NCBI RefSeq assembly: GCF_002019635.1
Contig: NZ_KV917372.1
Span: 620,001 to 684,000, forward strand
Origin: Metabacillus halosaccharovorans
GTDB taxonomy: Bacteria > Bacillota > Bacilli > Bacillales > Bacillaceae
Length of the DNA stretch: 64,000 nucleotides
Direction: 5' to 3'
Shown here one piece after another: positions 1 to 64,000 of the stretch. The notes below the pieces were generated by a model. It had not been told where the DNA came from. It did not search any database and saw only the letters and a list, made by a program, of their open reading frames with translations. The translations under genes were made by a program, and so were the position numbers. Numbering within the stretch: position 1 is the stretch's first letter; each line of letters begins with the position of its first letter.

Positions 1-9
1 TTTTCATAT

Positions 10-1632
10 TTAGCGTCCTTCTTGCATATATTTCATCCACTTTTTTAATCTAATACCACAAATACCATACCCAACTGCTGAAAGAATAGTTAAACCACCA
101 GATAACTGCCATAACAAATCCTGTGAAGAAACTATACTATAACCAACCCCAATAAGACCAATTAAAGCAAGTTGAAAGCATCGTTTCTTATTATTTTCAA
201 TAATGGTAAATTGAAAAAGTCTCCTTTGTTCCGTTTCTTTTACCATTTCGTACTTTTTAGGAGCTTGGAGGAAATCAGTAACAGAATGAATGATTTTAAA
301 TAGTGGTTGAGATTTTGCCCATTGCCATAAAAAAGACCATTTATTATTTCCTTGTGACTGTAACCATTTCATAAAAACGGGTTTACCTAGCTCTAGCAAT
401 TCTTGATCCGGAACTAAGTTGCGTAAATTACCTTCAATAGTGACAACAGCTCGCCCTAAAAATACAAACCTAGTTGGAACTTGAATCGGTAATGCTTGTA
501 TGAGATCATTCATTTCAAGTTTTAATTTGAGTAGGTCTGCTTCCATTAGCTGTGATGGATCAAAGGATACAAGCTCTTCCATCAATTTCTCCATCGTTCG
601 GGAATTATCCTGGGAATGTAAAAATTCTAAATGATATAAACATTCTACTGCTTTCGTATAATCTTTTGCTAGTACACTACCGATTAAAGTTTGGAAGTAA
701 GTAGCATCCTTTTTTGAAATCTCCCCGACCATCCCTAAATCTAACATAATAACTTTTCCTTCTGATGAAAAAAGGATGTTCCCTGGGTGAGGATCAGCAT
801 GAAACAAACCAGGTTCTAACCATTGTGGAAGAAAAGCACTAATTAACCGTTTAGCCAGCTCTTCCCTGCTAAATGGTAACTGATTAATTTGCTGTTCATC
901 CGAAAGTCTTATTCCCTCAACCCATTCCATGACAAGGATTTTTGATGTACAAAGATCTTTATAAACAGATGGGATTTGCACGATATCAGAGGACGACTTA
1001 TAGCGCTCCTTAAAATATATAAGTGATTTCATTTCCAATTGAAAATCAAGTTCTTGTTCAATCACCTGCTTTAATTCATTGAACAACACGTTAAAATGAA
1101 TAAATCCCTTTGGAACTGGCACAAAGTGATCAGCAAACCAAATGATGATTCTTAAAGTACGAAAGTCAGTTTGAATAATGGATTGAATGTGAGGTCGCTG
1201 TACTTTAATCGCAACCGTTGTTCCATTCTTCAATACTCCTTTATATACCTCTCCAATTGACGCGGAAGCGATCGAATGTTGATCAATTGATTGTAAATGG
1301 TAGTCAAGACTTTCACCCCATTCATTTTCCAATTGTTTTTTAATCTCATCCCAGTTTGAAGGAGGGACCTTATCGGTTAAATCTTGAATTTGACTGATAA
1401 AAGCATGTGGAAGCAAATCTGAACGAATACTCAATATTTGCCCAATTTTGATTAGTAGGCCCTCTAACTCAAATAATGTTTTTCGAAACTTCTTACCAAT
1501 CTCAAGCCATAATTTTTCCCAATCAGAATCAGATTTTTTCCTTAATTTATACCAGTAGATTTTGAGAAAAATCGAGAAAAATAATGTTAAAACTTTGTAG
1601 ATTCTTTTCCATTTACTTTTCACTGCCATCAT
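10..1632 (-). CDS. UbiB/ABC1 (AarF) family atypical kinase-like protein
   Basis: 540 residues of the UbiB/ABC1/AarF family, a protein-kinase-like fold that in characterised members acts as an ATPase in isoprenoid-quinone metabolism. Visible family motifs are the KxGQ-type segment LIKIGQILSIRSDLLP near residue 60, the Ala-rich loop SIASASIGEVYKG near 125, the invariant-lysine strand VAIKVQRPH, and the catalytic/metal segments HADPHPGNILF and MLDLGMVG near 285-300. Two hydrophobic helices near residues 490-530 would anchor the C-terminus in the membrane, usual for this family. A second ATG three bases in is better spaced from the AGAGG ribosome site. It is a single gene, divergent from the next. 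The substrate cannot be read from sequence. Confidence 0.88.
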   Translation of the reverse strand: MMAVKSKWKRIYKVLTLFFSIFLKIYWYKLRKKSDSDWEKLWLEIGKKFRKTLFELEGLLIKIGQILSIRSDLLPHAFISQIQDLTDKVPPSNWDEIKKQLENEWGESLDYHLQSIDQHSIASASIGEVYKGVLKNGTTVAIKVQRPHIQSIIQTDFRTLRIIIWFADHFVPVPKGFIHFNVLFNELKQVIEQELDFQLEMKSLIYFKERYKSSSDIVQIPSVYKDLCTSKILVMEWVEGIRLSDEQQINQLPFSREELAKRLISAFLPQWLEPGLFHADPHPGNILFSSEGKVIMLDLGMVGEISKKDATYFQTLIGSVLAKDYTKAVECLYHLEFLHSQDNSRTMEKLMEELVSFDPSQLMEADLLKLKLEMNDLIQALPIQVPTRFVFLGRAVVTIEGNLRNLVPDQELLELGKPVFMKWLQSQGNNKWSFLWQWAKSQPLFKIIHSVTDFLQAPKKYEMVKETEQRRLFQFTIIENNKKRCFQLALIGLIGVGYSIVSSQDLLWQLSGGLTILSAVGYGICGIRLKKWMKYMQEGR

Positions 1633-1849
1633 AATACCTCTTTTAGATTTAATGACAAACTGCTAGGTAACTCATTATCAATTATTATTCAAATTATACC
1701 ATTTTTTACTAATCCGTACCCTTAGTTTATCTTTTAAAGGATGATAACCTTTTCAAAAGAAATTAACATTTGAATTCAAAACAAATGTCTTTTCAAATTG
1801 CTGAAAAAGGATTAAGATAGGTCTATGAATTGGCAAAGGGGTGAGATCA

Positions 1850-2206
1850 TTGAGACATCGTTTGCTATTTAAATCATTCTTTTTGTTATTGATCTTCATA
1901 ACTAGCATACATCTCGTTTCAATGTCGCAAGTACATCATCCTATTAGTCTAGGCAAAGTCATAGCCGTAGAAAATGAAGCAGCAACTGGATATACTTTAC
2001 TTGAAGAAGATCAAAAACATTTCGATTTTTATGGCATTTTACCGGAAATTGCATACACAGTACTAATTGCAATAGCGTTATTGCTTTATAGCTATTTTAC
2101 TACTTGGAATCAACGAATAAGGCAATTTTTGTATGCTGTTTATTATCAATCATCTTATTTTTCTAAAGATCGTTTATATCAATCTTCCTTAATAAAATCA
2201 GTTTAA
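1850..2206 (+). CDS. small two-helix membrane protein, unknown function
   Basis: 118 residues. I chose the TTG at 1850 because AAAGGGGTG lies just upstream, while the in-frame GTG at 1841 would sit inside that ribosome site. An N-terminal hydrophobic stretch (residues 5-25) looks like a signal or anchor, followed by about 40 polar residues and a second membrane helix near 62-85 (LPEIAYTVLIAIALLLYSYF), then a basic, Tyr-rich tail. I do not recognise the family. It is 18 bases upstream of another tiny membrane gene, so the two are probably co-transcribed up to the terminator at 2352-2385. Confidence 0.6.
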   Translation: MRHRLLFKSFFLLLIFITSIHLVSMSQVHHPISLGKVIAVENEAATGYTLLEEDQKHFDFYGILPEIAYTVLIAIALLLYSYFTTWNQRIRQFLYAVYYQSSYFSKDRLYQSSLIKSV

Positions 2207-2224
2207 AAATTGGAGGTTATATAA

Positions 2225-2344
2225 ATGATGTTTATTTTAAGAATGTTACCGATCGTGTTGTTTTCAGTTACAGCCTTAAGTCTTTTTACGTACCAAGGTA
2301 TTGAAATTGTTCACGCATTTACAGACTATTTCCAAAAAAAATAA
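2225..2344 (+). CDS. 39-residue single-helix membrane peptide
   Basis: The reading frame begins ATG ATG and is preceded by GGAGG at 9-nt spacing. It ends TAA at 2342-2344. The product starts MMFILRMLPIVLFSVTALSL, one hydrophobic helix (residues 4-22), then a short polar tail ending QKK. It follows the 118-residue membrane gene closely and runs into a strong terminator. Function unknown. The good ribosome site and operon position are the main support. Confidence 0.55.
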   Translation: MMFILRMLPIVLFSVTALSLFTYQGIEIVHAFTDYFQKK

Positions 2345-2349
2345 TGAAA

Positions 2350-2390
2350 ATAAGGGCTGATCCACTGCTTTATGGATCAGCCCTTTTGAC
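2350..2390. terminator. bidirectional terminator between small membrane gene and parC
   Basis: A 13-bp perfect stem, AAGGGCTGATCCA (2352-2364) pairing with 2373-2385, 8-nt loop, with T-rich flanks on both sides. It can end the plus-strand small genes and the minus-strand parE-parC operon. Confidence 0.85.
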
Positions 2391-2392
2391 TT

Positions 2393-4831
2393 TTATTTAC
2401 CTGTTTCCTCTTTCACTTCTATCCATGTTTCCTTTACAGAGCCGGCATCTTGTTCATCAATCACAAACGAACCGTTACTATATCGATCATTCGCTCTTAA
2501 TGTAGAGACATCAACACTTTCAATAACACCTTTTTCTGATTCAAGGAAAAATTCCTCATTTTGATAAACAATCGCAGCACCGACAATTCGGTGTGGATTA
2601 TTTTTAAGTTCTCTTAACATGATAAGTCCACGTTTTGCTCTTGAAGACTTTTCAAAGTCATTTATGGACATTTTTTTCACTGCTCCTCTTTGCGTAGCAA
2701 TGACTAAAAATGCCTTCTTATCCCGTTTTAACATACTTCCGCTTACAACATAATCATCCTGCTTTAAGTTAATACCTTTAACACCTGCAGCACGAGGTCC
2801 AACGATATTCACTTCTTCTTCTTCAAACCATAATCCATAACCAAGATGTGTGACTAAGAAAAGATCTTCCTTGCCTGATGTCAGATGAACATCGACCAGG
2901 ATGTCATCACCTTTAAGATTAACAGCAACAAGAGGTTTAGAATACCTCTGTGCTTTATATACGCTAAGCTCAGATTTTTTCACCATACCTGATTTTGTCA
3001 CAAATGTAACAAAGTATGGTTCCTCAAAGTTTTTAACTGGGATCGCCTTGATAATTTCTTCATCGCGTTCAATTGGAATAATATTAGCAATATGTTGTCC
3101 AAGGTCCTTCCATCGTATATCAGGCAGTTCATGTACCGGACAGTACAGGTAATTACCTTTATTTGTAAACAACAGCACAACATCTGTTGTATTAATGTCG
3201 ATTTTAGAAAGTAAACGATCTTTTTCTTTCATACCAAAATCCTGCCCATTTGATGCTGCATAAGATCTTTGGCTTGTTCGTTTTACATAACCGTCTTTAG
3301 TAACAGTTACGATCACATCTTCAGATGCAACCATGACTTCAAGGTTTATCTTTATTTCTTCAATTTCTGCTTCAATGACCGAGCGACGATCATCAGCGTA
3401 TGTTTTCTTCACTCTTTTTAGATCATTTTTAATGACTTTAAGAAGGACTTTCTCATCATTAAGAATATTAATTAATTCTTGAATTTTTTTAGCCAGCTCT
3501 TCTGCTTCATTTCTTAACGCTGTTATATCTGTATTTGTTAAACGATACAACTGTAATGAAACGATTGCTTCTGCTTGTGGTTCTGAAAATTGATATTTCT
3601 TAATTAAATTATCCTTTGCATCTCTTTTATCCTTTGAAGCACGGATTGTCGCAATCACTTCATCTAAGATAGATAAAGCCTTAATTAGCCCTTCAACAAT
3701 ATGCTGTCTTTCTTGTGCTTTGCGCAGCTCATATTTTGAGCGATTTGTCACAACTTCCTTCTGATGACCAATATAGGCATCAAGAATAGAAGGTAGGCTC
3801 ATCAACATTGGACGGCGATTATGGATTGCGACCATATTAAAGTTATAAGTTATTTGCAAATCACTGTTTTTATATAAATAATTTAGAACTCCAGCCGCAT
3901 TGCCATCCTTTTTTAACTCAATGACAATTCGTAACCCGGTACGATCTGTCTCATCACGTACTTCGGCAATCCCTTCAACCTTACGTTCAATTCTAAATTC
4001 ATCGATTCGCTTAACTAGATTTGCTTTATTCACTTCAAATGGAATTTCAGTAATCGTAATTTGCTGTTTTCCACCACGAATCTCTTCTATTTCCGCTTTA
4101 CCACGAACAATAATTTTTCCTTTACCTGTTTCATAGGCCTTCTTTATCCCGTCAACACCTTGAATAATCCCACCAGTTGGAAAATCTGGACCTTGAATTA
4201 CCGTCATTAATTCATCAACTGTACATTCAGGTTTATCCATTCGTTTGATGACGGCATCAATTACTTCACCTAAATGATGTGGGGGGATATCTGTTGCATA
4301 ACCAGCAGATATTCCCGTCGAACCATTGACTAATAGATTTGGAAACATAGCTGGAAGAACTAAAGGTTCCTTGCTTGTATCATCAAAGTTTGGAACAAAT
4401 TCAACTGTTTCCTTTTCTATGTCACGTAACAATTCTGAAGCAATCGCTGATAATCTTGCTTCTGTATAACGCATTGCAGCAGGTGGATCACCATCAATAC
4501 TCCCATTATTTCCATGCATTTGGATCTGTAAATTTCTGACTTTCCAGTCCTGGCTCATCCGAACCATGGCTTCATAAACAGATGAATCACCATGTGGATG
4601 GTAATTACCAATAACATTCCCAACTGTTTTTGCTGATTTACGGTAGTTCTTATCATTTGTATTCCCGTCAACATGCATTGCATATAAAATTCTTCGTTGT
4701 ACAGGCTTTAATCCATCACGCGCATCTGGTAATGCACGATCTTGAATAATGTACTTACTATAACGTCCAAAACGGTCACCAAGCACATCTTCAAGAGGTA
4801 AATCGCGATATACTTCTACTGAATTGCTCAT
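2393..4831 (-). CDS. parC: DNA topoisomerase IV subunit A
   Basis: 812 residues; with ParE it decatenates replicated chromosomes. The active-site tyrosine is Tyr122 in AAMRYTEARLS. The quinolone-resistance region HPHGDSSVYEAM (about 79-90) carries the usual Ser and Glu, so no classic resistance substitution is seen. Where GyrA would carry its Gln-Arg-Arg-Gly-Gly box, the text reads SQRSYAASNGQDFGMKEKD, which supports ParC over GyrA. Six-bladed C-terminal repeats follow. The ATG is 3 bases after the parE stop, with GAGGAGG inside the parE end, so the two are translationally linked. A terminator follows at 2352-2385. Confidence 0.96.
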   Translation of the reverse strand: MSNSVEVYRDLPLEDVLGDRFGRYSKYIIQDRALPDARDGLKPVQRRILYAMHVDGNTNDKNYRKSAKTVGNVIGNYHPHGDSSVYEAMVRMSQDWKVRNLQIQMHGNNGSIDGDPPAAMRYTEARLSAIASELLRDIEKETVEFVPNFDDTSKEPLVLPAMFPNLLVNGSTGISAGYATDIPPHHLGEVIDAVIKRMDKPECTVDELMTVIQGPDFPTGGIIQGVDGIKKAYETGKGKIIVRGKAEIEEIRGGKQQITITEIPFEVNKANLVKRIDEFRIERKVEGIAEVRDETDRTGLRIVIELKKDGNAAGVLNYLYKNSDLQITYNFNMVAIHNRRPMLMSLPSILDAYIGHQKEVVTNRSKYELRKAQERQHIVEGLIKALSILDEVIATIRASKDKRDAKDNLIKKYQFSEPQAEAIVSLQLYRLTNTDITALRNEAEELAKKIQELINILNDEKVLLKVIKNDLKRVKKTYADDRRSVIEAEIEEIKINLEVMVASEDVIVTVTKDGYVKRTSQRSYAASNGQDFGMKEKDRLLSKIDINTTDVVLLFTNKGNYLYCPVHELPDIRWKDLGQHIANIIPIERDEEIIKAIPVKNFEEPYFVTFVTKSGMVKKSELSVYKAQRYSKPLVAVNLKGDDILVDVHLTSGKEDLFLVTHLGYGLWFEEEEVNIVGPRAAGVKGINLKQDDYVVSGSMLKRDKKAFLVIATQRGAVKKMSINDFEKSSRAKRGLIMLRELKNNPHRIVGAAIVYQNEEFFLESEKGVIESVDVSTLRANDRYSNGSFVIDEQDAGSVKETWIEVKEETGK

Positions 4832-4834
4832 TGC

Positions 4835-6802
4835 CTATACCTCCTCTGCGACCGATAAATGCTCATTTTCTAATATATTTGTTTCTTCATCAAGACCGAA
4901 TGCTACATTGTTTTCAATCCATTTTCTACGTGGTTCAACTTTATCACCCATAAGTGTTGTGACACGCCTTTCAGCACGAGCTGCATCATCAATTTTGACA
5001 CGAATAAGCGTTCTTGATTCCGGGTTCATTGTTGTTTCCCAAAGCTGATCTGCATTCATTTCACCAAGACCTTTATAACGTTGAATCATATAACCTTTTC
5101 CTACCTTAGAGATGGCATCACTTAGCTCATCATCAGACCATGCGTACTCAATAACTTCCTTTTTGCCTGAACCTTTACTTACCTTGTATAAAGGCGGCAG
5201 AGCAATAAATACTTTTCCATTTTCAATTAGCGGTTTCATATAGCGATAGAAGAATGTTAATAACAGTACTTGAATATGAGCACCATCTGTATCTGCATCA
5301 GTCATAATAATGACTTTATCATAATTTATATCTTCTAAAGTAAACTCTGCTCCAACACCTGCTCCAATTGCATGAATAATTGTATTAATTTCTTCATTCT
5401 TAAAAATATCTGCTAATTTAGCTTTTTCTGTATTGATAACTTTCCCTCTTAAAGGAAGTACTGCTTGGAACCTTCTGTCCCTACCTTGTTTTGCAGAACC
5501 TCCTGCAGAATCACCCTCAACAAGATATAGTTCATTTTTTAATGGATTACGTGATTGGGCAGGTGTAAGTTTACCGCTCAATGTCGTTTCAGAACGTTTT
5601 CGCTTTTTGCCGCTCCGTGCTTCCTCACGTGCTTTTCTGGCAGCCTCTCTAGCTTGAAACGCTTTAATCGCTTTTTTTACAAGAAGTGTACCTGCGTCAG
5701 GATTTTCTTCTAAAAAGTAAGAAAGGTTTTCAGAAACAATGGCATCAACTGCTGATCTTGCTTCACTTGTCCCAAGCTTACCTTTCGTCTGACCTTCAAA
5801 TTGTAAGAGCTCTTCAGGAATTCTTACAGATACAATCGCTGATAAACCTTCACGAATATCAGAACCCTCTAAATTTTTATCTTTCTCTTTTAGTAATCCT
5901 GTTTTTCTTGCATATTCATTAAAGGCTCTTGTCATCGCTGTTTTAGAACCTGCTTCATGGGTTCCGCCATCTTTTGTCCGAACATTATTAACGAATGATA
6001 AAATATTTTCTGAGTACCCATCGTTGAATTGAAAAGCAAAATCAACTTCAATGCCATTTTGCTCACCTTCAAATGAAACCACCGGGTGTAGGGCATCTTT
6101 TTCTTCATTTAAGTAAGTGACAAATGCTTCAATTCCTGTCTCGTAATGGTATACCTCTGATTGATCATGTCGCTCATCAATTAATTCAATTTTAAACCCT
6201 TTCAAAAGAAAAGCAGATTCGCGAAGACGTTCACTTAATGTTTCAAAGTTATAAGTTGTCGTACTAAACATAGTTGGATCAGGTTTAAAATGAATTTTTG
6301 TACCTGTTTTGTTGGTTTTTCCTTTTTTCTCTAAAGTTGTCACAGGCTTCCCGCCGTTTTCAAAGCGTTGTTCATAAATAAAACCATCGCGTTGAATAGT
6401 TACAACAAGCCATTCTGAGAGGGCATTAACTACTGATGCCCCTACTCCATGTAAACCGCCACTTGTTTTATATCCACCTTGCCCGAACTTTCCGCCTGCA
6501 TGAAGAACCGTTAAGATGACTTCAGGTGTTGGTTTTCCTAGTTTGTGCATACCAATCGGCATACCTCTACCCTTATCTTGAACAGAAATACTGTTATCTT
6601 TATGTATTTTGACTATTATATGATCTCCATGTCCTGCTAAAGCCTCGTCCACAGAGTTATCAACGATTTCGTAAACGAGATGATGCAAGCCCCGGCTATC
6701 TGTACTACCAATGTACATACCAGGTCGTTTTCTTACAGCCTCAAGACCTTCGAGGACCTGAATCGCATCATCATTATATTCAAACTGTTGCTTCTTTCCC
6801 AA
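4835..6802 (-). CDS. parE: DNA topoisomerase IV subunit B
   Basis: 655 residues, the ATPase/TOPRIM half of topoisomerase IV. GHKL ATP-site motifs are EIVDNSVDEALAG (about 46-58), DKGRGMP and GLHGVGASVVNALS. The TOPRIM residues appear as LVEGDSAGGSAKQGRDRR and the DxDxD segment MTDADTDGAH. Length matches Bacillus ParE. Translation starts at a TTG (6802) behind AAAGGGG at 9-nt spacing. It is the first gene of a parE-parC operon in the order found in B. subtilis. Confidence 0.96.
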   Translation of the reverse strand: MGKKQQFEYNDDAIQVLEGLEAVRKRPGMYIGSTDSRGLHHLVYEIVDNSVDEALAGHGDHIIVKIHKDNSISVQDKGRGMPIGMHKLGKPTPEVILTVLHAGGKFGQGGYKTSGGLHGVGASVVNALSEWLVVTIQRDGFIYEQRFENGGKPVTTLEKKGKTNKTGTKIHFKPDPTMFSTTTYNFETLSERLRESAFLLKGFKIELIDERHDQSEVYHYETGIEAFVTYLNEEKDALHPVVSFEGEQNGIEVDFAFQFNDGYSENILSFVNNVRTKDGGTHEAGSKTAMTRAFNEYARKTGLLKEKDKNLEGSDIREGLSAIVSVRIPEELLQFEGQTKGKLGTSEARSAVDAIVSENLSYFLEENPDAGTLLVKKAIKAFQAREAARKAREEARSGKKRKRSETTLSGKLTPAQSRNPLKNELYLVEGDSAGGSAKQGRDRRFQAVLPLRGKVINTEKAKLADIFKNEEINTIIHAIGAGVGAEFTLEDINYDKVIIMTDADTDGAHIQVLLLTFFYRYMKPLIENGKVFIALPPLYKVSKGSGKKEVIEYAWSDDELSDAISKVGKGYMIQRYKGLGEMNADQLWETTMNPESRTLIRVKIDDAARAERRVTTLMGDKVEPRRKWIENNVAFGLDEETNILENEHLSVAEEV

Positions 6803-7019
6803 GCGACTAAACCCCTTTCAGTGACAAACAATTAAATCTTTTTCACAATAGAACGCATGTTTTAGTATTTTATACAATAATTTGCAGATCGACAACCCCC
6901 ACAAATGAAGAGAAAATCAAGTAAAAGTTTTCTAACATTATTATCTTACCACTTACCTCATATCCATGCTTTATTGTATATGGTAATTTGGTTTTAGGAA
7001 ACATTATTCGCATAATAAA

Positions 7020-7050
7020 ATAAAAATCCTTGTTTTTACAAGGATTTTCT
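7020..7050 (-). terminator. terminator of yneT
   Basis: 10-bp stem AAAATCCTTG (7023-7032) with 7039-7048, 6-nt loop, T-rich downstream on the minus strand. It lies directly after the yneT stop. The rest of the 267-bp gap to parE holds no gene I can support. Confidence 0.75.
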
Positions 7051-7069
7051 TCAAAAAAGAACAAATAAA

Positions 7070-7483
7070 TTACTTTGTCATAGCATGCTCAACCTTAATA
7101 CAACGATTCATGATAACGGTTTTATGATTGTCTTTCAGCAATTGATAGGCTTCTTCGTTTTCTAACCCGAGCTGTGCCCAGTATACATCTGCATCAATTT
7201 TCAAAAATTCCTGAGCAACTTCCAACAAATGTTCTGAGCGGCGAAACACATTGACGATATCAACATGACCTTTTATATCAGTTAATGAAGCTACTGCCTT
7301 TTGACCTAATACTTCATCTACAGTAGGATTTACAGGAATAATCTCATATCCTGCATTCTGCATCGCTTTACTTACCATGTATGATGTACGCTCTGGATTA
7401 TTAGACAAACCGACAACTGCTATCGTTTTACTATCCTTTAAAATTTGGCAAATTTCTTCTCTAGTTGGATTTTCAATCGACAT
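7070..7483 (-). CDS. yneT: CoA-binding Rossmann-fold protein (YneT-like)
   Basis: 137 residues of the CoA_binding (succinyl-CoA synthetase alpha N-domain-like) family. The nucleotide loop reads IAVVGLSNNPERTSYMVSKA, with later conserved VNPT, VDIVNVFRR and VIMNRCIKVEH segments. I chose the ATG at 7483 (MSIENPTREE), 9 nt after GGAG; upstream in-frame starts at 7531 and 7510 lack a site. It is next to parE and divergent from plsY, as in B. subtilis. The family binds CoA, but its role is not established. Confidence 0.85.
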   Translation of the reverse strand: MSIENPTREEICQILKDSKTIAVVGLSNNPERTSYMVSKAMQNAGYEIIPVNPTVDEVLGQKAVASLTDIKGHVDIVNVFRRSEHLLEVAQEFLKIDADVYWAQLGLENEEAYQLLKDNHKTVIMNRCIKVEHAMTK

Positions 7484-7721
7484 TTTTTCCATCTCCTTTT
7501 CCTCTATCATAACAATATAGAAACTTGGCAAACAATGATTTTGCCTTCGACAACAAGGAGTTTTGCTTCCTTTGTATGGAATTGAAACTTAACTCTTATA
7601 CTATATACGACGTTTGAATATTACTTATAACATGAGTGTTTTTATCTTTTTTTATTCTCTCGTAGTGTTTTTATCAATTATCATGATAGAATATAAAAAG
7701 AATATGCAAAGGAGTACATAT

Positions 7722-8306
7722 ATGATTGAAGCCATTATTTTTATATTAGCTTATTTATTAGGTTCCATTCCATCCGGCCTTATAGTAGGCAAACTAGGGT
7801 ATGGGATTGACATACGTGAACATGGGAGCGGGAATTTAGGTGGAACGAATACTTTTCGAACATTAGGAATAAAAGCAGGTTTACTTGTCACAGGAGCTGA
7901 TATATTAAAAGGAACACTTGCTGCTGCTTTACCTTTATTATTCGGTTTAGACCACTTGCATCCTTTATTAGTTGGGATCTTTGCCGTTGTTGGCCACACA
8001 TATCCAATTTTCGCGAAATTTAGAGGTGGAAAAGCAGTTGCTACATCTGGCGGTGTACTTTTATGTTATGTACCGTTATTATTTATAACGATGTTAGCCT
8101 TCTTTTTTATTGTTCTTTATATCTCAAAATATGTTTCACTTTCATCTATGCTCGCAGGAGTTTATGGAATCATTTACAGCTTATTTACAAAAGATATTCC
8201 ACTTATCATTGTGATAACGTTGTTAACTTCATTTGTTGTCTATCGCCATCGTGCAAATATTAAACGAATTATCGATAAGACAGAGCCGAAAGTAAAGTGG
8301 CTTTAA
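7722..8306 (+). CDS. plsY: acyl phosphate:glycerol-3-phosphate acyltransferase
   Basis: 194 residues. PlsY transfers the acyl group from acyl-phosphate to glycerol-3-phosphate, the first committed step of membrane phospholipid synthesis. Five hydrophobic helices are visible. The three cytoplasmic motifs are present: [10 protein letters not shown] with [36 protein letters not shown] (written here only to Gly-Gly), and HRANIKRI. The start at 7722 follows AAAGGAG by 7 nt and matches family length; the frame is open further upstream but has no ribosome site there. A terminator follows. Confidence 0.95.
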
Positions 8307-8307
8307 T

Positions 8308-8362
8308 AAAGAAGATAAAGTAAACAGGATACTATTTCTGTTTTACTACATCTTCTTTTTTA
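8308..8362 (+). terminator. terminator of plsY
   Basis: Long imperfect stem: GAAGAT-AAAGTAAACAG pairs with CTGTTTTACTACATCTTC around a short loop, followed by a T tract (8354-8361). Confidence 0.75.
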
Positions 8363-8446
8363 TTTTCGCAATGTTCATCATTAGCCCTAACAACACATCT
8401 ATATTATAATTAAGATAAGTTTATAAAACATAAGGAGTGTTAGGAT

Positions 8447-8734
8447 TTGAAAATTACCATTGATAACAAAGCAGCAGATTGGTATATAAATGAATTACAA
8501 CTTGAAGAGGGTGACACTGTTCAGTTTTTTGTTAGATATGGTGGATGTAGTAATGTACAAAAAGGATTTTCACTTGGAGTTGTGAAGCAAAATCCTGAAG
8601 AAATAGGATCCAGTGTAGAAAGTAAAGGAATTACGTTTTTTGTTGAAAACCGTGATTTATGGTATTTCGATCAACATGATTTACATGTTGATTTAGATGA
8701 AGATGCTGAAGAACCTGTATTTCAATATCATTAA
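8447..8734 (+). CDS. yneR: HesB/IscA-like protein YneR
   Basis: 95 residues of the HesB/IscA-like fold. It starts at TTG (8447), 9 nt after AAGGAG. It has only one cysteine (YGGCSNVQ, about residue 32), so it lacks the three-Cys iron-sulfur set of true A-type carriers. This is the pattern of Bacillus YneR and its relatives. Context (plsY-yneR-yneQ-yneP) matches B. subtilis. Its biochemical role is unknown, and I would not call it an Fe-S scaffold. Confidence 0.82.
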   Translation: MKITIDNKAADWYINELQLEEGDTVQFFVRYGGCSNVQKGFSLGVVKQNPEEIGSSVESKGITFFVENRDLWYFDQHDLHVDLDEDAEEPVFQYH

Positions 8735-8765
8735 TTCAGTGTATTTGAAAGAATTTTTATAAAGT

Positions 8766-8822
8766 AACAAGTGGGGAAATTTCACACGTTCTATATACTA
8801 ATGAAATTCCCCCCCCCTTGTT
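8766..8822. terminator. imperfect hairpin between convergent yneR and yneQ
   Basis: GGGGAAATTTCA (from 8773) pairs with TGAAATTCCCC (ending near 8813) with one bulged A. It runs into a homopolymer of nine C (8809-8817) that abuts the yneQ stop. Likely a shared terminator. The C tract is also a possible slippage site. Confidence 0.5.
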
Positions 8823-9129
8823 ATGTTTTTTGTATTTTAAATCGTTCAATATGGTCTTCTAAACCGTATTCTTTTAATATAGACATTTGTATGTTCCCCA
8901 TTAAATCGAAGTGAGGATATTGTTTATAATGGTGAATCCATTCTCTCTTTAATCCGTATCGAGATCCCCATTGGGCTAATTTGTCAATATCCTTGCAGCC
9001 AACTTTCGTTACACAATGACTATTAGGAAACCGGTCATCTAACCAAAAATGAGTTAAAAACGCGATATTTCCATGATCAATTTCTTGTTTCCAACTATGT
9101 AATTCCTTTCGGGAAATGCCAAATGCCAT
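8821..9129 (-). CDS. yneQ: conserved protein YneQ
   Basis: 102 residues, soluble, rich in His and Trp (ELHSWKQEI, FWLDDRFPNSHC, EWIHHYKQYPHFD). No catalytic motif is known to me. It matches in size and position the uncharacterised Bacillus YneQ. Its ATG abuts the yneP stop (9130), so the pair is translationally coupled. Confidence 0.75.
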   Translation of the reverse strand: MAFGISRKELHSWKQEIDHGNIAFLTHFWLDDRFPNSHCVTKVGCKDIDKLAQWGSRYGLKREWIHHYKQYPHFDLMGNIQMSILKEYGLEDHIERFKIQKT

Positions 9130-9546
9130 TTATTTTTTCGCCTTCTCATAAGCTTCGTGCCACTCCGGGAACATCTTTTTGAATTTAACAGGTCTAAATG
9201 TTTCTTTGTTCACACAAACATGACTAGATTTTGCTTGAACAGCAAGGTCACCGCTTGGTGAAAAGATTTCATATCCATACACACTTTTTATCCCGTTATA
9301 TTCCTCAATCCAGGTGTTGATTGTAGCTGTTTCACCGTAACGCATTGGCTTTTTATAAGAAATTTCCAGGTCAATAACTGGTGATATTATCCCTTGCTCT
9401 TCCATTCCAGCATAAGAAAACCCCAGATCTTGTATAAGTTTTGTTCTGCCAACTTCCATCCACACTAAGTAATTTGCATGGTATACAACACCCATTTGAT
9501 CTGTTTCGGCATATCGAACTTCAATCTCTGCTTTAGATATATGCAT
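9130..9546 (-). CDS. yneP: hotdog-fold acyl-CoA thioesterase (YneP-like)
   Basis: 138 residues of the 4-hydroxybenzoyl-CoA thioesterase family. The diagnostic segment is VRYAETDQMGVVYHANYLVW near residues 10-30, with the catalytic Asp in ETDQMG. Expected to hydrolyse an acyl-CoA or acyl-ACP thioester; the acyl group cannot be assigned. The ATG follows AAGGAGAGAAGAA. It is first in the two-gene yneP-yneQ unit. Confidence 0.88.
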   Translation of the reverse strand: MHISKAEIEVRYAETDQMGVVYHANYLVWMEVGRTKLIQDLGFSYAGMEEQGIISPVIDLEISYKKPMRYGETATINTWIEEYNGIKSVYGYEIFSPSGDLAVQAKSSHVCVNKETFRPVKFKKMFPEWHEAYEKAKK

Positions 9547-9693
9547 TCTTTCTTCTCTCCTTGTTTCCGTAATCCTATTATCAATACTTCAAACAATGAT
9601 AACATAAGTTTTTTTTGGGTGCTAAAGAAAACTACCAGATTGGTGAGGCTAAATGGTAAGCGTAGTTCGTAAGTTCCTTAAGAAGGTATAAAA

Positions 9694-9723
9694 AATAAAC
9701 CAGGCTGTAAAAGCCCGGTTTAT
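9694..9723 (-). terminator. terminator of tlp
   Basis: Stem AAACCAGGCT (9697-9706) with AGCCCGGTTT (9712-9721), one A-C mismatch, 5-nt loop. A minus-strand T tract follows. Confidence 0.7.
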
Positions 9724-9969
9724 CTATTGATCATAACGATAGTTATTTTCGCGCGCTTGTGCTTCATCCTTAATTTCATTGCGCATTGCATTGATACTTT
9801 CTTCCCGGCGAAGGTTTTTAGCTTCAATGCGTTCACGCTCTTCAGAATTAGCAAATGCCATTGAATCCTGCGCTTCTTCAATATTTTCTATTGTGTTTTG
9901 TACCATGCTCTGAAGCTTTTCTACGTTATCAGAACGATCATCAGGATTTGGTTTAGTTTGTTTTGTCAT
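9724..9969 (-). CDS. tlp: small acid-soluble spore protein Tlp (thioredoxin-like)
   Basis: 81 residues. The sequence KPNPDDRSDNVEKLQSMVQN followed by NIEEAQ, a Glu/Arg-rich helix and a KNLRREESI segment is characteristic of Bacillus Tlp, a minor forespore protein. Start ATG behind GAGGGGAAGGATACACG. It lies downstream of sspN in the same orientation, as in B. subtilis, where the pair is made in the forespore under sigma-G. It ends at a terminator. Confidence 0.93.
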   Translation of the reverse strand: MTKQTKPNPDDRSDNVEKLQSMVQNTIENIEEAQDSMAFANSEERERIEAKNLRREESINAMRNEIKDEAQARENNYRYDQ

Positions 9970-10091
9970 CGTGTATCCTTCCCCTCATTGTGGATTGTCA
10001 CCTAAAACTCATGAAACAATGTTAGTCTGCATGTTTGAAGAAGATTTTAAACACGTTTTTATATTAATAGTAAGAATTGAGTTTCCTGAAA

Positions 10092-10235
10092 TTACTCGCC
10101 TTTTGTTTGAATCACTTGAGCATGTTTTCCCGATGTATCCTGCATTTGATTCCCTTTATTATTACCGAAACCGCGTGATTTTGTCCCTATATGACTTGGA
10201 GTAAAGTGATTCTGTTGATTATTATGATTTGCCAT
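10092..10235 (-). CDS. sspN: small acid-soluble spore protein N
   Basis: A 47-residue gene. The product contains HFTPSHIGTKSRGFG and ends QDTSGKHAQVIQTKGE, which I recognise as SspN. ATG at 10233-10235 (complement) is preceded by GAGGAGGCGATAACA; stop TAA at 10092-10094. It sits 122 bp upstream of tlp in the known sspN-tlp order. A plus-strand frame covering the same bases is only its shadow. Confidence 0.93.
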   Translation of the reverse strand: MANHNNQQNHFTPSHIGTKSRGFGNNKGNQMQDTSGKHAQVIQTKGE

Positions 10236-10304
10236 TGTTATCGCCTCCTCAACAAATAGAATACCCTGCGGGAGAGAAACAATAACTAGAAAAGCCTGTT
10301 AATA

Positions 10305-10436
10305 TTAATCCAACCTTTTTAGAATACGTTGCTCCCAACGTTCCTCCAATAAATCAAGTGCTTCCCGATCCTGTAATAATTGTTGCTTATTTTCCTTTAC
10401 TAACTCTTCAAATGACTTTTTTCTCGTCTTTCTCAT
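10305..10436 (-). CDS. FbpB-family small basic protein
   Basis: 43 residues beginning MRKTRKKSFEELVKENKQQL, then QDREALDLLEERWEQR. The basic head followed by the FEELVKENK...LL motif is that of the FbpB family. In B. subtilis, FbpB is a Fur-repressed small protein that assists the FsrA sRNA in iron sparing. A strong GGAGG precedes the ATG. I found no clear Fur box upstream, so iron control here is unproven. It lies between yneN and sspN. Confidence 0.78.
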   Translation of the reverse strand: MRKTRKKSFEELVKENKQQLLQDREALDLLEERWEQRILKRLD

Positions 10437-10531
10437 GTTGCCTTTCACCTCCGACATATTTAATAAAAGGATACCCAATTTTCTGACATTTTAATCAATT
10501 ATTTATTGAAATTTAATCTATTGGAAAAATT

Positions 10532-10562
10532 AAAAACCGAACCTATATTGGCCCGGTTTAAA
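10532..10562 (-). terminator. terminator of yneN
   Basis: AAACCG (10534-10539) pairs with CGGTTT (10554-10559), continued inward by CC/GG across a 2-nt internal loop. It begins at the yneN stop. Confidence 0.55.
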
Positions 10563-11067
10563 GATTATTAAGAAATTCATTCATTTGATCATACGTTAAT
10601 GCTCCAACAAATTTTGTTTGAATAACTCCTTCTTCATCTACAAAATAAGATGTTGGGTATGAAAGCACTTCGAACTGATTATTGATTTGTCCCTTTTGAT
10701 CTAATAAGACAGGGAAAGTCAACCCTAGTTCACTCACAAATTTATCTACTGTATCTATATTGCTTTCAGAATTGGTAAGGTTTACAGCTAAAACAACTAC
10801 ATCACCATTATGTTCATCCTGAATTTTTTGCATATCAGGCATCTCAGACCGACATGGCGGACACCATGTAGCCCAAAAATTGATTATTACCTTTTTCCCT
10901 TTTAAACTTGATAAACTCATGCTGTCTCCACTAAGAGTGTCTAATTCAAAATCAGGTGCAGCACTGCCCTCAGACACACCTATTTTTGGAGAATTTGGAT
11001 TGATTGCAAAATAAATCGCATATCCTATCAGAAAAACTAAAATAGAAATTGCCAAAACCTTTTTCAT
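10558..11067 (-). CDS. yneN: membrane-anchored thiol-disulfide oxidoreductase (YneN/ResA-like)
   Basis: 169 residues. An N-terminal membrane anchor (residues 4-21) is followed by a thioredoxin-like AhpC/TSA-Redoxin domain. The redox motif is NFWATWCPPCRSEMP with Cys69 and Cys72. ResA-type proteins with CxxC and a Glu-containing pocket reduce thiols outside the membrane, for example in cytochrome c or spore cortex pathways. The partner here is not known. ATG follows AGGAGGTAAATAA. It starts 11 bp after a small Lgt-like membrane protein, so the two are probably one operon. Confidence 0.88.
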   Translation of the reverse strand: MKKVLAISILVFLIGYAIYFAINPNSPKIGVSEGSAAPDFELDTLSGDSMSLSSLKGKKVIINFWATWCPPCRSEMPDMQKIQDEHNGDVVVLAVNLTNSESNIDTVDKFVSELGLTFPVLLDQKGQINNQFEVLSYPTSYFVDEEGVIQTKFVGALTYDQMNEFLNNL

Positions 11068-11078
11068 TTATTTACCTC

Positions 11079-11489
11079 CTAAAGAAAAGACAACACAACA
11101 AACCTGATTAATTGAAATACTACCGTGAAACTCACAATGATTATAAATAACGATTTGATAAATTCCTTAAGCTTTATACTTTCTTTTCGCAATTTCCACA
11201 TTAAAAACAGGACACCTGCTAAAAGTCCAAGGTAAAATCCATCTTGACCACCTGTAAAGAATAACCATCGGGTTGTTAATAAAAGCTGTGGTTCAAATAA
11301 AACAATACTGAATTTATATGTAATAAAAAGAATAAACCAAAAAGTAAAATATTCTCGCTTATAAAAAGTCTTTACAATTGAATCAGAAATAAAAGCATCT
11401 AAAATAAAATATGTGGCTATGATTGAACATAAGTAAATCAGCAGGATATATTGGATTGTAAATGGTCCAAGTTGAATGGCATCGTACAT
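11079..11489 (-). CDS. short Lgt-like integral membrane protein
   Basis: 136 residues with four hydrophobic helices. The N-terminal IQLGPFTIQYILLIYLCSII and the later TGGQDGFYLGLLAGVLFLMW resemble the first membrane segments of prolipoprotein diacylglyceryl transferase (Lgt). It is half the normal length and I cannot find the essential His-Gly and Arg residues of Lgt, so enzymatic activity is unlikely. Start chosen at the ATG after GAAAGGA (11-nt spacing) rather than an upstream ATG with no ribosome site. It immediately precedes the ResA-like gene, suggesting a membrane partner for it. Confidence 0.6.
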   Translation of the reverse strand: MYDAIQLGPFTIQYILLIYLCSIIATYFILDAFISDSIVKTFYKREYFTFWFILFITYKFSIVLFEPQLLLTTRWLFFTGGQDGFYLGLLAGVLFLMWKLRKESIKLKEFIKSLFIIIVSFTVVFQLIRFVVLSFL

Positions 11490-11672
11490 ACAAAAAAAGG
11501 TCCTTTCAAGTGTAATACTTAATAGTACTTCATCTCTCATTTAAGCATGGTTTTATTAAAAGGACAATGGAAACGCATTAGAATTCTCATTTTAGACATA
11601 ATGTGAATAAGAGACGTCTTTTTTCAATAACATGAAGTCAATTGAGAAGGAAATTCGTCATCTGAAGACACA

Positions 11673-11710
11673 ACAAAAAAGGGAACGATCCAACCCGTTC
11701 CCTTTTTACT
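11673..11710 (-). terminator. terminator of citB
   Basis: AAAAAGGGAACG (11676-11687) pairs perfectly with CGTTCCCTTTTT around an 8-nt loop, immediately after the aconitase stop. Confidence 0.88.
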
Positions 11711-11714
11711 TATA

Positions 11715-14441
11715 TTATGCTTTTAATTTATCACGCAATACCATTTGAAGGATTCCGCCGTGACGATAGTAGTCAATTTCAACTTCACTATCGAAACGAA
11801 CTAAAACTTCAAATGTTGTTTTGTTTCCAGCTTCATCAGTAGCTGTAACGTTCACGAAATCACGTGGTTTTACTGTTTCATCGATCTCAACTTCAATTGT
11901 TTCCTTACCAGTTAAACCTAGTGTTTCTGCACTGTCTCCGTCTTTAAATTGAAGAGGAAGTACACCCATTAATACAAGGTTACTACGGTGAATACGCTCG
12001 AAGCTTTGAGCGATAACTGTTTTAATTCCAAGAAGGTTTGTACCTTTTGCAGCCCAGTCACGTGAGCTTCCCATTCCGTAATCATTACCAGCTAATACAA
12101 CAAGACCAGTTCCATCTTGTTTGTAATCCATGCACGCATCATAGATTGATTTAACTTCACCAGTTGGCCAGTAAGTTGTATAACCACCTTCTGTGCCTGG
12201 AGCTATTTGGTTTTTGATACGGATGTTTGCAAACGTACCTCTCATCATAACTTCGTGGTTACCACGACGAGAACCATAAGAGTTAAACTCTCTTGGTGTT
12301 ACCCCGTTTTCTTGCAGATAACGTCCAGCAGGCGTATCTTTACCAATTGAACCTGCAGGTGAAATATGGTCAGTTGTAACAGAATCACCGAATTTAGCAA
12401 CAACTCGTAAGTCTTTTAATGTTTCTACTTTACCCGGTTCTGCTTCTAAGCCTTCAAAGAATGGAGGGTTTTGAATGTATGTTGATGACTCGTCCCATAC
12501 ATATAATGCTTCATCAGTTGTTTCAATTTCATTCCAACGAGCATTATCATCAAATACTTGCTCATACTCTTTTCTGAATAGCTCAGGAGTTACTGTTTTG
12601 TTGACAACTTCATTAATTTCATTTGTAGTTGGCCAGATGTCTTTGAAGAATACATCTTTGCCATCTTTGTCCTTACCTAGTGAATCACTTTGTAAATCAA
12701 TATCAACAGTACCTGCTAATGCATAAGCAACAACTAGTGGCGGTGAAGCCAGGTAGTTACCCTTTACAAGCGGATGAATACGACCTTCAAAGTTACGGTT
12801 ACCAGATAATACAGATGTTACTAATAAATCGTTAGCAGCTACTGCTTCTTCGATTTCATCTGCAAGAGGACCTGAGTTACCGATACAAGTTGTACAGCCA
12901 TACCCTACAAGGTTGAAACCAAGTTGCTCAAGGTGTGGAAGTAAGCCTGAGTTTTCAAGGTATCCAGTAACAACCTTAGATCCTGGAGCTAAAGATGTTT
13001 TTACGTATTTTGGTACTTCCAAGCCTAGTTCTGTTGCTTTTTTCGCAACAAGACCTGCAGCTACTAATACGTACGGGTTAGATGTATTAGTACAACTAGT
13101 GATTGCCGCAATAGCAATTGCACCAGTCTTCATGTTCGTTTCATCACCGTTTTTGAATTTAACAGTGATTTCTTTGTTAATTTCAGTCGCTTCTAAACCA
13201 AAGCCTTGGTTTCCAGCTGGAGCAACTAAATGTTCATGGAATTTATCCTTCATCATTGAAAGCGGAATTAAATCCTGTGGACGCTTTGGACCAGATAGGT
13301 TTGCTTCAATTTCAGTAAGATCGATTTCAACAACTTTTGTGAAGATTGGATCTTCATTATCAGGTGTGAAGAATAATCCATTCTCTTTACAATATTCTCC
13401 AACCACTTGAATTTGCTCTTCATTACGACCTGTTAAGCGCATGTAATTAAGAGCTTCTTCATCAACTGGGAAGAAACCGCAAGTTGCTCCATATTCAGGC
13501 GCCATGTTTGCGATAGTCGCACGATCTGCAAGTGGTAGTTGTGCTACTCCAGGACCGAAGAACTCAACGAATTTACCAACAACACCTTGTTGACGTAATA
13601 CTTGAGTTACTTTTAATGCTAAGTCAGTAGCAGTCGTTCCATTCGGTAGCTCACCTGTTAATTTAACCCCGATAACTTCAGGTACAGGGAAATAAGATGG
13701 TTGTCCTAGCATTCCAGCTTCCGCCTCGATACCGCCAACACCCCATCCAAGAACACCAATACCATTGATCATTGTTGTATGAGAATCAGTACCAACTAAT
13801 GAATCCGGGAAAGCCTCAAATTCACCATCTTCGTTTTGTACTGCATGAACAACATTTGCCAAGTACTCCAAGTTTACTTGGTGAACAATACCGGTTGCCG
13901 GTGGTACAGCACGATAGTTATCAAATGATTTTTTTGCCCAGCTTAAAAATTTGTAACGCTCGGCATTACGTTCAAATTCAAGATCCATATTGAATTGAAG
14001 TGCATCAGGAGTTCCAGCTCTATCAACCTGTACAGAGTGGTCAATAACCAGGTCAACTGGAATTTCCGGGTTAATTTTATCAGGATCTCCCCCCATATCT
14101 GCCATTGCTTTACGTAAAGACGCTAAGTCAACAACAGCTGGAACACCTGTGAAATCTTGTAAAATTACACGTGATGGTTTAAAAGGAACATCAATTTCTT
14201 TTAAATCGTTTGTTCCCCACTTTGCTAGGTTTTCAACATGTTCTTTTGTAATAACTCTGCCATCTACTTGGCGCAGAACAGATTCTAAAAGAACTTTCAC
14301 AGAATAAGGCAGACGTGAAACGTTACCAATTCCCGCATCTTCTAGCGCTTGTAATGAATAGTAGTTGTACTTCTTTCCATTTACCGTAAAGTTTTTACGA
14401 GCTTGGAAAGCATCTTGTTTCGTAGTCACTTGATTAGTCAT
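11715..14441 (-). CDS. citB: aconitate hydratase
   Basis: 908 residues, the full length of the IRP/AcnA-type aconitase that interconverts citrate and isocitrate in the TCA cycle; in B. subtilis it also binds RNA. The [4Fe-4S] ligands lie in [11 protein letters not shown] and [12 protein letters not shown]. The swivelling C-terminal domain carries [20 protein letters not shown] follows AAGGGGGAGAATTT. Monocistronic with its own terminator. The promoter region holds candidate CcpC-type dyads. Confidence 0.97.
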
Positions 14442-14754
14442 AAATTCTCCCCCTTAAAAAGATCAAGGATCGACATGTGTCGAAGGATGTTACCCCATTT
14501 TTAATATTTTTCACAATTTAATCTTAATACAACTAGTAACATAAGTAAATAACAATGATGTTATTGATATGTATAAGGTTTCCTTATGAAAGCGTACTAG
14601 TTTTACTTTTCTACTATACCAAATTTTGAACTAAAAAGGAGAAAAAACTTTTCATTTTTTTCTAAATTTTTTCATATATTTAGAATTCATCTCTTTTGGA
14701 TTGTTTCCTATGAATTGAGACAAGCTAATTTTTAAGGTGGGAGGTGATGCATAA
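14442..14754. promoter_or_regulatory. citB/sspO divergent control region with CcpC-like dyads
   Basis: A 313-bp gap without a gene. Two dyads are visible: AATAAC-N6-GTTATT (14548-14565) and ATAA-N7-TTAT (14573-14587). The second has the ATAA/TTAT form associated with CcpC, the citrate-responsive repressor of citB in B. subtilis. The two dyads lie 8 bp apart. Assignment to CcpC is inference. No convincing sigma-G promoter for sspO was resolved by eye. Confidence 0.45.
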
Positions 14755-14904
14755 ATGGCTAAACGTAAAGCAAACCACGTAAGAATGGGTATGAATGATG
14801 CAAGTGCACAGGGTATTGGTACAGGATATAATGAAGAGTTACAGAATGAACCACTAACAGCTGCTCAGAAGCAAAACAATAAGAAACGCAAAAAAAACCA
14901 ATAA
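14755..14904 (+). CDS. sspO: small acid-soluble spore protein O
   Basis: 49 residues beginning [20 protein letters not shown], with [10 protein letters not shown] and a Lys-rich end. This is the SspO (CotK) family, a minor forespore protein. GGGAGGTGATGCATAA precedes the ATG. It is divergent from citB, as in B. subtilis. Here it is separated from sspP by an extra minus-strand gene. Confidence 0.95.
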
Positions 14905-14914
14905 TTATTCTTTA

Positions 14915-14988
14915 ACAGAACAAAAGCGCAAGCGCCATGATCAGCCTCGGGCAAATAAGACGCATTTTATAATTTCCTAGACGATGAC
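14915..14988. repeat. candidate interspersed Bacillus repeat
   Basis: The stretch containing AAAAGCGCAAGCGCC, then CAGCCTCGGGCAAATAAGACG, is GC-richer than its surroundings. From memory it resembles a short dispersed intergenic repeat seen in several Bacillus genomes, but no second copy lies in this window. Treat it as a suspicion. Confidence 0.3.
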
Positions 14989-15018
14989 AAAAAACGACGG
15001 CATCCCGTCGTTTTACTT
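14989..15018. terminator. terminator after the 88-residue coiled-coil gene
   Basis: Perfect 10-bp stem AAAACGACGG (14991-15000)/CCGTCGTTTT (15005-15014), tetraloop CATC, A/T tracts on both sides. It serves the minus-strand gene ending at 15021 and could also end sspO. Confidence 0.85.
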
Positions 15019-15020
15019 AG

Positions 15021-15287
15021 TTATTCTGACTGATTAACATCGCGGACAATTTGTTCAAGGTCACGTTGATATTGCTCTAACCGTTCCCTCTGTGTTTCAG
15101 ACGCATTTTCCAAGGCATTATTAATTTGTTGATATGCTTCGTTCACTTCTTCTGTAAGGTGTTTCAATTGATGCCCGTAATCTGCACGATCTTTAACAAT
15201 ATTATCATAAGCATCAAAGGCTTGTGTTGCTCCTTGTTGAGCTGCTTGGAATGATTGCTGGTTATTTTTATTATAAGGCATTATCAT
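15021..15287 (-). CDS. 88-residue coiled-coil protein, unknown function
   Basis: A Gln- and Glu-rich, almost wholly helical protein: an N-terminal NNQQSFQAAQQGATQAFDAY segment, then heptad-like LTEEVNEAYQQINNALENA and ERLEQYQRDLEQIVRDV. The start at 15287 is 5 nt after AAAGGA; the next ATG (15281) is also possible. No membrane segment or Cys. It lies between sspO and sspP, so a sporulation role is a guess from position only. Confidence 0.65.
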   Translation of the reverse strand: MIMPYNKNNQQSFQAAQQGATQAFDAYDNIVKDRADYGHQLKHLTEEVNEAYQQINNALENASETQRERLEQYQRDLEQIVRDVNQSE

Positions 15288-15412
15288 CACTTTCCTTTCA
15301 TTATCTATTAAAAACCATATATTAGGATGTGCATTTATTAAAAATTTTATTCATTCTTCACATCGCATGTTTTTTCATTTTTGACTCATCCTAATATGTA
15401 GGAGGGATGAAA

Positions 15413-15559
15413 ATGACCAACAAAAATACAAGTAAAGATATGCGTAAAAATGCACCTAAAGGGAACAATCCTGGTCAACCGGAACCTTTGGATGGTTCAA
15501 AAAAAGTGAAAAATGCAAATCACACTCGTCAAAAGAACAATCAGGGTCATGATATGTAG
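15413..15559 (+). CDS. sspP: small acid-soluble spore protein P
   Basis: 48 residues. [20 protein letters not shown] followed by [20 protein letters not shown] and a GHDM end is nearly identical to the SspP (CotL) pattern. ATG follows GGAGGGATGAA. Forespore protein by homology. It ends at a strong terminator. Confidence 0.95.
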
Positions 15560-15562
15560 AGA

Positions 15563-15596
15563 AGAAAGAGAATGGAAAATCCATTCTCTTTTTTCA
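15563..15596 (+). terminator. terminator of sspP
   Basis: 12-bp stem AAAGAGAATGGA (15565-15576) with 15580-15591, 3-nt loop, then a T tract. Confidence 0.88.
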
Positions 15597-15710
15597 TTCA
15601 CATTTTCTTCAATTGGCGGTTAAGTCTTCACCAATATCAGATTTTTTGAATATTGTAAATGTTAAAGGGATCTAGTTTTATTAGAGAAAAGTCGTTGGGG
15701 GTCAATTAAT

Positions 15711-16103
15711 ATGAACAAAAAAAAATGTTCAAATCCTATGGACATTCATGGTATTGAGGAATGGATGTCTCAGTTTTTTACAGATCCATTTACTAGTTTA
15801 CTAGATGAACAAACGTTTCGACTTGATTTATTTGAAACAGGTGAAGATTTTATTGTGGAAGCAGAAATTGGGGAAGCTATTTCAACTGAAATGATCAACA
15901 TAACCGTGAATAGGGAACATCTCTATATCACCGTCTTAGAGGGCAATCAAGAAAAACATGAGAAAAAAAGAACGGTTGTCCTTCCTTTTTCAATTGAAAG
16001 GAAAAAAATAACTGCGTCCTTCACTAATGGTATCTTAGAAATTAGAATATCAAAATCCATTCCTTCCAGTCCTCCGTCTCCATTTATCATCATTAACGGA
16101 TAG
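15711..16103 (+). CDS. cotM: Hsp20-like spore coat protein CotM
   Basis: 130 residues with an alpha-crystallin-like core: FRLDLFETGEDFIVEAEIG, NITVNREHLYITV, a KKRTVVLPFSIERKKITASF segment and GILEIRISKSIP. This is the size and architecture of B. subtilis CotM, an outer-coat protein made in the mother cell. It lies downstream of sspP at the end of the parC-cotM synteny block. A GGGGG ribosome site precedes the ATG. A generic small heat-shock protein is the alternative, but position favours CotM. Confidence 0.85.
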   Translation: MNKKKCSNPMDIHGIEEWMSQFFTDPFTSLLDEQTFRLDLFETGEDFIVEAEIGEAISTEMINITVNREHLYITVLEGNQEKHEKKRTVVLPFSIERKKITASFTNGILEIRISKSIPSSPPSPFIIING

Positions 16104-16140
16104 AAATAGTAACCGATTCCATTATTGACTAAACGTATAA

Positions 16141-16172
16141 AAGACTCTCCATAATTAAAGGAGAGCCTTCTT
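16141..16172. terminator. weak convergent terminator after cotM
   Basis: AAG-A-CTCTCC (16141-16150) pairs with GGAGAG-C-CTT around an 8-nt loop with one mismatch. The flanking T tract is short. Confidence 0.4.
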
Positions 16173-16183
16173 ATCAAATTCTT

Positions 16184-16327
16184 TCATGTATCATTTCCCT
16201 CGATTTGTCTTTCCTCCTGATTTTGGACACTTATTGATATATGTTTAAGATCTGAATTTCCGCATTTCATACACGGCTGCTCTTGATCATGTAATAACAT
16301 ACATTTGGAGCAATAATATTTTATCAT
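16184..16327 (-). CDS. 47-residue zinc-ribbon-like peptide
   Basis: The peptide starts MIKYYCSKCMLLHDQEQPCM and continues KCGNSDLKH, giving two CxxC pairs about 14 residues apart, a minimal zinc ribbon. I chose the ATG at 16327, 9 nt after AAGGGG; the longer frame to 16381 has no ribosome site. Its ribosome site lies partly in a hairpin stem (16339-16367). It is last of three closely spaced minus-strand genes behind the sensor kinase. Function unknown. Confidence 0.6.
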   Translation of the reverse strand: MIKYYCSKCMLLHDQEQPCMKCGNSDLKHISISVQNQEERQIEGNDT

Positions 16328-16338
16328 CAGGAAATTCC

Positions 16339-16367
16339 CCTTTTTCAATAAATATATGTGAAAAAGG
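16339..16367 (-). promoter_or_regulatory. hairpin overlapping the ribosome site of the zinc-ribbon gene
   Basis: CCTTTTTCA (16339-16347) pairs with TGAAAAAGG (16359-16367), 11-nt loop. On the minus-strand RNA the downstream arm contains the start of AAAAAGGGG, the ribosome site for the gene starting at 16327. Confidence 0.45.
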
Positions 16368-16377
16368 TGTATTTGTT

Positions 16378-16596
16378 TCATTCTTCAATTAAATGTTCAT
16401 AACTATTTTGATACACTTTGTCTAAAGAATCAATTTTGTAAATAAAGAATTCATGGTCTGAATATTCATCAAGTTTATTTACTATTATATACTCATCTCT
16501 AGCATTTTTAGCTTTTTCATAAGATGTGAAGATCCCAAGAATATTTGAGCTTTCTCCACATTCAGAACAACCCAGGTCTAAAACGACGTAATACAT
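16378..16596 (-). CDS. small protein resembling the DUF7336 type
   Basis: 72 residues: a beta-strand start MYYVVLDLGCSECGESSNIL, then GIFTSYEKAKNARDEY, which is the strand-turn-helix layout of short proteins annotated as DUF7336. CSEC could bind metal. Start ATG follows AGAGGTGAAATGCA. It lies 28 bp after the histidine kinase stop and 50 bp before the zinc-ribbon gene. The family call is from memory and tentative. Confidence 0.6.
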   Translation of the reverse strand: MYYVVLDLGCSECGESSNILGIFTSYEKAKNARDEYIIVNKLDEYSDHEFFIYKIDSLDKVYQNSYEHLIEE

Positions 16597-16624
16597 TGCA
16601 TTTCACCTCTGATTTTTAACTTCA

Positions 16625-18043
16625 TCACATTGGAAGTGTAACAGATACGACGGTTCCTTGACCAACAATTGAATCGATTTCGATTCTTCCCTGATGATTT
16701 TCAATAATTTGAAAACTAGTCATCAGGCCAAAGCCTGTTCCTTTTTCTTTGATTGAATAATAAGGTTCACCAATGTTTTTTAGGCGTTCATTTGGAATTC
16801 CACGTCCATTATCTTTCACTTTGACTTTGATGATGCCATCGTTAGCAGACAAGTTTATATAAACCGTTCCTTTTTCTTCGAGTGCATCTAAACCATTTTG
16901 AATGATTTGATAAAATACCTGCTTAAGCTGATTTTTGTCACCTCTAACAAGTGGGTTAGCTGCTACATTTTCATACTTTATTTCTTTATTAACTAAAATG
17001 GCTTGTGTATTTAAAAGAGTGATGACTTGATTGATCAATTCATCTATATTGAGTGTTTCGTTTTTTTCTTGCTGAGGTCTAGCCATCGTTAGAAACTCCG
17101 AAATGATTTCCTCTACTCGATTCAATTCGTCTCGAACAATTTTCATATACTCTTCATTACATTCTTTCGTTTGAGAAAATAACTGGATAAAGCCTTTTAT
17201 TGATGTTAACGGGTTTCGAATTTCATGTGCCACAGCAGCGGCAAGTTGTCCAACAACTGCTAATTTTTCAGACTTTTGTAACAGCTTGTCCTTCTCTAAT
17301 CGACTTGTAATATCACGAGATATAGATATCAAGCCGGTAATTTCCCCAGTTTTTTCATCTGCTATAGAACGAATACTTGATTCCACCCAAATATATGTAT
17401 CATTTTTATGTTTAAATCGATAAGTGATAAGAATAGGATGATGATTTTCCAGTAAGGACATATGCTTCTTTTGAACATAGGAAATATCTTCCGGATGAAT
17501 ATATTGATATGGAACATCTCCTGTTAGTTCATCAGTATCATATCCCAGAATTTGGGTAATCGATGGTGAACTGTACAAAAATCTTCCATCTGGTAAATAC
17601 AAATTGATAATATCTGAAGAGTTATCAGCTAACAACCTATACTTCTGTTCATTATCCGTTAGTACCCTTTCCAGATTTTTTTGTTCCGTTATATCGTATA
17701 TTTGAGCTAAAAAATATTTTTTTTGAGCATCTGGATCTTCAATCGAGGTAACGTTTAACGATCCCCAAATAATTTCACCAGATTTGTGAAAATATCGTTT
17801 TTCCATCTGATAGGATGGACGTTTTCCGATAAAAACTTCATGATATAACTGCATATCAAGTTGATAATCTTCCGGATGAGATATTTCTCTTAAGGTTACT
17901 TCATCCCATTCTTCTTTCGAATATCCAATAAATTCAAAAAAGGCTTCATTTGCCACATTATCTTTGAAATTGTATTCAAATATCATTTGCGGAATTCTAG
18001 ATTGAAAAAAAACTTTTTCTAAAATTGACGATTTTAATCTCAT
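16625..18043 (-). CDS. PAS-PAS sensor histidine kinase (sporulation-kinase-like)
   Basis: 472 residues from the ATG at 18043; an in-frame GTG at 18061 has no ribosome site. No transmembrane helix, so probably cytosolic. PAS/PAC 1 covers about 10-125 and PAS/PAC 2 about 130-250. The HisKA box AAAVAHEIRNPLTSIKGFIQ puts the phospho-His at about 273. HATPase boxes are NGLDAL, VKVKDNGRGIPNERL and GTGFGLMTSFQIIENHQG. No response regulator is adjacent, and the H-box style resembles KinA/KinE, so feeding the Spo0F phosphorelay is plausible but inferred. Confidence 0.85.
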   Translation of the reverse strand: MRLKSSILEKVFFQSRIPQMIFEYNFKDNVANEAFFEFIGYSKEEWDEVTLREISHPEDYQLDMQLYHEVFIGKRPSYQMEKRYFHKSGEIIWGSLNVTSIEDPDAQKKYFLAQIYDITEQKNLERVLTDNEQKYRLLADNSSDIINLYLPDGRFLYSSPSITQILGYDTDELTGDVPYQYIHPEDISYVQKKHMSLLENHHPILITYRFKHKNDTYIWVESSIRSIADEKTGEITGLISISRDITSRLEKDKLLQKSEKLAVVGQLAAAVAHEIRNPLTSIKGFIQLFSQTKECNEEYMKIVRDELNRVEEIISEFLTMARPQQEKNETLNIDELINQVITLLNTQAILVNKEIKYENVAANPLVRGDKNQLKQVFYQIIQNGLDALEEKGTVYINLSANDGIIKVKVKDNGRGIPNERLKNIGEPYYSIKEKGTGFGLMTSFQIIENHQGRIEIDSIVGQGTVVSVTLPM

Positions 18044-18211
18044 ATTACATCCGACCTTCACTTACTATTAATTGTAAATTTATTTCCACTGAAACTACTA
18101 TATCAATTTTCTGATAGAATAACCATGTATTTTGTATGATATCCCAAAACTGAACTATTCTCCTAATGGCTAATAGGAAAGATGATGTGAATGAGGCTTA
18201 TTGCAAATAAA

Positions 18212-18254
18212 CAAAAAAAGTTGACATCTTCTATAGATTGTCAACTTTTTATAA
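18212..18254 (-). terminator. terminator of the GH2 gene
   Basis: Perfect 12-bp stem AAAAAGTTGACA (18214-18225)/TGTCAACTTTTT (18239-18250), 13-nt loop, directly after the GH2 stop at 18267. Confidence 0.88.
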
Positions 18255-18266
18255 AAACATTAATTA

Positions 18267-21200
18267 TTAATCAAACCGAAACCAACCAAAATCAAAATGA
18301 CACCCCGGCAAAAATATAAATGTCACTTTTTGTTTACCTGAAATCTTTTCTAAATCGAAGACCTTTTGTTCAAACTTTTCGGATTTTGTGAATTCGATGA
18401 TTTGTTTCGTTTCCCCTTCTTCACCTGCAAAAGAAACTTGAATTGTGTTTTTATCATGATGGGATCGACCGTAGATGGTCAATTTTGCTGCTCCTTCACC
18501 GGTAAAAAGCATATCATCAAACTCAAGAGATACATTGTTTCCAATACCTTCTACACTGTTTTCTTTCATCGTAAAAGTATCGCCATATATATGATCACAT
18601 TCAGTTGCCATAATTTTTTCAGTCGCTTTGTTCTTTTTTTCAAATATAAAACCTTTTATGTGCACCTTTTGGTTGAGCACAAAGCATATTGATGAAATAC
18701 CATGAAGGCGCTTGGATAATTGATATGTTTCCTCTTGATAAACATTCCATTTTGAAGGTTTTTGATAAATAACATCTGCAAGTAATTGACTGCCTTCTTC
18801 ATCTGGCATACCTTCCCAAATTTGGAGCGGGTATTGTTCACTTGATAAAGCAAAGATAGGAATTGTTATCGTATCAGAGCCGTAAGAGCCAAAATCAATT
18901 TCCCAAAATCCAACCTGTGTTTCTGCATCCCTGCTGGTTGCCACCCCCCGCTCGTTTCCATTTGTTACTTCACCTTTGCTATAATCATACAGTCCTGCAG
19001 AAATAAATTCATAAGGGTCTTTATATGCCTTCCCAAGTCCCTCTGTCTTAAATTCCAATTGGGAAATGAGCCTGATCTTACCGCTGCCATTTTTACTTGT
19101 ACATCGAATCCGAAATTCTCCATCTCCTAAAGCGGTAACTAACGCTTTCCTTCCATTACCTGTAACTTTTGCAATATTTGATTTAATACCTGATTCATTT
19201 ACAACGCTCCATTCAACATCTTGATATGTTGCGTTAAGAGGATAAATATTTGCATATACTTCCATTTCAGTCATATTTTCATTAAATAACTGACCTGACT
19301 CACTGATTATCTCGATTTTTCGTACAGGTATTTCATCGTTGTTTCCCAAGACAATTGGCATTTCTTGATTTTTTACATTTGCTGCAACACCTTGTAAAGA
19401 TCCATTTTGAATTGAGATTGACTCAATCTCAATTGATTGAGTATCTAATCCGTTTGAGGAAACTTCGATCATAATCTTACCTGCTTCTAATGTCGACGCA
19501 ATTATGGCCATTAATTTACCACTAAATAATCTCCTGCTAATTCCTTTATACTGATCATAATCTGTACTATCACCATTATCCAATCCAACTAATCTACCAG
19601 CACCAGAAACGTGTACATCCACACGATTTGACGCGTCTTCAACAGGATTACCATGTTCATCATCCAATGTGATTTCTACAAAAAGTAGATCTGTCCCGTT
19701 TGCTATTACGTTTTCCTTATCAGGCTGCAGGGAAATGTACTTTGCATCTCCAAACGACCTTCGTACATCCATAGCAATTTCTTTCCCTGTTTCATCATAG
19801 GCAATAGCTTTTAATTCGCCTTCTTCGTAAGGAATCTTCCACCACCCGACAAGGTTCTCACCTTTTTCATGGTCAATATCGTGTGTACCAATCTTACGTC
19901 CATTAAGTTGTAATTCAATTTTCGGTGCATTGGAACAAACACGAATATCAACCAATTGACCTTTATTAAAATTCCAATATGGAAAAATATGTACCATAGG
20001 TGCTGTTTTATAATTCGTCCATGCTGATTGGTAGATATAATACGAGTCTTTCTTAAAAGTAGCTGTGTCAATCTGACCGAAATACGAGTTTTTGGTGTGA
20101 TATGGTGTAGGTTCTCCTATATAATCGAAACCTGTCCATATAAATTGTCCGAGTGAAAATGGTGTATCCCTTTCTGCCAGAATACAAGCTTCAGCGGACC
20201 TAGCTCCCCAACTTGTTGAACTATTTCCAAGTGCTGAACATTGCTCATCATCATCTGCGAGAATTGATTTTTCAAAAGGGAAATGATAGATTCCCCTGCT
20301 CTGCACAACGGATGCCGTTTCACTGCCATAGATCACCCAATCAGGATGTTCTTCGTAATGTTTTTGATAGTATTTTTCAGCATAATTATAGCCTGCTACC
20401 TTCACGATATCTGCACATTTTTGGGCATTTTCCCAAGGCATATAATTCGATCCAATCGTAACGCTTGCATTTTCCTTCGGATCAAATTCTTTTACATACT
20501 GCATTAACAATTTAGTAATTTCCTGACCTCTTTCATCCGCATGAGTATCATAAATCTCATTTCCAATACTCCACATTAGTAAGCTTGGATGATTTCTGTC
20601 TCTCATTACCCAGCTTTTCACATCATGATATGCCCATTCCTTAAAGAATCTGGCATAATCATAGGGAGTTTTTGGCCGCTCCCACATATCAAAAGCTTCC
20701 GTCACAACAAGAAAACCCATTTCATCTGCTAATTCCATCAATTCTTTTGCAGGCATATTGTGTGCTGTACGGATGGCATTAACACCCATTTCTTTCAGAA
20801 TATCGAGTCTTCTTTTTAAAGCTGTTTTGTGAAAAGCAGCTCCTAGTGCTCCTAAATCATGGTGTTCACATACTCCGTTTAATTTCATCTTTTTTCCATT
20901 AAGATGTAACCCGTTGCTTGGATCTAAATTAATTTCTCTAAAACCAATTTTTTGTGTAATTGTCTCAATTTCTTGATAACTACCTTTACTTCTATTAACC
21001 AAAAGCAACTGCGTTTTTAGTTCATAAAGATGGGGAGTATCTGTGTCCCAGAGTACTGGATTTTCAACTTCTAAAACTTGTTGGTTAATCGAAGTTGAAG
21101 AATCTGTACTTATCTCTTCTTTAGTGATGGCAATAATATGATCTTCGTCAAGAAGAACATGTGAAATAACAACATCATGATCATGGTTGATTTCAGTGTC

Positions 21201-21695
21201 CACTTCTATTTGCCAGCTATGTTCTTTCTTTTTAGTAGATATATAGATTCCATCTGTCACAATATGGTTTTTGTTTCTTATCTTTAACCATACATTTCGA
21301 TATATACCGGCTCCTGAGTACCACCGACTGTTTGGACTTTGATGAACAACTTTAACTAAAATTTCATTTTCACCATCTATTAATACTTCTGTAATTTCAT
21401 GTTCGAAAGAAGAATAACCGTATTTCCATTCACCTACATACTGATTATTTACATAAAGAGATGAATCCATATAGACTCCATCAAAGGCTAAAAGAACTTG
21501 TTGATCCTCTTTCTTTACCTTGAATGTTTTCCGGTACCATCCAATACTGTTTTCATACAAATTTAAGGTATTATAAATTAACCAATCATGAGGAATATCA
21601 ATTGATTCAAAGCTTAATGAAGATGGATCTTGAGAACTGTCTAGACTGGTTTTTGCAAACTCCCATCCATTATTAAAAAGTTCCTTTTTATTCAT
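18267..21695 (-). CDS. glycoside hydrolase family 2 enzyme (beta-galactosidase/beta-glucuronidase type), 1142 residues
   Basis: Cytosolic, since no signal peptide is present. GH2 sugar-binding domain about 1-140 (NSRWYSGAGIYRNVWL), immunoglobulin-like domain 145-255, TIM barrel 260-590. The acid/base is Glu380 in MWSIGNEIYD and the likely nucleophile is Glu459 in VIYGSETAS. Further domains follow: a DUF4982-like module, an invasin/Ig-like domain (DLLFVEITLDDEHGNPVEDA) and two C-terminal jelly-roll carbohydrate-binding-like domains. Beta-galactosidase or beta-glucuronidase/uronidase cannot be separated by eye. Position after uxuA and gntR favours a uronate-containing oligosaccharide. Probably the last gene of the uxuA-gntR unit. 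Confidence 0.88.
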   Translation of the reverse strand: MNKKELFNNGWEFAKTSLDSSQDPSSLSFESIDIPHDWLIYNTLNLYENSIGWYRKTFKVKKEDQQVLLAFDGVYMDSSLYVNNQYVGEWKYGYSSFEHEITEVLIDGENEILVKVVHQSPNSRWYSGAGIYRNVWLKIRNKNHIVTDGIYISTKKKEHSWQIEVDTEINHDHDVVISHVLLDEDHIIAITKEEISTDSSTSINQQVLEVENPVLWDTDTPHLYELKTQLLLVNRSKGSYQEIETITQKIGFREINLDPSNGLHLNGKKMKLNGVCEHHDLGALGAAFHKTALKRRLDILKEMGVNAIRTAHNMPAKELMELADEMGFLVVTEAFDMWERPKTPYDYARFFKEWAYHDVKSWVMRDRNHPSLLMWSIGNEIYDTHADERGQEITKLLMQYVKEFDPKENASVTIGSNYMPWENAQKCADIVKVAGYNYAEKYYQKHYEEHPDWVIYGSETASVVQSRGIYHFPFEKSILADDDEQCSALGNSSTSWGARSAEACILAERDTPFSLGQFIWTGFDYIGEPTPYHTKNSYFGQIDTATFKKDSYYIYQSAWTNYKTAPMVHIFPYWNFNKGQLVDIRVCSNAPKIELQLNGRKIGTHDIDHEKGENLVGWWKIPYEEGELKAIAYDETGKEIAMDVRRSFGDAKYISLQPDKENVIANGTDLLFVEITLDDEHGNPVEDASNRVDVHVSGAGRLVGLDNGDSTDYDQYKGISRRLFSGKLMAIIASTLEAGKIMIEVSSNGLDTQSIEIESISIQNGSLQGVAANVKNQEMPIVLGNNDEIPVRKIEIISESGQLFNENMTEMEVYANIYPLNATYQDVEWSVVNESGIKSNIAKVTGNGRKALVTALGDGEFRIRCTSKNGSGKIRLISQLEFKTEGLGKAYKDPYEFISAGLYDYSKGEVTNGNERGVATSRDAETQVGFWEIDFGSYGSDTITIPIFALSSEQYPLQIWEGMPDEEGSQLLADVIYQKPSKWNVYQEETYQLSKRLHGISSICFVLNQKVHIKGFIFEKKNKATEKIMATECDHIYGDTFTMKENSVEGIGNNVSLEFDDMLFTGEGAAKLTIYGRSHHDKNTIQVSFAGEEGETKQIIEFTKSEKFEQKVFDLEKISGKQKVTFIFLPGCHFDFGWFRFD

Positions 21696-21780
21696 ATTGT
21701 AAACTCACTTTCTATATTATTCGTAACAAGTAAAACTGACGAAAATTGTAAAGGTTATCATGTTACATAATAGTAAAAAG

Positions 21781-22455
21781 CTATTTAAAATAATTCGGAT
21801 ATGATCGTTTTAAATATTCCTTATCAATAACCGCCAGCATTAAATGCTCTTGCATCAACTTCTCCGCTTTATCAGGGTTTTTCTCTTTTATTCCTTCAAA
21901 AATTTCTTTATGTTGCAAGTAAATGGTATACCAGTTAAAGTCAGTCGCTAACCTGAGCATTCTGCTTCGATTAAAGTGAACATTCATTTGTTGAATAACT
22001 GACCATATATTATACTTTTGACACCCCATAAAAATGGTCTTATGATATTCCTCATCCAGTTCAAACATTTTTCGGTAATCCTGCTGTTCAATACAAACTT
22101 TTTGCATGCTGAGATTCATTTCTAATGTAATTAGTTTATCTTGAGGAAATGTTTCACAAGCTAATCGAATGACCGCTCTTTCCAAATGCTCCCTCATAAA
22201 TCTTGCTTCTTCCACTAAATTTAAGTCGATTAAAGAGACAAACGTTCCTCTTTGAGGAAATACGTTTAATAGCCCCTCTCTCGAAAGGCGTAAAAAACTT
22301 TCCCGAACCGGAGTACGACTTACATTGAATTTTTCAGACATCTCCTTCTCTGAAATACTTGTACCTGGTGCGAGTTGTAAATTTAGTATTTGTGATTTTA
22401 GTTCTTCATACACTTGATTGCTTGTTGAAGATCTCGGTTTATGGTCTATATACAT
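21781..22455 (-). CDS. GntR-family (FCD/FadR subfamily) transcriptional regulator
   Basis: 224 residues from the ATG at 22455, 8 nt after GGAG. Winged helix-turn-helix at about 10-75: NQVYEELKSQILNLQLAPGT then EKFNVSRTPVRESFLRLSRE. The FCD effector domain follows (EARFMREHLERAVIRLACE ... DEEYHKTIF ... QHKEIFEGI). FCD regulators often sense sugar acids, and the gene lies directly behind uxuA. It is the best candidate for the protein that reads the three identical 16-bp sites at 23676, 29088 and 31584. Probably a repressor released by a uronate intermediate; that part is inference. Confidence 0.88.
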   Translation of the reverse strand: MYIDHKPRSSTSNQVYEELKSQILNLQLAPGTSISEKEMSEKFNVSRTPVRESFLRLSREGLLNVFPQRGTFVSLIDLNLVEEARFMREHLERAVIRLACETFPQDKLITLEMNLSMQKVCIEQQDYRKMFELDEEYHKTIFMGCQKYNIWSVIQQMNVHFNRSRMLRLATDFNWYTIYLQHKEIFEGIKEKNPDKAEKLMQEHLMLAVIDKEYLKRSYPNYFK

Positions 22456-22516
22456 TTGATACTCTCCAATCATCTAATGTAACAGTTTTCTATTAATCTA
22501 TTAAGAAGTTCTTACC

Positions 22517-23623
22517 TTATAAATTTAACGTCCCACGTTTTTTATTCTTTTGTGCTTTGACTTTTTCTAAGCTGTCCCAAATGCCAAGCAGATACATTAT
22601 ACCTAGTGCACGATCGTATAAGCCGTATCCCGGTCGAGCTTGTTCTCCCCAAATCATCCTTCCATGATCTGGTCTCACATATCCTTTAAAGTTTGTCTCA
22701 TGTAAAGCTTTAACAATTTCATAAATATCTAAGGATCCGTCAGAGCTTCGATGGGAGCTTTCAGTGAAATCTCCGTTTTCTTCGATTTTCACATTTCGTA
22801 TATGAGCAAACGGTATCCTGTTTATGCTTGAAAAATACCGCATGATCGCGGGAATATCATTATCAGGATTTACTCCAAGTGAACCAGAACATAATGTTAA
22901 ACCGTTCGAAGGACTATCCACAAGATTGACAATCCTCTTTAAATTCTGAAACTTCGTCACGATTCTTGGTAATCCAAAAATTGACCATGGAGGATCATCA
23001 GGATGAATGGCCATTTTTATATCATGTTCCTCAGCCACAGGAATTACTTTCTTTAAAAAGTATTGCAGGTGTTCAAATAAATCTTCTTCTGTTACATCTT
23101 TATATAATTCAAATGCTCTCTTAATTTTTTTAATTCTTTCAGGCTCCCAACCTGGTAGTGAAAAGCCATTTGCAGAGTTTTCAACATTTTTTATTAAAAC
23201 TTCATGATCTACACGTTCAATCTTTTCCTTTTCATAAGCAAGTACTGTTGATCCATCAGGTAACACCTTAGCCAGATCAGATCTAATCCAATCAAAGACA
23301 GGCATAAAGTTATAACAAATGACTTTTATTCCAGCTTGTGCTAAATGACGAATTGTTTGTTGATAATTTTCTATATAATGATCACGTGTTGGTAATCCCA
23401 GTTTAATATCTTCATGTACATTTACACTCTCAATTATATCAAGGTTTAAGCCTTTTGCATTTATCTCTTTCTTTAAATCGAAAATTCTATCCAACGGCCA
23501 CACCTCTCCAGCGGCTATATCATGCAGTCCCCCGACGATGCCATCCATTCCCGGAATCTGTTTTATTTGATCAAGGGTAACACTATCATCTTGACTCCCA
23601 AACCAACGAAACGTCATTTTCAT
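22517..23623 (-). CDS. uxuA: D-mannonate dehydratase
   Basis: 368 residues of UxuA, a Mn/Fe-dependent TIM-barrel enzyme converting D-mannonate to 2-keto-3-deoxygluconate in glucuronate breakdown. Hallmarks are MTFRWFGSQDDSVTLDQIKQ at the N-terminus, CYNFMPVFDW, AIHPDDPPW, LCSGSLGV and VRPDHGRMIWGE, which supply the metal ligands (His, Cys, Asp/His). Slightly longer than B. subtilis UxuA. A candidate GntR operator lies 53 bp upstream. The isomerase UxaC is absent here, so the pathway needs a distant gene. Confidence 0.95.
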   Translation of the reverse strand: MKMTFRWFGSQDDSVTLDQIKQIPGMDGIVGGLHDIAAGEVWPLDRIFDLKKEINAKGLNLDIIESVNVHEDIKLGLPTRDHYIENYQQTIRHLAQAGIKVICYNFMPVFDWIRSDLAKVLPDGSTVLAYEKEKIERVDHEVLIKNVENSANGFSLPGWEPERIKKIKRAFELYKDVTEEDLFEHLQYFLKKVIPVAEEHDIKMAIHPDDPPWSIFGLPRIVTKFQNLKRIVNLVDSPSNGLTLCSGSLGVNPDNDIPAIMRYFSSINRIPFAHIRNVKIEENGDFTESSHRSSDGSLDIYEIVKALHETNFKGYVRPDHGRMIWGEQARPGYGLYDRALGIMYLLGIWDSLEKVKAQKNKKRGTLNL

Positions 23624-23675
23624 TTTTTCTGCCTCCTTATATACTTACTAAATCGAATTTATATGTATACTATTC

Positions 23676-23691
23676 ATACTAGTATGGTAGT
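23676..23691. promoter_or_regulatory. GntR-type operator, copy 1 (uxuA)
   Basis: ATACTAGTATGGTAGT, identical at 29088 and 31584. It contains the perfect palindrome ATACTAGTAT and the wider dyad ACTA-N6-TAGT. It lies 53 bp before the uxuA start. Confidence 0.75.
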
Positions 23692-23716
23692 TTAGTTATT
23701 TTACGTTTGAAATTTA

Positions 23717-24514
23717 TTATTTAGCATGAATCAAATTTTCATTAGATAGAAATGTTATTTGTATCGCTGGAAAATAGGACTTGAGTTTTTCCGCTAAGTA
23801 TTCCATCCCGGGTTCTTCGCTGGCAGCATGACCAATCATGATTAAGAGCTTTTTCTTACCTTGAACTCCTGCGTCACGTATATATTCCGGTGTTTCCCAC
23901 TCCTGACCTTCTCCAGTGATAATCAAGTCCACGTTTTCTTTTTCGAATAATGGGATGGCTGTTTCTCCACCTCCTCGAAAACCAACTGTAAGTCCTATCC
24001 TAGCGCATTCAAGGCTCAAATCTCCTACAACTCGAACAAAAGGAATAGAAAGTTTTTCTTTCACATACGCAACGATTTTTTCACCTGACATAGGTGGGAT
24101 AGCCAGAATAGATGATGTGTGATTATGTCTCTCTAAATAGCCGTCCCACTCTAATCTCTGAATAAGCCCTTCTGTTATTAGATCAGGCGTGTATTTGTGA
24201 ATATAGTCATGAAATCGGTAAATAGCGATTCCTGAGTTTTTAATTAGTTCAAGCTTTTCAGCATATACTCCATTATTTTTTAAGACTTTATCGTTTTGAT
24301 TATGACTGTAAAATATTCCTTCATGTGTTATTATCATGTTTGCACCTATTTTTTTGGCATGTTTAATAGCAAAATGTGATGCGACAAATGTTATAAGTAT
24401 TCCATTTACCTCATCATCACCATTTCCAAATAGGAGCGAGTCTACTGTTGATTCCATATTCTCAACTGGAGACTCTAATTGTTTCACAACATCTGTTACT
24501 TTTATTCCCATCAT
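23717..24514 (-). CDS. Nif3-like dinuclear metal-centre protein
   Basis: 265 residues of the NIF3/YqfO/DUF34 family, usually hexameric with two metals per subunit. Metal-site segments are NMIITHEGIFYS (His, Glu) and the C-terminal MIGHAASEEPGMEYLAEKL (His, Glu). The middle VGFRGGGETAIPLFEKENVD is also family-like. The family's reaction is unknown. This is a single-domain version without the extra CutA-like insert of YqfO. It lies between the transporter genes and uxuA in the same direction, so it belongs to the sugar-acid locus and may act on a uronate intermediate. Confidence 0.8.
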   Translation of the reverse strand: MMGIKVTDVVKQLESPVENMESTVDSLLFGNGDDEVNGILITFVASHFAIKHAKKIGANMIITHEGIFYSHNQNDKVLKNNGVYAEKLELIKNSGIAIYRFHDYIHKYTPDLITEGLIQRLEWDGYLERHNHTSSILAIPPMSGEKIVAYVKEKLSIPFVRVVGDLSLECARIGLTVGFRGGGETAIPLFEKENVDLIITGEGQEWETPEYIRDAGVQGKKKLLIMIGHAASEEPGMEYLAEKLKSYFPAIQITFLSNENLIHAK

Positions 24515-24547
24515 GTTCCCCTCGCATTATTGTTATCATTTTATAAA

Positions 24548-25261
24548 CTACTCCAGTTGTTGATCTGTATGTTTTGAACTCGTTTTCAGAAAGTTAGTTT
24601 CAATATCTAAAAGCATTTCCTTTGTATTAAGGGCCAAGAGATAAAAGACAATGCTTGATACAAAAAGAATTAAAAAGTCAGTTGTAATTGTCGTAATAAA
24701 TGCTAGGATAAACAGGATCAACATATTTCCCACTGTGTTTTTCACCTTCATAAAACTGTAATAAACAGATAGCTTCCATATATCTCTCATTCTAAATTTA
24801 AAGCGCGAACTTATTGCAACAGCATTTAATATCAACATAGTCCATAAGACGATCAGAACGAAAATCACTATCGATAAAATTTGATTTAATTCTGTTGGTG
24901 TTTGGCGAAGATACTGTAAATCAACGATTAAAATAAAGTAAACCAAAAGAATTGGGAACCAGATGGATAAAATATCTTTTATATTCTTTTTAAATCCGTA
25001 GAAAAAGTCATGTGTTGGAGAAAGCTCTTTCGTTCTCACAAGTTTTTCCATAGAATAGTATAAAGCTGCTACAGCTGGACCTGTGGGGATTAGAGCTAAA
25101 AAGTACAGGAGAATGTTTGAAAATGAAGGTTCTAATGTCATAAAGAAAAAAATAAACAGTCCATTAGTTAAGACAAAATAAATATTTGTTAATAGAAAAG
25201 CATAAACATAGTTAGTAAATGTATATAAAATCCCTTGACCAAATTGATTCTTTTCATCCAT
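24548..25261 (-). CDS. DUF624 (YesL-like) membrane protein
   Basis: 237 residues with five to six hydrophobic helices. ALIPTGPAVAALYYSMEKLV near residue 60 and the following KELSPTHDFFYGFKKN are typical of DUF624/YesL. These proteins accompany ABC importers for complex plant polysaccharides (yes, lpl and aldouronate clusters). An auxiliary role in transport or sensing is assumed, not proven. The ATG follows an intercistronic hairpin after the lipoprotein gene. Confidence 0.85.
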   Translation of the reverse strand: MDEKNQFGQGILYTFTNYVYAFLLTNIYFVLTNGLFIFFFMTLEPSFSNILLYFLALIPTGPAVAALYYSMEKLVRTKELSPTHDFFYGFKKNIKDILSIWFPILLVYFILIVDLQYLRQTPTELNQILSIVIFVLIVLWTMLILNAVAISSRFKFRMRDIWKLSVYYSFMKVKNTVGNMLILFILAFITTITTDFLILFVSSIVFYLLALNTKEMLLDIETNFLKTSSKHTDQQLE

Positions 25262-25283
25262 TATTGTTCACCTGCTTTTTAGT

Positions 25284-25327
25284 AGAGGTTAACTAAACGT
25301 GATATGAGTCACGTTTAGTTAACCTCT
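25284..25327 (-). other. 19-bp perfect intercistronic hairpin
   Basis: AGAGGTTAACTAAACGTGA (25284-25302) pairs perfectly with 25309-25327, loop TATGAG. It lies between the lipoprotein stop (25336) and the YesL-like gene. On the minus strand no U tract follows, so it looks like an mRNA-stabilising or attenuating hairpin that favours the binding-protein message. Confidence 0.8.
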
Positions 25328-25335
25328 TTATTAGA

Positions 25336-26964
25336 TTATTTATTAGCGTCTTTATACGTTTTATTTGCTAGATCTACGTATTGTTGCAAGCCTTGACCCT
25401 CTAATTCTTTTACAAATGCATCGAATTCACTTAAATCACGTTCACCTAAGATAAATTTCAATGTATTTTGATCAGTAAAATCTTTTAATGGCGTGCTTAA
25501 TAATGTTACTTGTTCTCTATCTTCAACTGTGTAAGGAATTGGTGGCTCTGCAGGAACGGTTGTTTTTCTATTTGCCATATCCTCTTGGAACTTGATCTCC
25601 TCTTCACTCATCATAGATCGAAGAAGGTCAGTTGTTCCACCATAAGCAAATACTCCTCCTGAGAAACCATAATCGATACGTAAGTCTTTCGTTCCAGCAG
25701 GGTTTAAGCCATTATAATTAACCTCTTCAACCAGAGTTCTAGTTCCATCTTCAGCCTTTGTAAATGTCGTGCCTTCAACTCCCCATTTAGTAAACTCCTG
25801 ACCTTCATCACTATAATATAACCAATCAATGAATTGAAGGATCGCGTCAAAGTATTCGCTTTCTTTAGCTTTAGAAGAAATCATTACCCCATTTTCTAAT
25901 CTTGAACCGCCCATTAAATCTCCAGCAGGTCCACCAGGAACAGTTATTTTCGCAATAGAATAATTTCCTTCACCTAACGTTTTGTCCATATCAGTTCGAT
26001 GTTGAACAACTGTTTGTGAGTTTCCATTAATGATAAATGACTTGCCTGTAACAAACTTCTGAACAGCCTGATCATCTTCTTGAGTAAAGCTTTCTTTATC
26101 CAATAGACCTTCTTCAACTAATTTATTAAAATAGGTTAGCAATTCTTTATACTCATCTGTTGTTGCTGTTGGTACGAATTCATCCTTAGATTCGTCATAT
26201 GTTAAACCATTTCCAAAACCCCATCCGGCTTTTGTGCCGAAGTTAACTGCGGCAATATTTAGTGTACTATTGAAAGTAAATCGATCAGAAAAAGGTGTAA
26301 CATCAGGATATAATTCCTTTAATTGTTTCATTGCTGTATACAATTCATCCCATGTTTTTGGAATCGCAATATTATGCTTTTCGAAAATATCTGTTCTTAC
26401 AATTAATGTATAATCTGGCCAAACAGCTTCATGTAAACCAGGTAAAACGTAGAATTTTCCATCCTTCTGACGAAGTCCTTTTAATTCATCTTCAAGTTGC
26501 CATTTCTCCACTTTTTCCTTAAAGTGAGGCATTTTGTCCATGTAATCACTTATAGGTAATGCTGCGCCAGAAGCAACAAATGGTGCTTCTTCACCTGGAT
26601 AAGTTTTTGGAATTATTAACGGTGCATCACCAGAACTAATTAAAAGACTACGTTTTTGAGGATAATCACTTAAAGGAACAATTGTTGGTTTTAATGTTAC
26701 ATTCGTTGTTTCTTTAATATGATCCCATAACAGCCAGTCTTCCTTGTATGGATATGTAGGTTGATCCATGTAGAGAATTGAAAGATCAAATTCTTCACTA
26801 GATTTAAAAGTATCACCTACATTGTATGATTCCATCGCTCCTTTTTGATTTACGTTCTTCTCCTCTGAACTTGATGTTTCATTGTTTGAACACCCAGCAA
26901 CAACAAGTGCTGACAAAGCCAATACACTAAATGTCGACTTTAACCCTTTTAGACCTTTCCCCAT
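25336..26964 (-). CDS. ABC transporter solute-binding lipoprotein (LplA/YtcQ type)
   Basis: 542 residues from the ATG at 26964 behind GGGAGGAAAAGAA. A lipoprotein signal ends in ALVVAGC, with Cys25 as the lipidated residue and a Ser/Glu-rich linker after it. The large extracellular solute-binding family 1 domain fits the LplA/YtcQ group (about 500-560 residues), which binds oligosaccharides. With the two LplB/LplC-type permeases it forms the importer. Paenibacillus aldouronate systems have the same layout. The bound sugar is inferred from the neighbouring alpha-glucuronidase and uxu genes. Confidence 0.9.
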   Translation of the reverse strand: MGKGLKGLKSTFSVLALSALVVAGCSNNETSSSEEKNVNQKGAMESYNVGDTFKSSEEFDLSILYMDQPTYPYKEDWLLWDHIKETTNVTLKPTIVPLSDYPQKRSLLISSGDAPLIIPKTYPGEEAPFVASGAALPISDYMDKMPHFKEKVEKWQLEDELKGLRQKDGKFYVLPGLHEAVWPDYTLIVRTDIFEKHNIAIPKTWDELYTAMKQLKELYPDVTPFSDRFTFNSTLNIAAVNFGTKAGWGFGNGLTYDESKDEFVPTATTDEYKELLTYFNKLVEEGLLDKESFTQEDDQAVQKFVTGKSFIINGNSQTVVQHRTDMDKTLGEGNYSIAKITVPGGPAGDLMGGSRLENGVMISSKAKESEYFDAILQFIDWLYYSDEGQEFTKWGVEGTTFTKAEDGTRTLVEEVNYNGLNPAGTKDLRIDYGFSGGVFAYGGTTDLLRSMMSEEEIKFQEDMANRKTTVPAEPPIPYTVEDREQVTLLSTPLKDFTDQNTLKFILGERDLSEFDAFVKELEGQGLQQYVDLANKTYKDANK

Positions 26965-27034
26965 TTCTTTTCCTCCCTTTTTTTGGTTTTGTCGATTTAA
27001 CATAAGCGTTTTTATCTACTTAGGCGATAAGACG

Positions 27035-27070
27035 CTCATTAAAAGAAAGATAATCCCTTCTCTTAATGAG
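27035..27070 (-). other. intercistronic hairpin between permease and binding protein
   Basis: CTCATTAAAAGAA (27035-27047) pairs with TTCTCTTAATGAG (27058-27070), one mismatch, 10-nt loop. No U tract on the minus strand. Probably an mRNA processing or stability element. Confidence 0.55.
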
Positions 27071-27123
27071 AGTCTCATTGCTACTAAGTAAACAATGAAG
27101 CTTTTATTAAACGCTTTTGTATT

Positions 27124-27993
27124 TTACTTAACAGATCCGAGCATTACTCCCGATACAAAGTATTTTTGTACAAATGGATAGATTGTTAAGATCGGTAAAA
27201 TTGTTAAGACCATCGTAACGGATTTAATGTTTGCCGATATTTGAGTTAAATTATCAGCAGAAGAGGCACCGGCAGATGTTGCTCCAGTCACACCTGCTAT
27301 CATATTTCTCAAATACATCGTAACAGGGAATAACTCTTTTTGATCTAAGTATAAGAATGCTGGAAACCAAGAGTTCCAATGTCCTACTGCATAAAACAAA
27401 ATCATTGTTGCAATAACTGCCTTACTGAGGGGCAGAACAATTTTCAATAAAATTCCATACGTATTTAATCCATCGATAGAAGCCGCTTCCTCCAATTCTT
27501 CTGGCATATTTTCAAAAAATGACTTCATAATTAACATGTTATAAACACTGATCGCACCTGGAATGACGATGGCCCAAATTGAGTTACCAAATCCTAAACT
27601 ATTAATTAACACATAGTTAGGTACTAACCCACCATTAAAAAACATGGTAAATACGGCGAAAAATGTTAAAAACTTTCTACCTACTAAACGTTTCTTTGAT
27701 AATGCATAGGCAAAGATTGTTGTAAGGAACATAGAAATCGCTGTTCCTACAACTGTATATACAACTGTATTTTTATAATTGATCCAAAACATACTATCTT
27801 GTGCAATTGTCTTGTAAGTGTCTATATTAAATCCTCTAGGGAAAAGAGTAACTTTCCCTGCATTGATATAGGCCTCACTACTAAATGATTGAGCGATTAC
27901 ATTTAAAAAAGGGTAAAGTGTACAAAAAACGATGATGATTAAAATTGATACATTGAAAACTTTAAATATTTTATATTGTTTTGACTCTTTCAT
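27124..27993 (-). CDS. ABC sugar permease (LplC/YtcP type)
   Basis: 289 residues with six membrane helices of the BPD_transp_1 (MalG-like) family. The ATPase-coupling EAA loop is EEAASIDGLNTYGILLKIVL (about 175-195). It ends PFVQKYFVSGVMLGSVK, as usual for this subfamily. It starts 13 bp after the partner permease. No ATPase gene is near; such systems normally share MsmX. Confidence 0.9.
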   Translation of the reverse strand: MKESKQYKIFKVFNVSILIIIVFCTLYPFLNVIAQSFSSEAYINAGKVTLFPRGFNIDTYKTIAQDSMFWINYKNTVVYTVVGTAISMFLTTIFAYALSKKRLVGRKFLTFFAVFTMFFNGGLVPNYVLINSLGFGNSIWAIVIPGAISVYNMLIMKSFFENMPEELEEAASIDGLNTYGILLKIVLPLSKAVIATMILFYAVGHWNSWFPAFLYLDQKELFPVTMYLRNMIAGVTGATSAGASSADNLTQISANIKSVTMVLTILPILTIYPFVQKYFVSGVMLGSVK

Positions 27994-28005
27994 TTTATCA
28001 ACCCC

Positions 28006-28968
28006 CTACCACAAGCTTCTTTCAGTTAATTTTCTAGAAATTCCATTAGCTGATAATACTAAGACCAAGCCTATAATAGATTCAAATAACCCGATCGCAG
28101 TTGCATAACTAAAATTACTAGATTCCAAACCAACTCGATATAAATATGTTGAGATAACATCTGATGTTTGATAAGTTAATGGGTTATATAAAAGTAAGAT
28201 TTTTTCAAAGCCTACTGCCAAGAAACTCCCGATATTTAGAATTAGTAAAACAACAATTGTTGGAAGAATTCCTGGTATTGTGATATGAAGAGTTTGTTTC
28301 CAGCGATTTGCACCATCTATTTTGGCAGCCTCATACAATGATTCATCTATTGTTGTTAGTGCTGCTAAGTACAAAATTGCTCCCCATCCCATCGTTTGCC
28401 ATATCTCTGAAGTTACATAAATGGTTCTGAACCATTCTGCTTGTTGAATAAAGTTAATCTTTTCACCCGTGAAAAATTCCACAATCGAATTGATAGTCCC
28501 ATTAACTGCTGTTAATTGCAGAATCATTCCTGCTACAATAACGATTGATAAAAAGTGAGGTAAATATGATGCCGTTTGAACAAACTTCTTGAATTTTTTC
28601 GCTTTAATTTCATTAAGCAATAAGGCAAAAATGATCGGCATCGGAAAACAAATAATAAGTGTTAATCCACCAAGCATTAGGGTGTTTTTAAACACATTCC
28701 AAAATGTTGGATCATTGATAAACATCTTAAAATAATGTAGGCCTACCCAAGATTCCCCGTAAATTTTACCTCCAGGCATAAATCGTCTAAATGCAATAAT
28801 ATTCCCAAACATAGGTCCATATTTAAATATGATTAAGTAAATGATGGGTAGAACTAGCAATGAGTACAGCTGCCAATCCCTTCGTATGATAGTTCCCAAA
28901 AAAGCTAGTTTACTTCTTTTGATTACAATATTTGATTCCCCACCTGTTTCGACTTTAATTTCTGCCAT
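28006..28968 (-). CDS. ABC sugar permease (LplB/YteP type)
   Basis: 320 residues, six helices, MalF-like. The EAA loop is YEAAKIDGANRWKQTLHITI followed by PGILP. FKYGPMFGNIIAFRRFMPGG near the N-terminus is a common subfamily segment. First gene of the importer unit. The start is preceded by GGGGGATTAAT. Its promoter region carries GntR operator copy 2 and a cre-like site, so the importer is probably under both substrate and catabolite control. Confidence 0.9.
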   Translation of the reverse strand: MAEIKVETGGESNIVIKRSKLAFLGTIIRRDWQLYSLLVLPIIYLIIFKYGPMFGNIIAFRRFMPGGKIYGESWVGLHYFKMFINDPTFWNVFKNTLMLGGLTLIICFPMPIIFALLLNEIKAKKFKKFVQTASYLPHFLSIVIVAGMILQLTAVNGTINSIVEFFTGEKINFIQQAEWFRTIYVTSEIWQTMGWGAILYLAALTTIDESLYEAAKIDGANRWKQTLHITIPGILPTIVVLLILNIGSFLAVGFEKILLLYNPLTYQTSDVISTYLYRVGLESSNFSYATAIGLFESIIGLVLVLSANGISRKLTERSLW

Positions 28969-29021
28969 ATTAATCCCCCCACTCTTTTCACAAAATAATT
29001 AAGAACAAAAACAACATATCT

Positions 29022-29035
29022 TTGAAGCGCTTACA
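29022..29035. promoter_or_regulatory. cre-like site upstream of the importer
   Basis: TTGAAGCGCTTACA matches the CcpA cre consensus TGWNANCGNTNWCA at all fixed positions except two at the left end. Located 54 bp before the permease start. Confidence 0.45.
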
Positions 29036-29087
29036 AACAATTCGAGAGTTTTATATGTTTCTGTTTGATTACAAATGAATATTAATA

Positions 29088-29103
29088 ATACTAGTATGGT
29101 AGT
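29088..29103. promoter_or_regulatory. GntR-type operator, copy 2 (importer)
   Basis: ATACTAGTATGGTAGT, identical to copies 1 and 3, 120 bp before the permease start. On the minus strand it lies just downstream of a possible TTGTAA ... TATTAC promoter. The rest of the 291-bp gap to the oxidoreductase gene shows no gene. Confidence 0.75.
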
Positions 29104-29259
29104 AATATGAAATAGGATAAATTTACAACCGAAATGTTTATATGAGCAATAAAATTAGTGGAGCAGGTGTTTTATGCGACATTCTGTAAAAAAAACAATA
29201 TTATATTACTGTCCTGCCCCATCCATTTGGTTATATTAATTTTTTCTACTACTTAAATA

Positions 29260-30354
29260 CTAGATTTGCATTTCTTCTTCATTTGAGATATTTATCGCGT
29301 TAAGCTGTGCAAGTAAGCATAACTCAGCAGCTTTAAATGTATGCTCTTGAGTCATCGCATTCTCCGTTCCATTTAAGCAGTCTAAAATATGTGAACCGAA
29401 ATATGGAAATCCCACTTTTCCATTTACATTAAAATGTTTTTCACCAACTTCATTGACTAGATACAAGTGACTACCGCTTTTTTCTCTTGCAATATCAACA
29501 TATTTTCTTAATTCTATATAGCCTTCTGTACCTAAGATGAGTGTTCTTCCATCTCCCCAAGTACTTAGACCGGTCGGAGTTAACCAATCAACCCGGAAAT
29601 AACCTGTTGCTCCATTATCAGCAATTAAATTAGCATCCCCAAAATCTTCAAGCTCAGGATATTTTGAATGTTTGTAGTTTCCTACTTTACTATGGACCAC
29701 TCTTGCGTCTTTAGCTCCTGTATAAAATAAAAACTGTTCAATTTGATGACTTCCGATGTCACATAAAATTCCGCCATAAAATTCTTTTTTGAAGAACCAA
29801 TCCGGTCGATGATCTGGATTAGTACGATGTGGACCTGTGCCCATCACTTGAACAACATCTCCAATTGCACCTTGCTCAATAAGCTGCCCTGCAAAAATGG
29901 CACTTTCATTATGAAGACGTTCACTATAATAGACAGCCCAAATGAGTCCAGTTTCTTTCACTTTATCTTTGGCAGCTTGTAATTGACTTAATGTTGTAAA
30001 GGGTGCTTTGTCAGTAAAATAGTGCTTACCTGCATTCATGGTTCTCAAACCTAATTCACATCGTTTAGATGTAATGGCTGCACCGGCAACTAACTGAACA
30101 GAAGGGTCCTGAAGAACTTCTTCCTCAGATACAGCAACCTTCACGTTTGGAAAAATTCCACAAAATCTGTCCACCTTTTTTTTATCAGGGTCATACACCC
30201 ATTTTAATTCAGCACCAGCCTCTATTAATCCATTACACATTCCATAAATGTGTCCATGATCAAGTCCAATAGCAGCAAAAGCAAATTCACCTTCTTGAAC
30301 AACAGGTTCATATTTACCTATTGGCGCATAATTCATGCCATCATGTGTTTGCAT
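29260..30354 (-). CDS. Gfo/Idh/MocA family NAD(P)-dependent oxidoreductase
   Basis: 364 residues. N-terminal Rossmann domain (FAAIGLDHGHIYGMCNGLIE, then ELKWVYDPDKKKVDRF), followed by the EKP-like substrate loop, here TDKAPFTT, in which Lys is kept. The C-terminal alpha/beta domain includes CDIGSHQIEQFLFYTGA with the conserved His. The VGLDHGH start marks a subgroup distinct from its neighbour. The substrate is unknown; the family oxidises sugars, sugar acids or inositols. It lies 24 bp behind the second Gfo/Idh gene, so the pair is an operon. Confidence 0.85.
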   Translation of the reverse strand: MQTHDGMNYAPIGKYEPVVQEGEFAFAAIGLDHGHIYGMCNGLIEAGAELKWVYDPDKKKVDRFCGIFPNVKVAVSEEEVLQDPSVQLVAGAAITSKRCELGLRTMNAGKHYFTDKAPFTTLSQLQAAKDKVKETGLIWAVYYSERLHNESAIFAGQLIEQGAIGDVVQVMGTGPHRTNPDHRPDWFFKKEFYGGILCDIGSHQIEQFLFYTGAKDARVVHSKVGNYKHSKYPELEDFGDANLIADNGATGYFRVDWLTPTGLSTWGDGRTLILGTEGYIELRKYVDIAREKSGSHLYLVNEVGEKHFNVNGKVGFPYFGSHILDCLNGTENAMTQEHTFKAAELCLLAQLNAINISNEEEMQI

Positions 30355-30378
30355 AATATCCTCCTTGACTCGCTTTAT

Positions 30379-31539
30379 TTACTCGTATTTACCACCTGTT
30401 GTAATTTTTGTATCAGAGAAATTTTCAATGCTCGTTGTTTTCTCATAAAAACGTTTAACATGTGCAAGTATTCCTTCACGTGTATAAAAAGGATCATCTA
30501 CTGAAAGAGGTAATGTTACGCGAACACCTTCATTTGCAGACTTGTAAATGGCTGTAATGAGTTCTAATGTATTACGTCCTTGAATACCATCAACAAGTAA
30601 ACACTCTTGGCCATTGATGGCTTCTAAGAACTGATTAATTTGTCCAGTGTGGCCTTCATGTTCAAGTAATGGACATTCATCCCAAAATTGTTGAATCTTC
30701 GTTTCGATGTCAGTATCACTTTCTTCGTATGGAAATCCATTCGCTCGAGCCTTTTGCGCTTTCACCTTCCATGGAACAGAAACTCTTGCTTTTTCCCCTT
30801 GAAAAATAAGCTGCTGTTCTTCACCATGATGGACAACAGAACTCGTCACTTGTGCTAATCCTCCATCTTCATACTGTAAAATGGCAACCGACAGATCTTC
30901 AACCTCTGCATTATCATGTAATGTATTTGAAGAAATAGCTACGATTTCTTTCGGCATTCCCATCATCCATTGCAACATATCAATATGATGAACAGCATGA
31001 TTTAACGTACAGCCTCCACCTTCTTTTTCCCAAGTGCCTCTCCACCATAAATCATAGTAACTATGACCTCTCCACCAATAGGAATCAATTTGTGCATGAG
31101 CTATTTTCCCAATTAATTTCTGGTTCAGTACATGACTTAAATTCATAATTGGATTCATAAAACGATTTTGAGCAACAACAGATAGTAGTCTATTGCTTTC
31201 CTTAGCTGCCATAATCATGTCGTCACATTCTTTTAATGAGGAAGCCATTGGTTTTTCAACCAAAACATGTTTACCCGCTCGAAGAAAGTCAACAGCTAGA
31301 TTTCTATGAGTAAAAGGTGGTGTACATATTGAAACAGCATCAATTGTTGGATCATCCAATAATTCACTGTAATCGCTAACAATTTTACATTTTAAAGAGA
31401 AAGTTTCTGCAAGTGTCCTCGCTTTGTCTGGGTAGATATCTGCTAATGCAACGATTTTACATTTTTCCGATAAAGTATCATACGCTTTAACATGGGCAGA
31501 AGCTATTCCACCGGCACCGATAATGGCTATATTAATCAA
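30379..31539 (-). CDS. Gfo/Idh/MocA family NAD(P)-dependent oxidoreductase
   Basis: 386 residues. Dinucleotide loop INIAIIGAGGIASAHVKAYD, the conserved HVLVEKPMASSLKEC with the catalytic EKP lysine, and the C-terminal GGGCTLNHAVHHIDMLQWMM with the metal/catalytic His. Starts at TTG (31539). A sigma-A promoter (TTGAAA at 31625-31630, TATAAG at 31603-31608, 16-bp spacer) is followed directly by GntR operator copy 3, so the pair has its own uronate-responsive promoter. Exact reaction unknown. Confidence 0.86.
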   Translation of the reverse strand: MINIAIIGAGGIASAHVKAYDTLSEKCKIVALADIYPDKARTLAETFSLKCKIVSDYSELLDDPTIDAVSICTPPFTHRNLAVDFLRAGKHVLVEKPMASSLKECDDMIMAAKESNRLLSVVAQNRFMNPIMNLSHVLNQKLIGKIAHAQIDSYWWRGHSYYDLWWRGTWEKEGGGCTLNHAVHHIDMLQWMMGMPKEIVAISSNTLHDNAEVEDLSVAILQYEDGGLAQVTSSVVHHGEEQQLIFQGEKARVSVPWKVKAQKARANGFPYEESDTDIETKIQQFWDECPLLEHEGHTGQINQFLEAINGQECLLVDGIQGRNTLELITAIYKSANEGVRVTLPLSVDDPFYTREGILAHVKRFYEKTTSIENFSDTKITTGGKYE

Positions 31540-31583
31540 GGGACCATTTCCTTTCCGAATAGAAGATTAATAATATCCTAGTA

Positions 31584-31599
31584 ATACTAGTATGGTAGT
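31584..31599. promoter_or_regulatory. GntR-type operator, copy 3 (oxidoreductase pair)
   Basis: ATACTAGTATGGTAGT. It lies 3 bp downstream of the TATAAG minus-10 box (31603-31608, complement), over the expected transcription start, a classic repressor position. Confidence 0.78.
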
Positions 31600-31634
31600 G
31601 AACTTATAAAAAAATGTTATGTCATTTCAAAATA

Positions 31635-33725
31635 TTAGTAAATAAGGCGACTATGTTCATCCTGGATACCGGAATGTCTAAAGAAATACGTATTGATACG
31701 ATCTCTCCACTCAATTGCATTTTCTAATTGCATGTTAAATCGATCTAATACATTTTTATACCGATAGGAATCTATGTTTTGCTCAAGCTGTTTCCACTTT
31801 TGAATCATATCCTGAACCTGTTCAACCCCTAAAAAGTGTGTATCGTAAATATGTTGAATAACCGTCTTACCCGATTTTAATTGATGACGATAAGGGACAT
31901 GATGGAAAAATAATAATAAATTATCCGGACACGTTTCAATTGAATCATATAGACTGGCGTTTTCAGGATAATATTGTGAAGTATATCCAGTTCCGTCTTT
32001 TATCGTTCGATTCACTCCTGTACCAAAGCAATCTGAAAAATGATACGTTCCCCACAATGAGTATTCATACCCTTCAATATTAGGTCCATAGTGATGACCC
32101 GGATTAATCATCCAGCCAACCCCAAGCGGTGCCGTATAATTCTCATAAATCTCCCAAGAATGAAGAAGCATTTTCGTAATAGTTGAAACAACTTCATCAT
32201 CATGACCAAATGTAATACGAACCCACTCATTCGCAATTTCCTCTGATGTTAAGTCGGTATTCCAAATTAAACGGCCATAGCCAAAAAAGTTTGCTTGAGC
32301 AAGTGTATTTCCTGTCCAGTTCATATCATTTCCAATATTAGATACAGCTGTGATACCACTATATGTTAGGTCAAACTGTGATCCATCTACAATCGATTTG
32401 ATCGTGGTTCCTTCTCCCTTTGCGTGCGTGTCAAAGTCCAAAACTTCCTTCCATTGTGGAACAAGGAAGCATAAATCTTTTTGTTGTCCCGTATATTCTT
32501 GTGCCACTTGAAATTCAAGTACATGGTTTGTGTTCTGCAGGGCACCAAATAAAGGGGAAACAGGTTCTCTTACTTGGAAATCCATTGGACCATTTTTAAT
32601 CTGGAGAATAACATTATCCATAAACTCTCCGTCTAATGGTTTAAAATGATCATATGCCGCTCTTGCACGATCTGTTTTTCGATCACGCCAATCTTGAAGA
32701 CAGTTGTAAACAAAACATCTCCAGAAAACAAGTCCACCAAACGGCTCAAGTGCTTTAGCCAGCATATTTGCCCCATCTGCATGTGTACGATTATATGTAA
32801 AAGGCCCGGGACGATGTTCTGAATCCGCTTTCACAATAAACCCGCCAAAATCAGGTATATGTTGATAAATCTCTTTTGTTTTCTCGATCCACCATTGCTG
32901 TACATCTTTATCCAAAGGATCTGCAGTTGGAAGATTACCAATTTCCATTGTACTTGCATAATTAACACTTAAATATGTTGTAATACCATAACATCTCATA
33001 ATATCAGCAATTTCTGCAACGCTTGGTAGCATTTCTTTTGTAATAAGATTAGTCTCCACTTTGTGCACGTTTACATTATTAATGGATAAACTGTTAATTC
33101 CGACTGAAGATAACAATCTAGCATAGTCTTTGATTCTTTTTATATCATGTATAAATTCATAGTCTTTATAGAAAATGGAATCTCCAGAATATCCCCGCTC
33201 AATACTACCGTCCATATTATCCCAATGATTAATCATTCGAATTTGGTTAGACGGATTTTCTATAATGGCTAATTCATTAAGGTTTTCTCGCATTTGCATA
33301 AGTCTTAAGAGATGAAATGCTCCATATAACACACCTTTATCCTGTTTTCCAATTATCGCGATTGTATGATGGTTTTTGTATGTAATCGTTTGAATAAGGT
33401 AGCTGTCTTCTTGTAAATGATCTAAAACTGTTGTATTAATACCATAATCTTTTAATTGGTTATTTTCATAAGTTGCTAAAACAATTGATGGTTTTTCTAG
33501 TGGGACTGCATGTACTGATGGAGGGTGTATCATCGAAGTAATACCTTGTACCAGCTCTTCTTTAGCTGCCTGAATGATTTGTGAATGATCTAAAAAGATG
33601 AGAGTTTCGCAATATGTCTGATAATGTTCTTTTATTGAGCTGTCAAGCTTATTATATTGCAGCCAACAATGATACGCTGCTTCCAAAGTTTGTTCTTTGA
33701 TTTGGATATTAGTGGAATTGTTCAA
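31635..33725 (-). CDS. aguA: alpha-glucuronidase, GH67
   Basis: 696 residues, full length for GH67. It removes (4-O-methyl)-alpha-D-glucuronic acid from the non-reducing end of xylo-oligosaccharides. By alignment from memory to Geobacillus AguA, catalytic residues are Glu303 ([10 protein letters not shown]), Asp382 ([11 protein letters not shown]) and Glu410 (AQEYTGQ); the 79- and 28-residue spacings match. No signal peptide, so it acts in the cytosol on imported aldouronates. TTG start behind AAAGGGG. It lies downstream of xylA across a hairpin. Confidence 0.95.
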
Positions 33726-33749
33726 AGGATTACCCCTTTCCTTTTAATT

Positions 33750-33786
33750 TAGGATGACTCTACAGACAGAGTCATCCTCCTTTTTA
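33750..33786. terminator. xylA-aguA intercistronic hairpin
   Basis: Perfect 11-bp stem AGGATGACTCT (33751-33761)/AGAGTCATCCT (33768-33778). The T tract lies on the plus-strand side only, so for minus-strand xylA it may be a partial terminator or a stability hairpin. Confidence 0.6.
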
Positions 33787-33796
33787 TAAAAAGAAT

Positions 33797-35128
33797 TTAA
33801 ACCGTTACATTTGCCAATGTTTCAATAATGTATTGGTTTACCGTTGCTTTTAAACGCTCTTGTCTACCTGAAGCATTTTTAATTTCTGTTAATTGTAGAG
33901 CATATTCTTCAAGCTTGCGAAGGTTTGTTTTTCCTTCAACAATCTCTAGTCCAATTCCTTGTGTATAACTGCTATATCTTTCTTCAATAAAGTTATCAAG
34001 AACTTTATCTTGGATTAATTTGTTCGCAACTTTTGTACCGATTGCAAATGTGTCCATTCCGGCAATATGTGCATGGAAAAGATCTTCAGCTTCAAATGAT
34101 CCTCTTCTTACTTTTGCATCGAAGTTTAATCCGCCTTTTCCTAAGCCATCATTTTTGAGAATCTCATACATTGCTAATGTTGTAGAATATAAATCTGTCG
34201 GGAATTCATCCGTATCCCAGCCAAGTAGTGTATCACCTTGGTTTGCATCAACAGATCCCAGCATATTGTTTTCGCGTGCAACACGTAATTCGTGTTCGAA
34301 CGTATGACCTGCAAGTGTAGCGTGGTTTGCTTCAATATTAAATTTAAAATGGTCTGTAAGATCATATTTTTGCAAGAAAGCTAATCCAGTCGCAACATCA
34401 AAATCATATTGGTGTTTAGTAGGTTCTTTTGGTTTTGGTTCAATTAGGAATGGTGCATCAAAACCGATTTCTTTAGCATAGTCAACTGCCATATGGAAGA
34501 AACGTGCAAGGTTATCTAATTCTAAGCCCATGTTTGTATTAAGAAGTGTTTCATAGCCTTCACGACCACCCCAGAATACATAGTTTTCCGCACCTAGCTC
34601 TTTTCCAACTTCAAGCGCTTTTTTCACCTTTGCCGCTGAGTAAGCGTAAACATCAGCATTGTTAGAAGTAGCAGCCCCATGAACATAACGTGGGTTTGTA
34701 AACATGTTCGCTGTATTCCAGAGTAGCTTCGTTTTGCTTGTTTTCATATATTCTTTAATCATCGCAACAATAATATCTTGATTTTTATTTGATTCAGCTA
34801 ATGTTGCTCCTTCTGGTGCAATATCTACATCATGGAAGCAGAAGAATGGTACATTTAGCTTTTCGAAAAATTCAAATGCAGCTTCAACACGAGCTTTTGC
34901 TAAATCTAAGCCTTGCAAGTGATTCCATGGGCGAACAGCTGTTCCAACACCGAACGGATCGGAACCGTCAGCAGTAAATGTATGCCAGTATGCAACTGAA
35001 AAGCGGAGTAAATCCTCCATTTTCTTTCCGTTAATGACTTCCTCAGGATTATAGTATTTAAAAGCTAGAGGGTTTGCAGAACCAGGTCCTTCATATTTAA
35101 TTTGGTTAACGTTTTCAAAATAAGCCAT
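33797..35128 (-). CDS. xylA: D-xylose isomerase
   Basis: 443 residues from the ATG at 35128, 8 nt after GGGAGG; longer readings run into the leader. XylA interconverts D-xylose and D-xylulose with two divalent metals. Seen are [14 protein letters not shown] (active-site His), [36 protein letters not shown] and [18 protein letters not shown], the standard metal and substrate residues. The leader has a XylR-type operator and a cre. No xylB or xylR is adjacent, unlike the B. subtilis xylAB operon. Confidence 0.96.
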
Positions 35129-35173
35129 GTTTTTTGCCTCCCGATTAACTAAACTTAAAAACTCCCAAACTAC

Positions 35174-35187
35174 TGTTAACGCTTTCA
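35174..35187. promoter_or_regulatory. cre site in the xylA leader
   Basis: TGTTAACGCTTTCA matches the CcpA consensus TGWNANCGNTNWCA at every position. It lies 46 bp before the xylA ATG, between operator and gene, where CcpA would block elongation. Confidence 0.78.
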
Positions 35188-35285
35188 ATAATAGAGCATT
35201 AACATACAACAATTAGCTTTTTGGTTGTCTTTTAATATAAGTTTTATTCTTTTGTTCCTTACACCAATATAATAACACCTCTAAG

Positions 35286-35310
35286 TTAGTTTGTCTATTG
35301 AATAAACTAA
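35286..35310. promoter_or_regulatory. XylR operator (xylO-like) of xylA
   Basis: A 25-bp dyad with arms TTAGTTTGT (35286-35294) and ATAAACTAA (35302-35310), one arm mismatch. Its length and arm sequence match the Bacillus xylose-repressor operator. On the minus strand it overlaps a possible promoter with TATTAT at 17-bp spacing from TAGACA. Confidence 0.75.
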
Positions 35311-35393
35311 GTTTTTTTATTTTTTTTCAATCCTCGTCAATTATCTACAATACATGTCTGGAATTTCGCTAAAATCATAGAACTACACGTATG

Positions 35394-36239
35394 TTAGACA
35401 CCTGAATAAGCCATAAATCCACCATCAACCGGTACACTTATTCCTGTAACGAATTTACTTGAGTTCTCATCGATTAACCATAATAATGTACCTAATAAGT
35501 CATCTGGATCTCCCAGTCTTTTCATAGGAGTGTGTGCTAGAATTTTTTTCGTTCGGTCAGTATAGCTGCCATCCTCGTTTTTCAATAATTTTTCATTTTG
35601 TTTCGTTAAGAAAAATCCTGGTGCAATTGCATTTACACGAATACCTGTCTCAGCCATATGGACCGCAAGCCATTTTGTGAAATTCTCAATTCCGGATTTT
35701 GCTGCACTATATGCAGGTACCTTTGTCATAGGGCTTGGTGCACTCATTGATGAAATATTGATGATCGTTCCTTTTGTTTCAATCATTCTCTTCGTAAATA
35801 CTTGAGTCGGAATTAATGTGCCGATAATATTCAGATTAAAAACAGACTGAAAACCTTCTGTCGTAAGGTCAAAGAAAGTCGTAATATCTTTATTTTCTAA
35901 ATCTGACATCTCAAAGATTTCCTTCGTTGTTACCCCCTTCGGATGATTTCCTCCGGCACCATTTATTAATACATGGTAGTCACCGTATACTTCAAAGATC
36001 TTTTGCTCTGCTTTTTTTACACTTTCAATATTAAGTACGTCACACTCGATAGCTAGTGCATCTCCACCAGCTTGAATAATTTCATTCACAACTGCCAAAC
36101 CTTTTTCGTATGTACGGTTTAAAATAGCGACCTTCATTCCTTGTCGAGCTAATTCAATAGCCATACGACCGCAAAGAACTCCTCCGCCACCTGTAATAAC
36201 TGCTACTTTACCTTTTAAATCTTCATATATTGGTAACAT
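35394..36239 (-). CDS. uxuB: SDR-family D-mannonate oxidoreductase (fructuronate reductase), UxuB/YjmF type
   Basis: 281 residues of the short-chain dehydrogenase family. Cofactor loop [25 protein letters not shown] motif with an extended insert ([20 protein letters not shown]) typical of Bacillus YjmF, and catalytic [10 protein letters not shown] (Tyr-x3-Lys). It would reduce D-fructuronate to D-mannonate, the substrate of UxuA. This class is unrelated to the long-chain UxuB of E. coli. Start behind GGAGTAGAAAAT. It lies upstream of xylA with its own leader carrying a partial cre. Confidence 0.86.
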
Positions 36240-36283
36240 ATTTTCTACTCCTTTTAAAAGTTAAAGTTCATATTATGTAATGT

Positions 36284-36297
36284 TTAACGCTTACATT
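36284..36297. promoter_or_regulatory. partial cre upstream of uxuB
   Basis: GTTTAACGCTTACA has the full right half of the cre consensus (CGNTNWCA), but the left TG is shifted by one base. Weak candidate for CcpA control. Confidence 0.35.
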
Positions 36298-36447
36298 TTT
36301 AATCATACAAACCATTTTCCAGATTATTCATAATGCATCTCTTTGTTTAACCATTAACCTAAGTATATGTGAACTTTTTCAATTTTCCAATAGAAAAAGT
36401 TATAAAATTAAAAAAAGAAAGAAAAAACTATATTAATGATTATATAA

Positions 36448-36480
36448 GAAAAACAGGTGAGAAGATTCACCTGTTTTTGA
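36448..36480 (-). terminator. terminator of glnA
   Basis: 12-bp stem AAAAACAGGTGA (36449-36460) with 36467-36478, 6-nt loop, placed just after the glnA stop. Confidence 0.85.
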
Positions 36481-36489
36481 AAATTAGAA

Positions 36490-37854
36490 TTAGAATTTAG
36501 ATTGATAGTTATCAATTTCCCATGAATGTACTGCTGTACGATAGCTATCCCATTCTGCTTTTTTAGCAGATACGTATTCGCCATATACGTGCTCACCTAA
36601 TGTTTTGCGGCCGATTTCACCATTTTGGAATTCAGCAATTGATTTTTCAAGGCTTCCTGGAAGATTTTCAATTCCAAGTTCTTCGCGACGCTCTTCTGTC
36701 ATGTGGAAGATATCTTCATTAATAGAAGCTGGAGCTTTTAAGCCTTTTTCAATCCCTTCAAGACCAGCAGATGCGATAATCGCAAATGTTAGGTATGGAT
36801 TTGCAGATGGATCTGGACAACGAAGCTCAACACGAGTTGCCATACCTTTTTTAGCTGGAATACGAATTAGTGCTGAACGGTTTGATGCAGACCATGCGAT
36901 ATAGCAAGGTGCTTCATATCCAGGAACTAAACGCTTATAAGAGTTTACTAATGGATTTGTTACAGCAACAATGTTTTTCGCATTTTCTACTAAACCTGCG
37001 ATGAATGAATAAGCTTCATCAGATAATTGTAATTCATCTGCTTCATTATAAAATGCATTTTCCCCATCTTTAAAGAATGACATATTTACGTGCATACCAG
37101 AACCGTTGATTCCGAAAACTGGTTTTGGCATAAATGTAGCATGTAAGCCGAATTTTTGGGCAATTGTTTTAACAACCCACTTATAAGTAGTAGATAAATC
37201 TGCTGCACCTAAAGCGTCAGCATATTTAAAGTTAATTTCGTGTTGACCTTCAGCAACTTCATGATGAGAAGCTTCGATTGTGAAGCCCATCGCTTTTAAT
37301 GCTCGGTAAATTTCTAATCGTACACGTTCACCTAAGTCTTTTGGTGATGGCTCAAAATAACCGCCATTATCATCTAATTGTTGAGTTGGGTTTCCGTCTG
37401 CATCTGTTTTGAATAAGAAGAACTCTAATTCCGGACCAACTGAGATTGTGTAACCTTTATCAGCTGCACGCTCTACTGTCTTTTTTAAAACATTACGAGT
37501 ATCACCCTCGAAAAGAGTTCCATCAGGGTTCACAGCTGAACAAAGGAAACGCGCTTCAGAATATCCTTCTTCAACAGACCAAGGTAATACTGCAAATGTT
37601 GTAAGATCAGGTTGTAAGTATAGATCTGACTTGTTAATTGGAGAGAAACCTTTTACAGAAGAACCGTCAAACATTTGTTTCCCTGCAACAACATCATCGA
37701 ATTGCTCTACAGTAACAGTCACGCTTTTTAAAATACCCTCTATATCTACAAATTGTAGATGGATAAGCTCTACACTTTTAGAGCTGATAATTTCTTTAAT
37801 TTGTGCAAGAATTTCCGTATCATTTTTACCTTTTGAAATAACCGCTTCACTCAT
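36490..37854 (-). CDS. glnA: type I glutamine synthetase
   Basis: 454 residues from the ATG at 37854 (AGAGG ribosome site). GSI beta-grasp segment DIEGILKSVTV, the metal-binding VGPELEFFLF, the ATP-site NGSGMHVNMSFFKDGENAFY and a KRLVPGYEAPCYIAWSASNR block with R-RIP are all present. It makes glutamine from glutamate and ammonia. Unlike the usual Bacillus glnRA operon it stands alone, without glnR, and I find no GlnR/TnrA site (TGTNA-N7-TNACA) upstream, so it may be a second, differently controlled copy. Confidence 0.93.
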   Translation of the reverse strand: MSEAVISKGKNDTEILAQIKEIISSKSVELIHLQFVDIEGILKSVTVTVEQFDDVVAGKQMFDGSSVKGFSPINKSDLYLQPDLTTFAVLPWSVEEGYSEARFLCSAVNPDGTLFEGDTRNVLKKTVERAADKGYTISVGPELEFFLFKTDADGNPTQQLDDNGGYFEPSPKDLGERVRLEIYRALKAMGFTIEASHHEVAEGQHEINFKYADALGAADLSTTYKWVVKTIAQKFGLHATFMPKPVFGINGSGMHVNMSFFKDGENAFYNEADELQLSDEAYSFIAGLVENAKNIVAVTNPLVNSYKRLVPGYEAPCYIAWSASNRSALIRIPAKKGMATRVELRCPDPSANPYLTFAIIASAGLEGIEKGLKAPASINEDIFHMTEERREELGIENLPGSLEKSIAEFQNGEIGRKTLGEHVYGEYVSAKKAEWDSYRTAVHSWEIDNYQSKF

Positions 37855-38134
37855 GTTAGATAACCTCTCATTTCTACGTCGTTTTTTATAACATGAGTTT
37901 ATTATATTTAAAGATTGTAAATTTGACAAGTGTTTTTCCGTTAAATTTTCTGTATTTTTATAATATTTTTATAGAAAACGGTTACATCCATCTCACTTTT
38001 AGATAGATTGCTACATATATCATTCATTAGCAAATATCTGTAAGAGAAATTAGAGGATTCCACTAATATTTATACAGTGACTTTTATATCTTTGCATTTC
38101 ACTCAAATTATTAAAGTCATATCTTTTCTGAACA
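37855..38134. promoter_or_regulatory. glnA leader with sigma-A promoter
   Basis: On the minus strand a strong promoter is visible: TTGTCA (37924-37929), 17-bp spacer, TATAAT (37901-37906). The rest is AT-rich and without a gene. No GlnR-type dyad was found. Confidence 0.75.
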
Positions 38135-38135
38135 A

Positions 38136-38168
38136 AAAAAGAACCTCTCAAAACCAAGGTTCTTCTAA
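38136..38168 (-). terminator. terminator of the YkoJ-like gene
   Basis: AAGAACCT pairs with AGGTTCTT (ending 38164) around a 10-nt loop, just after the stop at 38178, with A/T tracts. Confidence 0.7.
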
Positions 38169-38177
38169 TCGTTATAA

Positions 38178-38705
38178 TTAATCATCCTGATCATCAAGTT
38201 CAAACTCCAGAATCTCTTTTGTTTCAGCATCAATCGTTATTTCCGCTTCTCCTGAGGAAGTTTTAAACTCCATATCATATACGTATCTGCCATCATCTTC
38301 ATCTAATTCAATTTCATGAAGTTCGCCATCAATTTTTGTTTTTGCTATTTCAATTGCTTCCTTTTCTGTAATTATTGCTTTATTTGATACGTTTTTTGAA
38401 TTGACATCATCATCATTGTCGTCATCGACTTTTTCATCGACTCTGTTAATTTTAGCTGTTGTTGCATCAATGTATAATTCATAATCCTTTTGATCTTTGT
38501 CAATTTCTACTTCATAAACAGGCTGACCGTTCTGATTTTCCAGTTCCACACTTTCAACAACTCCATCAACCTTCTTTAAGGCTGCCTCTTTTGCTTTATC
38601 GATCCCTATTGTTTCATTATTTTCTTGTGCGTAGCTGTTATTAATAGCCACTGCACCACCTAATACGACTACCGCTGCTAATGAGATTGTCATCAATTTC
38701 TTCAT
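38178..38705 (-). CDS. secreted PepSY-domain protein (YkoJ-like)
   Basis: 175 residues. Sec signal MKKLMTISLAAVVVLGGAVA ending near NNSYA-QE. Two PepSY repeats follow (about 35-90 and 110-170), each an ITxxEAxxIA helix plus a YEVEI/YDMEF strand and a DAxT(A/K) turn. Very acidic (DDDNDDDVNSK linker). PepSY domains are thought to inhibit or chaperone extracytoplasmic proteases. Together with the next genes it resembles B. subtilis ykoJ-ykoI-ykoH-ykoG. ATG behind AAGGAGG. Confidence 0.8.
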   Translation of the reverse strand: MKKLMTISLAAVVVLGGAVAINNSYAQENNETIGIDKAKEAALKKVDGVVESVELENQNGQPVYEVEIDKDQKDYELYIDATTAKINRVDEKVDDDNDDDVNSKNVSNKAIITEKEAIEIAKTKIDGELHEIELDEDDGRYVYDMEFKTSSGEAEITIDAETKEILEFELDDQDD

Positions 38706-38816
38706 TTCTTTATTCCTCCTTGGTTGTTTTGTTTCTTACATACTTAACTTTAACCAACCTATATGAGAGGAAAGGGAAAGGAAGATTAAAAATTGATGAG
38801 AAAACTCTAAGATTTC

Positions 38817-39536
38817 TTAAGAATCGTCTTCATCATCTTCCTGATCTTCCCAAGTAACGGTAATCGCCTGTTTTTTATAGGCATCTATTTGAATAGTTGC
38901 TTCTCGATCATCATCGGTTTCAATTTCAATTAAATAGTAAGGTGTTTGACCGCTACTTTCAATAAAGTCAACATCATCTACTTCGCCGTTAACTTCATCC
39001 AAAGCCAAATGTATGGCTTCTTTTTCTGATAAAAGTCTTGAAGAGGTTTTCGTTGAATTTGTAACTTCTCCTGTATAAGGATCGATGGTTAGTGTGTGTT
39101 CTTCATTTTCTCTTTGCACAATGGCCTGATAATAAGACGATGACTCAGATTGAATTAGTTCAATTGATTTGAGCGTACCCTGTGATGAAATTTTGGCTTT
39201 CACTGCATCTTCCTTTAAAAGATTATCATTATTTTTATCAGGTTTTTGTTCACTATTTTTTTCTTGTTGTGTGATAGAAACAACATCTCCACTCGTTGCA
39301 TGAATGACAATAAGATATGTTCCTGTTTCTGCTTTCAAGACAAAATGATATTCGTTATCTTTTTTCGTTGTTTCAATAATTTCACCCGTATATTTTTCTA
39401 ATGCCCTTTCTTTCGCTTCTCCTTCTGTTAAAGCTTGAGCTTCTGATGTCTGACCCCATAGTTGAACTGTAGCAAGAAGAACCACTCCGACAATGGCAAT
39501 ACTTCCTATAGTCATGAACCATTTCTTTCTATTCAT
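38817..39536 (-). CDS. membrane-anchored PepSY-domain protein (YkoI-like)
   Basis: 239 residues. An N-terminal membrane anchor (about 7-26, IGSIAIVGVVLLATVQLWG) is followed by three weak PepSY-like repeats, the last being LLSEKEAIHLALDEVNGEVD with PYYLIEIETDD, and an acidic tail WEDQEDDEDDS. Exposed outside the membrane. It lies 90 bp downstream of the histidine kinase and upstream of the second PepSY gene, same direction. A modulator of the two-component system or of an exported protease is plausible; only the arrangement supports that. Confidence 0.78.
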   Translation of the reverse strand: MNRKKWFMTIGSIAIVGVVLLATVQLWGQTSEAQALTEGEAKERALEKYTGEIIETTKKDNEYHFVLKAETGTYLIVIHATSGDVVSITQQEKNSEQKPDKNNDNLLKEDAVKAKISSQGTLKSIELIQSESSSYYQAIVQRENEEHTLTIDPYTGEVTNSTKTSSRLLSEKEAIHLALDEVNGEVDDVDFIESSGQTPYYLIEIETDDDREATIQIDAYKKQAITVTWEDQEDDEDDS

Positions 39537-39625
39537 ATGTCACCTCCATTTTTTATAAGGTTTAGTATAAGATAGAAACATGAGAATTTACTGAGAAGGA
39601 AGAACAGGCTTTTCGAGTTCTTTTT

Positions 39626-40966
39626 CTAAAAGGTTAGTGTTACAGTTGTTCCTATTCCTTCGACACTTTCGACTTGGATGTGAATATTTAAAGCTTCTGC
39701 GATTTCCTTGGCCATTGAGAGTCCTAACCCACTTCCTCCTTGCTTTCTGGTTCGAGCTTTATCAACCCGATAAAAACGATCATAAATTTTAGGTAGATCA
39801 TTTTCAGGAATACCAATCCCTCTGTCTGCAATTCGGATACTTGGCCTCTCCCCGTTTTTCTCTATATAAATAGAAATCTTCTCTTCACTATACTTTCTCG
39901 CATTATCTAGAAAAATAAAAAGCAATTGCTTTAACTTCTGGGAATCTGTTACTGTATTAATCACTTCATCGGTATTTACTTCCACTGTTCTGTGATATGC
40001 ATTTTGAAATATTTTCGATGATTCCTTCACTAGCTCTGTAATATTTACTTCTTTTTTATCGATATTCCATTTTTCATCATGTTTAGCCAATAGAAGGAGC
40101 TGTTCGATCATGTCACTCATTCTAACAGCCTCAGAATGAATGGCCTCAATTGACTCATCCATTACTTCAGGACGTTGTTTCCCTCTTCTCTTCATTAAAT
40201 CTGCATAGCTTTCAATAATCGTTAAAGGAGTTTTCAGTTCATGTGATGCATTTGATACAAATTGCTCCTGCTTTTTGAAGTTCGTTTGCAAAAGATCGAT
40301 CATTTTGTTGAAGGTAATTCCCATCTCCACAAGCTCATCCCTTGATTTTTCTTCGAGTTGAATTTTTTTGAATTGTCCACTTTCCTGTATATCCTTCATT
40401 GTTTCAGTCATTGTTTTGATCGGTCGGGTGATTAAATTGCTTAAGAAATGAGTTGATAAAAGAACAGGAATAACAGAAATAATAGTGGTTGCAACTAAAA
40501 CAATTCTTAAAACAGATAGAATCTCATTTGTTGTAGTTATGCTTTTTGTTACTTGCAAATTTACAATACTACCATCTGTCCAAATAATTGGACTTGAAGC
40601 GAAAGCATATTGGTTATTCTCAAATTGAATGATTTTGCTTTTTTCCCCTGTAAAATATGTTCCTTGCATATTATCTAATGTTTTTTCAGAAGGCGAAGCA
40701 ATCTTTGCAACTGATTTACCCTCAACTGACAATACATGAATCATTCCATCCACAGGTACATATGCGCGCAGCAATTGGTTAGGATCTACTTGCTTTATTC
40801 CTTTACTAACTTCATTTGATATCTTCTCTGTTTCCGCTTTTATTTGTTCCAGCTCTTTTTCAATCATCATGTTGTTAAACACCATAAAAATCGATGTGTT
40901 CATTAAAAGAATAAGCAAAATAAATAGAAAGGCAGTATATAAGTTTATTTTATCTCGAAGCTTCAT
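39626..40966 (-). CDS. membrane sensor histidine kinase (YkoH-like)
   Basis: 446 residues. Two membrane helices (about 10-32 and 152-172) flank a 120-residue extracellular sensor loop. HAMP follows (RPIKTMTETMKDIQ). The H box is SNASHELKTPLTIIESYADL with phospho-His242. ATPase boxes DNARKYS, IRIADRGIGIPENDL and KQGGSGLGLSMAKEI. It overlaps the response-regulator stop by ATGA, so the two are translationally coupled. Confidence 0.9.
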   Translation of the reverse strand: MKLRDKINLYTAFLFILLILLMNTSIFMVFNNMMIEKELEQIKAETEKISNEVSKGIKQVDPNQLLRAYVPVDGMIHVLSVEGKSVAKIASPSEKTLDNMQGTYFTGEKSKIIQFENNQYAFASSPIIWTDGSIVNLQVTKSITTTNEILSVLRIVLVATTIISVIPVLLSTHFLSNLITRPIKTMTETMKDIQESGQFKKIQLEEKSRDELVEMGITFNKMIDLLQTNFKKQEQFVSNASHELKTPLTIIESYADLMKRRGKQRPEVMDESIEAIHSEAVRMSDMIEQLLLLAKHDEKWNIDKKEVNITELVKESSKIFQNAYHRTVEVNTDEVINTVTDSQKLKQLLFIFLDNARKYSEEKISIYIEKNGERPSIRIADRGIGIPENDLPKIYDRFYRVDKARTRKQGGSGLGLSMAKEIAEALNIHIQVESVEGIGTTVTLTF

Positions 40967-41670
40967 TTTGCTTCCTTTAATACGTAGCCGACTCCACGTA
41001 CTGTATGAATTAAAGGATAATCAAATGGAAAGTCAATTTTCTTACGTATGTAGCGGATATATACATCAACAACATTTGTATCACCAAAATAGTCATATCC
41101 CCAAACCGCTTCTAGTATTTGCTCACGGTTTAGAACCTGCCTTTGGTTTCTCAGAAGAAATAGAAGTAAATCAAATTCCTTAGGTGTTAACTCTATTTCA
41201 TGTTCACCTCTTAGCACTTCACGTGTTTTTTCATTCACCTTTAATTCTCCGGCAATGAACCATTCATCAAGATCCATTTGTTCATTTTGATGAGCTGGCC
41301 TGGAGCTCATTCGCAACACAGCGCGAATTCTCGCAAGTAGTTCCTCCATTTGAAAAGGCTTTGTAATATAATCATTCGCTCCTAAATCCAAGCCTGAAAC
41401 TTTATCTTCAACAGATCCTTTCGCCGTGAGCAAAATAACAGGAGTATACGGATCTTTCACCCTAATTCGGCGAAGAAGCTCAATTCCGCTTAATCCGGGT
41501 AACATCACATCTAATAAAATTAAATCAAAGCTTCCTCTTCGATACGCTTCCAATGCGGTAACTCCATCCATCGCTTTTTCAATTATGTATCCTTCATAGC
41601 CTAGCTCCAGTTCAAGCAATCTTACTATTTTCTCTTCATCTTCAACAATTAAAATTGATTCTTTATTCAT
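40963..41670 (-). CDS. OmpR-family response regulator (YkoG-like)
   Basis: 235 residues from the ATG at 41670 with an excellent AAAGGAGG site. Receiver domain: Glu10-Asp11 acidic pair, phospho-Asp54 in LILLDVMLPG, and the ILLTAKG and YITKPF switch residues. C-terminal winged helix (about 135-235) with RVLNREQILEAVWGYDYFGD-type recognition region followed by VDVYIRYIRKKID. First gene of a four-gene unit with the kinase and two PepSY genes. Confidence 0.92.
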   Translation of the reverse strand: MNKESILIVEDEEKIVRLLELELGYEGYIIEKAMDGVTALEAYRRGSFDLILLDVMLPGLSGIELLRRIRVKDPYTPVILLTAKGSVEDKVSGLDLGANDYITKPFQMEELLARIRAVLRMSSRPAHQNEQMDLDEWFIAGELKVNEKTREVLRGEHEIELTPKEFDLLLFLLRNQRQVLNREQILEAVWGYDYFGDTNVVDVYIRYIRKKIDFPFDYPLIHTVRGVGYVLKEAK

Positions 41671-41867
41671 TAGAACCTCCTTTAATCTTTTCATTTTATC
41701 TCTCTTATATCGTTCCTTCCTCATCATATCAAATAGCAGTAGCCATTTTCTATTTTAGAACGTTTAATCATCGGCAAATTTTTATCATTAAAGCACTTCT
41801 TTTGACTTTCGATTTAGCAATATGTAAGATAAGAGCGCAAATTACATATTGAAAGGGGCCACAAAAA

Positions 41868-42587
41868 ATGGCGCAATCTTTAAAAGGAAAAGTCGCTCTT
41901 GTTACTGGAGCCGGGAAAGGAATTGGACGTGCAACTGCAATTGCCCTTGCTCATGAAGGAGTAAATGTGGGGTTATTAGCACGAACAGAACAAGATTTAG
42001 TGGAAGTAGCGAAGGAAATTGAAGCTCTTGGAGTGAAAGCAGCCTATGCTACTGCTGATGTTTCTTCTATAGAAGAAGTAAATGCTGCTGTTGAAAAACT
42101 AAAAACTTCTCTAGGTCCAGTCGACATTCTTATCAACAATGCCGGCATCGGGAAATTCGGTAAATTCCTTGAACTTGAACCAGAGGAGTGGAAGAAAATT
42201 ATCGACATTAACTTAATAGGTGTTTATTATGTTACACGTGCTGTATTACCTCAATTAATTGACAAAAATGGTGGAGATATTATTAACATCTCTTCAACCG
42301 CAGGTCAAAAAGGTGCTCCTGTAACGAGTGCTTATAGCGCTTCAAAATTCGGTTTATTAGGACTTACTGAATCGCTTGCCTTGGAAGTTCGCAAACATAA
42401 TATTCGCGTAACAGCTCTTACACCAAGTACTGTCGCGACTGAGTTAGCTTATAAAGAAAATCTTACAGATGGAAATCCGGAAAAAGTGATGCAGCCGGAA
42501 GATCTTGCAGAGTATATGGTTGCACAACTTAAACTGCATCCTAGAATCTTTATTAAATCTGCTGGACTTTGGTCAACAAATCCGTAA
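41868..42587 (+). CDS. yoxD: SDR-family oxidoreductase (YoxD-like)
   Basis: 239 residues. Cofactor loop [29 protein letters not shown], catalytic Ser in NISSTAG and Tyr-x3-Lys in AYSASKFG. The C-terminus [20 protein letters not shown] and [12 protein letters not shown] is the signature I recall for Bacillus YoxD, annotated as a 3-oxoacyl-ACP reductase-like enzyme of unknown substrate. ATG after GAAAGGGG. Monocistronic, divergent from the response regulator. Confidence 0.85.
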
Positions 42588-42599
42588 TGCTTATCCATT

Positions 42600-42640
42600 A
42601 ATGGGCTGTCCGATTATTGAAAGGGCAGCCTATATTTTCT
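42600..42640 (+). terminator. terminator of yoxD
   Basis: GGCTGTCC pairs with GGGCAGCC (one G-T pair) around an 11-nt loop, followed by TATATTTTCTA. Confidence 0.65.
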
Positions 42641-42820
42641 ACTTTTTTAATCTTCTTAAACATAACTCCATGAAATGAATATTATTCCATATTTGATAAA
42701 ATCAAGAGTTCGTGTAAAATTAAACATATTATCCATATATTTTTATGTAGAAACTTCATTTATCATTGCTTTTTATTTACATCACACATTGTTTTTCATA
42801 CTATTAAGGAGGTATGAGTG

Positions 42821-43369
42821 TTGAAAAAAGCTTTAATTAACATTGATTACACCTATGATTTTGTTGCAGAAGATGGTGCACTTACCTGTGGGAAACCAGG
42901 TCAAGATATCGAAAAGGAAATCTCATCTATTACAAAAGAATTTATAGAAAAAGATGCGTTTGTTGTGTTTGCAATTGATCTTCATGAAAAAGAGGATCAT
43001 TTCCATCCTGAGACAGCATTGTTTCCACCACATAATATCCGTGATACAAAAGGAAGAAATTTATATGGAGAGCTTCAAGATCTCTACAAAAGCAACCAAG
43101 AAAAAAGCAATGTTCAATGGATGGATAAAACACGTTATAGTGCTTTTGCGGGAACAAATTTAGAAATAAAATTAAAAGAACGAGGTATCACAGAGCTTCA
43201 CCTAGTTGGTGTTTGCACAGACATATGTGTTTTACATACTGCTGTGGATGCATACAATAAAGGATTTTCCATTGTCATACATAAAGACGCTGTTGCGAGT
43301 TTTAATGAAGCAGGTCATGAGTGGGCTTTGCAACATTTTTCTTCATGCTTAAATGCTAAAGTGATTTAA
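42821..43369 (+). CDS. pncA: nicotinamidase
   Basis: 182 residues of the isochorismatase-like cysteine hydrolases. It deamidates nicotinamide to nicotinate for NAD salvage. Catalytic triad Asp9 (INIDYTYDF), Lys103 (MDKTRYSAF) and Cys136 (GVCTDICVLHTA). The metal-binding AIDLHEKEDHFHPE is also present. I prefer the TTG at 42821 (MKKAL, 8 nt after AAGGAGG, as in homologues); the GTG at 42818 is 5 nt away and possible. It leads a pncA-pncB-nadE run. Confidence 0.93.
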   Translation: MKKALINIDYTYDFVAEDGALTCGKPGQDIEKEISSITKEFIEKDAFVVFAIDLHEKEDHFHPETALFPPHNIRDTKGRNLYGELQDLYKSNQEKSNVQWMDKTRYSAFAGTNLEIKLKERGITELHLVGVCTDICVLHTAVDAYNKGFSIVIHKDAVASFNEAGHEWALQHFSSCLNAKVI

Positions 43370-43475
43370 CATCATACTTAAATACATATTTAATGAACAT
43401 ATGGTCCCTCCATTTTTCATTAAATAATGACCACTACGGTCTATGTGAAAAATTGAACGAACTTGGAGGAGAAAA

Positions 43476-44957
43476 ATGAATACACATTACGAAGATGATA
43501 GTCTAGCTCTACATACAGACCTTTATCAAATTAATATGGCTGAATCGTATTGGGAAGATTCCATCCATAACCGAAAAGCAGTATTTGAAGTGTTTTTTCG
43601 AAAACTGCCTTTTGGAAATGGCTATGGTGTTTTTGCAGGACTTGAAAGAATCATCCAATATCTTGAGAAATTTCAATTCTCAACTAGTGACATTGAATAT
43701 TTACGTGAAGAATTAGGATATAAAGATGATTTTTTACATTACTTAAGTACCCTCCGATTCACTGGAAATGTTTATTCAGTACAAGAAGGGGAAATGGTAT
43801 TTGGAAATGAACCTATTATCCGAATTGAAGCCCCTTTAGCCGAGGCACAATTAGTTGAAACAGCCATATTAAATATCGTCAATTATCAGACACTTATTGC
43901 GACAAAAGCAGCAAGAATTAAGCAAGTCGTTGGTGATGATACGGTTATGGAATTCGGTACTCGCCGCGCACACGAATTAGATGCTGCTATTTGGGGAACG
44001 AGAGCAGCATATATCGGCGGATTCCACGCTACATCTAATGTAAGAGCAGGGAAGCTGTTCAATATTCCTGTTTCCGGTACACATGCTCATGCTTTTGTTC
44101 AAGCATACAAAGATGAATATGTCGCTTTTCATAAGTATGCACGCCGTCACAAAGAATGTGTGTTCCTAGTTGATACATATGATACGTTAAAATCCGGTGT
44201 TCCAAATGCAATTAAAGTAGCAAAAGAATTAGGAGATAAAATTGAATTTAAAGGAATCCGTCTTGATAGCGGAGATCTTGCTTACTTATCTAAGGAAGCA
44301 AGAAAAATGCTCGACCAAGCTGGTTTTCATGATACAAAAATCATTGCTTCAAATGATCTGGATGAATCCACCATTATCAACCTAAAATCACAAGGTGCCA
44401 AAATTGACATTTGGGGTATTGGAACAAAACTGATCACTGCTTTTGATCAACCTGCACTCGGAGCTGTCTATAAGCTGGCATCAATCGAAGATGAAAACGG
44501 TGAAATGATTGATACGATCAAAATTAGTGGAAATCCTGAAAAAGTATCAACACCAGGGTTAAAAAAGGTTTATCGAATCATTAATACGTTAAACCATAAA
44601 TCTGAGGGTGACTATATTACTTTAGAGCACGAAGATCCTGAAAGTGAAGAAAAATTAAAAATGTTCCACCCTATTCATACGTTTGTAAGTAAATTCGTTA
44701 CAAACTTTGAAGCCAAAGAATTACATCATCTTATTTTTGAAAACGGATCACTTGTATATGACTCTCCTACCCTGCAGGATATGCAAAATTACACAAGGGC
44801 GAACTTAGAGTTATTATGGGATGAATATAAACGTGCCCTACATCCGGAGGAATACCCGGTTGACTTAAGTCAGGAATGCTGGGAAAACAAAATGAGAAAC
44901 ATCGAAGAAGTAAGAGAAAAAGTATCAGAAATGATCAAAAACAATAGGAAATCCTAA
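43476..44957 (+). CDS. pncB: nicotinate phosphoribosyltransferase
   Basis: 493 residues. It makes nicotinate mononucleotide from nicotinate and PRPP with ATP. Family segments are [16 protein letters not shown] at the N-terminus, [20 protein letters not shown] with the regulatory/active-site His region, [11 protein letters not shown], and [17 protein letters not shown]. Good GGAGGAGAAAA site. It converts the product of pncA next door. Confidence 0.95.
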
Positions 44958-44982
44958 AATAACTTCAATTGGAGGCGTAAAA

Positions 44983-45804
44983 ATGAGTTTACAAAAAAGA
45001 ATTATGAGTGAACTACATGTAAAAGAAACGATAAATCCAAAGGAAGAAATCAAAGCACGTGTAACGTTTCTAAAAGAATACTTAAAAACAACAGGTGCTA
45101 GAGGCTTTGTTCTTGGCATTAGTGGCGGCCAAGACTCTACTTTGGCTGGACGTTTGGCTCAAATAGCAGTTGAAGAATTACGCAGTGAAGGATATCAAGC
45201 AACATTTACGGCTGTAAGACTTCCATATGGTGTTCAAAAGGATGAAGATGATGCACAATTAGCCCTTTCATTTATTAATCCAGACAAAAGTGTTGCTTTT
45301 GACATATCTAATAGTGTCGATGCATTTGCCAATGACTATGAAAAATCAATGGGCGAACCGCTCTCAGACTTTAACAAAGGTAATGTAAAAGCACGAACAA
45401 GAATGATTACTCAATATGCGATTGGCGGCCAGAAAGGCTTGTTAGTTATTGGTACAGATCATGCTGCAGAGGCAGTTACAGGATTTTTCACAAAATATGG
45501 TGACGGTGGTGCAGACTTGTTACCACTTACAGGACTAACAAAGCGTCAAGGTAAACGTCTGCTACAAGAATTAGATGCGCCAGAACGCTTATATCTCAAA
45601 ATACCAACTGCTGATCTACTGGACAACACTCCCCTGCAGGCAGACGAAACAGAGCTTGGTATTACATATGACCAATTAGATGACTTCCTGGAAGGAAAAC
45701 AAGTCGACGCCGAAGTAGCTGAAAAAATCGAAAAACGCTACCTGATTTCACAACATAAGCGCGAAGTACCGGCCTCTATGTTTGATGAATGGTGGAAAAA
45801 ATAA
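44983..45804 (+). CDS. nadE: NH3-dependent NAD+ synthetase
   Basis: 273 residues, the short ammonia-dependent NadE without a glutaminase domain. The ATP-pyrophosphatase loop is [19 protein letters not shown]. The later [20 protein letters not shown] and [16 protein letters not shown] complete the deamido-NAD site. It lies 25 bp after pncB with GGAGGCGTAAAA, so the three salvage steps are likely one transcript ending at 45853. Confidence 0.96.
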
Positions 45805-45814
45805 ACAAGACCAT

Positions 45815-45856
45815 ACAAAAATACTCAAGATGCAGTGTCTCTTGAGTATTTTCATT
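45815..45856 (+). terminator. terminator of the pnc-nadE operon
   Basis: AAAATACTCAAGA (45818-45830) pairs with TCTTGAGTATTTT (45840-45852), 9-nt loop, then T-rich. Confidence 0.88.
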
Positions 45857-45959
45857 TTAAAAGACAATGTTAGAATGTAAAACAAATAAATTGACGATGT
45901 TAAGAAAAGAGCCAATAATGTTTATATGATCCCATCAAGTTACGTCAGGAGAGAACACG

Positions 45960-46466
45960 ATGACAAATATTGAAGAAAAAACATGTAAAGAGTCCCTAGT
46001 TATTAAGACAAGTAGAGTATTTCCATTAGATACAAATAACCATAATACATTATTTGGTGGTAAATTAATGAGCTATATCGATGATGTTGCCTCGATTTCA
46101 GCAGCCATGCATTCAAGATGTGAGGTTGTAACAGCCTCGACAGACTCTGTTGATTTCTTAATTCCTATCCGCCAAAGTGACTCTGTTAGTTTAAAATCGT
46201 ATGTATCGTCTGTTGGCCGTTCATCTATGGAGGTTTTTGTTAAAGTAATTGCTGAAGATTTAAAAACAGGTGAACGAAAGCTTGCAGCTACATCCTTTTT
46301 AACTTTTGTAGCACTAAATGATCAAGGCAAACCCCAACAAGTTCCAAGAGTCATTCCGGAATCAGATGAAGAAGTAATGCTATTTAATACAGCAAAACAG
46401 CGTAGAAACGTCCGAAAAGAACGCCGTGAGCATAGTGAAGCTTTCGCTAATGTAGTGACGTTATAG
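45960..46466 (+). CDS. ykhA: acyl-CoA thioesterase (YkhA-like)
   Basis: 168 residues, a single hotdog domain of the BACH/YciA class. The motif is NNHNTLFGGKLMSYIDDVAS (Asn-His ... Gly-Gly ... Asp), followed by TASTDSVDFL, MEVFVKVIAEDLKTGER and ATSFLTFVAL, which I recall from B. subtilis YkhA. It hydrolyses fatty acyl-CoA esters. Monocistronic, AGGAGAG site, convergent with katA. Confidence 0.9.
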   Translation: MTNIEEKTCKESLVIKTSRVFPLDTNNHNTLFGGKLMSYIDDVASISAAMHSRCEVVTASTDSVDFLIPIRQSDSVSLKSYVSSVGRSSMEVFVKVIAEDLKTGERKLAATSFLTFVALNDQGKPQQVPRVIPESDEEVMLFNTAKQRRNVRKERREHSEAFANVVTL

Positions 46467-46477
46467 ATGGTAAGTCA

Positions 46478-46512
46478 AAAAAAATGCATCCAATTGTTGG
46501 ATGCATTTTAAC
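46478..46512. terminator. bidirectional terminator between ykhA and katA
   Basis: Perfect 13-bp stem AAAATGCATCCAA (46481-46493)/TTGGATGCATTTT (46497-46509), 3-nt loop. Confidence 0.9.
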
Positions 46513-46560
46513 ATGAGAATAATTGAGAATAGTTTGAGAATTGAAAATTAGTTTAAATAA

Positions 46561-48015
46561 TTATTTTACTTCAGCTGGAACAGCTAAACCTAAGCCTTCA
46601 GCTATACGAGTTCCGTATTCCGGATCTGCTTTGTAGAAATGTCCAATTTGACGTAATTTAATATCGTCTCTTTCAACTGGTTTCATTGCAGCAACAATAT
46701 TAGACACTAAGTGTGCGCGTTGCTCTTCAGTCATAAGGCGATATAAGTCACCTGCTTGCGTGTAGTGATCATTATGATCATATGCTACACTTTCAGCTAC
46801 TCCTGATACCGGATATGCTGCTTGTTTGTTTTCTGGTGTTTCAGTTGGACCACCTAAGCTGTTTGGCTCATAGTATACTGATTTTCCACCATTATCATCA
46901 AAGCGCATTTGGCCATCACGTTGGTAGTTCTTCACTTCATTTTTCGCACGGTTAATCGGTAGTGCCTGATGGTTAGCCCCAACACGGTAACGGTGTGCAT
47001 CATGATAAGCGAACAGACGTCCTTGAAGCATTTTATCTGGTGATACATCAATACCAGGAACTAATGTACCAGGTGAGAATGTTGCTTGCTCAACCTCCGC
47101 AAAATAGTTTTCAGGGTTACGATCTAACACCATACGGCCAACTTCAATTAATGGATAATCTTTTTGAGACCAAACTTTTGTAACATCGAATGGATCCCAT
47201 TTATAAGTATTCGCATCTTCTAAAGGCATAATCTGCACATATAATTTCCATGCAGGGAAATCGCCTTTTTCAATTGCGTTAAATAAGTCTTCTGTATGAT
47301 AATCTGGATTTTCACCAGCAATTTGTGCTGCCACTTCAGGAGATATGTTTTTAACACCTTGTTCTGTTTTGAAGTGATATTTAATCCACACTCCATCACC
47401 TTCTGCATTTGTCCACTTAAACGTATGACTACCAAATCCATGCATATGTCGTAATGTCGCAGGAATTCCACGATCAGACATTAAGATTGTTACTTGATGT
47501 AAAGACTCTGGAGATAATGACCAGAAATCCCATACCGCGTTAGGATTTTTTAAGTGTGTTTGTGGATCACGTTTCTGAGTATGAATGAAATCAGGGAATT
47601 TAATCGCATCACGAATAAAGAATACCGGCGTATTGTTACCTACGATATCATAGTTCCCTTCTTCAGTATAAAACTTAACCGCAAATCCACGTGGGTCGCG
47701 GACTGTATCAGCTGAACCATTTTCACCTGCAACTGTTGAAAAACGAATAAATAATGGTGTACGTTTTCCTACTTCAGAGAAAAGATTTGCTTTCGTGTAT
47801 TTTGTCACATCATTCGTTACTTCAAAATAACCATGTGCACCTGCGCCTTTCGCATGAACCACACGCTCAGGAACACGTTCTCTGTTAAAATGTGCAAGCT
47901 TTTCTAAAAGGTGTACATCTTGCAATAATGTTGGGCCACGATTTCCTGCTGTAATTGAGTTCTGGTTGTCCCCTACTGGAGCACCCCAGCTTGTAGTTAG
48001 TCTGTTATTAGTCAT
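46561..48015 (-). CDS. katA: haem catalase KatA
   Basis: 484 residues, small-subunit clade monofunctional catalase. Active-site His54 in [16 protein letters not shown], the [20 protein letters not shown] block, the distal Asn region, and the proximal Tyr in [17 protein letters not shown]. It decomposes H2O2 in the cytosol of vegetative cells. A perfect PerR box is 73 bp upstream of the ATG, so peroxide-inducible control is very likely. Confidence 0.97.
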
Positions 48016-48087
48016 TTAAGAATCACCTCATATTTTGTTTGTCTATGAATCTATAATAACATGTCTCAATTAAAAATCAATACTTTT

Positions 48088-48102
48088 TTATAATAATTAT
48101 AA
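48088..48102. promoter_or_regulatory. PerR box of katA
   Basis: TTATAATAATTATAA matches the PerR consensus TTATAATNATTATAA at every position. It lies just upstream of a minus-strand promoter TTGATT ... TATTAT. Confidence 0.9.
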
Positions 48103-48582
48103 TTTAATAGTTAAAATTATATTTAATCTATTATTAAAACACGCCTGAAACACTTAACTTCTCTATATTATTTTGATAAGGATTGAAATATGACAACTAT
48201 AATTTATTCTGTTTATAATCAATTAATATTTATCAATTATCAATTACTTTTACAAATTTATCTAATGTTATGTAGTATTAAGTTTATAACGAATATTTAA
48301 GTTTACATAATAATGTTATTGTATTTTTTAAATAGTTATTACAATAAAAATAAAAAACAATTACCTTTCACTCCATAAATACAAGTCTAATTCTTCAAAT
48401 ATTAAAATGTCTGAAAATTCATACCAATCTTTTCAACCTTGTTTAACAACAGAAGATTTAACATTTTTAAATATGGGCATTTGCTGTTGCACTCCCACAA
48501 TAACCTACATACCTTTATAAAGATTACTTATTTCTTTCTGGTTGGTGATATGAAAGAAATCAATAAGGAGTGTTTGTGAAAC
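48103..48582. other. AT-rich gap between katA and the coiled-coil gene
   Basis: 480 bp with very low GC. I find no gene, terminator or clear dyad beyond the PerR box at its edge. A CATACCTTTA near 48508 is a loose match to a sigma-K minus-10 and could serve the gene at 48583; this is weak. Confidence 0.4.
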
Positions 48583-48963
48583 ATGTATTCATACCCCTAT
48601 GTTTATAAAAATGAGCCTGTATCAAAATTCTATTATGGAAATCATTTGTCAAATCCTCTCTCTTATATGCTTTACCATAATTCAGATCAACGTCAACCGA
48701 ACCTTGAGAGGAGGATAACATCGCTTGAGCGTCAATCTGATCGTCAAACTAAAGAGCTAACCAGGCTTAATAATGAAATAAAAAGATTAAATGAAGAAAA
48801 TCGCAGGATGAACCGTGAAATAACCCGCTTAAATGAACAAGTCAATCGTGTTAATAATAGAGTTGAACAACATACTCGAAGACTAAACCGTCTTAACCAA
48901 AGGTTACGTGCAGTAGAAACTAAATTCAGTCTACCTTTCACTCCAGATGATGGTGGCTTCTAA
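48583..48963 (+). CDS. Tyr-rich head plus basic coiled-coil protein, unknown
   Basis: 126 residues. A Tyr/Asn-rich head (MYSYPYVYKNEPVSKFYYGN, up to about residue 40) is followed by one long coiled coil (45-112) made of LNxEIxRLNEENRRMNREI-type heptads rich in Arg and Asn, and a short PFTPDDGGF end. No signal peptide. This head plus coil composition is common among Bacillus spore-surface proteins, but I recognise no family. AAGGAG lies 12 nt before the ATG. It ends at a strong terminator. Confidence 0.7.
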   Translation: MYSYPYVYKNEPVSKFYYGNHLSNPLSYMLYHNSDQRQPNLERRITSLERQSDRQTKELTRLNNEIKRLNEENRRMNREITRLNEQVNRVNNRVEQHTRRLNRLNQRLRAVETKFSLPFTPDDGGF

Positions 48964-48985
48964 ATCTAAAATAAAAGCATTAGTT

Positions 48986-49016
48986 ACAATAGGGTGAATT
49001 ACACCCTATTTTTTGT
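48986..49016 (+). terminator. terminator of the coiled-coil gene
   Basis: 9-bp stem AATAGGGTG (48988-48996)/CACCCTATT (49002-49010), 5-nt loop, followed by a T tract. Confidence 0.85.
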
Positions 49017-49071
49017 TTTCATTAAACATAAGAACACATATTTAAATATCAATTGTAATACAATTACATCA

Positions 49072-49218
49072 TTATTTAATTCTCTTAAAACAACAGCCTC
49101 CTCTTATAACACCTTTGGTCTTAGAAGCAGTTCTCTTCACATTTCCTTTTTTTCTATTTATGATTATAGGTTTACTATTATTGTCCTGGCTGCCCTCACT
49201 CTTACGATAATTACCCAA
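49072..49218 (-). CDS. 48-residue basic peptide with a Cys-Cys pair
   Basis: TTG start at 49218 behind GGAGGG with a 6-nt spacer; stop TAA at 49072-49074. The product begins MGNYRKSEGSQDNNSKPIII, is rich in Lys/Arg (NRKKGNVKRTASKTKG), and ends RGGCCFKRIK. No hydrophobic segment. It lies 63 bp downstream of the JAMM peptidase gene in the same direction, so it may be the last gene of that operon. Family unknown. The ribosome site and composition argue for a real gene. Confidence 0.5.
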   Translation of the reverse strand: MGNYRKSEGSQDNNSKPIIINRKKGNVKRTASKTKGVIRGGCCFKRIK

Positions 49219-49281
49219 AAGTATCCCTCCATAAAATTCTTTTCTATATATTATAAACAGTGTTAATCTTTATGGATTGGA

Positions 49282-49689
49282 CTAATTGACAATTAATATT
49301 GATTCAGTAGAACTTCGATTTTCTATTACATAACATTTTGTAACTGGATTTACTTTCTTAAATGAGACAATAATCATTTTCACGTCTTGATATGGATGAT
49401 TAATTAAATCAAACTTAGAAGGGATAGGGGATGTTTTTGGGTGTGAATGATAGATACCTAGTACAATTTCTCCCTTATGAAATATTTTATTAAATGTTTT
49501 TTGAACGCTTTCCTTTCCAACAAAATAACGTTTTTCAGATTTAGATTCATTTTTCAATCTCCATACAGAAGTAACTTCACCATTCACTCCTGAAACTATA
49601 CCGCATGCTTCATTTGGAAGTTCCGTTTTGCAGTGTTGTATCATTTCTTCAAATACATATCGAGGAAATGTTAAGTTATTTTTTTTCAA
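49282..49689 (-). CDS. JAMM/MPN+ (M67-like) metallopeptidase
   Basis: 135 residues from the TTG at 49689, 8 nt after AGAGG; it overlaps the upstream gene by 14 bp. All zinc and catalytic residues of the JAMM motif are present: Glu27 (LPNEACGIVSG), His81 and His83 in GIYHSHPKTSPIPSKFDL, Ser91 and Asp94. JAMM enzymes cleave isopeptide or peptide bonds, in bacteria often next to ubiquitin-like or cysteine-biosynthesis partners. No such partner is near; instead the gene is coupled to a coiled-coil protein. Substrate unknown. Confidence 0.85.
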   Translation of the reverse strand: MKKNNLTFPRYVFEEMIQHCKTELPNEACGIVSGVNGEVTSVWRLKNESKSEKRYFVGKESVQKTFNKIFHKGEIVLGIYHSHPKTSPIPSKFDLINHPYQDVKMIIVSFKKVNPVTKCYVIENRSSTESILIVN

Positions 49690-50539
49690 GGTCTTTACCT
49701 CTATGCACTGAGGGATTTGACTCTTCACGGCCACCCAGTTCTTTTTGTTGTTGGATTTCTTGAATGCTCGAGTCGTTGTTCATATTTGAAGTCGGTTTGA
49801 ATGTAAGGTTATTTGTATGTTCTGAAGCTACAATTGAGTTTCCTAGCGCTTTATTTTTAGATACATCCTTTGCTTCGTCTTTATATTTGTTCCTCAATTC
49901 TATTCTCTTTGGACCTGTAGGTGGTAAAAAACTTGCTTTTTGTGTCTTTTTAGAAACACCATGATAAAAATTTGCAATATCATTGCTAATTAGTTCGGTA
50001 ACTTTAGGATAAAGATTTTTAGAAGAAATTGAAGTATGAATGATGTTTCTTAATTGTTGGTAGCTATTGGGATGTAGAATTTCTTTCTTATTTCCTTTAT
50101 TACTATTTATTATTACCTTTAATTCTGACAATTCTTCTTTTATCTGATCAACTGTGGATGAATCCATTAATTGCTTACCAATTTCATTATTAATTACCTC
50201 TTTTATACCTCGAATTATCTCATCTTGATCCTTATTTACCAATGTCTCCATACACTTTTGTAAATCAGTGATTGTATGATCCAATTTATTCATTTTCTCA
50301 GAAAGAGTTTTAACATTTTCCATCAATTCTTTTGTTTGACTGTTATACTGTTCAACAGCTTTTCTTAATTTTTCTTCTATCTTTAACATTTGTCCTGTTA
50401 TAGATTGATGCTCAAACTTCATAGATAGGTAGTCATTGGCGACATTTCCTGATTGGGCTGTTTCTAATGTTTGTTTAAAAATAGATAGCTTTTGTTTTAA
50501 ATTTTCAATACTGTTAATTTTCTCTTCGAATCTATCCAA
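49676..50539 (-). CDS. 287-residue coiled-coil protein coupled to the JAMM peptidase
   Basis: TTG start behind AAAGGGGGGATAAAAAT. Helical coiled coil over about 1-150 (LKQKLSIFKQTLETAQSG, then VKTLSEKMNKLDHTITDLQK), a small folded middle (about 155-205, SYQQLRNIIHTSISSKNLYP), and a disordered polar tail rich in Asn, Ser, Gln ending RGKDLEKK. No signal or membrane helix. No family recognised. The stop overlaps the JAMM start, so it is the obvious candidate partner or substrate. Confidence 0.7.
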   Translation of the reverse strand: MDRFEEKINSIENLKQKLSIFKQTLETAQSGNVANDYLSMKFEHQSITGQMLKIEEKLRKAVEQYNSQTKELMENVKTLSEKMNKLDHTITDLQKCMETLVNKDQDEIIRGIKEVINNEIGKQLMDSSTVDQIKEELSELKVIINSNKGNKKEILHPNSYQQLRNIIHTSISSKNLYPKVTELISNDIANFYHGVSKKTQKASFLPPTGPKRIELRNKYKDEAKDVSKNKALGNSIVASEHTNNLTFKPTSNMNNDSSIQEIQQQKELGGREESNPSVHRGKDLEKK

Positions 50540-50686
50540 ATTTTTATCCCCCCTTTAGATATAGTCATTTTCCCTTGAGACATTAACACAATTTTACATT
50601 TTGATCCTTCTATTAAGAACCAATTTTACTACTATTCATATGCTACAAATGTATAGAAATTATCTTAATTCGGAGGTGTTTGCAAT

Positions 50687-51319
50687 ATGCAAGCAAAAAA
50701 TTTAACAGGAGGACAGGAGCTCCTTTGCATTAACACGACAAAGGTATATGACTGGATTCTAAATGAGGCAACATTTGATTTAACATTTACTGATGAAACT
50801 CTTCCTATTGTTGGTGAGGACCCCTTAACATGTGATGAAATTACAGGTCCCGTTACAGTTGAAGTTACACCTGGTCCAGTCGAAGTTCTAAATCGTGAAG
50901 ATAGAGAATTTGTAATTGATGGAGCGTTAGTCACTCTTCAATTGGTCACAATTCGAAAGAACTTCACTGTAACATTCTTCTTCCCAACTGCAACTGGTAC
51001 TGAGGTCGCTTCGTTTGATTTCGCACGCTGTGAACAAGTTGTTTTATGTGCACCAGAAGGTACAGACATTGAAGTTACGTATAGTGAATTAGACAGCTTT
51101 ATTTGCTCATTTGAATGTGATTTTCTTACAGATACATTCGATGCTCTTGTAACAGTCCGTACATGTCAAAGCATTCAGTCAACTTTCCCTGTAACACTTG
51201 AGATTGTTGCTGACTTCTGTCAACCTAGAGACATTCTACCAACACCAGCTTGCCCGACACCTACAATGCCGCCACAATGTCCGGTACTATTCCCTGATAA
51301 TGGTGATGACGGGGAATAA
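50687..51319 (+). CDS. Cys-rich beta-rich protein, possibly spore-surface
   Basis: 210 residues, predicted mostly beta, with about ten Cys: ELLCINTTKVYDWI, LTCDEITGPV, ARCEQVVLCAPEG, FICSFECDF, VRTCQSIQ, DFCQPRD and a Pro/Cys tail PACPTPTMPPQCPVLFPD. No signal peptide, no membrane helix, acidic end. The KVYDWI motif and Cys pattern recall proteins I associate loosely with Bacillales spore coat or exosporium, but I cannot name a family. Excellent GGAGGTG site. It is closed off by a very strong terminator, so it is expressed as a single gene. Confidence 0.7.
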   Translation: MQAKNLTGGQELLCINTTKVYDWILNEATFDLTFTDETLPIVGEDPLTCDEITGPVTVEVTPGPVEVLNREDREFVIDGALVTLQLVTIRKNFTVTFFFPTATGTEVASFDFARCEQVVLCAPEGTDIEVTYSELDSFICSFECDFLTDTFDALVTVRTCQSIQSTFPVTLEIVADFCQPRDILPTPACPTPTMPPQCPVLFPDNGDDGE

Positions 51320-51329
51320 TTGTGCATAT

Positions 51330-51366
51330 GGATAGAGAGAGGAGATGATCCTCTCTCTATTTTTAC
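51330..51366 (+). terminator. strong terminator after the Cys-rich gene
   Basis: Perfect 12-bp stem ATAGAGAGAGGA (51332-51343)/TCCTCTCTCTAT (51349-51360), 5-nt loop, then TTTT. Confidence 0.92.
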
Positions 51367-51382
51367 TGAAGGAGTGCCATTC

Positions 51383-51937
51383 ATGAAACAAAACAACTTG
51401 TTAAAACTTCAAGAAATGGTGAAGGAACACGAACATAAGACAATAAATTACTTAAATGAAATAAAAAAATTAATTAATGAATCAAGAGAGGATAATAATA
51501 ATGTTCAATTAATTAGCTATTTTACATATTCGGTAAATATTTCACATCGTTTGGACGATGAGAATTTAATTATCGGTTCATATATTATCCATAACATTGG
51601 ACAGAAACAAATTACAAACCCTTATATTTGTTTACAATTTAGCCAAAGCCACCCTTTTCAATTGTCAGGCAAAATCATTAGCGCGAAGCAACAAAATTCA
51701 AATATAACGGACGGCTGGGAACGGCTAAACAAATCATCAGATAAAGATGTGTACTTTCTAAAGCCCATCAATAAAAATAACATTAATCCTTCTCAAATGA
51801 TTTCTTTTCAAAACTTCCAACTAAAATGGCTTCCCTCAAAGTCCTATACAGGAAATATATTAGGATTTTCCTATAGCGATGAATTTAAGGAAGGTATACC
51901 TGCCATAAATTCTATTAGTATTAGCGGAAATAGTTAA
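51383..51937 (+). CDS. 184-residue protein: N-terminal coil plus beta domain
   Basis: Start at the ATG 51383 behind GAAGGAG; the frame is open back into the terminator but has no site there. Residues 1-40 form a helix (KLQEMVKEHEHKTINYLNEI). Residues 45-180 look like a beta-sandwich: QLISYFTYSVNISHRLDDEN, IIGSYIIHNIGQKQITNPYI and a KPINKNNINPSQMISFQNFQ loop. No signal peptide or Cys. No family recognised. First of three tightly packed genes. Confidence 0.65.
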   Translation: MKQNNLLKLQEMVKEHEHKTINYLNEIKKLINESREDNNNVQLISYFTYSVNISHRLDDENLIIGSYIIHNIGQKQITNPYICLQFSQSHPFQLSGKIISAKQQNSNITDGWERLNKSSDKDVYFLKPINKNNINPSQMISFQNFQLKWLPSKSYTGNILGFSYSDEFKEGIPAINSISISGNS

Positions 51938-51949
51938 TGGAGGGATTTG

Positions 51950-52240
51950 ATGGTGTTTAATGAGGAAAATGAAAAATTGATAGACGAATTAGCTAAAAGC
52001 ATTGTCCAGGAATTAACCAATCTTAAAAAAAACGACAACAGTTCCATTCATATAGAAGGAAATACCCTATTACTACTTATTCTATACTTATTTAATACTC
52101 GTATATCCTCAAAAGATATGAGTACAGCAACTAAAGATATGATTATTTCTGATGAAATTATTGAACAATTTGAGAAGATGATCGATAAGACCGAAGACAA
52201 GTTTGAAGAAATTATCAAAATACTTAAGACAAATACCTAA
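51950..52240 (+). CDS. 96-residue acidic helical protein
   Basis: ATG at 51950 is 5 nt after GGAGGG. Helical throughout: EENEKLIDELAKSIVQELTN, a short hydrophobic stretch TLLLLILYLFNTRI near 43-56, then KFEEIIKILKTNT. The hydrophobic stretch is too short for a confident membrane helix. 12 bp after the previous stop and 41 bp before the next start, so co-transcribed. Function unknown. Confidence 0.6.
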   Translation: MVFNEENEKLIDELAKSIVQELTNLKKNDNSSIHIEGNTLLLLILYLFNTRISSKDMSTATKDMIISDEIIEQFEKMIDKTEDKFEEIIKILKTNT

Positions 52241-52281
52241 ATAGTTCCTTTTGTATTTGAAGTCAAATGGGAGTGATAACA

Positions 52282-53571
52282 GTGGAAAACACTATGCTTC
52301 AGCAAAAGCTTATTCATATGAAATCAGAACTTAGTAGGTATAAAGCACAAGTGGAAGACTATGAAAACAACTATCATTATTCGCAATTAAGAAAACTAAA
52401 GCATGCGAATGCGAACCTTCTCGAAGAAAAAAACTCAATATCATTGCAATTAGATATAACTAAGAAAAAAATTGAAGAATTACAAAATAGCTACCAATTG
52501 CAAGTGGGTAAAAATAAACAACTAGAATTTGAATATATCCAAACTTCTACAAGATTAAAGAAAGAAATAGAGACATTGATAGAACAAGACGTAGAAAAGA
52601 ACAAAGAAATCTCTTATTTAATAGAAAATAAATCTAAATTAGAAGCTATAAACAATAAATTAAAAGCAGAGCTATATTCTCTAAAAAATGAAATAGTAAA
52701 AAAACAAGAAATAGTAAAAAAACAAGAAATAGTAAATGAAATAGAATTAAAATATACTAATCTACAAAAGGGAAATCAAAAAATCTCACAAGAATTAAGA
52801 GAGTATCGTGCGAATTACGAAGAAGCATTATTACAGAATGAAAACATCAATATAGAGAAAACAGAAATCGAACAAAAATTATTAGACTTAACGAATGCTG
52901 TGAATAATGAGAAAATGAAGCTAAAAACAGAGATAGAAACAAAAGAAATCTCTATTGAAAAACAAGCTGGAGAAATTAATCAACTTAAGGAACAAATTGA
53001 CTCAACTAAATTAGATCGTCAACAATATGAGGAGTTAATTAATATAAAAGATAAAGAAATACTTCAAAAGAATAACGAATGTGATTTTCTTAAAAACATC
53101 ATTACGAAACTAAATGAAGATAAACTCCAGGTGAGAACAAACGGGGAACAATTACAGGAACAAATTTACCAATTAAAAAAAGGAAATGAACAAATACTTC
53201 AAACACTAATCGAAACGAATAAAGATAAACATGAACTTAACGATATGAAAACTATCTTACACTCGATTTCAAATGAAATATATGCATTTAAATCTGGCCA
53301 CTCTAAAATAAATGAGCAGATTGAGAAGGTTCAACAAGATATTGATTCATTTTTACCAAAATTTGAGTTCATTACATCTGCAAACGATGACACGATGGTC
53401 TTATTACAAATTGAAAAGCAAATAAAAAACTTAATAAATGAATCGATTGACTATGAGATAAAATTAGACACACAAATTGTAACCCTGGACAATCTTGAAA
53501 GAAACGTTCAAGAAGTAACTGAGGAACTAATGAAAATGGAAACAGATAAGAACGAAGATCAACATTTTTAA
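52282..53571 (+). CDS. 429-residue long coiled-coil protein
   Basis: GTG start at 52282, 8 nt after GGAG; an in-frame ATG at 52267 would sit upstream of that site. Nearly the whole protein is a coiled coil rich in Glu, Lys, Gln, Asn (for example LLEEKNSISLQLDITKKKIE), with a short break near 350-365 (ISNEIYAFKSGHSKINEQIE). No signal, membrane helix or Cys. Residues near 145-160 contain the tandem KKQEIVKKQEIV from an 18-bp DNA duplication. A filament or scaffold role is suggested by form only. Confidence 0.65.
   Translation: MENTMLQQKLIHMKSELSRYKAQVEDYENNYHYSQLRKLKHANANLLEEKNSISLQLDITKKKIEELQNSYQLQVGKNKQLEFEYIQTSTRLKKEIETLIEQDVEKNKEISYLIENKSKLEAINNKLKAELYSLKNEIVKKQEIVKKQEIVNEIELKYTNLQKGNQKISQELREYRANYEEALLQNENINIEKTEIEQKLLDLTNAVNNEKMKLKTEIETKEISIEKQAGEINQLKEQIDSTKLDRQQYEELINIKDKEILQKNNECDFLKNIITKLNEDKLQVRTNGEQLQEQIYQLKKGNEQILQTLIETNKDKHELNDMKTILHSISNEIYAFKSGHSKINEQIEKVQQDIDSFLPKFEFITSANDDTMVLLQIEKQIKNLINESIDYEIKLDTQIVTLDNLERNVQEVTEELMKMETDKNEDQHF
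52698..52740 (+). repeat. 18-bp tandem duplication inside the coiled-coil gene
   Basis: GAAATAGTAAAAAAACAA occurs twice in a row followed by a partial third copy (GAAATAGTAAA), adding six residues (EIVKKQ) per unit without breaking frame. Confidence 0.75.
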
Positions 53572-53625
53572 AAAATTTAATACTACCTTATGTAGTGATG
53601 TTTAACCGTACATCTGTATGTTAGA

Positions 53626-53656
53626 AGATAGCTGTCAGAATTGACAGCTATTTTGA
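53626..53656. terminator. convergent terminator overlapping the aminotransferase stop
   Basis: 10-bp stem ATAGCTGTCA (53628-53637)/TGACAGCTAT (53642-53651), tetraloop, T tract on the plus strand. Its right arm covers the minus-strand stop codon at 53648. Confidence 0.8.
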
Positions 53657-54781
53657 TCCTTTTTCTCCAAGAAATTCATTCACACAATTAATAATATTCT
53701 CCTGAATTTCTCTCGACATGGTTGGTGAGATCGGTAGAGCTAATATACGTTTAGCTATAGTTTCGGCAAGCGGAAAATCTCCCTCTTTATAATTTAAATA
53801 GCTAAATGCTTCTTGGAGATGTAATGGGACAGGATAGTATATAGCTGAAGAGATCCCTTTTTCCAATAAATAAGCGGAAAGTTCATTACGCTCATCTAAT
53901 TCAATACAATATTGATGAAAAGTATGTTCCCTATTTTCATATATCTTAGGTTTTTTTAAAGACTTATGAATATTTTCTGTATAGTTTTTCGCAATTTCTT
54001 TTCTCAAATGCAGAAAAACATCAAAATATTTCAATTTCACTAATAATATAGCTGCCTGTATTTCATCAAGTCTACTATTCATCCCTATTAAGGAATGCAG
54101 ATATTTTTTATCACTGCCATGGTTACGTAGCATAAACATATTTTTGTAAAGATCTTTATTATTTGTAACAACTAAACCAGCATCTCCAAAAGCTCCTAAG
54201 TTTTTTGATGGAAAAAACGAAAAGCAGCCAATATCACCAATAGAACCTACCCTTTTCCCCTGATATTCTGTCCCTATAGCTTGACATGCATCTTCGATTA
54301 CCTTTATGTGATGTTTCTTCGCTATTTCCATAATTTGTGACATCTTTGCAGAAAGGCCAAATAAGTGAACAACTATAATCGCTTTCGTCTTGGGAGTAAT
54401 GGCTTTTTCCATTTTGTAAGGATCAATATTATATGTCTCCTCATCTATGTCAGCAAAAACTGGTTTAGCTCCAGCTTGGGCAATGGCTTCAGCTGTTCCA
54501 AAGAAAGTGAATGGTGTTGTAATGACTTCATCACCAATACCAATACCTAGTGCTTTCAATGCAATATATAATGCATCTGTACCGTTTGCTACTCCCAGTG
54601 CATAAGATACGTTTAAATAGCCTGCTAACTCATGTTCAAGCTTTTTACCCTTTTCTCCTAACACATATGCTCCACTTTCAATTACGTCTGTTACAGATTT
54701 TATTATCGACTGACCCATTAAATTAACTTCTTCCTTTAAATCAACCATTGGGATAAAATTTTGTTGGTTTTGTTCTTCCAT
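53648..54781 (-). CDS. DegT/DnrJ/EryC1 PLP-dependent sugar aminotransferase (WbpE-like)
   Basis: 377 residues from the ATG at 54781 behind AAGGAGG. Fold-type I aminotransferase acting on a keto-sugar nucleotide. ANGTDALYIALKALGIG, TPFTFFGTAEAIAQAG, EDACQAIG and the PLP lysine in FSFFPSKNLGAFGDAG. The pattern fits the WbpE/WlbC branch (C3 amination of a 3-keto uronate) better than the C4 branch, but I cannot prove regiochemistry. It follows the UDP-sugar dehydrogenase by 39 bp. The 3-oxidase (WbpB) and N-acetylase (WbpD) usually needed are not visible here. Confidence 0.85.
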   Translation of the reverse strand: MEEQNQQNFIPMVDLKEEVNLMGQSIIKSVTDVIESGAYVLGEKGKKLEHELAGYLNVSYALGVANGTDALYIALKALGIGIGDEVITTPFTFFGTAEAIAQAGAKPVFADIDEETYNIDPYKMEKAITPKTKAIIVVHLFGLSAKMSQIMEIAKKHHIKVIEDACQAIGTEYQGKRVGSIGDIGCFSFFPSKNLGAFGDAGLVVTNNKDLYKNMFMLRNHGSDKKYLHSLIGMNSRLDEIQAAILLVKLKYFDVFLHLRKEIAKNYTENIHKSLKKPKIYENREHTFHQYCIELDERNELSAYLLEKGISSAIYYPVPLHLQEAFSYLNYKEGDFPLAETIAKRILALPISPTMSREIQENIINCVNEFLGEKGSK

Positions 54782-54820
54782 TATATTACCTCCTTCCATC
54801 TTCACTACCTCTCTTAATTT

Positions 54821-56122
54821 TTATTTACCTATGCCAGAATAACGCATTCCCAATTCTTCGATTTTCTCTTTTGATAATTTATTTCGACCATCATATACAA
54901 ATGTACATTTCGTGAAACTTTCAAAATCTATTTTTTTAAATTCGTCATGATAAGCTTGAAGAATGATGATATCAATTTCAGAAGAAACTGTTTGATCATT
55001 GATATCAAATGGAATTACATCATATTTTATTATTTCTTCATTTTCAAACAAAGGATCTGCTACAAATACCTGGACATCTTTTTCTTTCAGGATTTCGATA
55101 ATTGCCAGTGATGTAGACTTTGTTGTCTCCTTTACATTTTCACGATAAGATAAACCCAAAATAAGTATATTCTTTTTTTGGAGTGATCCCATTTCTTTTT
55201 CAATTTTTGAAATTGCATAATCAGACATACGATCATTTATTTTTCTTGATAAAGGTGTCAGACCTTGAACTAATCCTTTATTGATAAAAAAGTAAGGATA
55301 TATCGGAATGCAATGGCCTCCCACCCCAATACCCGGTTGATGGATATGTGAGTATGGCTGACTATTACTTGAATCAATTACTTCCAATATATTAACATTC
55401 ATATTATCTGCAAATTTAGCTAGGTCATTAGCTAGAGCAATATTAACGTCTCGGTAGACACACTCTGCGACTTTGGCAAACTCTGCTGTTTCTAATGAAC
55501 TTACCTCAATGATTTCACAATTAAGCGTTTTTTGATAAAATGCTGATGCTCTCTTTAAACTTTTCTCTGTAAGACCACCAATTATCTTCGGATAATTTTG
55601 TAAATCCTCTATGATTCTATTTGAGTAGACTCTTTCCGGACTATAAGCTAAATCAAAATCAGTGCCCATTCGTAATCCTGAAACTTCCTCTATTTTTTTT
55701 CCAAATCTATTTCTTGTATCTCCTGGCGGCAATGTTGTCTCAAAAATTACCAGGGTACTCTTTTTAACCCCTTTCCCAATTTCTTCCACCGCAGAATCAA
55801 TATACCTATAGTCAACGTGATTCTTATCATCTATTAATACAGGAACTATCACGATTACAATGTCAGATTGAGCTACAGCTTCTGATGTTATTGTAGTGGC
55901 AGTTAATGTTTTATTATGATGAGCATTAGCTACTAATTCCTCTAGACCCGGCTCATTTTTTACATGACTTATTCCATTATTTACGGATGATACGACTTTT
56001 GGATCAATGTCTGCCCCTAATACTTTACAACTGTTATTTGCAAATACTGCTGCCAAAGTAAGACCAATTTTACCAAGACCAACTACAGCTATATTATGCA
56101 ATAATTGATTTTCAGCTATCAC
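54821..56122 (-). CDS. UDP-N-acetyl-hexosamine 6-dehydrogenase (WbpA/WecC type)
   Basis: 433 residues, GTG start after AGAGGTAGACAAA. Rossmann loop IAVVGLGKIGLTLAAVFANN, central TTLPPGDTRNRFG, catalytic Cys in GIGVGGHCIPIYPYFF, and the C-terminal UDP-binding ILGLSYRENVKETTKSTS. The GGHCIP(I/V)(Y/D)P form with a Tyr points to N-acetylhexosamine substrates (UDP-GlcNAc or UDP-ManNAc) rather than UDP-glucose. It supplies an amino-uronic acid. Divergent from epsM. Confidence 0.88.
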   Translation of the reverse strand: MIAENQLLHNIAVVGLGKIGLTLAAVFANNSCKVLGADIDPKVVSSVNNGISHVKNEPGLEELVANAHHNKTLTATTITSEAVAQSDIVIVIVPVLIDDKNHVDYRYIDSAVEEIGKGVKKSTLVIFETTLPPGDTRNRFGKKIEEVSGLRMGTDFDLAYSPERVYSNRIIEDLQNYPKIIGGLTEKSLKRASAFYQKTLNCEIIEVSSLETAEFAKVAECVYRDVNIALANDLAKFADNMNVNILEVIDSSNSQPYSHIHQPGIGVGGHCIPIYPYFFINKGLVQGLTPLSRKINDRMSDYAISKIEKEMGSLQKKNILILGLSYRENVKETTKSTSLAIIEILKEKDVQVFVADPLFENEEIIKYDVIPFDINDQTVSSEIDIIILQAYHDEFKKIDFESFTKCTFVYDGRNKLSKEKIEELGMRYSGIGK

Positions 56123-56318
56123 TTTGTCTACCTCTTTTCTTTGTTAATTAGTTCCTTATCATTAGTCTATGTAAAGAAAAGTAATCTGATTGGACTTTCA
56201 TTTTGAAAAAGAGGCTTATTTTTAGAAATTCAATTCATTTTATATGCATAATATTATGATCTACAAATATCATAAAATAGGATCTGTAAAGCCTTTATTA
56301 TTAAGAGGTGATGAAATA

Positions 56319-56948
56319 ATGAATAATGTCGCTTTAATTGGTGAAGGTGGTCACTCTTCAGTAGTGATTGACATTATTAACCTGCAGCAAAAATATAAGA
56401 TTTTCGCTGTATTTGATGATAAGTATCATACTCTTCAAAAACATAACAATTGCTACTATGGACCTGTTAGTTCAATGAAAGATCTAAAGAAAAAAAACAA
56501 TTTTAAGATCATAGTTTGTATTGGGGATAATAAAATTAGAAAGAAAATAATAAACCAATTAAATATTAGTCTTGAAAGTTTTGAAACTTTTATTCACCCT
56601 TCCGCTCAAATAAGCAATAAAACCAAAATTGGCAAAGGTACAGTTATCATGCCAAATGTTGTGATAAATGCCAACTCAAATATTGGTAACCACGTTATCT
56701 TAAATACATCATGTGTTATAGAACATGATAATGATATACAAGATTTTGTCCATATTTCCCCTTCAGCAACTCTTACTGGCAACGTTAAAATCGCCGAAGG
56801 GACACATATTGGAGCAAATGCAGTCCTTATTCCTGGTGTATCTGTTGGAAGATGGACTATTATTGGTGCAGGATCAACGGTTACACAAAATATAACTGAT
56901 GAGTGTACAGCAGTTGGTTCGCCAGCCCGAATTATTAAAGGAATTTAG
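56319..56948 (+). CDS. epsM: sugar O/N-acyltransferase of the NeuD/PglD/EpsM family
   Basis: 209 residues from the ATG at 56319, 8 nt after AGAGGTGA. N-terminal Rossmann-like domain (VALIGEGGHSSVVIDIINLQ), then a left-handed beta helix of hexapeptide repeats (about 95-190: SNKTKIGKGTVIMPNVVINA) with the catalytic His in VIEHDNDI and closing AVGSPARIIKG. It would transfer acetyl-CoA to the 4-amino group of UDP-4-amino-6-deoxy-GlcNAc. It is the only plus-strand gene inside this part of the cluster. Confidence 0.85.
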   Translation: MNNVALIGEGGHSSVVIDIINLQQKYKIFAVFDDKYHTLQKHNNCYYGPVSSMKDLKKKNNFKIIVCIGDNKIRKKIINQLNISLESFETFIHPSAQISNKTKIGKGTVIMPNVVINANSNIGNHVILNTSCVIEHDNDIQDFVHISPSATLTGNVKIAEGTHIGANAVLIPGVSVGRWTIIGAGSTVTQNITDECTAVGSPARIIKGI

Positions 56949-56956
56949 TTGTATTC

Positions 56957-57901
56957 CTAATTTCTTATATAAGACGCCCACAAATTCGCAAAATCCCTTA
57001 AAATTTTATCTCCTGTGACTGTATAAAGAGCATGTAACAAATATATATGAATTGGATGGTAAGTTGCATAGATTTTAGGATCCATTTTATAAACAATATG
57101 AGCTAAATCATATGTTGAATATCCACCAATGTCATAGTATCGAAGTATTTTCTTAGTCGTTTTTATCCCTTCATAAAAATACTTCTCTGCAAGCAGTGCA
57201 TGTTTTTTGTTAACACTTAATGTTACTTTCCACCAATCATACAGACCAAGAAGGGTAAATAAAAATCCGTTCAGCGTATAAGAAGAAGGTTCAACCGGAT
57301 ATTTTTCGAAAATTAAATAGTTAGTTAGAGACTCATCAATATCTTTTAAACTCGTTAAAGTTCCCCCTTCTTCAATTGGTTTTAGAAGAAAATCTAAACA
57401 TTTATTCCCTTTATTAATATATTTCTTATTATTAGTAACTTCAAAGGCGCGCGCATATACACTTAATGCTTGACCTTGTGCCATACCAGATATCCAACCT
57501 GGTTTAAATACTTTCCTATAATAATGAAAAGTGAAAGGAAAAGGCAAAGAACCATTGGATTCCTGCAGTTCAGTTAATAGGTCAACAGTTTTAGAGAATT
57601 GAGATACAGTGACTTCTCCTCTTTTATACCTTCCATGAAGTGTGAGCGCAAACTGACTTACCATGATAGGATTGTAGTAATAATCGTTCCCATATTTGAC
57701 TTTAGGTATTCCGTCTGGATCAAATAGAATGGATTGGCTTTCAATATATTTTTTATTAGCGCCCCAATTTAAATAATCTTCTGTTGGATTGTAATTTTTT
57801 ATATAAGAATGAAAATTTTGCCTTCCTTTATATTCTACAAGTGTATCATCTACTAATTTTTGATAGTTAGCTTTATAAGTGAAAGGTGGCCAATTTTCCA
57901 C
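56957..57901 (-). CDS. D-glucuronyl C5-epimerase-like protein
   Basis: 314 residues from the GTG at 57901, 8 nt after AGAGG; the ATG at 57928 lacks a site. The C-terminal C5-epimerase (PF06662-like) signature is clear: YNPIMVSQFALTLHGRYKRG, KPGWISGMAQGQALSVYARA, EKYPVEPSSYTLNGFLFTLL, LRYYDIGGYSTYDLAH, and TYHPIHIYLLHALYTVTGD. In animals this domain turns glucuronate into iduronate within heparan chains; bacterial homologues are known. No signal peptide or membrane helix. The Tyr residues of the catalytic YD(I/T)GG region are kept. In a polysaccharide operon it suggests epimerisation of a glucuronate-containing polymer or lipid-linked unit. Confidence 0.82.
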   Translation of the reverse strand: MENWPPFTYKANYQKLVDDTLVEYKGRQNFHSYIKNYNPTEDYLNWGANKKYIESQSILFDPDGIPKVKYGNDYYYNPIMVSQFALTLHGRYKRGEVTVSQFSKTVDLLTELQESNGSLPFPFTFHYYRKVFKPGWISGMAQGQALSVYARAFEVTNNKKYINKGNKCLDFLLKPIEEGGTLTSLKDIDESLTNYLIFEKYPVEPSSYTLNGFLFTLLGLYDWWKVTLSVNKKHALLAEKYFYEGIKTTKKILRYYDIGGYSTYDLAHIVYKMDPKIYATYHPIHIYLLHALYTVTGDKILRDFANLWASYIRN

Positions 57902-57949
57902 TGTATACACCTCTTCCAATAAAAACATTAGTTTTATAACATTTTCAGT

Positions 57950-59155
57950 CTACCTGTTTTTTGATATAGCTTTATTCATCACATTAGCAAGTTGTGATGT
58001 TAGCTTTTTTCTACTATAATTTTGAATCTCACTAACATTCGGTGTGAATGTACCTGTTTTCGTTTTCCATTCTTGATATGCTTTCTTAATATAGTCAATC
58101 GACTTTTCAGGGTAAGAAGAATCTATGACGGTGCCTGTTGCAGTTTTTCTAATAATATCTGCTGGAACCCCTTTAGGAGGTACTAATGCAAGGATTGGTT
58201 TCTTTAAGTTGATTAATTCAAATATTTTACTTGTTACTGTTTGATTTCCTTCTTGAGGGTTAATTAATAATAGTAAAAGATCTGCAGAAGCTGCCATATT
58301 TAAGGCATCACCATGGTGGATATACCCTGTGTTTTTTGTTATTTTTGTTAATGTCGGTCCAATGTTTTTAACAGGGTCACCAACTATTAATAATTCAATT
58401 TCATGTGGGTTTATTACTTTTCTAGTTAAAGCTTCTTCAAGAAGAGTAAAAAATTTCATTGCAAATGACTTTCTAATTCCGTATAAAGATCCCATATAAC
58501 AAATTGTAAATTTTTTATTACTTGATCTTACTTTTAAATTTGTAAAATCCATTGGATCGTACCCATTCATGATTGTATGAAATTTATTTCTAGGTAGCCC
58601 CCCTGATAAATTGTTTAATATATCACATATATGATCACTTACTGAAATAACACCATCTGCAACAGATAATACATGTTTTTCTAGCCTTTGATTATAATTT
58701 GTTAGTTCTGCATCAAAACGTCCTTTAATGAATGGGTTTGTCGTCCATTCGTCTCTAAAGTCAGCAACCCAAGGTGTATTCGTGCGCTTTTTTAAATTTA
58801 ATCCGATAACATGCGATATATTTGGTGGAGCAGTTGTATAGATTACATCAATATTTTCTTTTTCAATGATCTGAAGTCCTGCTTTAATAGCTTGAGGGTA
58901 CCATCCCTTTTTGAAATCTTCTTCTCTTACAAAAGGATTACCCGGAATTACTTCACAATTTGGTAATCTTATTACTTTACAATTGGCTGGAATTTCATTG
59001 AGCATAGTTGGATCTTTTCTTATATAGTTTGATTTTTCAGGAGCAAGCACAATTGGTAAATATCCGAAAGAAGGTAGATATTTAACAAATTTTAATGTAC
59101 GCTGACTAGCACCTATTGGTGGGAAAAAATAACTGATGATCAATACTTTTTTCAT
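57950..59155 (-). CDS. GT4-family glycosyltransferase
   Basis: 401 residues, GT-B fold. N-terminal VLIISYFFPPIGASQRTLKF, acceptor-side VWVADFRDEWTTNPF, linker VSDHICDIL and SDP-sugar side FTICYMGSLYGIRKSFAMKF with KIFELINLKKPILAL replacing the usual EX7E (Glu in IFELINLKKP). Cytosolic, adds one sugar to the lipid-linked repeat unit. Sugar donor unknown. ATG after AGAAAGGATT. Confidence 0.85.
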   Translation of the reverse strand: MKKVLIISYFFPPIGASQRTLKFVKYLPSFGYLPIVLAPEKSNYIRKDPTMLNEIPANCKVIRLPNCEVIPGNPFVREEDFKKGWYPQAIKAGLQIIEKENIDVIYTTAPPNISHVIGLNLKKRTNTPWVADFRDEWTTNPFIKGRFDAELTNYNQRLEKHVLSVADGVISVSDHICDILNNLSGGLPRNKFHTIMNGYDPMDFTNLKVRSSNKKFTICYMGSLYGIRKSFAMKFFTLLEEALTRKVINPHEIELLIVGDPVKNIGPTLTKITKNTGYIHHGDALNMAASADLLLLLINPQEGNQTVTSKIFELINLKKPILALVPPKGVPADIIRKTATGTVIDSSYPEKSIDYIKKAYQEWKTKTGTFTPNVSEIQNYSRKKLTSQLANVMNKAISKNR

Positions 59156-59178
59156 ATAAATAATCCTTTCTGAATCGT

Positions 59179-60252
59179 TTATAAACTGTTATAAACTGTT
59201 ATTAACTGCCTTGCAATTTTTTCTGGAAGGTGGTTATTTTCAGCATAGATCCGTCCTTTTACACCAAGCTCATACCTTAATTTAGGATTCTTTATTAAAT
59301 CATAAAGTTCTTTCTCTATCGTATGGGGGCTAGCTGAAATGACCGGAAGTCCCGATGGATACTTTTGTTTTAAGTCATCTCTTACATAAGAAATAACAGG
59401 TTTCCCCATAAGCATGCTCTCTATTGAAACTGTTCCGTAAATCCCTAATCGGAGCTGATCAACAACTATATCTGCCTTTTTATACCAGTTAACTACTTCT
59501 GCATTTGACATATTTTCAATAAGTTTAAAATCAAAGTCTACTTTCGTTTTCAAATTATCAATGGCCTTTAAAATGAATTCAGTACCTTTAATTCGGCGAT
59601 CACTTGGTGCATGAACAATAAGCGGTCTAGTATTTCTTTCACTTGGATATAATGGTTGGAAATTACTGCCCTCTACAGATGCTCGAACAATATATATTTT
59701 CTTAAAATAACCATATACATACTCTAAAAGCTCATGATCAGGCACAATGACTGTATCAATATACTGAGACACATTTGCGAGTCTAGACGTAATAAGGTCT
59801 TCATTATAAAGTTTTACAATTGCAAAAGGATTTTTCTGTTTAGCAATGGAAAATCGTCTAACTTCTGAGCCCCAATAACTCATGATCATTTTCTTTCCCA
59901 TTTTTTTCAAAAGCGGTAAGTCTGTATAAAAAGCACTTGTAAATGACTGTCCTCCATGAAAATGAAAAATATTATAATAATTTATTTTCTTCTTAGCAAA
60001 AGCATGCATATATTTTTTCCTTTGATTAACAGGTATATTAGATATCGGAGAGGGAATATCGATGGGATATTTAAACTTTGATTCATAATAATTACAAAAG
60101 GATGAAGAAACACCTAATTTTTTTAGTTCTAAAGATTGTGTGCTCATTTGACCTGCAGGATTATATGGTAAATGCAGAACACGACCTATTCTTTTTAAAT
60201 CAATCTGTTCTGATGGTTGCGGGATAATGACCTTACTGTTTAGCTTTGACAT
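59179..60252 (-). CDS. GT4-like glycosyltransferase
   Basis: 357 residues, GT-B like. N-terminal RVLHLPYNPAGQMSTQSLEL, middle FHFHGGQSFTSAFYTDLPLL and MSYWGSEVRRFSIAKQ, C-terminal YKKADIVVDQLRLGIYGTVS with IESMLMGKPVISYVRDDLKQ, which holds the Glu motif. Similar proteins lie in Bacillus exopolysaccharide loci. Donor and acceptor unknown. ATG after AGGAGAAAGGAAC, 24 bp upstream of the next glycosyltransferase. Confidence 0.82.
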   Translation of the reverse strand: MSKLNSKVIIPQPSEQIDLKRIGRVLHLPYNPAGQMSTQSLELKKLGVSSSFCNYYESKFKYPIDIPSPISNIPVNQRKKYMHAFAKKKINYYNIFHFHGGQSFTSAFYTDLPLLKKMGKKMIMSYWGSEVRRFSIAKQKNPFAIVKLYNEDLITSRLANVSQYIDTVIVPDHELLEYVYGYFKKIYIVRASVEGSNFQPLYPSERNTRPLIVHAPSDRRIKGTEFILKAIDNLKTKVDFDFKLIENMSNAEVVNWYKKADIVVDQLRLGIYGTVSIESMLMGKPVISYVRDDLKQKYPSGLPVISASPHTIEKELYDLIKNPKLRYELGVKGRIYAENNHLPEKIARQLITVYNSL

Positions 60253-60330
60253 GTTCCTTTCTCCTATCTTTATTGATGTTCACTCCTATTGGCAGGATAC
60301 GAAAATTAAGTGATATTGGCACGGCATATT

Positions 60331-60373
60331 ACCACTATCATGAAAAATCACCACTATTGTTACATACCACTAT
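60331..60373. repeat. three direct copies of ACCACTAT
   Basis: ACCACTAT at 60331, 60350 and 60366 (start-to-start 19 and 16 bp), spanning the intergenic gap and the last codons of the epsN-like gene. No known binding protein. Confidence 0.4.
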
Positions 60374-61514
60374 TAGGCATTGTGTTTAAAAAACAGGAAA
60401 TAACATGAGTTTGTTCTTCTGCGGTTAAATTAGAACCAGACGGTAAGCAAATACCATTAGCAAATAAATGTTCAGAAACATTCTTTTCTTCATTTGAAAA
60501 GAATTCACATTGTTTAAATAAAGGCTGCAAATGCATCGGTTTCCATACAGGCCTTACCTCAATGTTATGTTTTAATAATAAGGTATTAATAATATTCTTG
60601 GATTGAATACCAGTTACTTTTTCATCAAGAGTTAATGTTGTTAACCACCTCGTAGAGAATCCATATTTTATTTCAGGCATAAATGTAATTCCCTTTATAT
60701 TGGATAGTTCTTGATAGTATTTTAAATATATATTTCTTCTTTCTTGAATTCTTTTTTCTATTACATTTAACTGTGCTCTTCCGATCGCTGCCAAAATATT
60801 ACTTAGACGATAATTATAGCCTATCGAACTATGCTCATAATGAATGGCAGGATCTCGTGATTGAGTTGCAAAAAAACGTGCTTTGTCTAAGGCTTCTACA
60901 TCGTCAGAGATTAGCATTCCACCACCAGATGTTGTAATAATTTTATTACCGTTAAAAGAAAAAACCCCGAATTTTCCGAAAGTTCCACTCGCTTTGTTTT
61001 TATATGTTGCCCCTAATGATTCTGCTGCATCTTCAATAATCGGCACATTGTAGCTTTTACAGATATTCACTAGAGGGTCCATATCTGCACTTTGACCGTA
61101 TAAGTTTGTAATGATAACTGCTTTTGGTAACTGCCCTTTGTTCTCCATACTAACAAACGCTTTTTTTAAGGATTTTGGACACATATTCCAGCTTTCTAAT
61201 TCTGAATCAATGAAAACAGGAATTGCCCCTAAATATAGAATCGGATTAGCACTTCCTACAAAAGTAAGTGATGAACAAAATACTACATCTTCTTCTTTTA
61301 CACCTACTAGTTTTAAGGCTAAATGTAGTGCAGCTGTTCCTGAACTTAAGGCAAGTGCACCTTTTGTGTTTACATAGTCTGCAACTTCTTTCTCAAAAGC
61401 ATCAACATGAGGCCCTAATGGAGCGATCCAATTAGAATCAAATGCATCAATAACATAGTTAATTTCATCACCACTCATATGAGGAGGCGAAAGAAAAATT
61501 CGATTGTTTTTCAA
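60360..61514 (-). CDS. epsN: UDP-4-keto-6-deoxy-GlcNAc aminotransferase (EpsN/PglE-like)
   Basis: 384 residues from the TTG at 61514 behind AAGGAAGGTGA. DegT-family PLP enzyme. IFLSPPHMSGDEINYVIDAF and SNWIAPLGPHVDAFE are near-identical in style to B. subtilis EpsN. PLP lysine in FSFNGNKIITTSGGG; EDAAESLGA contacts PLP. It aminates C4 of the EpsC product to give UDP-4-amino-4,6-dideoxy-GlcNAc, a bacillosamine precursor. It follows the EpsC-like gene by 42 bp. Confidence 0.9.
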   Translation of the reverse strand: MKNNRIFLSPPHMSGDEINYVIDAFDSNWIAPLGPHVDAFEKEVADYVNTKGALALSSGTAALHLALKLVGVKEEDVVFCSSLTFVGSANPILYLGAIPVFIDSELESWNMCPKSLKKAFVSMENKGQLPKAVIITNLYGQSADMDPLVNICKSYNVPIIEDAAESLGATYKNKASGTFGKFGVFSFNGNKIITTSGGGMLISDDVEALDKARFFATQSRDPAIHYEHSSIGYNYRLSNILAAIGRAQLNVIEKRIQERRNIYLKYYQELSNIKGITFMPEIKYGFSTRWLTTLTLDEKVTGIQSKNIINTLLLKHNIEVRPVWKPMHLQPLFKQCEFFSNEEKNVSEHLFANGICLPSGSNLTAEEQTHVISCFLNTMPNSGM

Positions 61515-61556
61515 ATTGTCACCTTCCTTAAACATTGATCTTTATACTCTTTGCAA

Positions 61557-63365
61557 TTATTTATGTTGAATTATGTTTACAATAACACTTCGTAATTGAT
61601 CTGGATTTTTAATAATTACCTCTTCGAGTTTATTTAAATCTTGTTTAATATCAAATGAGTCCGTCTTTGTAGGTAAAGCAATCACAATATGTGGATGCTC
61701 TGTCATCTTGGATTTTTCATGTTCATAAAATAGTGTCTCAGTCAATTTTTCACCAGGGCGAATACCTGTGAATTCTATTTTTATTTCTTTTTCTGGCTCA
61801 TACCCGTATAACCTAATTAACTTTTTAGCTACATCAACTATTTTAATAGGTTCACCCATATCTAATACAAAGATTTCTCCACCTTCAGATAGTGCCCCAG
61901 CCTCCAATACAAGTTGAACAGCTTCTGGTATCGTCATAAAATAACGAACCATGTCGGGATGTGTTACTGTTACCGGGCCTTTTGCTTCAATTTGTTTTCT
62001 AAAAATCGGAATAACACTTCCCCTGCTTTCTAACACATTTCCAAATCTGACAATAGAAAATTTGGTCTTACTCATTTTAGAGTAATACTGAATAATCAAT
62101 TCTCCTATCCTTTTTGTCATCCCCATCATATTAATAGGCTGGACGGCTTTATCCGTTGAGATGAATACAAATCGATCAACATTAAAGCGATCTGAAATCT
62201 CTGCCATATTTTTAGTACCGAACACATTATTCCGAATTGCAGAACCTTCACTTATTTCCATTAAAGGTACATGCTTATGGGCTGCTGCATGAAAAACAAT
62301 TTGAGGCCGATATTTAGTAAATACTTGCTCTACTAGTCCCCTATCTTGTATGTCAGTAATAATCATCTTCGAATCCAACTCTGGATATTTCTCTTTAATT
62401 AACATACCAATATTAAAAATACTGTTTTCACCATGTCCTAGCAGGATAATTCTACTTGGATTACATTCCGCAACTTGTTTAGAGAGTTCACTTCCAATAG
62501 AACCACCAGCACCAGTAATTAAAACTGTTTTATTTTTAAGGTATTCCTTTAGCCGTTTAGTTGGCATTATCGGTTCTCTACCAATCAAGTCCTTTAAATC
62601 GATTTCTCTTAAATTATCAAGCGAAATATCAGATTGAATTAATTCTTTTACAGGTGGTAAACTTTTTACATTTGCTCCTGTTTTTTTACACTCATTAACA
62701 ATTTCAGTCATTTCTGATTTAGTTAAAGATGGAATAGCAATAATAATATCTGTTATTCTATATTTTTCTACAACATTTTTTATATTCCCCCTATTCCCAA
62801 TCACCGGAATTCCGAATAACTCCATTTTTTGTTTGGATGGATCGTCTTCAATAAATCCAATTGGGGAATAATCTAAATCTTCTGACCTTAGAATTTGTTG
62901 TGCTATACGTGTACCTGCATCCCCAGCGCCAATAATTAGAGCTCTTTTTTTATTAGACTTAGTTGAAGTAAACGATTGTTTTTTTGTCATTTGTAATAAT
63001 CTGCATCCACTAATTGTGACTATTGAAAATATGAATATAAGAGGTAATGTATAAAGCAAGTTAGATCCAGTTAGAAAAATAAATGAGTAAATAAGAAAAA
63101 CAAAGTTAGATATTACAATTGCTGCTATAGATGTACTAAATTCTTGAATACCCGAGTATTTCCACATTGTCTTGTATGTTCTAAATTTAGATAGTGAACA
63201 ATAACTAACAAACAAATAAAAAAACCAGGATAAGAAAATCTCATAGTTTAATACTATGTTATCCCCTTCAACTGATTGAACAAAAAGAAATGATAAAAAA
63301 TAAGAAATACTAAGGAGTAATAAATCCAAGAAAGGTAAAAGAAATGTTTTAAATCGATAATTCAT
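61557..63365 (-). CDS. epsC: membrane UDP-GlcNAc 4,6-dehydratase (EpsC/CapD/PglF-like)
   Basis: 602 residues. Four N-terminal membrane helices (about 8-110), a first Rossmann domain (ALIIGAGDAGTRIAQQILRS), and a catalytic SDR domain (VLITGAGGSIGSELSKQVAE) with VFHAAAHKHVPLME. The catalytic Tyr is replaced by Met in PINMMGMTKR, as in PglF-type dehydratases. It converts UDP-GlcNAc to UDP-4-keto-6-deoxy-GlcNAc at the membrane. First gene of the minus-strand half, divergent from the 2-epimerase. Confidence 0.92.
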   Translation of the reverse strand: MNYRFKTFLLPFLDLLLLSISYFLSFLFVQSVEGDNIVLNYEIFLSWFFYLFVSYCSLSKFRTYKTMWKYSGIQEFSTSIAAIVISNFVFLIYSFIFLTGSNLLYTLPLIFIFSIVTISGCRLLQMTKKQSFTSTKSNKKRALIIGAGDAGTRIAQQILRSEDLDYSPIGFIEDDPSKQKMELFGIPVIGNRGNIKNVVEKYRITDIIIAIPSLTKSEMTEIVNECKKTGANVKSLPPVKELIQSDISLDNLREIDLKDLIGREPIMPTKRLKEYLKNKTVLITGAGGSIGSELSKQVAECNPSRIILLGHGENSIFNIGMLIKEKYPELDSKMIITDIQDRGLVEQVFTKYRPQIVFHAAAHKHVPLMEISEGSAIRNNVFGTKNMAEISDRFNVDRFVFISTDKAVQPINMMGMTKRIGELIIQYYSKMSKTKFSIVRFGNVLESRGSVIPIFRKQIEAKGPVTVTHPDMVRYFMTIPEAVQLVLEAGALSEGGEIFVLDMGEPIKIVDVAKKLIRLYGYEPEKEIKIEFTGIRPGEKLTETLFYEHEKSKMTEHPHIVIALPTKTDSFDIKQDLNKLEEVIIKNPDQLRSVIVNIIQHK

Positions 63366-63512
63366 CGTTCAAAATCCCCCGTAGTTTCAGTTTTTAGTTA
63401 ATAAATTTTATTCACTGATTACCATTTACGTAAGGGACAATTATCTACATGATAAAAATTTAGGTATCACTTACCTATTATTATTTATGTTAACCAAAAA
63501 GTTTAGTAACCA

Positions 63513-63563
63513 TTTTTTCTATAAAAAATAGAATATTATACATTCTATTTTTTATAGAAAAAA
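63513..63563 (+). promoter_or_regulatory. 22-bp perfect inverted repeat in front of the 2-epimerase ribosome site
   Basis: Left arm 63513-63534 and right arm 63542-63563 are exact reverse complements (AT-rich, containing TTCTATAAAAAATAGAA), loop ATTATAC (63535-63541). The right arm ends against GGAGGAG, 13 bases before the TTG start. In the RNA this is a long hairpin beside the ribosome site; in DNA it can extrude as a cruciform or bind a dimer. Confidence 0.85.
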
Positions 63564-63575
63564 GGAGGAGTTTTT

Positions 63576-64000
63576 TTGAAAATCCTTACGGTTGTAGGGG
63601 CGAGGCCACAGTTTATTAAAGCATGTATGCTCTCTAAAATAATAGTACAAGAGCCTGATTTACAAGAGATAATTGTTCATACTGGACAACATTACGATGT
63701 GAATATGTCTGATATTTTTTTTAATGAACTTAAGCTGCCAGTTCCAGATTATCACCTAAAAATTGGTTCTGGATCCCATGGTAAACAAACCTCTAAAATG
63801 CTATGTAAGCTTGAAGAGATTATGGTAGAAGAAAAACCTGATATTGTACTTGTATATGGTGATACAAATTCCACATTAGCAGGTAGTTTATCAGCTGCAA
63901 AACTTAATATTCCTATTGCACATGTGGAATCAGGTCTTAGAAGTTACAATAAAAAAATGCCTGAAGAGATTAATAGAGTTGTAACAGATCATCTTTCAAC
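63576..64000 (+). CDS. wecB: UDP-N-acetylglucosamine 2-epimerase (partial, 3' end outside window)
   Basis: 141 codons are visible, about 40 percent of the family length. It starts at TTG 63576 behind AAAGGAGGAG and begins [20 protein letters not shown]. Further landmarks are [35 protein letters not shown] and AHVESGLRS. It interconverts UDP-GlcNAc and UDP-ManNAc. With the dehydrogenase at 54821 it could give UDP-ManNAcA. The frame is open to the window edge. Confidence 0.93.

Follow-up and report, generated by a model that had tools for sequence, protein, structure and literature searches.

A 16-bp element that accompanies its GntR-type regulator in many relatives of Bacillus and is very probably bound by this predicted repressor

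Regulators with an FCD domain are mostly repressors, and the glucuronic acid cluster of Geobacillus stearothermophilus T-6 has a GntR-type regulator, UxuR. Passages of PMC4194401 deal with the GH67 and uronate genes located there and leave the regulator unnamed. In Thermotoga maritima the relevant passages of PMC3750489 present UxaR (TM0439), a GntR protein, as the regulator of uronate genes, among them those of a kdgA-kdgK-uxuB-uxuA operon and of an ABC importer; a conserved 17-nt site occurs several times in its locus, and no effector was found there. NanR of Escherichia coli places three dimers on (GGTATA)3, according to passages of PMC8012715. The sections of PMC4494728 that deal with the FadR subfamily give its operator as TKGT/ACMA boxes (NyGTM-N0-1-KACNy), group UxuR with sites having GT and AC 2 nt apart, and name NanR, FarR and BioR as members with deviating motifs.

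Operator copies and genes of the locus

The window, that is the whole stretch of 64,000 nucleotides that was analysed, contains a 16-mer which we predict, with high confidence, to be the operator of an FCD-type GntR repressor encoded beside uxuA. The features of the locus are the following (window positions, strand, description):

21781..22473 (likely start 22455), minus, GntR-FCD transcriptional regulator, predicted binder of the three operators (Pfam and co-occurrence)
22517..23623, minus, uxuA, D-mannonate dehydratase
23676..23691, minus, predicted operator 3, 53 bp upstream of uxuA-gntR
23717..24514, minus, DUF34/NIF3-like protein, encoded at the end of the importer gene run
24548..25261, minus, DUF624 (YesL-like) membrane protein
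25336..27003, minus, extracellular solute-binding protein of the importer
27124..27993, minus, ABC permease
28006..28968, minus, ABC permease, encoded at the head of the importer gene run
29088..29103, minus, predicted operator 2, 120 bp upstream of the importer's first permease gene
29260..30354, minus, Gfo/Idh/MocA oxidoreductase B
30379..31539, minus, Gfo/Idh/MocA oxidoreductase A
31584..31599, minus, predicted operator 1, which reads ACTACCATACTAGTAT on the coding strand, 45 bp ahead of the first Gfo/Idh gene
31603..31630, minus, putative promoter TTGAAA-16-TATAAG, read by eye, directly upstream of operator 1
31635..33725, minus, aguA, GH67 alpha-glucuronidase, without the operator in this genome
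33797..35212, minus, xylA, xylose isomerase, in the other regulon
35286..35310, no strand, XylR-like palindrome TTAGTTTGTCTATTGAATAAACTAA, overlapping the xylA -35 box (TAGACA-17-TATTAT)
35394..36239, minus, uxuB, D-mannonate oxidoreductase, without the operator

The original prediction, that ATACTAGTATGGTAGT occurs three times and nowhere else in the window, was borne out: there are exactly three exact copies (23676-23691, 29088-29103 and 31584-31599), all on the plus strand, and no further match even with up to 3 mismatches, a threshold at which 100 shuffled windows gave a mean of 0.47 matches, with three or more in 2 of the 100. The genome-wide search then proposed returned, over 5,399,367 bases, the same three exact copies only; the next-best match has 2 mismatches and lies within a mechanically called ORF. 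From the window base composition about 0.006 exact copies would be expected per genome, and the window scan, the genome scan and this expectation rule out the 16-mer as a chance repeat. All three copies are intergenic, ahead of the Gfo/Idh pair, the ABC importer and uxuA-gntR, and each is a single element in which a second arm is absent.

A repeat with no regulatory role, left by chance or by recent duplication, would fit the fact that there are merely three copies at one locus. This reading is nevertheless extremely improbable given the expected number of copies, the differing sequence on both sides of the three copies, the drop of conservation at the 16-mer edges in 33 chosen sites (whose profile inside the 16-mer is biased by the search) and the conservation of the element across genera.

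The window scan also confirmed that aguA, xylA and uxuB have no 16-mer in this genome, from which a split of the locus into two regulons had been proposed. For xylA the split stood, as this gene has its own XylR-like palindrome and a single set of sites governing the whole locus is ruled out for it. The palindrome has one 1-mismatch copy elsewhere in the genome, upstream of a GH10 xylanase, and is conserved in all seven tested relatives' loci showing xylA; at 2 mismatches its pattern gives 9 genomic matches against 11 for the reversed control, which is noise, so that only exact and 1-mismatch copies were used. For aguA the split did not hold as a general rule, since GH67 lies directly behind the operator in five relatives' loci, and it is thus local. 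No regulator was identified for uxuB; two copies of uxaC, the step before uxuB, are found elsewhere in the genome, with no site within 40 kb of them among the matches listed.

Two histidine kinases are encoded close to the locus (16625-18061 and 39626-40966). With a loose CRE (CcpA) consensus the window holds 62 matches when 1 mismatch is allowed, where 34 would be expected; an exact one stands at 35174-35188, ahead of the probable xylA start, and matches with 1 mismatch at 29021-29036, in the interval from operator 2 to its gene.

The regulator ORF extends from the first ATG over 21781-22473, and the start at 22455 given previously is likelier because GGAGAG precedes it. Pfam places a GntR winged helix domain at the N-terminus (PF00392, 1.4e-19, residues 18-79), with 17 residues ahead of it, and an FCD domain at the C-terminus (PF07729, 4.6e-19, residues 93-211). 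Residues D140, H144, H188 and H210, which we take to be the predicted Asp-His-His-His metal/ligand site of the FCD domain, are invariant across 59 homologues, and the stretch S52-R53-T54-P55-x-R57-E58 is at least 98% conserved in them. The genome encodes no second close homologue, the next best having E 1e-7 and 21% identity.

Distribution of the site and the regulator

In a family sample of 80 genomes, our own included, the site (counted at up to 1 mismatch) was found in 24 genomes and the regulator in 25. Both were present in 23, the regulator only in 2, the site only in 1 and neither in 54, so that the site occurs in 23/25 genomes with the regulator and in 1/55 without it (Fisher p 1e-16 overall, 8e-8 for the 44 genomes of a single other genus; both values are optimistic because the species in the table are related). 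The 25 exact copies fall in 10 genomes, all bearing the regulator. A reversed control pattern gave 21 scattered matches at 1 mismatch in 19/80 genomes, and lone matches at this level therefore prove little. The two regulator genomes without the site at 1 mismatch are G007, which has it at 2 mismatches, and G038, in which none was seen even at 2 mismatches in the 20 kb read.

The neighbourhoods of the matches, whose comparison had been suggested beforehand, point the same way: 53 of 54 matches (up to 1 mismatch) stand ahead of a xylan/uronate gene or of the gene for the regulator, and the remaining one falls within an ORF, in a genome that lacks the regulator. Behind the sites we found a permease (13), the regulator gene alone (15, one palindrome being counted on both strands), Gfo genes (11, including 4 at promoters shared with a divergent regulator gene), uxuA (5), GH67 (5), NIF3 (2) and GH43 (2, Pfam having been run on one of them). 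The site precedes the regulator's own gene in many relatives.

Across the order, 29 regulator loci were examined and 23 other regulator matches left out. For 17 of these 29 regulators, which belong to other families, a site with no more than 1 mismatch is found within 1.5 kb; it is exact in 11 cases, in 10 of which the protein identity is 46-58%. Permuted control patterns never came under 2 mismatches at these loci, and at 9/29 the best match has only 3-4 mismatches, inside the control range. The core ATACTWGTAT occurs up to 300 bp upstream of 35/59 regulator genes, against a mean of 0.55 and a maximum of 3 for control palindromes. On a tree of the 59 regulators the hand-set site label (43/59 rows) requires 10 changes and shuffled labels 14.1, with 2/500 shuffles as low as 10; given this signal, the case was rested on co-occurrence and position.

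The predicted pairing of the 16-mer with this GntR is therefore strongly supported by comparative genomics, through co-occurrence, sites before the regulator's own gene and recurrence beside distant homologues. It is highly unlikely that another regulator, such as a two-component system encoded in the window or elsewhere in the genome, reads the 16-mer and that the GntR is linked to it by position only. Histidine kinases do stand near the locus, and a kinase adjoins the cluster in some relatives; against this, genomes of other genera again show the site near the GntR gene in a neighbourhood that is otherwise different, and it is absent (1 mismatch) from 54/55 family genomes without the GntR.

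In other genera the site takes longer forms. Perfect or nearly perfect 22-bp palindromes like ACTACCATACTTGTATGGTAGT were found in L104, L106, L108 and L110, and direct repeats in L102 (AGTATGGTAATATGGT) and L142 (AGTATGGTAGTATGGT). These forms would suit several dimers bound to overlapping half-sites spaced by 8 bp (AGTATGGT repeats), as opposed to one dimer per 14-bp element, and NanR offers a precedent both in its three dimers and in its TGGTATAW direct repeats (passages of PMC4494728). Such a NanR-like arrangement seems unlikely for the present operators, which have no second arm; moreover, NanR cooperativity needs an N-terminal extension of 32 residues, as given in parts of PMC8012715, against the 17 residues here, and our regulator scores 63 bits with the NCBIfam NanR model, whose cut-off is 260. 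With similar reserve we suggest that the operator is an asymmetric one with overlapping registers, on whose ACTAGT core a dimer may settle in either of two registers separated by 8 bp. The kind of regulator staying the same, sites would then shift in evolution from one form to another: one-dimer as in this genome, two-dimer and palindromic, or tandem and NanR-like. Where a species has two paralogues, both might recognise one common set of sites and cross-regulate, so that two uronate regulons become one.

Promoters and proposed mode of action

The -10 box that had been noted directly before the 31584 site is indeed present: on the minus strand TATAAG (31608-31603) is followed by 3 bp and then operator 1, and it is preceded, with a spacer of 16 bp, by TTGAAA (31630-31625). 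A promoter scan that demands a final T does not list this TATAAG. A clear promoter can be drawn for operator 1 only; operator 3 has TAAAAT upstream, and no convincing promoter was seen for operator 2 on reading the window sequence, so that repression at operators 2 and 3 would be by analogy. In the relatives, TATAAT-like hexamers (at least 5/6) stand 9 nt upstream of the operator in 10/40 site-gene pairs and 6 nt upstream in 6/40, the other upstream offsets listed giving 0-4. These -10 boxes just upstream of the operator suggest that the regulator is likely to act as a repressor at the 16-mer.

An activator, bound near weak -35 boxes to stimulate transcription, is an improbable alternative. 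It would account for window operators 2 and 3, which are without a good -35 box, and for the TATAAT-like hexamers starting at operator base 13 in 8/40 pairs, which are partly the operator's own TAT. However, L111, L116, L118 and L123 have a TTGAA(A/T)-17-TATAAT promoter whose end is separated from the operator by 9 nt, and an operator is set closely against the Shine-Dalgarno sequence in L123, L125 and L108; both placements suit a block, and FCD regulators tend in general towards repression.

Under repression, a dimer of the regulator would sit on the ACTA-N6-TAGT element at the transcription start when substrate is absent, blocking the promoters of the Gfo/Idh pair, the importer and uxuA-gntR, its own gene included. 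With aldouronates from xylan entering the cell, fructuronate, mannonate or glucuronate may bind, as the acidic intermediate, to the Asp-His-His-His site of the FCD domain, and the ligand-bound repressor would leave the operator. The xylA gene would be under a separate XylR-type switch, so that the locus could integrate a xylose signal and a uronate signal.

The 16-mer thus travels with its regulator through many relatives of Bacillus and is very probably the landing site of the neighbouring GntR-type repressor. What was an inferred pairing becomes a well-supported predicted regulon reaching several families of the order, through which the Gfo/Idh pair, the NIF3-like protein and the DUF624 protein, of unknown role before, can be assigned to glucuronoxylan side-chain use. 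The 16-bp operator may be usable as a biosensor part, and the natural series of one-, two- and multi-register operators could serve as a test bed for the tolerance of FCD regulators for asymmetric sites.

Comparison with known systems

No paper describing the 16-mer motif was found by literature search, including the passages of PMC8579813, PMC3616900, PMC4052901 and PMC4765114; a search with the sequence string gave other subjects only, judged by titles and the starts of abstracts, and the operator of the Bacillus subtilis gnt genes was not found in print and plays no part in the evidence.

UxaR, as far as it is described in the passages cited above, resembles our case in that a GntR protein governs an ABC importer together with uronate genes and several copies of one site lie in its locus; it differs in its pectin/galacturonate-centred regulon and is a homologous but distant protein. 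Among solved structures the regulator matches 3sxy (E 4e-15) and 3fms (1.5e-14), which we take to be TM0439, over query residues 19-224, and the best match is 7u5q, a GntR family protein (E 1.5e-30). UxuR of G. stearothermophilus T-6 is likewise GntR-type and located in a glucuronic acid cluster.

NanR is likewise a GntR-type repressor of the FadR subfamily, and its 8-bp TGGTATAW direct repeats resemble the sites of some relatives; unlike our regulator it has a long N-terminal extension and direct repeats, whereas the three window sites are single elements with no TGGTATAW direct repeats, and the model score given above is far below the NanR cut-off. UxuR and ExuR of E. coli share the pathway and the subfamily, with NCBIfam equivalog scores of 19.0 bits against a cut-off of 442 (PRK10225) and 20.4 against one of 396 (PRK11523). 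Sites of the UxuR group have GT and AC 2 nt apart; here the order is GT-AT-GG. With regard to the published FadR-subfamily consensus the left half, TAGTA, is alike and in the right half GG replaces AC (TAGT-AT-GGTA). Since the sections of PMC4494728 on this subfamily themselves list deviating members, the mismatch in the operator does not exclude membership by domain. Judged by its domains, the regulator is of a known kind, an FCD (FadR-subfamily) GntR sugar-acid regulator, whose predicted asymmetric operator departs from the published FadR consensus.

Operators and layout of the locus

The 16-mer ATACTAGTATGGTAGT was found exactly at 23676, 29088 and 31584, always on the plus strand, and the window holds no other match at up to 3 mismatches, which confirms the original prediction that it occurs nowhere else there. 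A genome-wide search, proposed along with that prediction, showed that these three are the sole exact copies in 5,399,367 bases (4 contigs), where base composition predicts about 0.006 per genome. The next match is one site with 2 mismatches, within a called ORF, and the 43 further ones listed have 3; this total of 47 (up to 3 mismatches) is lower than the 114 of the reversed control pattern. A further ATACTAGTAT palindrome, whose arms have diverged (3 mismatches in each direction), is present in the genome at G000:C2:521636-521657.

The relevant genes are all on the minus strand and form a single long co-directional array which the operators cut into three units, each predicted from the sequence to be under operator control. 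In minus-strand order these are:

uxuB, xylA and the GH67 alpha-glucuronidase gene (aguA), minus strand
31584, plus strand, operator 1
29260-31539, minus strand, Gfo/Idh A and B, a pair that is a frequent regulon member
29088, plus strand, operator 2
two permeases, solute-binding protein and DUF624 protein, minus strand
23717-24514, minus strand, DUF34/NIF3-like gene closing the importer gene run
23676, plus strand, operator 3
uxuA, minus strand
21781-22473, minus strand, GntR-FCD regulator
GH2 enzyme, minus strand

Since the regulator gene trails uxuA by a gap of about 40-60 bp, we infer that operator 3 would also govern the regulator's own gene. The uxaC gene lies outside the locus, in two copies elsewhere in the genome, with no listed 16-mer site within 40 kb of either.

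In two relatives (L099, L100) the NIF3-like gene is preceded by its own operator, and in the ORF maps only Gfo/Idh B is found behind the operator in G063 and only A in G061 (loci L096 and L133). CRE-like (CcpA) sequences were observed at 29021-29036, in the interval separating operator 2 from its gene, and at 35174-35188, upstream of the likely xylA start. A strong hairpin (33751-33778, 11 pairs) between xylA and aguA, with a T-run on the plus strand only, may serve to process or stabilise the mRNA.

Conservation of regulator and site

Judged by genome comparison, both the 16-mer operator and its regulon are conserved. The predicted regulator, an FCD-type GntR protein, belongs to a known kind and is identical to one encoded at a Metabacillus niabensis locus, which puts the source organism at or close to that species. 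The 80 family genomes (own included) were searched for the site at up to 1 mismatch and for the regulator at E <=1e-40; 24 had the site, 25 the regulator, 23 both and 54 neither (Fisher p 1e-16), and in one other genus of 44 genomes 9 had both, 2 the regulator only, none the site only and 33 neither (p 8e-8), both p-values being optimistic since the genomes are related. The lone site-only genome (G053) has its site within an ORF.

Isolated 1-mismatch matches prove little, because the reversed control yields 21 scattered ones across 19 of the 80 genomes; site position is stronger evidence. We gene-mapped 40 stretches around sites and regulators, running Pfam on chosen neighbours, and 53 of 54 site matches lie at most 301 bp upstream of a target gene or overlap its mechanically called 5' end, the targets being the regulator, first permease, Gfo/Idh, uxuA, GH67, NIF3-like and GH43 genes. 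This placement and the co-occurrence in 23 genomes back the putative site-GntR pairing. The neighbourhood varies in other genomes: uxuA, uxuB and an MFS transporter gene come after the regulator in L101 and L103, in L104 uxuA and uxuB are joined there by TRAP-type transport genes, and in L101 the regulator is divergent from Gfo/Idh-uxaC. Regulator and site thus persist together while their surroundings change.

In a set of 397 genomes drawn from the order, 45, counting the window's own, encode the regulator at E <=1e-50. We examined 29 of these loci besides that of the window, and in 17 the 16-mer, with no more than 1 mismatch, is found within 1.5 kb of the regulator. It is exact at 11 of them, where the regulator shows 46-58% identity in ten cases and 66% in one; the remaining loci show 2 mismatches (3 loci) or 3-4 (9 loci). 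Permuted patterns gave mean mismatches of 4.3-5.0, minimum 2. The palindrome ATACTWGTAT, searched alone, occurs in the 300 bp preceding 35 of 59 regulator genes, against an average of 0.55 and at most 3 for control palindromes; the window regulator and its close kin, downstream of uxuA, fall among the 24 without it.

Five relatives (G052, G062, G063, G066, G070) have two homologous regulators and G068 a partial second copy, the second being 51-53% identical to the window's (L111, L112, L116-L120; L096, L099, L100). As an operator of this type, with no more than 2 mismatches, lies close to each paralogue, cross-regulation is predicted.

Promoters and the xylA palindrome

TATAAT-like hexamers, matching at 5 or more of 6 positions, were counted in 40 site-gene pairs of relatives: 10 pairs have one 9 nt before the operator, 6 have one 6 nt before it, and each of the other upstream offsets listed accounts for 0-4 pairs. 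In 8 pairs one is at operator base 13, partly owing to the operator's own terminal TAT. TTGAA(A/T)-17-TATAAT promoters occur in L111, L116, L118 and L123. In the window a clear promoter of such type is seen at operator 1 only; operator 3 has TAAAAT 6 nt upstream, where the close relative L133 has TATAAT, and no clear promoter was seen upstream of operator 2. In the relatives the operator would overlie the start of the transcript; at L123, L125 and L108 it would sit next to the Shine-Dalgarno sequence. Both placements suit a block. The regulator is most likely a repressor, and an acidic sugar as inducer would fit the FCD site D140-H144-H188-H210, invariant in 59 homologues.

Two operators 81-87 bp apart precede importer genes in L098 (1248/1329), L099 (6454/6540) and L100 (15183/15270), possibly for looping or tandem promoters.

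The original prediction split the locus into two regulons, with xylA and aguA outside that of the GntR protein. For xylA this holds: TTAGTTTGTCTATTGAATAAACTAA at 35286-35310 precedes it and overlaps TAGACA-17-TATTAT, -35 box included. This palindrome looks like a XylR operator. The genome has one more copy, with 1 mismatch, ahead of a gene for a GH10 xylanase, and at 2 mismatches the genome count is at control level. Eight relatives' loci were tested, and the seven showing xylA all carry the palindrome at 0-1 mismatch, L097 stopping short of the gene. For aguA the window has no GntR site between aguA and xylA, but the split fails as a general rule and shifts between species, because the operator directly precedes aguA in five relatives' loci.

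Operator form and known systems

The site parses as ACTA-N6-TAGT, and the same asymmetric letters are found again beside regulators from several families. Symmetric variants, seen with some homologues, are ACTACCATGGTAGT at L141 and ACTAGTATACTAGT at L162, the latter more than 1 kb away from the regulator. The motif was not found in print by a literature search that covered neither the key Geobacillus paper nor regulon databases; the motif in its exact form, how widely it occurs, its asymmetry and the recurrent membership of the Gfo/Idh pair and NIF3-like gene seem to be new. According to PMC4494728, the GntR and UxuR groups have a 2-nt-spaced operator geometry; the spacing is alike, whereas the 16-mer has GG in place of the consensus AC. 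Every operator in the window's genome is a single element, and other homologues have sites extended to a 22-bp palindrome or tandem repeats, resembling the direct repeats of NanR.
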